Source: a virus. Taken from it: a stretch of DNA of 31,315 nucleotides. The notes under the pieces are model-generated. The model had not been told where the DNA came from. It searched no databases and was given only the letters and a program-made list of their open reading frames with translations. Every line of letters starts with the position of its first letter. Within the stretch, counting starts at the first letter, position 1. The DNA is taken from positions 1 to 31,315 of the IMG/VR virus record IMGVR_UViG_3300029987_000032; one strand, 5' to 3'. This document shows positions 1 through 31,315 of the stretch, piece by piece. A program made the position numbers and the translations under genes.

Positions 1-302
1 CCAAGAACACCATAGAACTTACCAGTACTAAGTAGATTAATACCTATTGAAGCCATCTCTACATTATATGAGTATTGGCGTTCTCTACGTCGTTCATTAT
101 CTATCCCGGACATCATAGTAATAGCCATTACTGGTTGTATTACTATTGGTCCAATAATATGATTAAACGAAGCGGATAGACTGGCACCAGTTTCATTACC
201 GGTATCTGTTTTGGGAGCTACAATAGCACCACCAAAGGAAAGAAAGTTTTGCGCTATAGCCATTATGGGTAATAAGCACAATAGAAGTAATAGTTTTTTC
301 AT
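1..302 (-). CDS. Exported protein, partial (3' end outside window)
   Basis: The frame is open from an ATG at 302 to the window edge, giving 100 codons. The product starts MKKLLLLLCLLPIMAIAQ, a clear Sec signal peptide with a likely cleavage site after Ala-Ile-Ala. The mature part alternates Gly, small and aromatic residues (FLSFGGAIV, SASFNHIIGPIVI), as exported beta-strand proteins do, but too little is present to name a fold. It begins 1 nt after the stop of the next upstream small gene, so the two are co-transcribed. A phage-encoded exported protein could alter the host envelope; that role is inference. Confidence 0.75.
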   Translation of the reverse strand, partial: MKKLLLLLCLLPIMAIAQNFLSFGGAIVAPKTDTGNETGASLSASFNHIIGPIVIQPVMAITMMSGIDNERRRERQYSYNVEMASIGINLLSTGKFYGVL

Positions 303-303
303 T

Positions 304-456
304 TTATTTGTTTTCGTCGGGTTCATAATAAACTCGAGCAGGTTTACTTAATTCAATATCAAATATCTCAATGATAGCACTAGAAAAGAACATAAGTCCT
401 ATCAATACCATCAATAAAAATAAGAACACGAATGTCTTTTTACGCTTTAGTTTCAT
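304..456 (-). CDS. Small single-pass membrane protein (50 aa)
   Basis: The product begins MKLKRKKTFVFLFLLMVLIG: a lysine-rich start followed by one strongly hydrophobic segment (about residues 8-28), then a short polar tail with acidic residues ending in PDENK. By the positive-inside rule the N-terminus is cytoplasmic. The ATG overlaps the stop of the upstream gene in an ATGA arrangement, which supports both the start and translational coupling. A purine-rich AAGAAGAAAG lies just upstream. No family is recognised; the function is unknown. Confidence 0.65.
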   Translation of the reverse strand: MKLKRKKTFVFLFLLMVLIGLMFFSSAIIEIFDIELSKPARVYYEPDENK

Positions 457-734
457 ATCTTTCTTCTTTTAAAGTATTTGAATAGCGCATAAACTGTCAG
501 AAACATAGCAAAGAGCAACGTTCCATCACCAACTGGCACTGTATTGCATCCACAATGTTTCCAGTAGCCATAACCCCATCCTTTGCCACATACATAACAA
601 TGAGTAAGAACAGGATTACATTGAGTAGTCGCTTGTGCATTAGCCGGACTATAAGGTTCAATAGTAGTTATTGTTGATAACTGCTCAGGTTGTGATTGTA
701 AATCACTAAAAGGTACATAAGTTGTTTCAGTCAT
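453..734 (-). CDS. Cysteine-rich protein with C-terminal membrane anchor (93 aa)
   Basis: Residues 1-35 are polar and probably disordered. The middle carries Cys39, Cys46, Cys49 (CYVC), His60, Cys61 and Cys63, a spacing compatible with a small metal-binding knuckle. Residues about 70-87 form one membrane helix, followed by the basic tail KYFKRRK. The start codon is the last ATG before the tRNA-like gene at 760-867. Its stop overlaps the next start by 4 nt. The family is not recognised. It is likely a small membrane-tethered metal-binding protein, but its role cannot be deduced. Confidence 0.75.
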   Translation of the reverse strand: MTETTYVPFSDLQSQPEQLSTITTIEPYSPANAQATTQCNPVLTHCYVCGKGWGYGYWKHCGCNTVPVGDGTLLFAMFLTVYALFKYFKRRKI

Positions 735-759
735 GATTATTATTTGATTATTAATTTGT

Positions 760-867
760 GATCTAACTCTGATTCGAACAGAGAATTATAGTGTATAAGC
801 CTGACACCGTAGTTCGTATGACTTTTCTTTAAATTACTATGCGTATAACCAATTCCGCCATTAGATC
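760..867 (-). tRNA. tRNA-Leu-like gene with oversized anticodon arm
   Basis: Read on the minus strand, the ends GATCTAA and TTAGATC form a perfect 7-bp acceptor stem. A D-arm of tRNA-Leu type follows (GCG, loop containing AATTGG, CGC). The T-arm is CTCTG-TTCGAAT-CAGAG with a perfect 5-bp stem, and a long variable arm has a GTGT/ACAC stem, so this is a class II tRNA. The anticodon region is abnormal: only TAGT/ACTA pair, enclosing 22 nt where about 9 are expected. TAA preceded by T is a candidate Leu anticodon. The discriminator is A and the CCA end is not encoded. It could be a degenerate or processed tRNA. It lies between two minus-strand genes and is probably cut from their transcript. Confidence 0.6.
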
Positions 868-876
868 ATACCATTA

Positions 877-1185
877 TTACATTTCTAGTACAATAGGAAT
901 ATACTTTCTTACAGTATCAGCAAGCTTAGGACTATTCTCAAGCTTAGTAACAAGCTGAGTACATGTAGTAGCACCAAAGGTATTCACAACGATTTGTAAT
1001 GCCCTTAAAAGAGCATATCCTTCGGCTTCACTATTAATCACACATTGAATAACAAGCTCTTCATTACGTGGATAATTCAACACTGATTTAGCAGTTGCTA
1101 AAGGTTGTCCACCACCATCAATAGCTTCATTAGCAGGTACTTTTTTTACACCTAAATCTGCACTAGGTTCTTTACCATTTTCCAT
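877..1185 (-). CDS. Hypothetical protein (102 aa)
   Basis: A soluble, mixed-charge protein. Residues 1-35 are polar and Gly/Pro-containing (IDGGGQPLA). Residues about 40-102 look helical (ALLRALQIVV, TQLVTKLENS, RKYIPIVLEM). No signal peptide or membrane segment is seen. It is the first gene after the terminator at 1209-1245, so it either has its own promoter or depends on read-through. The tRNA-like gene follows 9 nt after its stop. No family is recognised. Confidence 0.75.
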   Translation of the reverse strand: MENGKEPSADLGVKKVPANEAIDGGGQPLATAKSVLNYPRNEELVIQCVINSEAEGYALLRALQIVVNTFGATTCTQLVTKLENSPKLADTVRKYIPIVLEM

Positions 1186-1208
1186 TTGATTTAATTTAAA
1201 TATTAAAC

Positions 1209-1245
1209 AAAAAAAAGAGTTACAAAATTAATCATAACTCTTTTT
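1209..1245 (-). terminator. Rho-independent terminator (minus-strand unit ending at 1263)
   Basis: An 11-bp perfect stem (AAAAAGAGTTA at 1212-1222 with TAACTCTTTTT at 1235-1245) encloses a 12-nt loop and is followed on the minus strand by eight T residues (1209-1216 as A on the plus strand). It closes the 2501-1263 unit. The opposite strand also has a T-run, so it may work both ways. Confidence 0.85.
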
Positions 1246-1262
1246 ATATACTACTACAAAAT

Positions 1263-1448
1263 TCATCCGATGCCCGGACATGTAAACATAGCCAATACTT
1301 CTGATTCAACAGGAACATACTGATCAATGTAATCAGCAGTTTGTTGATTTAAATTTGTAGCTAAAAATTTCTTAATCATCATTCTTTCCTCTTGTCTAAC
1401 AAGTTCTATTACCTTACTAAGAGGTAAATGCAATGTTATTTCTTCCAT
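1263..1448 (-). CDS. Small soluble protein (61 aa) of the virion-surface unit
   Basis: The last gene before the terminator at 1209-1245. The product starts MEEITLHLPLSKVIELVRQE and is mostly helical and charged, with an amphipathic first half and a short hydrophobic C-terminus (LAMFTCPGIG). Its ATG lies 1 nt after the stop of the upstream gene, so it is translated together with the two probable virion proteins. Function is unknown; an assembly or chaperone role for those neighbours is possible but unproven. Confidence 0.75.
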   Translation of the reverse strand: MEEITLHLPLSKVIELVRQEERMMIKKFLATNLNQQTADYIDQYVPVESEVLAMFTCPGIG

Positions 1449-1449
1449 C

Positions 1450-1758
1450 TTAATGAGTTTTAGAGGTTACCTTATTAGTTTCATAAACTGCTAAAGCACT
1501 ACTTGCTCCGGCTGCAATAGCCATAAAAGATGCAATAGAGTTAGTTTCGAATGCTTCACCACCTTCCTGAGAAGATGATGCCGGGAACAATTGAATTTCA
1601 TAATCAGTAGCAGATACAACCGAATAAGGACCACTCAAAGGAATTTTCTTTATATAGATTATATTAGTACTGGTATTCTGAAATCGAATGTTACTTCTTT
1701 TCTTATTTATAGGAGCGACTACTATAGCCGAAGTACCTACAATTACTGGACTGGCCAT
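1450..1758 (-). CDS. Probable virion-associated beta-sandwich protein (102 aa)
   Basis: The chain is almost entirely beta-prone. It has the arrangement seen in small phage decoration-type proteins: an N-terminal strand (TSAIVVAPINKKRSNIRFQN), a Val/Ile-Tyr-Ile strand, a segment like YEIQLFPASSS followed by acidic residues, then Ala/Ile-rich strands ending in LAVYETNKV. In such proteins the basic NKKRSNIRFQN-type segment precedes the core sandwich. The neighbouring CCCEIK-family protein supports a virion location. The exact role (head decoration, fibre base or tail) is inference. Confidence 0.7.
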   Translation of the reverse strand: MASPVIVGTSAIVVAPINKKRSNIRFQNTSTNIIYIKKIPLSGPYSVVSATDYEIQLFPASSSQEGGEAFETNSIASFMAIAAGASSALAVYETNKVTSKTH

Positions 1759-1769
1759 AATTGCAAGTA

Positions 1770-2501
1770 TTAAACTACTGCTGTAGGAGTAATATGAGTC
1801 AAAATAGTATTCAACAAATACTGATTTTGTTCATTGTTACTGATTTTGTTGTTAGCAGCAGAAAGTTGATCCCGTAAATTTTGAACATTCAAGTCATTGA
1901 TAAGTGCGCGTGTTGCATTACCATCGGCAAGAATAGTACTCTTAATCTCACAACAGCATTGAGCCATAGCAGCTGCATTAGCCGTACCTTGTGCTATGAT
2001 TTGATTCGTAGCATTTTGTACTTGCATTGCTGAGCTATTGAAGCCTTGCAATGTAGTTGTAGTAAGGTTATTGAAACTGTTTAATTGTTGAAGAGCATTC
2101 TGATTTTGAGAAGCGGTAATATCTCTTCCCAATCCATTGATTGAATCCAAAGTAGTAAAATTAGCTGCAGCTTGAGCAGTCGCCAATTGTCCTATTTGTG
2201 TACCTACATTACTAATACTTTGAGAAAGGTCAATAGTATCAGCACGAATTTGACCAGTCAATGCAGTATTACTGATTTGACCGGCCAATGATTGTATTTG
2301 GTTATTGATAGCACCAAACTCAGCAACATTTGCATTGCCATTGTTACCACCACCAAACAAACCATTACCATTGTTTGCAAGAAGTGAACCGAGAACTAAC
2401 CCAGCAACACCACCACCGACTGCTCCAAGACCTACTCCGGAACCCATTGAACTACCACCGCCTAATGAGCCAGTTGGTAGTGTACCATCTAATGTCAACA
2501 T
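1770..2501 (-). CDS. Glycine-rich, coiled-coil phage protein with CCCEIK motif, probable virion protein
   Basis: Residues 12-58 are rich in Gly and Asn (GGGSSMGSGVGLG, LFGGGNNGN) with a short hydrophobic segment at 31-42. Residues 60-180 are a Gln/Asn/Ala/Ser-rich helical region. Three consecutive cysteines at 182-184 are followed by EIK, then residues 190-240 (RALINDLNVQNLRDQLSAAN) form a probable coiled coil. A Cys-Cys-Cys-Glu motif followed by a RALI...LRDxL helix recurs in phage proteins of gut Bacteroidota and other hosts, usually in virion contexts. It is the first gene of a unit with its own promoter and possible operator. Function is not established; a head-fibre or surface protein is plausible. 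Confidence 0.75.
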   Translation of the reverse strand: MLTLDGTLPTGSLGGGSSMGSGVGLGAVGGGVAGLVLGSLLANNGNGLFGGGNNGNANVAEFGAINNQIQSLAGQISNTALTGQIRADTIDLSQSISNVGTQIGQLATAQAAANFTTLDSINGLGRDITASQNQNALQQLNSFNNLTTTTLQGFNSSAMQVQNATNQIIAQGTANAAAMAQCCCEIKSTILADGNATRALINDLNVQNLRDQLSAANNKISNNEQNQYLLNTILTHITPTAVV

Positions 2502-2532
2502 AATATATAGTTTTTAATTGCCAACTGAATTG

Positions 2533-2544
2533 TTGACATGTCAA
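2533..2544. promoter_or_regulatory. Perfect 12-bp palindrome, candidate operator
   Basis: TTGACATGTCAA reads the same on both strands. It overlaps the -7 box and expected start site of the minus-strand promoter just upstream, so a bound dimeric repressor would block initiation. HTH candidates encoded nearby are at 2580-2873 and 3594-3809. No protein-site link is proven. Confidence 0.45.
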
Positions 2545-2549
2545 AATTA
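2542..2549 (-). promoter_or_regulatory. Bacteroidota-type -7 promoter box (TAATTTTG)
   Basis: The minus strand reads TAATTTTG, matching the TAnnTTTG -7 consensus of Bacteroidota. It lies about 40 nt upstream of the start at 2501. No clear -33 TTTG was found at the usual distance. It would drive the 2501-1263 unit. Confidence 0.5.
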
Positions 2550-2579
2550 TATACTACTCTAACTTAGTACTAATGAATT

Positions 2580-2873
2580 TTATAGGTCTAGTTTTTTCTT
2601 TAATTCTAATGCTTTTTTCAAATCAGATAGATAATATTCTTTCTCTTTGAATCCTTTACGTTTGCGCGGTTCTGATATTATACCCATGTCTTTTAGTTCA
2701 TGGAACTTATTTAGTGATACTCCCATAAACTTAGCAGCATCTTCTCGGCCCATTGTAGTAGGTCTATGAATAAGTATTGATATTTGTTCTAATTCTTCAT
2801 TAGTCAAATCTTCGCATTCATTATTCTCTATCATTTTTAAAACAATAGAAATGATCTTATTTAAATTTCTCAT
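2580..2873 (-). CDS. Excisionase/MerR-like HTH DNA-binding protein (97 aa)
   Basis: Two parts are visible. Residues 1-37 form a helical N-terminal module with the pattern I..NNECEDLTNEELEQI. Residues 40-90 hold a winged-helix core (GREDAAKFMGVSLNKFHELK, then a basic wing RKRKGFKEKEYY and the helix LSDLKKALELKKK). This resembles excisionase-like regulators of Bacteroides mobile elements. In a phage without a visible integrase it is more likely a transcriptional regulator. It lies just upstream of the promoter with the palindromic site at 2533-2544, which makes local regulation plausible. The N-terminal module recurs in the 59-residue protein at 14712-14891. Confidence 0.8.
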   Translation of the reverse strand: MRNLNKIISIVLKMIENNECEDLTNEELEQISILIHRPTTMGREDAAKFMGVSLNKFHELKDMGIISEPRKRKGFKEKEYYLSDLKKALELKKKLDL

Positions 2874-2898
2874 TGTAATAATTGTTTATTGATATTAG

Positions 2899-2968
2899 TG
2901 GGACCAAATGGACTCGAACCATCACCCTCAACATAAAATGTTGTGCTCTACCTTTGAGCTACACTCCC
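2899..2968 (-). tRNA. Compact tRNA, probably tRNA-Lys(TTT)
   Basis: On the minus strand the gene runs from GGGAGTG to TGGTCCC with discriminator A. The acceptor stem has a G-G mismatch at its fifth pair and two G-T wobbles. The D-arm is GCTC-AAAGGTA-GAGC. The T-arm is GATGG-TTCGAGT-CCATT. The anticodon arm reads CAAC-ATTTTAT-GTTG, which places TTT (Lys) after T33, but the stem has only four pairs; a 5-bp stem with a 5-nt loop is an alternative. At 70 nt it is short. Lys AAA codons are abundant here, so a phage tRNA-Lys makes sense. No CCA is encoded. Confidence 0.7.
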
Positions 2969-3063
2969 GAACCATTTGTAATTGTTAGCTACCTAATAAT
3001 TATTTATCATTATTCTACATCAGCATTAGTATATTGAGATAATTATCCAAGCTATTCCAATCA

Positions 3064-3330
3064 CTACTTAATCGGCAAGCCAAGCAATTTAGCATAGCGA
3101 TTAAATACTTTAGTCTCATAAGGTTTGTCCTCTTCATAGACAACAGCACGTTTAAGCCATTTATCAAAGCATTCAGGACATATCCAATGATTAAGAACTG
3201 CAATAAATCGACCTTCATCAGAAGATTGATTACAATGATCACACACGCCAAATCCACCCCATTGTAGGCATTCAGTAGCTGTAGTGCTTATTACTTTGAA
3301 CCCTTTAGGATTCTCTACTCTGTGTGCCAT
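3064..3330 (-). CDS. Four-cysteine zinc-finger protein (88 aa)
   Basis: Two CxxC knuckles (Cys30-Cys33 in GVCDHC and Cys51-Cys54 in WICPEC) are separated by 17 residues, a classic four-Cys zinc-binding arrangement. The N-terminus is short and polar and the C-terminal 30 residues are charged and helical (FDKWLKRAVVYEEDKPYETK). The start overlaps the end of the upstream gene by 26 nt. Such small zinc proteins in phages often bind nucleic acid or host proteins; the target is unknown. Confidence 0.8.
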   Translation of the reverse strand: MAHRVENPKGFKVISTTATECLQWGGFGVCDHCNQSSDEGRFIAVLNHWICPECFDKWLKRAVVYEEDKPYETKVFNRYAKLLGLPIK

Positions 3331-3589
3331 CTGGTAAGTTTAATGGTGTTGTTAGACTTGTCATTAAATCCTCAAGAGTATCATAAGCATCTTTTGATTC
3401 TACTTCATGATATGAACCAGTGTGATACACCATAAGAACTTCTCCATCCGGAACAATTCTATTATTACTCATTAATACTTGGCAATCACCAGTGTATGTT
3501 GATATACCTAAGATTGGTTTCTTTTCAATCTTGTTGTTGTTCATAAAGAAGATAATATCTCCTTTAGCTCTATAATTTTGTGTTCCCAT
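3305..3589 (-). CDS. Hypothetical protein (94 aa)
   Basis: The start chosen gives MGTQNYRAKGDIIFFMNNNK, 4 nt after the stop of the XRE-type gene upstream. An ATG 33 nt further upstream would overlap that gene by 29 nt and adds a residue run (MNFKLILNNNS) that looks like read-through. The body is beta-prone with short strands (DIIFFMNNN, GISTYTGDCQVLMSNN, EVLMVYHTGSYHEVES), compatible with a small barrel. No family is recognised. Its 3' end overlaps the zinc-finger gene by 26 nt. Confidence 0.65.
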   Translation of the reverse strand: MGTQNYRAKGDIIFFMNNNKIEKKPILGISTYTGDCQVLMSNNRIVPDGEVLMVYHTGSYHEVESKDAYDTLEDLMTSLTTPLNLPDGTQSRES

Positions 3590-3593
3590 ACTG

Positions 3594-3809
3594 TTATTGT
3601 TTAATATTAATTTGAAGTTCAATTTTTAAAACTTTACAAATAGTAATGAATTTTTCAAAACTAACTTGCATATATCTGCCACCTCTTACTGAACTAACCA
3701 TACTTTCAGTTACTCCAGCTTTAGTAGCTATTTGTTTATTACTCATTCCGGACAATATTATTTCATTTCCAACAATATCATAAACTTGATTTACACTAGT
3801 AATAATCAT
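3594..3809 (-). CDS. XRE/Cro-type helix-turn-helix protein (71 aa)
   Basis: From the chosen start (MIITSVNQVYDIVGNE) the protein is a single HTH_3-type domain: the first helix of the motif is SNKQIATKAGV, the recognition helix is TESMVSSVRGGRYM, and the supporting helix is FEKFITICKVLKIEL. An upstream in-frame ATG would add 30 unrelated residues that overlap the membrane-protein gene. Proteins of this size are usually phage repressors or Cro-like switches. Candidate targets are the promoter and palindrome at 2533-2549, but this is inference. Confidence 0.8.
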   Translation of the reverse strand: MIITSVNQVYDIVGNEIILSGMSNKQIATKAGVTESMVSSVRGGRYMQVSFEKFITICKVLKIELQINIKQ

Positions 3810-3810
3810 A

Positions 3811-4146
3811 TTACAATATTTTGTTTTGTTGAATAAATCGAATAAAGAACCATGATATGCCAATGAATAGAAATATATCCCAATGAAATCCAAAAGCAAT
3901 CAAGTAAGTAATGATAGCTATCCATATACCATTACAATAGGGACACAAGCCCAATGGTTTGGCAATATAAGCCATAAAGGACACTAAACGTATATTCTTA
4001 CCATACTTCGATAAAAGTCTCTTATATCGAACGTATTTGTATAACCAGTCATGATACCAGTCGAATATCATTCCAAACTCTTGTATATGCTGAAAGCAAA
4101 GAGCAAGAGCAGCTACTGCAAATCCTATAAGAAGATACAGTAGCAT
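3811..4146 (-). CDS. Membrane protein with CPYC motif
   Basis: The product starts MLLYLLIGFAVAALALCFQH, a membrane segment, followed by a long basic, aromatic cytosolic loop (YHDWLYKYVRYKRLLSKYGK). Then come GLCPYCNGIW and two further hydrophobic segments (WIAIITYLIAFG, FLFIGISWFFI). The CxxC lies at a membrane boundary, as in some small membrane proteins that bind metal or form disulfides. An alternative ATG at 4173 adds nine residues and is preceded by AAAGAAG, but overlaps the upstream gene by 14 nt. Function is unknown. Confidence 0.7.
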   Translation of the reverse strand: MLLYLLIGFAVAALALCFQHIQEFGMIFDWYHDWLYKYVRYKRLLSKYGKNIRLVSFMAYIAKPLGLCPYCNGIWIAIITYLIAFGFHWDIFLFIGISWFFIRFIQQNKIL

Positions 4147-4159
4147 TATGATAGGGTCG

Positions 4160-4426
4160 TTAGAGCACAGCATTTTTGTATTCTTCTTTAGCCTTGTCAA
4201 ACTTAGTTCTTGCTTCTTCTTGTCGTTCAGTTGGTACTAAAACAATTTTAGAAGCCGGAATATAAGAACGATCATTAGTAGAATGTCTTGAGAAACGGAC
4301 ACGCAAATCATCATCACGATCAGGGACTGCAGTTACAACTAAAATACCAATGGAATTTACAGGATAGTCTTTTCCACAATTTGTACTGTGACACCTGTTC
4401 AAATAAATTAAATCACCTACTTGCAT
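4160..4426 (-). CDS. Small beta-barrel-like hypothetical protein (88 aa)
   Basis: Residues 1-65 read as a compact SH3-like or translation-protein-like barrel: MQVGDLIYLNR, SIGILVVTAVPDRDDDLRVRF and SYIPASKIVLVP, with regular strand-turn alternation. Residues 66-88 are a charged helix (RQEEARTKFDKAKEEYK). It is the first gene downstream of a promoter box at 4616-4623 with a leader of about 190 nt. The fold is guessed from the strand pattern; the function is unknown. Confidence 0.75.
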   Translation of the reverse strand: MQVGDLIYLNRCHSTNCGKDYPVNSIGILVVTAVPDRDDDLRVRFSRHSTNDRSYIPASKIVLVPTERQEEARTKFDKAKEEYKNAVL

Positions 4427-4601
4427 AATAATAAATGTTTTGTTGATTAATAAATAGTTTATATACGAGAATAAATAGACAATAATAGAAATGAGCTATC
4501 ATTTACACTGACCATACACGTCATTTCAACGCATAGAAAGCTTACTGTTGAACGAATAGCAATAGAATGACACTATGTATCATATCAATAAAAGAAAGTA
4601 G

Positions 4602-4618
4602 CTTAAACAAGCCCGCAA
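4602..4618 (-). repeat. Leader motif copy 1
   Basis: The minus strand reads TTGCGGGCTTGTTTAAG, directly after the -7 box at 4616-4623. The same GGCTTGTTTAAG, again preceded by TTGCGG but with 4 extra nt between, occurs at 5940-5960. It is likely the start of two related transcripts. Confidence 0.5.
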
Positions 4619-4623
4619 AAGTA
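4616..4623 (-). promoter_or_regulatory. Bacteroidota-type -7 promoter box (TACTTTTG)
   Basis: The minus strand reads TACTTTTG followed by CGGGCTTG. It matches TAnnTTTG and points toward the gene starting at 4426, leaving a leader of about 190 nt. No clear -33 TTTG was seen at the expected spacing. Confidence 0.5.
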
Positions 4624-4631
4624 ATCAAATC

Positions 4632-4826
4632 TTACAATATTGTATAGCATCTGATACACCGGATTACACCAATCACAACCACTATCAAATAATCTAATAT
4701 AATGTAGACCAATAGATTCAACACACTATACTCTATTGCAAGAAATGAATACTTAAGGAATACAACCAACTCACCATTACCACCACCATAACTAGACATA
4801 TCATACAACCACATATAACAGCGCAT
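4632..4826 (-). CDS. Doubtful small hydrophobic reading frame (64 aa)
   Basis: The frame runs from ATG to TAA and encodes MRCYMWLYDMSSYGGGNGEL followed by a hydrophobic stretch (YIILDYLIVVVIGVI). Its T/G-rich composition matches the non-coding leader sequences nearby, and the hydrophobicity may simply follow from that. It ends 8 nt before the promoter box at 4616-4623. It could be a small membrane protein or chance; kept at low confidence. Confidence 0.25.
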   Translation of the reverse strand: MRCYMWLYDMSSYGGGNGELVVFLKYSFLAIEYSVLNLLVYIILDYLIVVVIGVIRCIRCYTIL

Positions 4827-4910
4827 TCAACGCATTATAGGTATTATATTATTCTTATAGATAGAGAGAGAAGCATAGAGAGTAGGAGTGTACAGAGCCT
4901 GTTTGAACGT

Positions 4911-5183
4911 TTACTTTATACTATCCTTAGCCTTAAAATCATTGTAATAACAAGCTGGAATGCTGTATGTATGGAACGCTGAATCCTTGTAGTTATACAC
5001 GGTCATAAGGAATGTATAAGGCTTGTTATCAGAGCTTTTCTTATTCATTACAATAGAGTTATGAATAGCATAAGGATACATTATAAGAGGTCCAGTATTG
5101 TTTACTGGCGTTGTTTCAGAGCAGCTAGAAAGGACTATAACAACGATAGTCAATAACAATAAGAATAGATGTTTTGTGTTCAT
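4911..5183 (-). CDS. Phage-encoded lipoprotein (90 aa)
   Basis: The product starts MNTKHLFLLLLTIVVIVLSS and continues with Cys21: a signal peptide with lipobox LSSC, followed by SETTPVNN. The mature part is about 70 residues with aromatic and polar strands (PYTFLMTVYNYKDSAF). An upstream in-frame ATG would overlap the divergent promoter and add residues before the signal peptide, so it was rejected. Small phage lipoproteins commonly block superinfection by masking or inhibiting receptors; that is a family-level expectation, not shown here. It is divergent from the HTH gene at 5251. Confidence 0.8.
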   Translation of the reverse strand: MNTKHLFLLLLTIVVIVLSSCSETTPVNNTGPLIMYPYAIHNSIVMNKKSSDNKPYTFLMTVYNYKDSAFHTYSIPACYYNDFKAKDSIK

Positions 5184-5212
5184 TTTATATGAATTTAGAG
5201 TAAATATTGTGT

Positions 5213-5220
5213 TATCTTTG
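5213..5220 (+). promoter_or_regulatory. Bacteroidota-type -7 promoter box (TATCTTTG)
   Basis: A perfect TATCTTTG, followed by CGG, lies 30 nt upstream of the plus-strand HTH gene at 5251. It is one of three identical boxes in the window (also 6613 and 7907). It gives this gene its own promoter against the direction of its neighbours. Confidence 0.7.
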
Positions 5221-5222
5221 CG

Positions 5223-5247
5223 GCATCTACTCTCATGTAGTGCCAGC
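5223..5247. repeat. Flanking direct repeat, left copy
   Basis: The copy begins GCATCTACTCTCA, and these 13 nt are identical to the right copy at 5519; the rest is similar. This left copy can also fold, with GGCA and CTAC pairing with GTAG and TGCC, placing a hairpin in the leader just before the start at 5251. Confidence 0.6.
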
Positions 5248-5250
5248 AAA

Positions 5251-5466
5251 ATGAGTAAATTGAATGATAAAGTGTACTATGTAGCACACAATCTATTGAA
5301 TCACGACATTATTATATGTACAAGTAAGACCATGCTATCCAAGTTCGTTGGATGTAGTGATGATACTATACGTCGTAAATTATTGAGTGAACCAGTCCGT
5401 ATAAAGGAATGCATTGTCTGGACCGGAATAGGAATACAAAGGATAAAGAATAGAGGTAATTTTTAA
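5251..5466 (+). CDS. Small HTH-like DNA-binding protein on the opposite strand (71 aa)
   Basis: The start chosen (MSKLNDKVYYVAHNLLNHDI) follows a promoter box and leader hairpin; the longer frame would run through both. Residues 24-47 (TSKTMLSKFVGCSDDTIRRKLL) form a convincing HTH of homeodomain-like type: a helix, a turn at GC, and a recognition helix ending in RRKLL. The C-terminus is basic (IQRIKNRGNF). It is the only plus-strand gene in the left 6.4 kb and is bracketed by imperfect direct repeats, which may be its binding sites or the scar of an insertion. Likely a small regulator. Confidence 0.75.
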   Translation: MSKLNDKVYYVAHNLLNHDIIICTSKTMLSKFVGCSDDTIRRKLLSEPVRIKECIVWTGIGIQRIKNRGNF

Positions 5467-5518
5467 TTGATGGCTTCTACACCTTGTTGGGTGAAATGAG
5501 GTACCAATAGAATCAAAT

Positions 5519-5545
5519 GCATCTACTCTCACGAGTAACGCCACC
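5519..5545. repeat. Flanking direct repeat, right copy
   Basis: GCATCTACTCTCA is repeated here, followed by CGAGTAACGCCACC against TGTAGTGCCAGC in the left copy. It lies between the convergent ends of the HTH gene and the minus-strand gene ending at 5557, and does not overlap a promoter box. Confidence 0.6.
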
Positions 5546-5556
5546 AATTAGTAGTA

Positions 5557-5706
5557 TTATTTGCGTTTATTAGGACGCTTATGCGAACCTTTAGGAATAA
5601 AGATAACAGCAGTATCTCTCCATATAGGTCTTGTATGTTCCTGCTCATTTAATTGAGAATGGAAATTTATTAATCTCCAAACTTTGTCATTATATTTTGG
5701 TTTCAT
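5557..5706 (-). CDS. Small basic protein (49 aa)
   Basis: The chosen start gives MKPKYNDKVWRLINFHSQLN, 4 nt after the stop of the small membrane-protein gene upstream. The product is rich in Lys and Arg and ends in a basic tail (PKGSHKRPNKRK), as in nucleic-acid-binding or ribosome-associated small proteins. A longer in-frame extension to 5865 would read antisense-like hydrophobic sequence through the upstream gene and was rejected. Function is unknown. Confidence 0.6.
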   Translation of the reverse strand: MKPKYNDKVWRLINFHSQLNEQEHTRPIWRDTAVIFIPKGSHKRPNKRK

Positions 5707-5710
5707 AGTA

Positions 5711-5887
5711 TTATCTATTTCTATAATGAGTAATAGCTTCATGAACATGTAGTCCAAAGAAGAACAGTGCACCAATAAGAATTGCTCTACCATATATATA
5801 GGTATGAGTAGCAAAGAATATAAATGCAACACCGAAGATAAAGGCATATATGATATGCTCAGCAATATGTTTAAAAGAAGCTTTCAT
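5711..5887 (-). CDS. Small two-pass membrane protein (58 aa)
   Basis: The product begins MKASFKHIAEHIIYAFIFGV and has two hydrophobic segments: about residues 12-27 (IIYAFIFGVAFIFFA) and 33-48 (GRAILIGALFFFGLHV). It then ends in a polar His-containing tail (HEAITHYRNR). The repeated His residues are notable but not diagnostic. It is the first gene of a two-gene unit with 5557-5706 (4-nt gap). Its leader contains the repeated GGCTTGTTTAAG motif. Function is unknown. Confidence 0.65.
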   Translation of the reverse strand: MKASFKHIAEHIIYAFIFGVAFIFFATHTYIYGRAILIGALFFFGLHVHEAITHYRNR

Positions 5888-5939
5888 AAGAGTAAGTATT
5901 AATGTGTATATAATATAATGAACGCGCGCGTAGAGATCA

Positions 5940-5960
5940 CTTAAACAAGCCAGTCCGCAA
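5940..5960 (-). repeat. Leader motif copy 2
   Basis: The minus strand reads TTGCGG, then ACT, then GGCTTGTTTAAG, matching the leader at 4602-4618. It lies about 55 nt upstream of the gene starting at 5887. The preceding sequence (GAGTTGTTG) is only a weak match to a TAnnTTTG box. Confidence 0.45.
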
Positions 5961-5997
5961 CAACTCTAGCAAGCAAGTATTTCGAGGTAATAGTATT

Positions 5998-6026
5998 AAA
6001 AAAAAGGGAGACATTACATCTCCCTT
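5998..6026 (-). terminator. Rho-independent terminator after the gene at 6035
   Basis: An 8-bp perfect stem (AAGGGAGA / TCTCCCTT, 6004-6011 with 6019-6026) has a 7-nt loop. Toward the minus-strand 3' end it is followed by a run of T residues (A on the plus strand, 5998-6005). It sits 9 nt after the stop of the 6035-6397 gene. Confidence 0.88.
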
Positions 6027-6034
6027 GTTTGTTC

Positions 6035-6397
6035 TTACATGCTGTATTTGATAACACCACCTAAGCAGCTAATCTTAGCGCCTGCTTTAATCTTAATGAT
6101 ACCTTTGGCAGCTTCCTTCTTGTCAATGACTGTATCAAACCCACAAGAGTTCATACGAGTTACTTCTTGAGAGAAGTTGTCAGTCATTCCGGCGATAGCC
6201 ATGTTACACCAGATACGAAGGTCTTTGTTCGATACGTCAGCATCAGCTGCTTCGATTTTCACCAGCTTACCTGCTGCATTCTTTTGACTTCCGTCACGAT
6301 AAAATTGTCCAACGATTTCAAATGTTGTTGGTGCAATGTCAGTAAGATCGAATTTCAACTCAGCGGCTTTTGTCGCTACATACAATAATTTGCTCAT
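6035..6397 (-). CDS. Monocistronic protein of unknown function (120 aa), probably abundant
   Basis: The product starts MSKLLYVATKAAELKFDLTD and is soluble, with alternating strand-like segments (TTFEIVGQFYRDG, KLVKIEAADADV, KDLRIWCNMAIAG, GIIKIKAGAKISCLGGVI). Three cysteines are present (about residues 64, 85, 111). Codon use is more balanced, with more C- and G-ending codons than its neighbours, and it forms a single-gene unit with a strong terminator; both suggest high expression. It could be a structural or DNA-associated protein. No family is recognised. Confidence 0.8.
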   Translation of the reverse strand: MSKLLYVATKAAELKFDLTDIAPTTFEIVGQFYRDGSQKNAAGKLVKIEAADADVSNKDLRIWCNMAIAGMTDNFSQEVTRMNSCGFDTVIDKKEAAKGIIKIKAGAKISCLGGVIKYSM

Positions 6398-6646
6398 AAT
6401 AATTTTGTTTTTAATTTGTAATTAATTTTTTATATCGTCTAACCGGGGGGAGTTACTAGAGAGTATCCAGGGCTTTCGTAATTTGGTAGTGGGTATACGG
6501 TGGGCTTGTATATTGTATATGGTAGTGTAGGGTATGTTCTTCGTTGGATTGGTTATGTTGTTAATGGTATTTTATAATAGTATTGTTACTAGGTAGTTGT
6601 TTATTTATTGGTTATCTTTGGGGTATAATTTTAAAGAGAATAATTT
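6398..6646. other. Divergent intergenic region at the strand switch
   Basis: All genes to the left, except one, run on the minus strand and all to the right on the plus strand. Plus-strand sequence from about 6446 is strikingly rich in G and T and poor in C (GGTAGTGGGTATACGGTGGG), whereas the left arm is poor in G, so base skew flips here. It carries the TATCTTTG box for the right arm. Such switches often hold replication or early-transcription signals, but no origin repeats were seen. Confidence 0.55.
6613..6620 (+). promoter_or_regulatory. Bacteroidota-type -7 promoter box (TATCTTTG)
   Basis: A perfect TATCTTTG lies 26 nt upstream of the ATG at 6647, at the left edge of the rightward gene block. 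A TTG occurs 13 nt further upstream, closer than the usual -33 spacing. Confidence 0.7.
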
Positions 6647-7372
6647 ATGAGTAATCGTTCATTAGGTGCACTTTTAAAGTGCTTAGTAAGGCGTTGTGAT
6701 ACGCGAGGTTCATTGTTCCATGGTAGTGTAGTAGATGCTCGTGGTAATGAGAGATATTTGTATAGTTGTCAAAAGTGTGGTAGAGTATTTAGTTCTGCTG
6801 AGGCTCCTTTTGTAAAAGAGTATTCCCATTTGGTTTATCGGGATAAGAATGATTTATTTAGTTTTGGTTTTTCTTATGGTGATAAGAATGATGTTTTGGG
6901 ATTGGACGAGTTTATTGATTCTATTACTCGTGGGGAGATTTATTTTGGTAGGATTCATTTACGTAAGTTGCTAGGTGGATTAGAGGGATTGGTAAGTAAT
7001 TATAGAAGTGGTTTTGTTACTCAACAGAAAATGTATTTGGAGATTACGAAACAGTTGTCTGAAAAAGAAGAAATCATTAGTGGTTTGTTATCTGCTCCGG
7101 AAAATGCACCTGTGTTAGTTGTCAGTGATGTTGATATTGAAAATGAACGTCAGATAAGTAATGCAAACATGCTTCCTACGTGGTTGATTACTTTATTGAA
7201 TCATGGTACTGTTTCTGTTCCTATCGAAGCTTATAGGCTATTCCATTTGCTTCTGTCAGTAAACTATGGTTATGAAGTAATGCGTTACCGTTGGGAATGG
7301 AATATAGTAGTTGAAAATGAAGAGAAGAGAATGGTATTTCAAAATAGAACAAAAAGGAGAACAAAGAAATGA
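6647..7372 (+). CDS. Zinc-ribbon-containing protein of unknown function (241 aa)
   Basis: Cys12 and Cys17 with Cys41 and Cys44 (SCQKCGRVF) form a probable zinc ribbon at the N-terminus, in a basic setting (KCLVRRCDTRG). Residues 55-150 are mixed and contain a charged helix (KQLSEKEEIISGLL). Residues 170-220 are helical and hydrophobic. The C-terminus is very basic (RTKRRTKK). The gene heads the rightward block behind a strong promoter and overlaps the SSB-like gene by 4 nt, which suggests a nucleic-acid role such as replication or transcription control. No family is assigned. Confidence 0.8.
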   Translation: MSNRSLGALLKCLVRRCDTRGSLFHGSVVDARGNERYLYSCQKCGRVFSSAEAPFVKEYSHLVYRDKNDLFSFGFSYGDKNDVLGLDEFIDSITRGEIYFGRIHLRKLLGGLEGLVSNYRSGFVTQQKMYLEITKQLSEKEEIISGLLSAPENAPVLVVSDVDIENERQISNANMLPTWLITLLNHGTVSVPIEAYRLFHLLLSVNYGYEVMRYRWEWNIVVENEEKRMVFQNRTKRRTKK

Positions 7373-7800
7373 AAGTAGTACAAAGAATAGCGTTGGTAAA
7401 GAATTTTTCTAATTATGAAGGTTCCGGCCAGAACGGTCCTTATATAATTGGTACATGGATTGTAAAGAGTGTGATTGATAATGTTGAGTTCAGTGTAAAA
7501 TGCTTTACTGATATTCATGAGTATTTCTTGGCTAATCCTACATTGCATATTGATTGTGAGATTGAAACAAAAGGTAAGCCATGGCAAGATAAATATTTCA
7601 ATGAGCTTACTGTTGTTTCTATACAAAAATCGGATGCTCCGGCAGATGTTCCTGGCATGTCTGTTCCTGGCAATGATAGTATGACACCACCAGCCGGTGC
7701 TGTTGTTTATCCTGATGCAAATACTGGCGGACAAAGGCCATTTGTTACTGGCGGGTTAGCTGTTGGTAGTGGTGAGGGAAGTGATTTGCCTTTTAATTAA
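7369..7800 (+). CDS. ssb: Single-stranded DNA-binding protein-like (143 aa)
   Basis: The N-terminal 90 residues are a beta-rich domain consistent with an OB fold (VVQRIALVKNF, YIIGTWIVKSV, EFSVKCFTDI, HIDCEIETKGKPW, NELTVVSIQK). A flexible Pro/Gly-rich linker follows, and the protein ends in GSDLPFN, close to the acidic DxPF tip by which bacterial and phage SSBs recruit partner proteins. Length and layout match SSB. It would coat single-stranded DNA during replication and recombination. The gene overlaps the zinc-ribbon gene (ATGA) and is followed by a hairpin terminator. Confidence 0.75.
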   Translation: MKVVQRIALVKNFSNYEGSGQNGPYIIGTWIVKSVIDNVEFSVKCFTDIHEYFLANPTLHIDCEIETKGKPWQDKYFNELTVVSIQKSDAPADVPGMSVPGNDSMTPPAGAVVYPDANTGGQRPFVTGGLAVGSGEGSDLPFN

Positions 7801-7856
7801 GGGTTTACTGTAATCCCGCAAAAATAAAACAGTCAATTAAACACTATTGTAAATTA

Positions 7857-7892
7857 AAGAGAGGATAGTTTAAATACTATCTTCTCTTCTTT
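7857..7892 (+). terminator. Hairpin terminator after the SSB-like gene
   Basis: A 13-bp stem with one G-T pair (7857-7869 with 7876-7888) has a 6-nt loop and a T-rich but imperfect tail. It lies just before the next promoter box, so it separates the first rightward unit from the tail-fibre unit. Confidence 0.7.
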
Positions 7893-7906
7893 GCAAAAAC
7901 TATTTA

Positions 7907-7914
7907 TATCTTTG
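7907..7914 (+). promoter_or_regulatory. Bacteroidota-type -7 promoter box (TATCTTTG)
   Basis: TATCTTTG followed by CACAT lies 23 nt before the ATG at 7938 and right after a terminator hairpin. It probably drives the tail-fibre module. Confidence 0.75.
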
Positions 7915-7937
7915 CACATAACTTAAAAACATATAAT

Positions 7938-8225
7938 ATGTCAAATTGGATAAAGCCAGGTATTCCTGTTGTGAATATTACAAATTTAGAAAAAGTCTTT
8001 GTTGTCGACCACGCGATATTCAAAAGCAAAGAGATAAAAGACAAAGGTGGTAATGTAAAACGAGTAAGTCGTTTGGTAGGTATCAAAGTAAAGCATGTTA
8101 CTGAGAAAACTACTGAGGTTGACATAATGCATTCAAAAGAGTTGATACCATTGGATGTTGCTTTAAAAGGAGTTTTAGAAGCTATGATGTTTATTAATCG
8201 TGAGGGCATTTATAAAAACTATTAA
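7938..8225 (+). CDS. Hypothetical protein of the tail-fibre unit (95 aa)
   Basis: A small soluble protein starting MSNWIKPGIPVVNITNLEKV. Residues 10-65 are strand-rich and basic (RVSRLVGIKVKHVTEKTTEV), and the C-terminal 30 residues are helical (VALKGVLEAMMFINREGI). It is the first gene of the unit that leads into the tail fibre and is separated from the next gene by 3 nt. No family is recognised; a tail-assembly or chaperone role is possible from context only. Confidence 0.75.
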   Translation: MSNWIKPGIPVVNITNLEKVFVVDHAIFKSKEIKDKGGNVKRVSRLVGIKVKHVTEKTTEVDIMHSKELIPLDVALKGVLEAMMFINREGIYKNY

Positions 8226-8228
8226 TAT

Positions 8229-8900
8229 ATGCAAGAAGATTTTCTATATCTTGAGGATTCAGTAGTGAAAGTTACTGAGATGGCAATGCAGATGCCTGAG
8301 TTCAGAGATTTCAAACGTTATGATACCAGCACTAACAAAGTCTTTTTTTATAAGGCTATGGCTTATATCTACTACGTGTATAAAGTCTTTGGAGAAGAAC
8401 GTTCTTATCTTCATAATCAACCGTTACCACAACGTCGTATGCAAGCTGTAAAAAGCCATACTGGATCGTATAAAAAGATTAGTGATTTTGAGGAAAACGA
8501 ATGGGTTCAGAAATGTATTCACGGTTATTTGAAATATTCCAGGACCCGGAATGAGATTTTGCTTGATACATTAAAAGAGGATATTGATATGTTCTCTGAG
8601 GTGGTACAGAAGATGCCACATATGATCAAAAAAAAGATTAAGGTTACACATAAAGAACTTGATGAAGATGGTCAGACAATGATAGACCGGGTTCATGAAG
8701 TTGAAATAGATATTCCCAATACAAAAGAGCGACTTGATGCTTTAAAGCAAGCAAGTGATTTGTATGATTATTATGTAAAGGTATTGGCAAATGTAAATAA
8801 GGATGCCATTAAGAAACGGTCCTCAGCAACAATGTTTGAGAATCAAAAGGAAGTCGCTAAGATAACGATTACAGAAGAGTTCCCACGAGCAAAAGAATAA
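8229..8900 (+). CDS. Hypothetical helical protein upstream of the tail fibre (223 aa)
   Basis: Largely alpha-helical and charged, with aromatic clusters in residues 25-65 (YKAMAYIYYVYKVFGEERSY), a basic middle and a heptad-like segment near residues 160-195 (TKERLDALKQASDLYDYYVK). No transmembrane or catalytic motif is seen. Size and helicity would fit a small terminase-like or adaptor protein, but it sits in the tail-fibre unit, away from TerL, and no HTH is evident. Annotated as unknown. Confidence 0.8.
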   Translation: MQEDFLYLEDSVVKVTEMAMQMPEFRDFKRYDTSTNKVFFYKAMAYIYYVYKVFGEERSYLHNQPLPQRRMQAVKSHTGSYKKISDFEENEWVQKCIHGYLKYSRTRNEILLDTLKEDIDMFSEVVQKMPHMIKKKIKVTHKELDEDGQTMIDRVHEVEIDIPNTKERLDALKQASDLYDYYVKVLANVNKDAIKKRSSATMFENQKEVAKITITEEFPRAKE

Positions 8901-8904
8901 TATT

Positions 8905-9261
8905 ATGATAGTCCTTGACCCAGTATTTTTTGGTTCCACAGTACCAGAATATAAAATTGAAATAAATACACTTGTTGATGATCCGACAGATAGTACTAAA
9001 AAGATACGTTCTCCAGTTAATATGGTAGGCGCTGATGTCGTTATGAATTTTATGAATGGGAATGTATTGGGAAAGCAATATTCTACAGAAGATGGATCAA
9101 TAGAAGTTTCAACAAACTTCATTATAATTCCGGAACATGTAATGACTGCTGAACCGGCAGATTATGAATTTGATTTTAATATTATTCTTGCTAGTGGAAA
9201 AAAGATTACCGGTTTTGCACCAGGAAGAAGAGAAGTATTACCAATTAGTACAATAAGATAA
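8905..9261 (+). CDS. Probable tail/baseplate structural protein (118 aa)
   Basis: An almost all-beta protein: MIVLDPVFFGSTVPEYKIEI, DVVMNFMNGNVLG, GSIEVSTNFIIIP, then DYEFDFNIILASGKKITGFA. The last part, an acidic-aromatic strand followed by a Gly-Lys-Lys turn, resembles the N-terminal attachment domains of phage baseplate or receptor-binding proteins. It lies 2 nt before the large tail fibre and probably joins the fibre to the tail. This is inferred from fold pattern and position. Confidence 0.7.
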   Translation: MIVLDPVFFGSTVPEYKIEINTLVDDPTDSTKKIRSPVNMVGADVVMNFMNGNVLGKQYSTEDGSIEVSTNFIIIPEHVMTAEPADYEFDFNIILASGKKITGFAPGRREVLPISTIR

Positions 9262-9263
9262 TC

Positions 9264-12200
9264 ATGGATATCTATTCTATTACGGTAGATGAAACAAGTG
9301 GAAACAATGAAGAAAACATAAACGCTAAAAATGCAATCTTTGAATTGGTATTGGATAATGTAATTGTCACTTACGAAGTGATATTTACTGAAAACGTAGA
9401 ACAATTTGAAGTTATTCTAAGTGATACAAATGTTACTTATATTGTAGAACCTTCAACTACATTTTTTACTAGCGGTATCGGTGATGCTCCAGACGAACAA
9501 CTCTATTGTCGAAGAAATGGACAATGGGTTTTATTTGCTCCAGTCGAAAATTTAGTTCTTGGCAATCTTCATATAAATGCTTACTATGGTGATTTAGGTA
9601 AGATTGCTTACGATCATTCACAAGCTAGTGGTAATCTACACCAATTGACATTCTCTGGTTTATTAAATAAACCAACAACAGTCCAAGGTTTTGGAATAAC
9701 AGATATTCCAACTTGGGCTCTTTCTACTTCTAAACCATCATATACTACTTCCGAAGTTACTGAAGCAGCTAATCTTTATTTTACATATAATAGAGTTCTT
9801 GGTACTAACCTTTCAGGATATGTAGCAACAGAAGGTACTATAAGTCCATCAGATACTGTTCTTACCGCGATACAGAAGCTTAGCTATAAAAACCATAATC
9901 CACTTACATTGGGTTCTTCTAATGGCCTTTCATTAGATAATCAACAATTATCATTGGGTCTTTCGTCTAGTACTTCAAATGGTGCACTAAGTAATGTAGA
10001 TTGGATTACTTTTAATAACAAATTGTCTCCATCATTAATGGGCGTAGCAAATGGTTTAGCTACATTAGGAAATGATACAAAAGTTCCTTTATCTCAACTT
10101 CCGACATCATTATTTGGTCAAGTGGATTATAAAGGATTTTGGGATGCATCAAATGGAACACCTTCATTACCTTCTATTCCAACATCTAATGGTGATTATT
10201 ATATAGTTTCGGTAGCCGGCACTACTACTATGGGTTCTGTTAGTGAATGGCAAGTTGGTGACTGGTTAATTGCTAATGGAAATACATGGGGTAAAGTTGA
10301 TAATACAGATGCAGTTATTTCTGTAAATGGTCACATAGGTGCTGTTGTATTGAATAAGTCAGATATAGGTCTTTCAAATGTTGCTAACATATTACAATGG
10401 AGTGTAAGTAATCATCCAACAACAGTTGCAGGATATGGAATTACAGATATATTAAATACTATACTTTCTGGTTATGTAGCAACATCAGGTACAATATCAA
10501 CAACTGATAGTATATTAACAGCATTACAAAAAGTAAGTTATGATAAACATGTTGCTGTTACTCTAGGAACAAGTAATGGTCTTTCTTTATCTGGTCAAGC
10601 AATATCATTGGGTTTATCTTCTACAATAACTACCGGAGCATTATCTTCTACTGATTGGAATATTTTCAATAATAAATTAAGTAATGCAACGCATACTGGT
10701 GATGTAATAGGTTCTACTGTACTAACTTTAGCAACAGTAAATGCTAATGTAGGTACTTTTAATAATATAACGGTTAATGGAAAAGGTTTAGTTACATCAG
10801 CAAGTAATGTTGCATATTCTAGTGATATACATTCAAATATTGTAGCATTGAATGCAGTAAGTGGTACTAATACTGGCGACCAAACTTTATCTAGTCTTGC
10901 CGGACAGCCACAATTGAATGGAATTGGATTTGTAAAGGCTAATGGAACCACCATAAGCTATGATAGCTCATCTTATTACTTGGCATCAAATCCAAATAGT
11001 TATATTAGTGGAATAACTAAGGAGAATGTAGAATCGGTTCTTACTGGACTGATAACTACTCATACGCATAACTACCTATCTAGTTTTACTGAGACAGATC
11101 CCGTATTTACGGCATGGAATAAATCTACTGGTATAAGCATTACTAAGTCACAAGTTAGTGATTTTCCAACTAATCTCAGTCAATTTAATAATAATCTTGG
11201 TAACTATGGTGGATGGATAACTGGTATCAATTCAGGAATGGTTACTACTGCTTTAGGTTATACTCCATGGAATACTGGTAATCATCCAACTACTTTATCT
11301 AACTATGGAATTACAGATGCAATACAGAATCAAAATAGTTCAGCGCAAGCTGCTAATAGTTATATAAATGGAGTTTATAGAACTTATCTATATAATTCTG
11401 CTGCATTTATAGGAAATTGGACTTCATCTAATATATGGGGAATAGGAGGTAGTGGCTCGGTAATTAGGTTAGGACAATGTAATACAGATGGTTCATTTAT
11501 ATCATCTACAAATACTAATCTACAAGTCGATGGAGCAGCAACTTTTGCATCTACAGTCAGTGCAACTAATTTTATAGGAAGTGGTAATGGGTTAACTAGT
11601 TTACCTAGTGGTATGTCTAATTATATTCAAAATCAAGGTACTTCTAATCAAGCAGCAAATATTAGGATAACTGGGGATATTGGATATGCTGCAAATATGG
11701 CTATATATCCTAGAACACAAGGAATTACTGACTGGTGGGTAAATAGATATATGACTGGGGAGGTTTTAAATACTTCAATTGGGTCAGCGGGAACAAATAT
11801 ATGGCAGTTGGGTATAATATCTTCGTCTGTATTTACCCCTAATGTAAAATTATATGGTGATGGTAGGGGAGTCTTTTTGTCAACAGTCAATGCTACTCAA
11901 CTTCAATCAACAATAGCAACTGGAACAGCACCATTAACTGTAGCATCTACTACTATGGTTAGTGATTTTAATGCTGATTTACTAGATGGACAGCATGGAA
12001 GTTATTATTCACCAACTATCCATACACATAGCTCTTTAAGCAACTCTGCAAGTATGCCAACATTGGATTTAAATACTCTTAATGTAGATAAGTTATTATC
12101 ATATTCAAGACTTGGTGCAGCATCAACTAATAAATTTACTACAGTAGATAATGCTAATGCAGTATTGACTATTGATACTTATAATGGCACTTCCACATAT

Positions 12201-13304
12201 TTCCATCAATTAGGATTCAGTAGCGATGGCAACATGTATCAAAGAAGGTCTACGGGTGCATGGAATACGGTTTGGACTAGTGGAAATTTTATTCCTTCTA
12301 ATTACTCATTGAATACTCACTCTCATGGTAATATAACTAATAGTGGATATATAGGTTCAATAGCATCTTTGCCAATTATAACTGGTACTGGCGGTATTTT
12401 ACAAGCGGGTTCCTTCAGTACAACAGCAGGTACATTTTGTCAAGGAAATGATTCAAGACTTTCAGATGCTCGTGTAGCATCTGATGTTTCTGCATGGGCT
12501 AAATCAGCGACAAAACCTAGTTACTCATGGTCAGAAATTAGTATCCGGCCAACTACAGTTATCGGTTATGGAATTACCGATCTATTCTCACAAGTAATTA
12601 CAGGCTTTACGGTTGGTGCAAATAGCACTGTTTTGAACACCGATACTTTAGAATCAGCGATTGAAAAATTGCAAGGTCAGATCAATAACAAACAAGCGTC
12701 AGGCTCTTATTCATTAACTACACATGTTCATGGAAATATAACTAGTGGAGGATTGATAGGAACTGTTGCTAGTTTACCTATTATAACAGGTACTGGAGGT
12801 ATCTTACAAGTCGGTTCCTTTGGTACAATAGCAGGAACATTTTGTCAAGGTAATGATTCAAGGTTAGCCACACAAACTACTATAACGGGTAATGCTGGTA
12901 CTGCTACTATATTGCAAACAGCTAGAACTATTTGGGGACAATCCTTTAATGGTAGTGCAAATATTAGTGGTGCAATTACTGGAGCGACTACAGGAACATT
13001 TAGTGGTGACGTAAGTGCAACTAATTTTAATTTATCATCAGATAGAACCTTAAAGACTAACATAAGACCAATACTAAAAGACTATAGCTCTATTGACTTA
13101 GTCGAGTTTAATTTTAAAAATAATTTAGACGAACTTAGGTTTGGTGTTATAGCGCAAGATTTGCTAAGTAGCGGATTTGAAGAATTTGTAGTCGGAGATA
13201 TAGAAGGAGAATATAAAGTGAAATATTTTGATTTATTGGTAGCCAAATTAGCTAACGCAGAATCAAGAATAAAACAATTGGAGGATAAGTATGGCTGTTC
13301 CTGA
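9264..13304 (+). CDS. Tail fibre/receptor-binding protein with C-terminal S74 self-cleaving chaperone
   Basis: A 1346-residue fibre. Residues 1-60 are an attachment-type beta domain. The long shaft contains tail-fibre repeats with the GYGITD motif (near 142, 390, 680 and 1101), often preceded by HPTT or RPTT, and two duplicated modules (178-255/398-473 and 1015-1066/1151-1202). The C-terminus carries a Peptidase_S74 intramolecular chaperone: Ser1259-Asp-Arg with Lys1264 (SDRTLKTNI), then FGVIAQDLL and a coiled-coil tail (LANAESRIKQLEDK). In this family the chaperone trimerises the fibre and then cuts itself off near the Ser-Asp. The product binds the host surface. Low Cys and high Ser/Thr/Asn fit a fibre. 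Confidence 0.93.
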   Translation: MDIYSITVDETSGNNEENINAKNAIFELVLDNVIVTYEVIFTENVEQFEVILSDTNVTYIVEPSTTFFTSGIGDAPDEQLYCRRNGQWVLFAPVENLVLGNLHINAYYGDLGKIAYDHSQASGNLHQLTFSGLLNKPTTVQGFGITDIPTWALSTSKPSYTTSEVTEAANLYFTYNRVLGTNLSGYVATEGTISPSDTVLTAIQKLSYKNHNPLTLGSSNGLSLDNQQLSLGLSSSTSNGALSNVDWITFNNKLSPSLMGVANGLATLGNDTKVPLSQLPTSLFGQVDYKGFWDASNGTPSLPSIPTSNGDYYIVSVAGTTTMGSVSEWQVGDWLIANGNTWGKVDNTDAVISVNGHIGAVVLNKSDIGLSNVANILQWSVSNHPTTVAGYGITDILNTILSGYVATSGTISTTDSILTALQKVSYDKHVAVTLGTSNGLSLSGQAISLGLSSTITTGALSSTDWNIFNNKLSNATHTGDVIGSTVLTLATVNANVGTFNNITVNGKGLVTSASNVAYSSDIHSNIVALNAVSGTNTGDQTLSSLAGQPQLNGIGFVKANGTTISYDSSSYYLASNPNSYISGITKENVESVLTGLITTHTHNYLSSFTETDPVFTAWNKSTGISITKSQVSDFPTNLSQFNNNLGNYGGWITGINSGMVTTALGYTPWNTGNHPTTLSNYGITDAIQNQNSSAQAANSYINGVYRTYLYNSAAFIGNWTSSNIWGIGGSGSVIRLGQCNTDGSFISSTNTNLQVDGAATFASTVSATNFIGSGNGLTSLPSGMSNYIQNQGTSNQAANIRITGDIGYAANMAIYPRTQGITDWWVNRYMTGEVLNTSIGSAGTNIWQLGIISSSVFTPNVKLYGDGRGVFLSTVNATQLQSTIATGTAPLTVASTTMVSDFNADLLDGQHGSYYSPTIHTHSSLSNSASMPTLDLNTLNVDKLLSYSRLGAASTNKFTTVDNANAVLTIDTYNGTSTYFHQLGFSSDGNMYQRRSTGAWNTVWTSGNFIPSNYSLNTHSHGNITNSGYIGSIASLPIITGTGGILQAGSFSTTAGTFCQGNDSRLSDARVASDVSAWAKSATKPSYSWSEISIRPTTVIGYGITDLFSQVITGFTVGANSTVLNTDTLESAIEKLQGQINNKQASGSYSLTTHVHGNITSGGLIGTVASLPIITGTGGILQVGSFGTIAGTFCQGNDSRLATQTTITGNAGTATILQTARTIWGQSFNGSANISGAITGATTGTFSGDVSATNFNLSSDRTLKTNIRPILKDYSSIDLVEFNFKNNLDELRFGVIAQDLLSSGFEEFVVGDIEGEYKVKYFDLLVAKLANAESRIKQLEDKYGCS
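9795..10028 (+). repeat. Tail-fibre internal module B, copy 1
   Basis: Encodes a segment LSGYVATEGTISPSD...NGLSLDNQQLSLGLSS that recurs at 10457-10682. Protein similarity is clear while the nucleotides have diverged, which points to an old duplication. Confidence 0.8.
10457..10682 (+). repeat. Tail-fibre internal module B, copy 2
   Basis: Second copy of the module at 9795-10028: LSGYVATSGTISTTD...NGLSLSGQAISLGLSS, ending in the shared FNNKLS. Confidence 0.8.
12307..12462 (+). repeat. Tail-fibre internal module A, copy 1
   Basis: Encodes HGNITNSGYIGSIASLPIIT followed by GTGGILQAGSF and GTFCQGNDSRL; repeated at 12715-12868. Confidence 0.85.
12715..12868 (+). repeat. Tail-fibre internal module A, copy 2
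   Basis: Second copy of the module at 12307-12462: HGNITSGGLIGTVASLPIIT, GTGGILQVGSF and GTFCQGNDSRL, again with many silent or neutral differences. Confidence 0.85.
13280..13284 (+). promoter_or_regulatory. Strong Shine-Dalgarno site before 13291
   Basis: GGAGG lies 6 nt before the ATG at 13291, inside the end of the fibre gene. Most genes here start behind A/T-rich sequence without such a site, so this one fixes the start and suggests re-initiation. Confidence 0.75.
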
Positions 13305-13788
13305 TATAACTACATTTAATCAAAGAGATGTTGTTACTGAAATATATGGAGATTCAAGTGATAGAAGTTTGACTGAATTGTTTACAGCAGCTACTGGTAC
13401 ATTTGATTCTCTATATGTTGGTTCTAAGAATAGTTTATATAATTTTAGAAACTATAAACATATAACTGTTACAATAAATACAAGTATTTCTAATGCAACA
13501 GTTACTAACTTATCTACTTTTATTGCTTATTGGATGACTTTTACAGCACCAGTTAGTAGCTCTATAGTGTATGGTATTTGTTGGAATTCAGCTCCTAATC
13601 CTACACGTTCTTATAATGATTATATTATAGGGACACGTACAAATAGTGATATAAGTGTAACATATCAAACACTTACTATTAATACCAGTACTCCTTTAAT
13701 AGCAAATAAAATATATTATTTTAGAACATATATTGTTGTAGATGGAGTAACATATTATTGTACTGATTTAGTATCTGCACCAACTTAA
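13291..13788 (+). CDS. Probable tail-fibre accessory protein with Fn3-like domain (165 aa)
   Basis: The N-terminal 60 residues (MAVPDITTFNQRDVVTEIYG...) are polar. Residues 60-165 form a beta-sandwich-like domain ending YYFRTYIVVDGVTYYCTDLV, the TYYxRxYxxxxGxxYY signature of fibronectin type III-like or Bacteroidota adhesion modules. It overlaps the fibre gene by 14 nt and has its own GGAGG site, so the amounts are probably coupled. A tip or adaptor protein of the fibre, or a carbohydrate-binding module, is plausible; it is not a hydrolase by any visible motif. Confidence 0.75.
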   Translation: MAVPDITTFNQRDVVTEIYGDSSDRSLTELFTAATGTFDSLYVGSKNSLYNFRNYKHITVTINTSISNATVTNLSTFIAYWMTFTAPVSSSIVYGICWNSAPNPTRSYNDYIIGTRTNSDISVTYQTLTINTSTPLIANKIYYFRTYIVVDGVTYYCTDLVSAPT

Positions 13789-13835
13789 TAATAAAAATTT
13801 CTTATATATAAATCAATAAATAAAAAAAAACCATC

Positions 13836-14345
13836 ATGAAAATTGGAGAAATTAGAGTAAAGTTTTTTGAGATTAGTAATTTAATGACAATTTTTTCTGC
13901 TAAAGGTATTGATAATACTGAATTAAATTGTCTTATCTTAGATAACTTTGAAATTCTTGAAAAAGAAAATAATAAAATTCAAAAAACAATTAATCCACGT
14001 TTAATTGAATTAGAAAATATTATTCAAGAAAAAGGGAAAGAAGTAAATGCTCAACATGATGATAGTATATTATTACTTTCATTAGATGAACAAAAAGAAT
14101 ATAAAATTCTTCAAGCAAAACTTCAAAAAGATTTTGAAATTGAACGTAAAATTTCATTAGTAGAGATTAAAGAATCAACAGTTCGTTCTACAAAAGGAAT
14201 ACCTATGAATTCTTTAATTACTCTTAAATTTTTTTCACAACCAAATAATTGGAAACAAATGAAAATTAAAAAAGAAAGTTCTGATCAAGCTGATGATAAA
14301 AAAAGCCCGGACTCAGGTGGTGCAACATTCCCACCTAGCAAATAA
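13836..14345 (+). CDS. Coiled-coil hypothetical protein (169 aa)
   Basis: Residues 30-115 are strongly helical and charged (DNFEILEKENNKIQKTINPR, EYKILQAKLQKDFEIERKI), consistent with one or two coiled coils. The tail is Lys/Asp-rich and ends SPDSGGATFPPSK, probably disordered. It is very AT-rich, more than the capsid genes. It lies between tail fibre and lysis genes; the start has no Shine-Dalgarno site. Function is unknown; a tail-fibre assembly chaperone is one option from position. Confidence 0.75.
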   Translation: MKIGEIRVKFFEISNLMTIFSAKGIDNTELNCLILDNFEILEKENNKIQKTINPRLIELENIIQEKGKEVNAQHDDSILLLSLDEQKEYKILQAKLQKDFEIERKISLVEIKESTVRSTKGIPMNSLITLKFFSQPNNWKQMKIKKESSDQADDKKSPDSGGATFPPSK

Positions 14346-14350
14346 GAATT

Positions 14351-14776
14351 ATGAATCTTGAACATATATCAAGATATGTATCTCTTTACTTCGTAAAGTT
14401 ATTCCCAGTTATACTTACAGTTTATTTAGCTATAGGTATGACTGGGGAAGCTTTTGGATTTATTGATTATACAGCATATACTTCACATACGACTATAATT
14501 TGTCATTGTTATTTATTTCATATAGGTATGTTAGCATTATCTTATACATTTAGATTTTGTTCCTGGCATAGAATATTAATCTACACGGATATTTTAATTT
14601 TAGTCTTAGTAGATTTATATAAGGTTAATATAAAATTGCCATATATATTTTACTGTTTGAGTGCTATTTTATTATTATCTTTGAGTTTATCAATATTTCT
14701 ATATTTTTACTATGGATGCTACGCTAAAAAAAACAATCATACGACTCTTCAAAAGAGTTATAAAAGCAATAGATAA
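14351..14776 (+). CDS. Multi-pass membrane protein (141 aa), lysis region
   Basis: Four hydrophobic segments are visible: about residues 13-31 (VKLFPVILTVYLAIGM), 48-66 (TIICHCYLFHIGMLALSYTF), 75-90 (ILIYTDILILVLVDLY) and 97-121 (LPYIFYCLSAILLLSLSLSI). A basic C-terminus follows (KKNNHTTLQKSYKSNR). A cluster of Cys/His (CHCYLFH) lies in the second helix. It is the first membrane gene before the endolysin, so it may be a holin-class or antiholin-class protein, though its size and helix number are unusual for a classical holin. Confidence 0.75.
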   Translation: MNLEHISRYVSLYFVKLFPVILTVYLAIGMTGEAFGFIDYTAYTSHTTIICHCYLFHIGMLALSYTFRFCSWHRILIYTDILILVLVDLYKVNIKLPYIFYCLSAILLLSLSLSIFLYFYYGCYAKKNNHTTLQKSYKSNR

Positions 14777-14891
14777 TGGAGTTTGTGATAATATGACTGC
14801 TAATGAAATAGATCATTTAATACGACTACTAGAGGAATCAAAAAAAATTGACGAAACTTATATAAAAAGAAAACGATGGATAATATTTTAA
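14712..14891 (+). CDS. Small protein overlapping two genes (59 aa)
   Basis: The frame starts MDATLKKTIIRLFKRVIKAI and contains IDNGVCDNMTANEIDHLIRL, then a basic end (KRKRWIIF). The pattern K.I.N..C...T..E......L matches the N-terminal 37 residues of the HTH protein at 2580-2873, which argues that it is a real gene. It overlaps the 14351 gene by 65 nt and the 14876 gene by 16 nt in another frame, a dense packing. Function is unknown; possibly a partner or anti-regulator. Confidence 0.6.
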   Translation: MDATLKKTIIRLFKRVIKAIDNGVCDNMTANEIDHLIRLLEESKKIDETYIKRKRWIIF

Positions 14892-15247
14892 TATTAATAG
14901 GTGGAGCTATTGGAGCTGCTGGTGGAGCAATGAGTATTGTTTCATATTTTTCTCCATCCTCTATTAGCATTCGAAAAAGTAATGCAATTATCAAAGAAAA
15001 TCAATCATGGGAGACTTCACTAAATCTTCTTCTTAAATGGAAATTAGAAGCTGAGAAGAAAATTGAAACTCTTGAACAAGATGTTGAAAAACTTCTAAAA
15101 AAAGATAATCGTTCACAAAGACTTATCTCAGCATATAGAATGATTGTAAGTTCTAATAAAAGTTGCAAACATAATAAAGACAATACAGATAATTGTCCAG
15201 TAGCAATTAAAATGCGTGCTTTAGATATTGAAAATAAATCGGATTAA
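14876..15247 (+). CDS. Single-pass membrane protein with coiled coil (123 aa), lysis region
   Basis: The N-terminus MDNILILIGGAIGAAGGAMS is a glycine-rich membrane segment continuing to about residue 26. Residues 45-80 form a coiled coil (KLEAEKKIETLEQDVEKLLKK). The C-terminal third is polar with Cys residues (SCKHNKDNTDNCPV) and no second membrane segment. Directly upstream of the endolysin, this looks like a holin-associated or spanin-like protein; the exact role is not determinable. Confidence 0.75.
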   Translation: MDNILILIGGAIGAAGGAMSIVSYFSPSSISIRKSNAIIKENQSWETSLNLLLKWKLEAEKKIETLEQDVEKLLKKDNRSQRLISAYRMIVSSNKSCKHNKDNTDNCPVAIKMRALDIENKSD

Positions 15248-15260
15248 ATAAATACATATT

Positions 15261-15749
15261 ATGAATACAAATTTAAAATTTTCAGAAAAAGGATATGCAG
15301 TATTAAAATCATGTGAAGGGTGTGAACTTAAACCTTATTTATGTCAATCTGGTATTCCTACTATTGGTTGGGGTAGTACTCGATATTCAAATGGTGTTCG
15401 TGTAAGTCTGAAAGATCCTGCTATTACACAAAGTAAAGCTGACGAACTTTTAAAATATGATGTAAGACAATTTGAGAAAGATGTAATTTACTTACTTGGT
15501 CCAGTTGAAGTAAATCAAGGTAAATTTGATGCACTTGTAGATTTTGCTTACAATGTTGGTAGCGATATTGATATTGATTCTACACCAGAAGGACTTGGCG
15601 ACAGTCGTCTTTTAAAACTTGTTCTTGCAAATTCCAACGATCCAAATATTGAACATGAGTTTAATAAATGGATTAATTCGAAAGGTAAACCTTCCAATGG
15701 TTTGATTAAGCGTAGAAAACTTGATGTAAAACTTTACTTTGGTCGGTAG
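15261..15749 (+). CDS. Endolysin, GH24 lysozyme (muramidase)
   Basis: A single GH24 (T4 lysozyme-type) domain of 162 residues, near the usual size. The catalytic Glu is Glu19 in KSCEGCELKPY. Eight residues later, where T4 has Asp20, is Cys28, and the Thr is Thr34 in PTIGWGST, giving the Glu-8-Cys-5-Thr form of the triad known from some phage endolysins. ALVDFAYNVG and the C-terminal KRRKLDVKLYFG match the family's conserved helices. It cleaves the beta-1,4 bond between MurNAc and GlcNAc. There is no signal peptide, so release needs the holin. Neighbours are membrane proteins of a lysis cassette. Confidence 0.95.
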   Translation: MNTNLKFSEKGYAVLKSCEGCELKPYLCQSGIPTIGWGSTRYSNGVRVSLKDPAITQSKADELLKYDVRQFEKDVIYLLGPVEVNQGKFDALVDFAYNVGSDIDIDSTPEGLGDSRLLKLVLANSNDPNIEHEFNKWINSKGKPSNGLIKRRKLDVKLYFGR

Positions 15750-15773
15750 TATTCATTTTTAAAACTAAACATT

Positions 15774-15845
15774 ATGGCTGGTACAAAGAAAAAACCTGCT
15801 TCTTCTGGAAAGAAGAAACCAATGTCAAACAAGAAAACTTGTTGA
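15774..15845 (+). CDS. Lysine-rich micropeptide (23 aa)
   Basis: The product begins MAGTKKKPASSGKKKPMSNK and ends KTC. The ATG is preceded by AACATT in the A/T-rich style of other starts here, and the frame ends at TGA before a hairpin. Very short basic peptides of this sort (a Lys/Gly/Ser-rich stretch with a C-terminal Cys) are often annotated in gut Bacteroidota phages and prophages. They may bind nucleic acid, but the function is unknown. Confidence 0.55.
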   Translation: MAGTKKKPASSGKKKPMSNKKTC

Positions 15846-15858
15846 TATTTATTATCTA

Positions 15859-15890
15859 TTAGGGAGTGATTAAGTTCATTCCCTAATGTT
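15859..15890 (+). terminator. Hairpin between endolysin and holin-type gene
   Basis: An 11-bp stem with one G-T pair (TTAGGGAGTGA, 15859-15869, with TCATTCCCTAA, 15876-15886) and a 6-nt loop. The tail (TGTTGTATTT) has few T residues in a row, so it may attenuate or stabilise RNA rather than fully terminate. Confidence 0.5.
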
Positions 15891-15915
15891 GTATTTACAC
15901 ATAAAATTAATAATT

Positions 15916-16137
15916 ATGAAACCACGTACTTCTTATAAGCACAAATCATGGAAAACATCTTTAATGGGTGTTATTGGAATAATTGTTTTATTCATTTGTT
16001 TATTTCTTGTTTATACCGGTAAATGCACACTTCTTGATGTTGCATCGGTCCTTTCTCCTATTAGTATATTCCTTGCAGCAATAATTGCTTTTCTTACAAA
16101 AGATAGTGACGTAACAGGAGGGACGCGAGAACAATGA
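15916..16137 (+). CDS. Holin candidate, two membrane helices (73 aa)
   Basis: The chosen start gives MKPRTSYKHKSWKTSLMGVI: a basic N-terminus, a first helix at about 14-34 (LMGVIGIIVLFICLFLVY), a short loop with Cys, and a second helix at about 42-63 (VASVLSPISIFLAAIIAFL). It ends in a polar tail (KDSDVTGGTREQ). An upstream in-frame ATG at 15886 falls at the end of the preceding hairpin and was rejected. Two helices with both ends cytoplasmic fit class II holins, which form the membrane holes that release the endolysin. Confidence 0.7.
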   Translation: MKPRTSYKHKSWKTSLMGVIGIIVLFICLFLVYTGKCTLLDVASVLSPISIFLAAIIAFLTKDSDVTGGTREQ

Positions 16138-16775
16138 TAAAATATATAAAGAAAAACTGGATAATAAGTGCGATAATTTCTATCGCGCTTTTGTTGTTTA
16201 TTGGCGGTTGGTTTAAATCATGTCAATCAAAACAAGCATCTAACTTGATTGTAAATCAAGAACTATCATCTGCATATCGTAATGGGTATAATACAGCAAC
16301 TAGCGCTTATCGTAAGCAATTAAAAGACTCTATCGATAGTGTGAATACTTTGAGGGCTAAAGATCGCTTAGAATCAACTAAAACGATTACTACTTATAAG
16401 AACAAAAATTCAGTTCTTACAAATAAGATAAGTAAGTTTGAGAATGATTATAATACCGATACTACTAAGCATACTCTTGCAAATTGTGACAGTCTTGTAG
16501 GACTAAAAAATATTTCTCTGCAGCAGAAAGATACCATCATAAAAAGTACTGAGAAAAAATTAGCAAGTACCGAATTAAGTCTGACTGATGTAACTAAAAA
16601 ATACTTTCTACAAGTAGAAGAAACAGAACAATCCAAAAATGAAAATCTTGTTCTTCAAAAAGAAAAAAAAGATTTGATTGGAGCATTAAAACGTTCAACG
16701 GGATGGTGGAGTAAAAATGATATTTGGTTTTATTTAGGCGCCGGTGCAATAGGTGGATATTTTATAGCAAAATAA
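16134..16775 (+). CDS. Spanin-like coiled-coil membrane protein (213 aa)
   Basis: The N-terminus MIKYIKKNWIISAIISIALL is a membrane anchor (about residues 9-27). Residues 45-185 are a long, low-hydrophobicity helical or coiled region (LKDSIDSVNTLRAKDRLEST, QEKDT-type charged repeats). A final hydrophobic stretch (IWFYLGAGAIGGYFIAK) ends the protein. The start overlaps the holin-candidate stop (ATGA) and has a GGAGGG site 10 nt upstream. A periplasm-spanning coil with anchors at both ends fits a spanin that fuses inner and outer membranes. Rz-like function is inferred, not proven. Confidence 0.65.
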   Translation: MIKYIKKNWIISAIISIALLLFIGGWFKSCQSKQASNLIVNQELSSAYRNGYNTATSAYRKQLKDSIDSVNTLRAKDRLESTKTITTYKNKNSVLTNKISKFENDYNTDTTKHTLANCDSLVGLKNISLQQKDTIIKSTEKKLASTELSLTDVTKKYFLQVEETEQSKNENLVLQKEKKDLIGALKRSTGWWSKNDIWFYLGAGAIGGYFIAK

Positions 16776-16778
16776 TTT

Positions 16779-18815
16779 ATGGCTGATATTAAGCTTACAT
16801 ATTTAGATGATATTTTAGCAATGGATAGAACACTTGTTCCGGACATTGATAACATGTGTCTAACAAGAGATTTCAAAGATACTAAACGTTTCAGTCCTGT
16901 TATCTATAACAAGAATGAAATGCAACCCAATAAAGATAGTCCAGACTACCAAGCGTGGTGGCATGAACAATATCGTCGTTGTGTCAAAGGATATATTGTT
17001 CCAAATGCTACAAAGCGTGGATATGATATTTGGATTCCCGGGCGAATGTATTTCTATTTAAATTTTTGGGTAATCTTAGCTAAGCTTGATAACGTAAAGA
17101 GAAAGGATAAACGCCATCCTAAATTTACATCATTAGATTATTTCAAATTCATGTGTATAGAACTTATGTTCTTAAATGCAAAAGATTTGTTATTTCCTAA
17201 GTCAAGACAGAAAGGATTCTCTGAATATGCTGCAAGTAATATTGGTTACAACTTCATTTTTATTCCAGGATCACAAAATGTAATTGTTGCCGGTCAAGGA
17301 AACTATGCTGAGCATACCATGAGTAATGTAGTTCGTGGTTTGGATTGGCTAGGAGATAGTGAGTTCTACAAACGTAGGTCACCAAATAGAAATGACTATA
17401 TTAAATCTTCATATCGTGAAGAAGTAATAAATGAAGAAACCGGAGAGAAAAGAACGCTTATGCTCGGTTTTGGTAGTGAAGTCTACTGTATTACTGCAAA
17501 AGATAATACGCAAGCTGTTTCAGGACTTACACCTTTTTGGATATTATATGAAGAAATTGGAAAGTGGAAAAAAGACACGCTTAAGCAAACTGCAGAGTTT
17601 GTCAAACCATCTCTACTCGCAGAGGGTGACAAAACCGGTTATCAAATGTATATTGGTACTGGTGGTGATATGGACGAGTCTGTTGCTGATGTAGAGGAAA
17701 TGGCATACAATCCGGCTAAGTTTGACTTACTCGAGTTTGATAATATATGGGAAGAAGATGAAATCTCTTCGACTGGTAAGGTAGCGGCCTTTGTTCCAGC
17801 TTATGAGTTTGAAATTATTGATGAAGATGGTAATAGTTTGATAGAGGAAAGTATTGTTTCGATTCAAAAAGAATTATCGAGTAAAAATTCTTCTGAGCGT
17901 TACATTGCTCTTACTGCTAAACCACTCTATTTATCACAAATGTTTATGGTGGCTACTGGTGGTTTTCTTGGAGAAACGGCTAATCAAAAATTGAATGATA
18001 GAAAACGATATCTTCTTACCCATCGTGAACAGCAAATTGCTTACAATGCAGAAATCAATTGGATTGATCCATTTGATTGGGGTAAAGGAGTAGAACTTGT
18101 ACCATCTGAATTAGGTCGTTTCCTTATCATACAGGCACCGGAAGTTGATGGCTATGGGAAAGTATGGAAAAATCTTTATAGTGCCGCTACGGACAGCTAT
18201 GACAAAGTAGAAAGTGAAACATCATTCTCATTGGGTAGTTGTTCTATTTGGAAAGGAGCTATTGATTCACATCATACATTTGATCATTGGGTTGCCCGGG
18301 TGACAGAACGACCAACAGAAGATGAAGGTGGAAATTATCAGTTCTATGAAGATTCAATAAAGCTTTGTTATCTCTATGGTGAGTGTGAGAATTTGATTGA
18401 ATATTCCAATGTATTGATTTTTGATTATTATAAGCGGGCCGGTTGTGAGTTTCTATTACAAGAACGCCCACAAATGGTAATTAGTCAATATGTACAAGAT
18501 GGTAAGGCTGCACAACGTTATGGAGTAGAACAATCATTTATACCACATGCTTTAAATATTTGGAGAGATAAGATGAAGCAAGATGATTTTGCCATTATTG
18601 ATAAGATGTTTGATATACGACAGATTGAAGCTTTTGCCAAATTCAAAAAGTCACCAAAATATAATTGTGATATTACAATTGCCAGTGCATTAAATGTTGC
18701 CAGTGCATTAGAAACACAAGAGTTCGCAGCCTATTCAGAAGGAGAAGAACTAGAAGAGGACACATATGGTGGATATGTATCTGAGAATAATCAAAATATT
18801 AAATTCGCTTCTTAA
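16779..18815 (+). CDS. terL: Terminase large subunit
   Basis: A 678-residue packaging motor. The ATPase P-loop-type motif is SRQKGFS (Ser142-Ser148), in the form common in crAss-like TerL. The Walker B is WILYEE (254-259), with Glu258/259 as candidate catalytic residues. The C-terminal nuclease half has ATDSYD with Asp472 and Asp475 as metal ligands. The protein pumps DNA into the prohead through the portal and cuts it at the end of packaging. It starts 3 nt after the spanin-like gene and lies just before the portal. Length is in the crAss-like range. Confidence 0.97.
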   Translation: MADIKLTYLDDILAMDRTLVPDIDNMCLTRDFKDTKRFSPVIYNKNEMQPNKDSPDYQAWWHEQYRRCVKGYIVPNATKRGYDIWIPGRMYFYLNFWVILAKLDNVKRKDKRHPKFTSLDYFKFMCIELMFLNAKDLLFPKSRQKGFSEYAASNIGYNFIFIPGSQNVIVAGQGNYAEHTMSNVVRGLDWLGDSEFYKRRSPNRNDYIKSSYREEVINEETGEKRTLMLGFGSEVYCITAKDNTQAVSGLTPFWILYEEIGKWKKDTLKQTAEFVKPSLLAEGDKTGYQMYIGTGGDMDESVADVEEMAYNPAKFDLLEFDNIWEEDEISSTGKVAAFVPAYEFEIIDEDGNSLIEESIVSIQKELSSKNSSERYIALTAKPLYLSQMFMVATGGFLGETANQKLNDRKRYLLTHREQQIAYNAEINWIDPFDWGKGVELVPSELGRFLIIQAPEVDGYGKVWKNLYSAATDSYDKVESETSFSLGSCSIWKGAIDSHHTFDHWVARVTERPTEDEGGNYQFYEDSIKLCYLYGECENLIEYSNVLIFDYYKRAGCEFLLQERPQMVISQYVQDGKAAQRYGVEQSFIPHALNIWRDKMKQDDFAIIDKMFDIRQIEAFAKFKKSPKYNCDITIASALNVASALETQEFAAYSEGEELEEDTYGGYVSENNQNIKFAS

Positions 18816-18825
18816 AATCAATATT

Positions 18826-21348
18826 ATGTTTCCAGAAAAATTAATCAATAACGAGAATAAAGATGACAACTATTTCAAAGAAGTTGCCAAATATATTTTA
18901 TCATCCGGTGCTTCTGATTTTCATGAAGATAATGTAAAAGACAGGAAATGTTGGAATATTTACCATGGTATTGTAGATAATACAAAGTTTGAATACTTAA
19001 CAAAGGTTGAGGGTTTTACTTATCCGGCCAAGTTTAGAAATATAGGTAATGAGATTGTGAGAAGCAAACTTAATATCTTAGAGTCTAAACAAGCTCGTAG
19101 GTCATTCAAAAGCAAAGCAATTGCTATGGATGAACGTACACTTCAATTGAAGTATGAAAATCGCATTAAAGCTAGTCTAAATGCTCGCTTGGAAATGTAT
19201 AAAGAACGTGATGCTATTGTTCAACAGCAGATTCAACAAGTTCAAGATAGAATGAGTGATATGCAAAAGCAATTAGAAGTTCAACCGAACAACGAACAAG
19301 CACAAGTTCAAATGGAAGAACTGAAAAAGAATATGCCTATGATCCAATTGGAGATGCAGAAAATTATCAGAAATCTTTCTCGTGTTTCATTGGATAATAA
19401 TGAAATGCAAAAACATATTGATTATTTCTTGCTAAATACTGATGTTGAAATAATGCAACAAGTTGCTAATGCTGCATTAAAATCAGCTATTCAGACAGAA
19501 GATTTAAAACAACATTGGAATGTAGGACTTCGTGAAAAAATTGTAACCGGTAAACCAACTTATATTACTTACTACAATCCTAGAACAAAGAATGTAGTTT
19601 TCAAACAAGTTGATGCTAATACTGCAGCTTATTCTAAAGGTGGAAATAACCGTTGGACACAAAATGGTGAGTGGTGTTTTACAAAAGAGTATATGAATAA
19701 AAGTCAAGTATTCTCTGAATTTGAATTGACAAAATCTGAGGAACTAATTATTCAAGCATACAGTCTTGGTGATGCTACTGCTTTAAAAAACTATATTGGT
19801 AATAGTGTTTACTTTGATAATAGTGAAAACTTCAATGATCAACATAATGCAATTGAAGTATCACGTATTTGGTTTTTGGTACCTCGCGAAATATTTTGGA
19901 AAAAAACACCAAACAAATATCGTCCGGAAGAATACTTTGTACATCTCACAACAAAAGATGCTAAACTAAGAAAAGATGAAATACGTAATCGCGCTGTCAT
20001 TTATGATATGTATCATGTTGTTGTTATTGGAAACGTTATTCATGTCAATATGGGTAAACAAGAGAACGTTTTTAGACCACTTGATATGCCTGGACTTCCT
20101 ACACTGCCACTTGTTGCCAGATCATTCAACACAGCGTCTGAAAAACCATATTCTCTTATATGGAGAGTACGAGAACTGATAGAACTTTATGATATTGTAA
20201 ATTATAAGAAAGAACTTACAATTGCCTTATCCGGAGTAAAAGGTATGATAATGGATAAAAGCCAAAAACCTGATAACATGACTTCGGGTAAATGGATGTA
20301 CTATCGTAAGCTTGGAACCATGTGGATTGAAACAATGAAGAAAGGTCGTAAAACACCGGCTTCTTATAATCAATTCCAAAACTATGATGATACCATTACT
20401 CAAAGTATTACTTTCATTGATAATGTTCTTAATGGCATAGATTCATTAATAGGTAAACTCATTGGTATTACTGATGCTTCACTTGGTCAATTTGTATCTT
20501 CTGATCCAGTAAGTAATGTAAACATGTCTAGGGAACAATCTTCTCTTATTACTGAAATACAGTTCTCAGAAAATGATGTAGTCTTTGATAAGGCTATTGA
20601 ATTATTCTTGAACTTAAAAATACGTTATTCATGGAAAGATGGTAAAGTTCTAAATTATCTTGATAAAGACTTAGAAGAAGTTTTAGTTCAAATTCCAAAG
20701 GGAACATTAAATGGTTCTGATTTTCGTATATACTCTTCTAATAATGTAAAAGAAGAATCAAGACTTGAAGATTTACGTACTGCAGCAATGCAATCATGGG
20801 GACGGGCCGAACTTCCATTTACTTCTGTAGTAAGTATGTTTAAGATTGATGATTTGACTGAGATGGAAAACAAACTTATTCAAATGTCTAAAGAAGCCGA
20901 AGCAATCAGACAACAGAATGCAGCAGCTACTGAAACAGCAAAAGAAGAAGCTAAGCAAAAAACAATGAACTTGCAAGCTCAGATTGATATGCAGCTTTTA
21001 AAAACAAAAGATGAATTTGATTTAGCTTCAAGGGAAATAGAAAAAGCTCGTTTGCAACTTGATGAAAAACGTTATGAATGGGAATCAGAGTTCAAAGAAC
21101 GAGAACTTGTTGTTAAAGAGAAAACTGAAAACTTCAAAATCATGGCACAGAATGATATTGAATCAGCTTACTTACAAGAAGAAGGTAGAGTAAATAGAGT
21201 ACAAGAAATGATGAAACAGTTTGAAATTAAGATGAATGCAATTTTGTCAGAAGCACAAATTAAAACAGGAGAAATGCAATCACTTCGTAAGATGCATGTT
21301 GATCTCGATAAAAACATGAGGAACAAAGTAAATATAAAAGACTCATAG
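18826..21348 (+). CDS. Portal protein (840 aa)
   Basis: The start chosen (MFPEKLINNENK...) lies 10 nt after the TerL stop. An in-frame ATG at 18766 would overlap TerL by 50 nt and adds residues (MVDMYLRIIKIL) that are TerL read in another frame. Residues about 128-185 form a Gln-rich coiled coil (QQQIQQVQDRMSDMQKQLE). The central part holds the portal wing and stem with conserved aromatics (VSRIWFLVPREIFW, ITDASLGQFVSSDP). The last 160 residues form a very long charged coiled coil. It makes the dodecameric ring at one capsid vertex, which is the docking site of TerL and the neck. Very long portals are characteristic of crAss-like phages. Confidence 0.9.
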   Translation: MFPEKLINNENKDDNYFKEVAKYILSSGASDFHEDNVKDRKCWNIYHGIVDNTKFEYLTKVEGFTYPAKFRNIGNEIVRSKLNILESKQARRSFKSKAIAMDERTLQLKYENRIKASLNARLEMYKERDAIVQQQIQQVQDRMSDMQKQLEVQPNNEQAQVQMEELKKNMPMIQLEMQKIIRNLSRVSLDNNEMQKHIDYFLLNTDVEIMQQVANAALKSAIQTEDLKQHWNVGLREKIVTGKPTYITYYNPRTKNVVFKQVDANTAAYSKGGNNRWTQNGEWCFTKEYMNKSQVFSEFELTKSEELIIQAYSLGDATALKNYIGNSVYFDNSENFNDQHNAIEVSRIWFLVPREIFWKKTPNKYRPEEYFVHLTTKDAKLRKDEIRNRAVIYDMYHVVVIGNVIHVNMGKQENVFRPLDMPGLPTLPLVARSFNTASEKPYSLIWRVRELIELYDIVNYKKELTIALSGVKGMIMDKSQKPDNMTSGKWMYYRKLGTMWIETMKKGRKTPASYNQFQNYDDTITQSITFIDNVLNGIDSLIGKLIGITDASLGQFVSSDPVSNVNMSREQSSLITEIQFSENDVVFDKAIELFLNLKIRYSWKDGKVLNYLDKDLEEVLVQIPKGTLNGSDFRIYSSNNVKEESRLEDLRTAAMQSWGRAELPFTSVVSMFKIDDLTEMENKLIQMSKEAEAIRQQNAAATETAKEEAKQKTMNLQAQIDMQLLKTKDEFDLASREIEKARLQLDEKRYEWESEFKERELVVKEKTENFKIMAQNDIESAYLQEEGRVNRVQEMMKQFEIKMNAILSEAQIKTGEMQSLRKMHVDLDKNMRNKVNIKDS

Positions 21349-21363
21349 TAATTAAATTATTCA

Positions 21364-21371
21364 TATATTTG
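21364..21371 (+). promoter_or_regulatory. Bacteroidota-type -7 promoter box (TATATTTG)
   Basis: TATATTTG followed by CAACAT lies in the short gap after the portal gene, 29 nt before the ATG at 21401. It matches TAnnTTTG and would add extra transcription of the capsid genes relative to TerL and portal. Confidence 0.6.
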
Positions 21372-21400
21372 CAACATATTATTAATCAAATCAAACACTT

Positions 21401-21820
21401 ATGTTTAAAGACAGATTAGAAAAAGCGATTGAAGATATTCAATCTAAGAACAATGGGATTAAAAATTATCCATCACTTATTGAAGTATGTGACCCAGGTC
21501 AAACTGGTTTCAAGTGTAGAACAATAAACAATAGTGGTGAAGTTCTTATTTGCCCGATTACTGTTCCTTATACTGAACGTATGATTAAGATGGAAAATTA
21601 CAAACCATCATTAGAAGAGTTCAAAGGTGTTCATCCACATTTGGCTGTTATTATGGAAAGTGGAAGTAGTCAATTTAAAGCTGGCGATATTGTTTATTAC
21701 AATCCATCAATGGCTAATGCAGCACAACAAATTGTTGTAAAAAGTGCTCTTGCTTTGGTAGTAAGTGATACTTATCTTTTAGGAGTTGATACTAACTTTA
21801 ATGATTTGATCAATGTATAA
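21401..21820 (+). CDS. GroES-like protein (139 aa), possible capsid-folding cochaperonin
   Basis: The N-terminal 75 residues are polar, with short strands and two Cys. Residues 78-130 (HPHLAVIMESGSSQFKAGDI, then VYYNPSMAN and ALALVVSDTYLLGV) follow the cochaperonin-10 pattern: a strand, xVGDIVYYN, a loop, a short strand, and a final VVSDTYLLGV strand like the vvxexDILAIV end of GroES. Phages such as T4 encode a GroES substitute (gp31) needed to fold the capsid protein. Lying between portal and scaffold, a similar role is attractive. It is inferred from pattern only; an OB-like structural protein is an alternative. Confidence 0.55.
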   Translation: MFKDRLEKAIEDIQSKNNGIKNYPSLIEVCDPGQTGFKCRTINNSGEVLICPITVPYTERMIKMENYKPSLEEFKGVHPHLAVIMESGSSQFKAGDIVYYNPSMANAAQQIVVKSALALVVSDTYLLGVDTNFNDLINV

Positions 21821-22862
21821 GCCATTATTTTTTAAAATGGAAGAAGCCGCCGAGGGACAAGATACCTCTGGTGGCTTTTCTGCGGAAGAACTTCAAAGAT
21901 TAGAAGCACCGGCTGGAACATTTGAAGAACCTATTAAAGTTGAAAAGCCTGCTGAGGAAGTATCTAAAAGTATCGTAGAGGAAGTTTATACTCCTAGCCC
22001 TTTGTGGGATTCATTTAAAGATTTAGAAGGCTTTAAAATGCCTGAAAAGATTACTGCAGAAACAGAGAATGATTTACTTCGTCCATTCGTTGCACAGAAG
22101 TTTGGTTTAGAGAAACCGGTTCTTCATCCATTAGCACAACAGATACAAGATTTGACAGCTACCAATCCTAATCTAACGATTAATGATTTGGTAACAAATG
22201 TATCAGAACAGTATGTTGATGCAAGCAAATTTTCTATTGATGAAAAAATAGCATTCGATTTAAAGACTCGTTATGGTATTTATGATTCAGAAAAAAATCC
22301 TAGTGGTTTGACTGATGATGATATCTTACAAGAAATTGGTCGAATGACAAAAATACAAAAGCAAGATGCCGCTTTGGTAATTGATGAAAATATCAAGAAC
22401 TACAATGACAATCTTGTAAAAGAATATAAGGAAAATCAATCTGCTACTTATGAAGCTCAGTACAATCAAATGTTGAGTGAAACAAAAAGCGAATTGAATA
22501 CTCTTAAAGAAAGTCTTTCAAAAGTTGATTCTATTTATGGTATTCCTGTCAATCAAGAAACCCATGATCAGTTTTTAGCAGAATTTGAAAGAGTTGTTAT
22601 TCCTAACAAAGAAACCGGTGAACGTTTAATCGATGATATATTGTCAGACAATATGACATTGTACAAAATGTTTGTAATGGTTGCTAAGTTTGGAGAAGAA
22701 AAGGTAATCGAAACAATTACCAAGGGGCGCGAAGGTGGAAAAGAAGCATTGCTTAAGTCATTAAGCATTACTCCAAATTTCTCTGGTGTAGGCGCTCGCA
22801 AGACTGGTCAATCATTAGATTTCGAATCTGAATTGAGATTGCTTGAACAGTCAGAAAAATAA
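21813..22862 (+). CDS. Acidic scaffold-like protein upstream of MCP (349 aa)
   Basis: A Glu-rich, helical protein with an acidic, disordered N-terminus (MEEAAEGQDTSGGFSAEELQ, EEPIKVEKPAEEVSK), long helical segments (residues 170-250, KEYKENQSATYEAQYNQML) and a basic patch near the C-terminus (KGREGGKEALLKSL). Position directly before the MCP and composition fit an internal scaffolding protein that templates prohead assembly and is then lost or cut. The first ATG overlaps the previous gene by 8 nt; a second in-frame ATG at 21837 (MEEAAEG) is an equally good start. Confidence 0.75.
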   Translation: MYKPLFFKMEEAAEGQDTSGGFSAEELQRLEAPAGTFEEPIKVEKPAEEVSKSIVEEVYTPSPLWDSFKDLEGFKMPEKITAETENDLLRPFVAQKFGLEKPVLHPLAQQIQDLTATNPNLTINDLVTNVSEQYVDASKFSIDEKIAFDLKTRYGIYDSEKNPSGLTDDDILQEIGRMTKIQKQDAALVIDENIKNYNDNLVKEYKENQSATYEAQYNQMLSETKSELNTLKESLSKVDSIYGIPVNQETHDQFLAEFERVVIPNKETGERLIDDILSDNMTLYKMFVMVAKFGEEKVIETITKGREGGKEALLKSLSITPNFSGVGARKTGQSLDFESELRLLEQSEK

Positions 22863-22886
22863 TCAACTCTATTAATCAAATTCATC

Positions 22887-24323
22887 ATGAGAATTTTACC
22901 TGGCGCACCACAAGAGTTCGCTAATCAAACTCCGACATCAAAACACATGTCACAATACTTGATTGCAGCACCACATATGCTTGCACAAGTAACTACCCTT
23001 TTCCGTAAAAATGTAACTGCATTTAGTTCATTACTTGCCGGTCGTAATATGTTCTCGGGAAAACTTGCTGATCCTTTGAATCCAAAATCAGGAAAGTATA
23101 AAATCGTTGGTAACCGCAAAGTAATGTGGAATGTCAAAGGTTATCCGGATCGTAAAGCTCGCGTTATTGCTGCATTCAAATGTGATGCATTCCCTAATGA
23201 ACCTGGTCGTAACCAAACGTGGATTGACTTGTATCTTGATACCAATTGGTTCTCTCCAAAAGATGTTCTTGAACTTGCCGATAACCAAACTTATGTACAC
23301 GTTTCCGACTCGACTCTTCCACAAGAAGTTGATGCCGGAATTTTCCATTACCGTGTAAAAATCATGACCAATGTATCGGGTGATTATGTAAATCCGAATT
23401 TGCTTGCTATTGGACAAGAAGTTAGTATCTCACATACTTCATTCGAAGAAATGTCAGAAACAGCTTACGAAAAATATACCTTTGACGAAAAGGCATATAC
23501 TCACATGACTATTCAACGTTTGAAATGGTCTATGTCTGGTACTGCTGATGAATATCGTCCTAGTGCTATTTGGATGGAACATAATGGCGTTTCTATGTGG
23601 GCTGACCATGCACAGATTCAAATGCTTGAACGTGCCGCTATGTATCGTGAAAAACAATTGTTGAACGGAAAATCAACTGTTACTGCAGATGATAAAGTTC
23701 TGTTGAAAACAAATGAAGGATTTGAAGTAATGGCCGGTGATGGTATCTTGAATCAAGGCGATGGTGCTTGGAGATTACCTTACAATGTTATTTCAACACG
23801 TGTCATTGATAATATCATGGAAAACATTTCTATCTATTCTTCTTCATGGGGAACTGAGGTAGCCGTAATCTGTGGTATGCAGTTCTACAAAGGATTTGCT
23901 AAGCTTATGCGTGAACAAGCCGGTATCGACCCTAAAACAGTTGAGATGGGTGGTAATGGTAAGAAAGGTATCAACTTGGATTATGAATACTATGAATTTG
24001 GTGGTGTCAAAATGATTCCTACTGTAGTGCCATGGTTTGATAATCCTCAACGTGCAACCACTTATGGTGCTGATGGAACCCGTAACAGTTCTCATAATGC
24101 AATCTTTGTATCATTGGGAGATGTTGAAATCAATCAACCAGCAATTGAGTTATTGCAACTTGGAAAACGCGGTTGGTTAGAAGGTGAAGTAAATGGTATC
24201 AACAAAGGTGGCGACATGGCCAACTCAGTGGATGGTAAACACCACCACATCCTATGGGAAACTGGTGCAGCTTTACTTGACGTAAACGGTATTGCTGAAC
24301 TTTATCGTCCAGTAAAATATTAA
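22887..24323 (+). CDS. Major capsid protein (HK97-fold, crAss-like)
   Basis: A 478-residue protein, near the usual size of crAss-like capsid proteins. The layout is typical: a short N-terminal arm (MRILPGAPQEFANQTPTSKH), a helix (LIAAPHMLAQVTTLF), an extended strand-rich E-loop region and a core ending in VNGIAELYRPVKY. The sequence is rich in Trp and aromatics, as capsid shells are. Codon use has more C-ending codons than its neighbours, consistent with very high expression. It forms the icosahedral head together with the decoration proteins. No protease gene is visible nearby. Confidence 0.92.
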   Translation: MRILPGAPQEFANQTPTSKHMSQYLIAAPHMLAQVTTLFRKNVTAFSSLLAGRNMFSGKLADPLNPKSGKYKIVGNRKVMWNVKGYPDRKARVIAAFKCDAFPNEPGRNQTWIDLYLDTNWFSPKDVLELADNQTYVHVSDSTLPQEVDAGIFHYRVKIMTNVSGDYVNPNLLAIGQEVSISHTSFEEMSETAYEKYTFDEKAYTHMTIQRLKWSMSGTADEYRPSAIWMEHNGVSMWADHAQIQMLERAAMYREKQLLNGKSTVTADDKVLLKTNEGFEVMAGDGILNQGDGAWRLPYNVISTRVIDNIMENISIYSSSWGTEVAVICGMQFYKGFAKLMREQAGIDPKTVEMGGNGKKGINLDYEYYEFGGVKMIPTVVPWFDNPQRATTYGADGTRNSSHNAIFVSLGDVEINQPAIELLQLGKRGWLEGEVNGINKGGDMANSVDGKHHHILWETGAALLDVNGIAELYRPVKY

Positions 24324-24349
24324 TTCATTCCTTTTAAAAATTATAGATA

Positions 24350-25132
24350 ATGGCTAAGATAACCAAAGATGAAACAGGCGAAGAACGCGAAGAAGTAAAA
24401 ATCTATGCGATCAATAAGAAGTATAAGGAGAAACCATTTTTAATGACTCCGATTACCGATAATGCAACAAAGAAGTTATTAACTGGGCAACATAATATGA
24501 GTCCTACTGAATTATCAAAACAAGAATTGATAATCAAGGAAGATGAAAATTATCCTATCGTTCATAACCAAACGCTTGTTTTGATTAAGAGAAACGGAAG
24601 CTATCTACCAACAAGAGATTATGCGCTTTATTGCCTTGCTCTTGAAATGCCGGAGATAGCATTATCCCGTAAAGATGCAGTAGTTGGAAAACACTTAATG
24701 TATATTCAAAACTTCGAAGCAGAAGCTGTAAAAGCAGCTGTTGATGGAAAGACAAAAGCACAGGCCGGAGCAAAGGTTATCGACCTATCATTATCAGACA
24801 TGAACAATTTATTGTTTTACTTTGGTGAGAATGCAACAAATCTTTCTACTAAGATTGCCGAAGCTCGAGTATATGGTTTAGTTGAAACACGTCCAGCCGA
24901 TGTTCTTGCATATCTTGAAAATCTTGACGATAATCAGCAAATTGTATTTATCAAAAAACTTCTTGCTAAGAAGTACTTACAACGCGCTGTTGCCAATGGA
25001 TATATCATGTATGACAAAGTAACTCTTGGAGCTGATGAAAAAGAAGCTGCTGCATTCATTTATGATGATAAAAATAATAGTCTGTATGTCCCATTGAAAG
25101 ATATGTTGGACAAATCAGAAGGTAACAAATAG
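24350..25132 (+). CDS. Head-associated protein downstream of MCP (260 aa)
   Basis: A soluble protein, first third strand-rich and basic (REEVKIYAINKKYKEKPFLM, TPITDNATKKLLTG), then helical (DYALYCLALEMPEIALSRKD, VLAYLENLDDNQQIVFIKKL), ending in charged residues. Genes in this position in crAss-like phages encode conserved head or head-completion proteins, but no fold is recognised from the sequence. The gap to the next gene is 4 nt, so it is co-translated with the neck proteins. Confidence 0.75.
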   Translation: MAKITKDETGEEREEVKIYAINKKYKEKPFLMTPITDNATKKLLTGQHNMSPTELSKQELIIKEDENYPIVHNQTLVLIKRNGSYLPTRDYALYCLALEMPEIALSRKDAVVGKHLMYIQNFEAEAVKAAVDGKTKAQAGAKVIDLSLSDMNNLLFYFGENATNLSTKIAEARVYGLVETRPADVLAYLENLDDNQQIVFIKKLLAKKYLQRAVANGYIMYDKVTLGADEKEAAAFIYDDKNNSLYVPLKDMLDKSEGNK

Positions 25133-25136
25133 TATT

Positions 25137-25820
25137 ATGTCGGTAGCAATAATTGATATGTATAAAGATTTCCTTGCTATAGTAAGGAAGTCACGAGTAG
25201 GAACTGTTTCACCATTAGAGTTCTCAGTAATTTTAGGTTTAGCGACCGAAGAAGTTATTTCAAATAAGATTGATAATTTTGAATTGAATAAAAAGTTTGC
25301 AATACAGCTTTTGCCAATTACGCAAGGACCTAAATTATTTACTGGTACTTTATCGGAAACAAGCAGTAGCGATCGTTATAAAGCGTATTCATTTGTGTTA
25401 CCGGAAGATTGTCGATTGGTTGCTAGATTATCTGCAGAAATATCTGGTCTGAAAGAAGCCAAATGTAATCCACTAACTTCAAACGAACTGACCACTGTTT
25501 TGAATGGTATATTTAGCAAACCAACGACTTCTAATTGTTATTACAGTTTAAGTCAAGATATCGTTGAAACTAAACCGGTAAAAAATGTTTTGGTTTATGT
25601 ACCAAATATTACTATTGGTGATGGTTATCCTAAATTTAGAATAAGTTATGTTGTCAACCCGCCGGTTATTACTGAAATGGAGACTACTAATACTAAGGAA
25701 AGTATATTTGACCGTGAAGTATGTTCTGAAATTATCACTACGGCATCCCGTATGTATTTGGAAGGTATTCAAGATAGTCGATATCAAACTTTCAACAATG
25801 AATTAAAATTCAAACATTAA
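25137..25820 (+). CDS. Probable head-tail connector/ring protein (227 aa)
   Basis: The N-terminus is a helical bundle (IDMYKDFLAIVRKSRVG, EFSVILGLATEEVISNK), the middle is beta-rich (KNVLVYVPNITIGDG, PKFRISYVVNPPVI), and the C-terminus is again helical (EVCSEIITTASRMYLEGIQD). This helix-sandwich-helix pattern with a final portal-binding helix is common in head-tail adaptors that stack under the portal. The position between MCP and tail genes fits. Identity as a specific ring protein is an inference. Confidence 0.65.
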   Translation: MSVAIIDMYKDFLAIVRKSRVGTVSPLEFSVILGLATEEVISNKIDNFELNKKFAIQLLPITQGPKLFTGTLSETSSSDRYKAYSFVLPEDCRLVARLSAEISGLKEAKCNPLTSNELTTVLNGIFSKPTTSNCYYSLSQDIVETKPVKNVLVYVPNITIGDGYPKFRISYVVNPPVITEMETTNTKESIFDREVCSEIITTASRMYLEGIQDSRYQTFNNELKFKH

Positions 25821-25832
25821 TAATTAAATATT

Positions 25833-26777
25833 ATGAGTAATCTTATAAGAGGTGCGCAAGACTACCTATTGAATACTATCGGACCAAAGGAATTTGGTAT
25901 GTACTACCAGGGAGATGTAGTAACCGGTATTAAACATCTTGTATGTAAAAAATATGGTATTGATATTCCATTTGATGGAGATACTACCATTGTAAAGAAA
26001 ACATCTGCTGTTGGCGCTGCTGCAGTAATCACTCTTACTCCTGCATTTGTTGCTAAGACTACCGGTGATCAACGTATTATTGAAATTGAAATCACTCGTC
26101 AACCATTGTATGATGGCGCCGGTAATCATCAGTTTCCAGTAAGTCATACTTATGGTTATAAGTTGACCAACACGGCTACTTTGACTACAGATAAACAAAC
26201 TGTTGTTGATGGTCTTGTTGAAGCAATCAATGCTGATGTCATGAGAACTTCGAATGCTGTAAACAGTGGTGCTTGTGTAGTAGCTAGTCGTACTGGTGCT
26301 GCCGGTACATCTGCTCTTGTTCTTACTGCAAAAGAAAAAGGACAACCAATTACTGTTCGTATTTTCGATGAAAACTTTACTCAGGTGCTTACTACTAAGC
26401 CTAAGAAAGATACATTGACAAACGATATGTTGAGTCGTATCTTTATGATTAAAGCAGAAAACGAAGGACAACGTGTTGTAATGCCTACTGAGGGTGTTGA
26501 TTACTGTTGTATTACTATTGCCAGCAAAACACTTGGTTATGAAAATGTATCTGCAAGTGCTTTTGTAAAACGCGAACAAGTTTACAACTTCTATATGCCA
26601 TTAGCATTGACTGATGATGTATTGTTTGCTGATATCGCTGTTGCTTCTGCAGGTATTGTTCCATCTATGGCAGATGTTGTAGTTGCTGCTAAATCATTTG
26701 ATAATTACCTTGCATACAATGTATCTCCAGTAGATGCACTTACTGCACGTGTAGTAGCATTGGAAACAGCACCTTAA
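25833..26777 (+). CDS. Capsid decoration/auxiliary or structural protein (314 aa)
   Basis: An almost all-beta protein with Ala/Thr/Val-rich strands (SAVGAAAVITLTPAFVAKTT, GTSALVLTAKEKGQPI, ASAGIVPSMADVVVAAKS), no Cys cluster and no enzyme motif. Codon use resembles that of the MCP, with many C-ending codons, suggesting high copy number. It is the last gene before the strong internal terminator at 26799-26837, so it shares the high-expression transcript of the capsid genes. An auxiliary capsid protein or major tube-type protein are both possible. Confidence 0.7.
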   Translation: MSNLIRGAQDYLLNTIGPKEFGMYYQGDVVTGIKHLVCKKYGIDIPFDGDTTIVKKTSAVGAAAVITLTPAFVAKTTGDQRIIEIEITRQPLYDGAGNHQFPVSHTYGYKLTNTATLTTDKQTVVDGLVEAINADVMRTSNAVNSGACVVASRTGAAGTSALVLTAKEKGQPITVRIFDENFTQVLTTKPKKDTLTNDMLSRIFMIKAENEGQRVVMPTEGVDYCCITIASKTLGYENVSASAFVKREQVYNFYMPLALTDDVLFADIAVASAGIVPSMADVVVAAKSFDNYLAYNVSPVDALTARVVALETAP

Positions 26778-26798
26778 TAATTAGTTTCAATTAAATCC

Positions 26799-26837
26799 AA
26801 AAAGGGTAGGTAGGATATGTCTACTTACCCTTTTTTT
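26799..26837 (+). terminator. Strong internal terminator within the virion gene block
   Basis: A 15-bp stem with one G-T pair (26799-26813 with 26821-26835), a 7-nt loop and seven T residues (26831-26837). It follows the 25833 gene by 21 nt. Neck and tail genes continue on the same strand, so this should reduce their transcription compared with capsid genes. Confidence 0.9.
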
Positions 26838-26849
26838 AATATCAGTAAT

Positions 26850-27509
26850 ATGATAACACTTGAAAAAATAGTTGAAAGTTTAAAACTTCAATTAAAACCA
26901 CATCTTACGGACGACCAGATAGTACATGATGAATGGTTGATAGAAATGATCAATACTTCAAGAGCGGCAATGTGTCGTTCTTTATATGTTTCCGGGGAAG
27001 TCTTTACAGCATTCTTTCAAAAGATAACTGGTAATGTAGAAACTCTTGATCTCGATTATAAGAAGTTTACTATGCCATCAAAACTAATGGAAGGAATAGG
27101 AAGAAGAAATGTTCGTTATTTTGGTCCTATAGGTACAAAGAATCCGGATTTTCATTATTGTTCTTTCGAAGAGTTGGTAAACTATGAATCACATCGCTTT
27201 GGCATTGACCAACCCGCTTTTGCGAACCTTGGTGACATCTTACAGATAAAAGCACCCAATATGTCCGCAATAGAATTACATGCCGTTATAGAAGCTCCAA
27301 ATTCGTTAGCTGACTACAGTTATGAAACATCAAGTTATCCTATTGGAGAAAACAATGAAAGACAGTTAGAGATAATTACTTTTCAGCATATTGCAGCTAA
27401 GTTAGGAATGCCAGTAGACTTTGCTAATAATGGTATTGATGAAACAAAGAATATTCCGGTAAAGCAACCACAACAACAGCAACAACAACAAGATAATGGG
27501 GGACAATAA
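26850..27509 (+). CDS. Probable neck/ring protein with Gln-rich tail (219 aa)
   Basis: The chosen start (MITLEKIVESLKLQLKPHLT) is the first ATG after the terminator hairpin. An in-frame ATG at 26817 lies inside the hairpin loop and adds only hairpin-encoded residues (MSTYPFFNISN), so it was rejected. The N-terminus is helical, the middle beta-rich (GNVETLDLDYKKFTMPSKLM, DILQIKAPNMSAIELHAVIE). The C-terminus is a low-complexity Gln tract built from CAA repeats. Position and fold pattern fit a head-to-tail adaptor. The poly-Gln end is probably flexible and may vary in length between strains. Confidence 0.7.
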   Translation: MITLEKIVESLKLQLKPHLTDDQIVHDEWLIEMINTSRAAMCRSLYVSGEVFTAFFQKITGNVETLDLDYKKFTMPSKLMEGIGRRNVRYFGPIGTKNPDFHYCSFEELVNYESHRFGIDQPAFANLGDILQIKAPNMSAIELHAVIEAPNSLADYSYETSSYPIGENNERQLEIITFQHIAAKLGMPVDFANNGIDETKNIPVKQPQQQQQQQDNGGQ

Positions 27510-27511
27510 TT

Positions 27512-28495
27512 ATGTATCTAGTAACTACAGAACAGTTTGAAGTTGATGGTGAATTATTCTATGAAGGTGTTTCTTGGAAAGATTATCGAAAAGCAACAAA
27601 AATAGAAAATCAAAAAGTTATTAAACATGGTAGATTATATAATTGGTATGCTGCAACAGATCCTAGAGGGATTGCCGCAATAGGTTGGCATATTCCAACA
27701 AAAGAAGATTTTATTATACTTATAAATTATGTAGGAGGATTACTTATAGCTGGAAAACATTTAAAATCAAATGATATTTCTAAATGGAATATTGCAGGTG
27801 ATAATACATTTAATTTTAATGCTTTTGGTTCAGGAGTAGGATTTAATAATACTTATTTTGACATATTGTATAGAACTATATTATGGGCTTCTACTAATGA
27901 TAATCCCGATAATCAAGGGGACGCATTAATATTATCATCTAATAAAGATTCTGCTGAAATTTGGAATGCATATTACAATACATTAGCATCAATTAGATTA
28001 ATAAAAGATAATAATATTAATGAAGGAGATATTATAATTGATGGTGATACATATAATTCAATAACTATTGGTAATCAAGTATGGTTACAACAAAATATAT
28101 CTACAACAAAATATAACAATGGTGATGATATAGACTATAGTATAAATGAATTATTTGGGGCAGTATCAATGTATAATAATGATGAGAATAATGTTTATGA
28201 AACTACATTAATTGAAATTATATCTGATGATTTTGTTATTACATATAATGGAATTGATTATGTTTTCCCAAAAGATAAAGTTATTGAAACACCAAGATTT
28301 ACTCGTGAGCAGAATATTCCATTTGGAGAATATCAATATCGAACACATTCAGATAAGCATACAGAATTTTTCGAACCGGTAAAAGAACATTTTGGTATTG
28401 ATATGAAAGAGAATTACGCGGCTCAGTTTCGTGATGGTATAAATCCACATAAAGATATCAATGGAAGTATCTTCAAAGAAAACCCGGATCAATAA
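27512..28495 (+). CDS. Neck-region protein with inserted, circularly permuted FISUMP domain (327 aa)
   Basis: Residues 1-36 and about 232-327 look like one small structural protein (MYLVTTEQFEVDGELFYEG; FVITYNGIDYVFPKDKVIE; GEYQYRTHSDKHTEFFEPV). Between them lies a FISUMP (fibrobacter-succinogenes major paralogous) domain in swapped order. Residues 40-166 carry the second part (GRLYNWYAATDPRG, GWHIPTKEDF, final SIRLIKD). Residues 174-230 carry the first part (DGDTYNSITIGNQVWLQQN, then GAVSMYNNDENNVY). In the normal domain the second part follows the first. The insert is more AT-rich than its flanks. It is likely a surface-exposed decoration acquired by the phage; function is unknown. Confidence 0.75.
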   Translation: MYLVTTEQFEVDGELFYEGVSWKDYRKATKIENQKVIKHGRLYNWYAATDPRGIAAIGWHIPTKEDFIILINYVGGLLIAGKHLKSNDISKWNIAGDNTFNFNAFGSGVGFNNTYFDILYRTILWASTNDNPDNQGDALILSSNKDSAEIWNAYYNTLASIRLIKDNNINEGDIIIDGDTYNSITIGNQVWLQQNISTTKYNNGDDIDYSINELFGAVSMYNNDENNVYETTLIEIISDDFVITYNGIDYVFPKDKVIETPRFTREQNIPFGEYQYRTHSDKHTEFFEPVKEHFGIDMKENYAAQFRDGINPHKDINGSIFKENPDQ

Positions 28496-28964
28496 AAAGG
28501 TAAAAGAATTTAGGAAAGAGGAATTTGATTATCATGATGTAGTCAATGAGAATAATAAATTTGGTGTACGTAAAACGGTTTACATAGACACTCTTTTTAG
28601 ACCTCGTTTATCTCACGTGACCTTTTCTACCAATACACATCCGAAAAGCCAAATTATAAGAGGTATGGCCTATAAGGTGTTCTTTGCATACATATCTATA
28701 ATTGTTGAAGAACTCTTTAAGGGAAATACAATCAAAATCAATAAAGTCGGATTGATAAGTTTGCTAACAATGACCTCAAGTACTAAATATCAAGGTCGAC
28801 AAAAAGATAGAGAACGTTCAAAAAGAAAAGGATTTTATACTCGTATCAATTGCGATTATTTCTTTTCTCAGGATAAAGTAAGATATGGTTTTCCTTATGC
28901 ATCATTTGGGAAATTCTATAAGAAGAAATTACACTCATTAGAAGATAATAATATAAAATTTTAA
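28461..28964 (+). CDS. HU/IHF-like protein (167 aa)
   Basis: The basic N-terminus (SSKKTRINKKVKEFRKEEF) is followed by a domain with the HU/IHF pattern: helices (GMAYKVFFAYISIIVEELFK), then GNTIKINKVGLISLL matching the G-x-x-V-x-L-x-x-F/V-G strand, then a basic arm region (RQKDRERSKRKG) and a C-terminal FYKKKLHSL. Crassvirales carry IHF-like genes in this part of the structural block. It may bend DNA at packaging or be a packaged protein. The start overlaps the previous gene by 35 nt; no later ATG is available before the domain. Confidence 0.65.
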   Translation: MEVSSKKTRINKKVKEFRKEEFDYHDVVNENNKFGVRKTVYIDTLFRPRLSHVTFSTNTHPKSQIIRGMAYKVFFAYISIIVEELFKGNTIKINKVGLISLLTMTSSTKYQGRQKDRERSKRKGFYTRINCDYFFSQDKVRYGFPYASFGKFYKKKLHSLEDNNIKF

Positions 28965-28966
28965 TC

Positions 28967-29323
28967 ATGGCAACAATCGACAAAACAAAGTATGCTGCAG
29001 CTAGTTCTGCTAAATCTACGACACCCGCAAAAGGTTATACTAAAGAACAAGTTCAACAAGCGCAAGGTAAATCATCTGTTCCAGCTAAAACATCACCACC
29101 GGCTAGTCCTCAAATGTCAGAAGAGCAAACTGCTCAAATGATACAAGAGATTATCAAAATGCTTCAACAAGGTGCTAAGCCGGAAGATATTCTTGCACAG
29201 TTAGTACAAGGTGGTATTCCACAAGAACAGGCACAACAGTTGATTCAGCAAGCTACTGATCAATTACAATCACAAGGACAAGCACAACCAGCGGCTCCTG
29301 CAGCAGTACCAATGCCACAATAA
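28967..29323 (+). CDS. Low-complexity Gln/Ala/Pro-rich protein (118 aa)
   Basis: The N-terminal half is disordered (AAASSAKSTTPAKG, KTSPPASPQ). Residues 50-100 are two amphipathic helical repeats rich in Gln (MIQEIIKMLQQGAKPEDILA, LVQGGIPQEQAQQLIQQATD). The C-terminus is Ala/Pro-rich. Similar helical-repeat, Gln-rich proteins occur in neck and tail regions of phages as adaptors or cargo, but no family is recognised. It is followed closely by a 59-residue gene. Confidence 0.7.
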   Translation: MATIDKTKYAAASSAKSTTPAKGYTKEQVQQAQGKSSVPAKTSPPASPQMSEEQTAQMIQEIIKMLQQGAKPEDILAQLVQGGIPQEQAQQLIQQATDQLQSQGQAQPAAPAAVPMPQ

Positions 29324-29325
29324 TT

Positions 29326-29505
29326 ATGAGTAAGCGTTCGAAAGCACACGACGAAGAGTACTATCAGAAACTGAAAGAGGTAGTAGAGGATAGCAATAAA
29401 GAGTACAGACCAAATGAGTTGTATGTAAAGACAGCAAGGAATGTACATGGAGTTTTTGCTTATCAACATATAGAATTAAAATCTAATAAAGATGAATCCG
29501 AATAA
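29326..29505 (+). CDS. Small basic/acidic protein (59 aa)
   Basis: The frame begins MSKRSKAHDEEYYQKLKEVV and ends in a charged tail (SNKDESE). The ATG follows the preceding stop by 2 nt, and its end overlaps the next gene by 14 nt, so it belongs to the operon. The first half is one charged helix and the second half has short strands (NVHGVFAYQHIELKS). Function is unknown. Confidence 0.65.
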   Translation: MSKRSKAHDEEYYQKLKEVVEDSNKEYRPNELYVKTARNVHGVFAYQHIELKSNKDESE

Positions 29506-30133
29506 TAAATATTTTACAGCAGCCGAGATTTATGTTCGGTTGCTGTCTGCATTTCCAATAAAAGGTACTCAAATAAGTAAGATACAAGTGATGCGATGGT
29601 GTAGTGAAGTCGTTGCAGAATATCTTACTGATCCAGTAGGATTAATTTTGAATAAAAAAATACAGATTGGAGAACCTACTTCTGATGATGATCCTACTTT
29701 AATCATTCGTTCTAATCGCGCTCTAGTACCGCCAGATGTATTTAAATTGGAAAATGTATTTGATGAAGCTGGAAACAAAGTAAAGAATAGTACTTATCAA
29801 GGAGAGTACATACAATTCAGTACTACTAGAACACCTCAGAAGTGCTTTATTGATTACTATTCATTGCCAGTAGATACTCTTGGTTTTCCATTGATAAAAC
29901 GTGGATATGAAACAGCATGTTATGCTTATTGCATTAAAAAGATGCATGAAGAAGATGCCAGTGTTATACCACCACGTATACAACAATGGAGATGGTTACA
30001 GATGTGTCAGGATTCTGATTACGAAATTCAAGCAGCTTATGTTAGTTGGGGAGATTTATCAAACAATGACGTTGAGGAAATCCATAATTATATTATTAGT
30101 CCGGAATACAAATTCATTACAAAAAGACATTAA
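29492..30133 (+). CDS. Probable tail-tube/head-completion adaptor protein (213 aa)
   Basis: The N-terminal helices (YFTAAEIYVRLLSAFP, ISKIQVMRWCSEVVAEYL) and the C-terminal helices with aromatics (RGYETACYAYCIKKMHEEDA, IQQWRWLQMCQDSDYEIQAA) bracket a beta-rich core (LIIRSNRALVPPDVFKLENV, EYIQFSTTRTPQKCFIDYYS). The layout fits the gp4-like tail-tubular adaptors of short-tailed phages. The gene directly downstream is a stabilisation-type protein, as in Crassvirales. It would join portal and tail hub. The assignment rests on position and pattern. Confidence 0.65.
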   Translation: MNPNNKYFTAAEIYVRLLSAFPIKGTQISKIQVMRWCSEVVAEYLTDPVGLILNKKIQIGEPTSDDDPTLIIRSNRALVPPDVFKLENVFDEAGNKVKNSTYQGEYIQFSTTRTPQKCFIDYYSLPVDTLGFPLIKRGYETACYAYCIKKMHEEDASVIPPRIQQWRWLQMCQDSDYEIQAAYVSWGDLSNNDVEEIHNYIISPEYKFITKRH

Positions 30134-30135
30134 TT

Positions 30136-31315
30136 ATGCAACATAATAATACGTTTCTAGGTGGTATGAAAAGAGGTATTGATAATACGTTAATGCCACA
30201 GAATAGTTATACCTATATGCTCAATGGAAGTATTGTTTCAAAAGATGAACATGGATATACAATTACTAATATTCGTGGAACAAAGAGTATTACTTCTTTT
30301 GCTACAAATGAAGTTCCTGTTGGTTCAGTATCATTCAATGGAATACTTTATATTGTTACTCATGCAACTAATACTGATAAGATTAATTTCTATTCATTTA
30401 AGGGTAGTGATGGTACTGCATGGGTAGAAGAAACACTTCTTATTATCCCTAATGGCCCTGATGATGCATTATCAATAAATCAATCAGTACTTGGTTTCTC
30501 CAAAGGAAAGTTACTTGAGATAATTGCTAAGAATAGTTATGATGGTTCTGTTGATTTGTATATCTGTGATGGATTGAATAAAAACATTATTATCAATACC
30601 GGTATTGATCAACAAGGAAAGAAAACACTTCGTTCATATACTAATCTTGACGATGTACTTCTGTTTGTTCATCAGAAGAGTATTACTAATGTTCCTGATG
30701 TTGTAGGACAAGTAAAAGACAATGGAACTATGAAGCCTGGTACTTACTTCTTCTATATTCGCTATGAAGATGAATCATTGAATACAACACCATTCATTAA
30801 AGAAGTAGGTCCATTCTATATCCATAGTGGTTCTAAAGAGTTTAATAGCTCTTCGGGAGTATTGAATACTGGCGAAGAAAGAGTATCAAAACAAGTACAA
30901 TTACAAATTACAAATACCGACTCAAACTATAAAAAGGTTTCTGTCGGTTTTGTCCATTATTATGGTACATCAGATACTTTGAGTAAATCAATGCAACTTA
31001 TCAGTAAGTCTACAAAGATTGTCAATAGTGTAGCCACTGTAGTATTCAATGGAAACAATGTTGTTCAGGATATTACTTTTGAAGAACTATTCAAAGACAA
31101 TATGGCATTTGACATTGCTGAAACGGAAGTTCAACATGAAGATAGATATTATGGAGCTAATTGGAAAGGCCGGGCAATAGATTATGCTATGCTCAAAGAA
31201 ATGGCTTCTCTTATCATACCACATGCTGTAATCAAAGATGAAAGTCGTTTCGATAAAGTATATGATCAGACAGCAAAATACTTTGAATATATGGAAGATG
31301 AAATCTATCCTATGG
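30136..31315 (+). CDS. Tail stabilisation-type protein, partial (3' end outside window)
   Basis: The frame is open from ATG at 30136 to the window edge, 393 codons. The product starts MQHNNTFLGGMKRGIDNTLM, followed by beta-propeller-like repeats (YTYMLNGSIVSKDEHGYTIT, GILYIVTHATNTDKINFYSF, LLEIIAKNSYDGSVDLYICD). A conserved N-terminal F.GGM..D.........Y..A.N pattern of this type marks the large tail-hub or stabilisation proteins (P22 gp10-like) of crAss-like phages. It completes the neck below the tube adaptor. Identification is moderate because only the first part is visible. Confidence 0.75.
   Translation, partial: MQHNNTFLGGMKRGIDNTLMPQNSYTYMLNGSIVSKDEHGYTITNIRGTKSITSFATNEVPVGSVSFNGILYIVTHATNTDKINFYSFKGSDGTAWVEETLLIIPNGPDDALSINQSVLGFSKGKLLEIIAKNSYDGSVDLYICDGLNKNIIINTGIDQQGKKTLRSYTNLDDVLLFVHQKSITNVPDVVGQVKDNGTMKPGTYFFYIRYEDESLNTTPFIKEVGPFYIHSGSKEFNSSSGVLNTGEERVSKQVQLQITNTDSNYKKVSVGFVHYYGTSDTLSKSMQLISKSTKIVNSVATVVFNGNNVVQDITFEELFKDNMAFDIAETEVQHEDRYYGANWKGRAIDYAMLKEMASLIIPHAVIKDESRFDKVYDQTAKYFEYMEDEIYPM

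Follow-up and report, generated by a model that had tools for sequence, protein, structure and literature searches.

The 31,315-nt viral contig analysed here (IMG/VR record IMGVR_UViG_3300029987_000032, positions 1–31,315; hereafter, the window) contains a gene in which the two parts of a FISUMP domain seem to stand in the wrong order, which raises the question of whether this is a genuine circularly permuted domain, how it came to lie within another protein and what it might do there. FISUMP domains are abundant in Bacteroidota but little studied, and host recognition by crAss-like phages is poorly known. The open reading frame (27512–28495, plus strand, as are all of its parts and the neighbouring genes described below) begins with ATG at 27512 and encodes a 327-aa product that exceeds the curated cut-offs of both family models, with 75.6 bits against 33.9 for PF09603 (Pfam Fib_succ_major) and 79 bits against 41.65 for TIGR02145 (NCBIfam). 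Each profile matches in two stretches. The best stretch aligns residues 30–165 with PF09603 positions 41–187 (E = 7.9e-21) and residues 29–166 with TIGR02145 positions 36–176 (E = 6.9e-22). Both of these alignments place the later part of the profile at the front of the protein. FISUMP membership is therefore met by score and by the presence of both halves, whereas the canonical order, with the N-terminal part first, is not.

Separate HMMs for the first half (A) and the second half (B) of the domain were trained on FISUMP sequences from bacterial genomes only. B scored 102.8 bits at residues 39–166 and A scored 44.1 bits at residues 176–224, compared with best scores of 11.5 (B) and 7.0 (A) among 2,000 shuffles of the 327-aa protein, and each half is full-length against its own HMM. 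Because these scores lie far above the best shuffles, the reversed order of the FISUMP halves is real. The normally second B part (GRLYNWYA ... SIRLIKD; residues 39–166; Pfam positions 41–187) occupies 27626–28009. A closing linker delimited by the HMM boundaries (residues 167–175; 28010–28036) then connects the natural C terminus of B to the natural N terminus of A, and the normally first A part (DGDTYNSITIGNQVW ... YNNDENNVY; residues 176–230; Pfam positions 1–46) follows at 28037–28201. A first-pass annotation of the sequence had proposed a permuted FISUMP domain, second part before first, cut at the junction between the parts. Pfam, NCBIfam and the half-specific HMMs agree on this order, and the cut was found at YNND..Y / (Y)G.LYNWYA. 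Four longer IMG/VR contigs carry the same gene or a close allele, with profile positions 40–187 followed by 1–46/50 in a single open frame. Two outcomes that the annotation had named as fatal to its proposal did not occur: both segments match FISUMP, and no further FISUMP match was found in the four longer contigs, so the canonical order is not restored by a neighbouring domain. Identical copies in three other contigs, together with two diverged alleles of the same architecture, exclude an assembly artefact.

The permuted domain is flanked by an N-terminal segment (residues 1–36; 27512–27619) and a C-terminal segment (residues 231–327; 28202–28492) of a host protein. Among related loci fetched by MCP (n = 18), three insert-bearing alleles were distinguished: the window type, the L007/L008/L018 type and the L009/L011–L014 type. 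Four further loci (L015, L016, L020 and L022; aligned MCP part 76–80% identical) share the same two neighbouring genes, and the gene between these encodes 119 aa, one flank running directly into the other. The N-terminal flank aligns with residues 1–25 of this homologue, and the C-terminal flank is 52.6% identical to the uninterrupted homologue over 78 residues. As the closest relatives that lack the domain have an uninterrupted gene of 119 aa in this place, a true insertion into that protein is the natural reading of the sequence comparison, although gain and loss are not polarized by these data. These empty homologues bear out the earlier suggestion of an insertion into an unrelated small protein. 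The insert was also said to be more AT-rich, which is correct but modest (26.3% GC versus 33.6% for the whole window); 3.6% of the 582-bp tiles from 6000 to the window end are as GC-low. The host protein itself had no match in annotated phages, solved structures (by sequence), PHROGs or Pfam. A weak PHROG match of the C-terminal flank (phrog_8526, E = 0.031) was not reproduced with the empty 119-aa form, and SH3/Tudor-like structural matches of the host part (Z 2.2–3.7) were too weak for use.

The surrounding gene order identifies the type of phage. The block runs from terminase, portal and MCP through small genes to a weakly HU-like gene, CrAss_Ring_1 and a muzzle-position gene, and the phage fits the Crassvirales, its ring 1, MCP and portal genes being arranged as in that group. 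PHROG matches support the MCP (1.8e-27) and the portal (3.2e-41), and the MCP matches are mostly to crAss-like phages at approximately 23% identity. Upstream, a 230-aa gene of the structural block without a family match (26817–27509) adjoins the host gene in both inserted and empty relatives. Downstream, a weakly HU-like gene of 167 aa (28461–28964; Pfam HU-HIG, E = 0.0093, below its cut-off) overlaps the 3′ end of the host gene, and a ring-1-like tail barrel protein is encoded at 29492–30133 (Pfam CrAss_Ring_1, 27.6 bits versus a cut-off of 27). Rfam found nothing in 26000–31315. Elsewhere in the window, a 1,346-aa protein (9264–13304) has minor-tail/tail PHROG matches and a C-terminal Peptidase_S74 chaperone, and is likely the tail fibre of this phage.

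The tail-hub collar is the docking place of fibres, so a displayed binding domain would make sense there, but no homology supports this assignment. The window gene order is as in phi-crAss001, in which the same interval holds the tail hub (gp38–gp39) and ring gp40, followed by HU/IHF gp42, ring 1 gp43 and muzzle gp44 (PMC10172136). With a three-sequence profile, the host protein gave no HHalign match to phi-crAss001 gp33–gp43; however, most of the genes were missed too, even those in clear synteny, so this search had no power to exclude homology, which divergence could conceal. In cr272_1, gp32 is the positional equivalent of the host gene, and its sequence looks unrelated. The earlier label of a phage neck-region protein is thus supported by gene order only, and not by any detectable sequence match to the neck or tail proteins of phi-crAss001.

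Whether the two halves form one domain was addressed by structure prediction. Given an alignment with natural permuted homologues, AlphaFold2 predicted residues 31–230 of the window protein at pLDDT 90–98 (ten-residue means) and residues 264–287 and 320–327 at low confidence. The model shows one compact domain, and not the two separate partial domains that would have contradicted the annotation. For L137, a free-standing permuted domain from another phage, pLDDT was 91.4 and pTM 0.89, so the relative placement of A and B is confident. In the predicted domain, A would give the first strands that B lacks. One predicted strand (residues 25–37; 27584–27622) leads into the domain and another (residues 229–245; 28196–28246) follows it. 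Their pairing as an antiparallel ribbon is inferred from DSSP strand ranges without inspection of coordinates; both new ends would then enter a single β-ribbon, and the domain would stand on a stalk. The first-pass annotation had argued that permutation brings the ends together and so suits loop insertion. This argument is not specific, because the natural N and C termini of C-type-lectin folds are already close together; permutation alters which side is tethered and does not create end adjacency.

Structural comparisons point to the same fold class, albeit weakly. The best VIA-align match of the window model was Bd2740 of Bdellovibrio (8oks; Z 5.5, 83 residues), after which the leading matches were mostly C-type-lectin domains, all of them weak. 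These matches cover model residues 39 to approximately 170 and begin about 16–22 residues inside the known domains, which would leave the first strand to be provided by A. On these weak matches, B would be a lectin-type domain without its first strand, which A can supply. The L137 model matched the C-terminal domain of Legionella Lcl (8q4e) with Z 4.9 and an rmsd of 2.3 over 81 residues. Two predicted viral structures cover the whole L137 model with the chain order unchanged, namely A0A1B1IUD2 (TMq 0.88, 214 columns) and A0A6J5N676 (TMq 0.83), whereas A0A6J5LVS1 matched over only 135 columns, approximately the size of B. Foldseek against solved structures returned nothing at E ≤ 0.001, and the window protein had no significant Pfam match to PF07603.

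The feature is not a singleton, as permuted FISUMP recurs across viral contigs. With a permuted-order query, bacterial genome contigs yielded 80 loci and viral contigs 47. Non-redundant ORFs from the bacterial contigs comprised 85 AB, 5 ABAB and 3 BA, compared with 9 AB and 26 BA + BABA from the viral contigs (Fisher p = 6e-16 for viral versus bacterial chain order). Because this query was biased towards permuted forms, the bacterial count errs on the conservative side. With a canonical-order query, viral contigs still yielded mostly permuted forms (42 BA plus multiples versus 26 AB). Combined, the non-redundant viral ORFs are 67 of permuted type and 35 of canonical type, against 3 permuted and 90 canonical ORFs from bacterial genomes; these are counts among retrieved hits and not a census. 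In the viral contigs retrieved, FISUMP ORFs are more often permuted than canonical. This confirms the annotation and widens it: a known domain exists in a permuted variant, and its chain order differs strongly between viral and bacterial sequences. We found no published description of a permuted FISUMP domain, and none in the open-licence literature on Fib_succ_major, phage lectins, DUF1566 or receptor-binding proteins.

The cut point and a short linker are found again across the 67 viral ORFs, the B–A linker being 8–15 residues in most permuted phage ORFs. Many of these ORFs are small genes with nothing else (including some of 210–264 residues), and A ends ≤10 residues from the C terminus in 30 of the 67, a C-terminal tip. 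The domain also lies inside longer phage proteins, its unrelated host proteins ranging from 178-residue ORFs to one of 2,005 residues, and an annotated genome, that of Rhodobacteraceae phage LS06-2018-MD05, carries it in gp88. Tandem arrays in permuted register, (BA)3 and (BA)2, were seen in large phage proteins of L176 (1,763 aa), L202 (2,005 aa) and L127 (587 aa). Tandem permuted FISUMP occurs likewise in L134, where adjacent permuted-FISUMP genes run from 2030 to 6247 and on into L135 in one frame, with one stop codon and a few bases between each and the next; this row has the look of adhesin paralogues expanded into an array. In Bacteroidales, a protein that begins with a lipoprotein-like leader (L098:3173–4597) carries a C-terminal permuted FISUMP domain in a genome whose other FISUMP matches are 13 canonical, near full-length ones, so the form is not exclusive to phages. 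Another permuted ORF from a bacterial contig, L075, may be phage-derived given its weak PHROG matches. In a sample of 60 genomes from the order of Maribellus, the genus of the L080 genome, only near full-length canonical forms occur among the top-scoring matches listed, which is supportive only. ABAB ORFs of 626 residues with the same domain coordinates were seen in a Bacteroidales MAG contig (L059:3569–5434) and a viral contig (L179:2942–4819), a sharing that suggests a prophage or a misassigned contig.

The origin of the permuted form was examined in a tree of A + B rearranged to canonical order (190 columns). In a quick tree, most permuted rows group together, with 4 order changes versus a shuffled mean of 25.2; taken by itself, this tree places L138 and L009 among canonical rows. 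When all permuted rows were constrained to one clade, the likelihood was 14.1 above that of the free search (AU p = 0.64). A single origin is thus not rejected, but remains unproven because the alignment is short and saturated, and we claim neither one origin nor several firmly. The textbook explanation for circular permutation is a tandem duplication that later loses its outer halves, and arrays suited to it exist as ABAB in bacteria (5 ORFs) and BABA in phages. The likeliest route would be duplication to A1-B1-A2-B2 and then loss of A1 and B2. The permutation is probably old and spread among phages, and would not have been made in the window lineage. Opinion could fall evenly on either side of a broader reading, in which permuted FISUMP/C-type-lectin domains have one origin and a fixed cut point and have become a standard adhesin cassette that phages can exchange, with the canonical order retained in bacteria; that reading would cover the occurrences as an own small gene, as a C-terminal tip, in tandem arrays and as loop insertions in virion proteins. 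The alignment of 21 permuted domains was too diverse to serve in a new scan.

Comparison of alleles bears on what the insert does. Between the window and L008, dS is 1.2–1.3 in the insert, compared with 0.09–0.42 in neighbouring genes and 0.27 and 0.64 in the N-terminal and C-terminal flanks, respectively. The insert dS, far above that of the neighbouring genes, indicates that the insert was exchanged by recombination between otherwise close phages. Across the three crAss-like alleles, divergence is far greater in the insert than in the flanks and is greatest in the lectin ligand-loop region. A hypervariable stretch in B (residues 104–155; 27821–27976), defined by entropy and allele identity, falls in this region. 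In the 21 permuted domains, mean entropy was 2.0–3.2 bits in the 10-residue blocks from 104 to 163, peaking at 3.1–3.2 bits at window residues 134–153, versus 1.2–1.6 bits in most framework blocks, and alleles share 0–4 identical residues per 15 at residues 106–150. The region of residues 104–163 is the ligand face in lectin-fold adhesins, as established for Mtd and TvpA. Two other genes of the structural block, at 25137–25820 (227 aa) and 26817–27509 (230 aa), are approximately 67–69% identical to those of L009 (dS 1.1–1.6), whereas the MCP is 97% identical (dS 0.37). That these genes are far more diverged than the MCP points to mosaic exchange along the structural block.

By sequence comparison alone, it is established that both halves are FISUMP-homologous, that their order is reversed with the cut at the A/B junction and that relatives lack the insert. 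We consider it likely that the gene encodes a complete permuted FISUMP (C-type-lectin-like) domain in a strand-to-strand loop of a small structural-block protein, forming a stalked, displayed and exchangeable adhesin. Such an adhesin would bind a host-surface ligand through its variable lectin face, and phages would exchange alleles of the domain; both steps are inferred, with no ligand or virion data. The most likely reading is that an adhesin domain open to exchange has been grafted onto the phage neck or tail, and the ligand, the virion location and the identity of the host protein remain unproven. The structural matches are weak (Z ≤ 5.5), no experiment addresses virion presence or ligand, and sequence searches with the host protein detect no homologue of known function.

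The best-surviving alternative, unlikely but not to be set aside, is that the domain is a structural spacer or a stabilizing virion decoration that binds no ligand, its variation reflecting relaxed constraint. No ligand is known, relatives manage without the domain, and between the window and L009 pN and pS are nearly equal in B (0.451 and 0.443; MCP, 0.019 and 0.290), which fits relaxed as well as diversifying selection. However, the framework motifs are conserved while a single contiguous stretch varies, the insert alone is exchanged between otherwise close phages, and the lectin-fold relatives Bd2740, Lcl and Mtd are adhesins. Domain swapping, in which A of one subunit completes the B of its neighbour in a ring or trimer without any intrachain permutation, appears less plausible still. 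It would suit crassviruses, whose neck and tail proteins are oligomeric, and a tail-hub subunit of phi-crAss001 does extend into the adjacent hub (PMC10172136). Against it, the prediction for the monomer is highly confident, most members have a short linker, and one swapped oligomer is unlikely to serve unrelated host proteins of 178 to 2,005 residues.

There is very little to recommend the insert as a target of a diversity-generating retroelement (DGR), even though it is hypervariable in the region expected and DGRs that target Fib_succ_major proteins have been described, both from microbiomes and from Bacteroides phages (PMC4159848, PMC8143477). The four insert-bearing contigs of 61–86 kb (records possibly incomplete) yielded no reverse transcriptase; of 19 records that carry other permuted domains, a single one has this enzyme, and there the template and variable repeats concern another gene; and allele differences span the whole of B, gaps included. 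L141 (6302–6617 and 6500–7681) contains a DGR with a reverse transcriptase and a 125-nt variable/template repeat pair that is 80% identical, 21 of its 25 differences being at template A; the variable repeat lies at the 3′ end of a 429-aa gene and not in the nearby permuted FISUMP gene. That the halves are two partial FISUMP fragments of a decayed tandem array, which deletion in the bacterial ABAB proteins (5 ORFs) could yield, is scarcely credible, given that both are full-length against the HMMs, 67 viral ORFs repeat the cut point and short linker, AlphaFold2 is confident, including for the free-standing form, and the frame stays open in three alleles of divergent sequence.

If the insert is an exchangeable adhesin domain, it is a testable candidate specificity module for crAss-like phages. 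The viral/bacterial split (67:35 versus 3:90, permuted to canonical) amounts to a natural experiment on the tether point of a lectin-fold domain, and the permuted form offers a grafting site already exploited in many natural proteins. Permuted FISUMP could serve as a marker for phage adhesin genes in metagenomes; the form is easily missed, because standard domain searches give ordinary FISUMP hits in two pieces.

Several known systems resemble this one in part. The window protein shares conserved motifs with the FISUMP family (PF09603, TIGR02145) and scores well above its cut-offs, but its halves are swapped, with a short linker bridging the natural termini and new termini at YNND..Y / G.LYNWYA, whereas canonical members end in S[VI]RCxKD. 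The variable proteins of DGRs (Mtd, TvpA and the Fib_succ_major targets of Bacteroides phages) are likewise phage-borne lectin folds with ligand-loop variation; the window domain, by contrast, is internal, permuted and exchanged whole, without a detected reverse transcriptase or template repeat. In phi-crAss001, the tail-hub interval (gp38–gp40) is the place that the host gene matches, ahead of the HU/IHF-like, ring-1 and muzzle-position genes, and the empty host form (119 aa) is similar in length to the THB gp39 (114 aa). The C-terminal domain of Legionella Lcl (8q4e; DUF1566, PF07603) has a related lectin-type fold to which the B part aligns, but in canonical order. Finally, the tip domain of Bd2740 is, like the proposed role of the window domain, a C-type-lectin-fold adhesin tip on a phage-like fibre, although it is not permuted, is trimeric and sits at the C terminus of its fibre.
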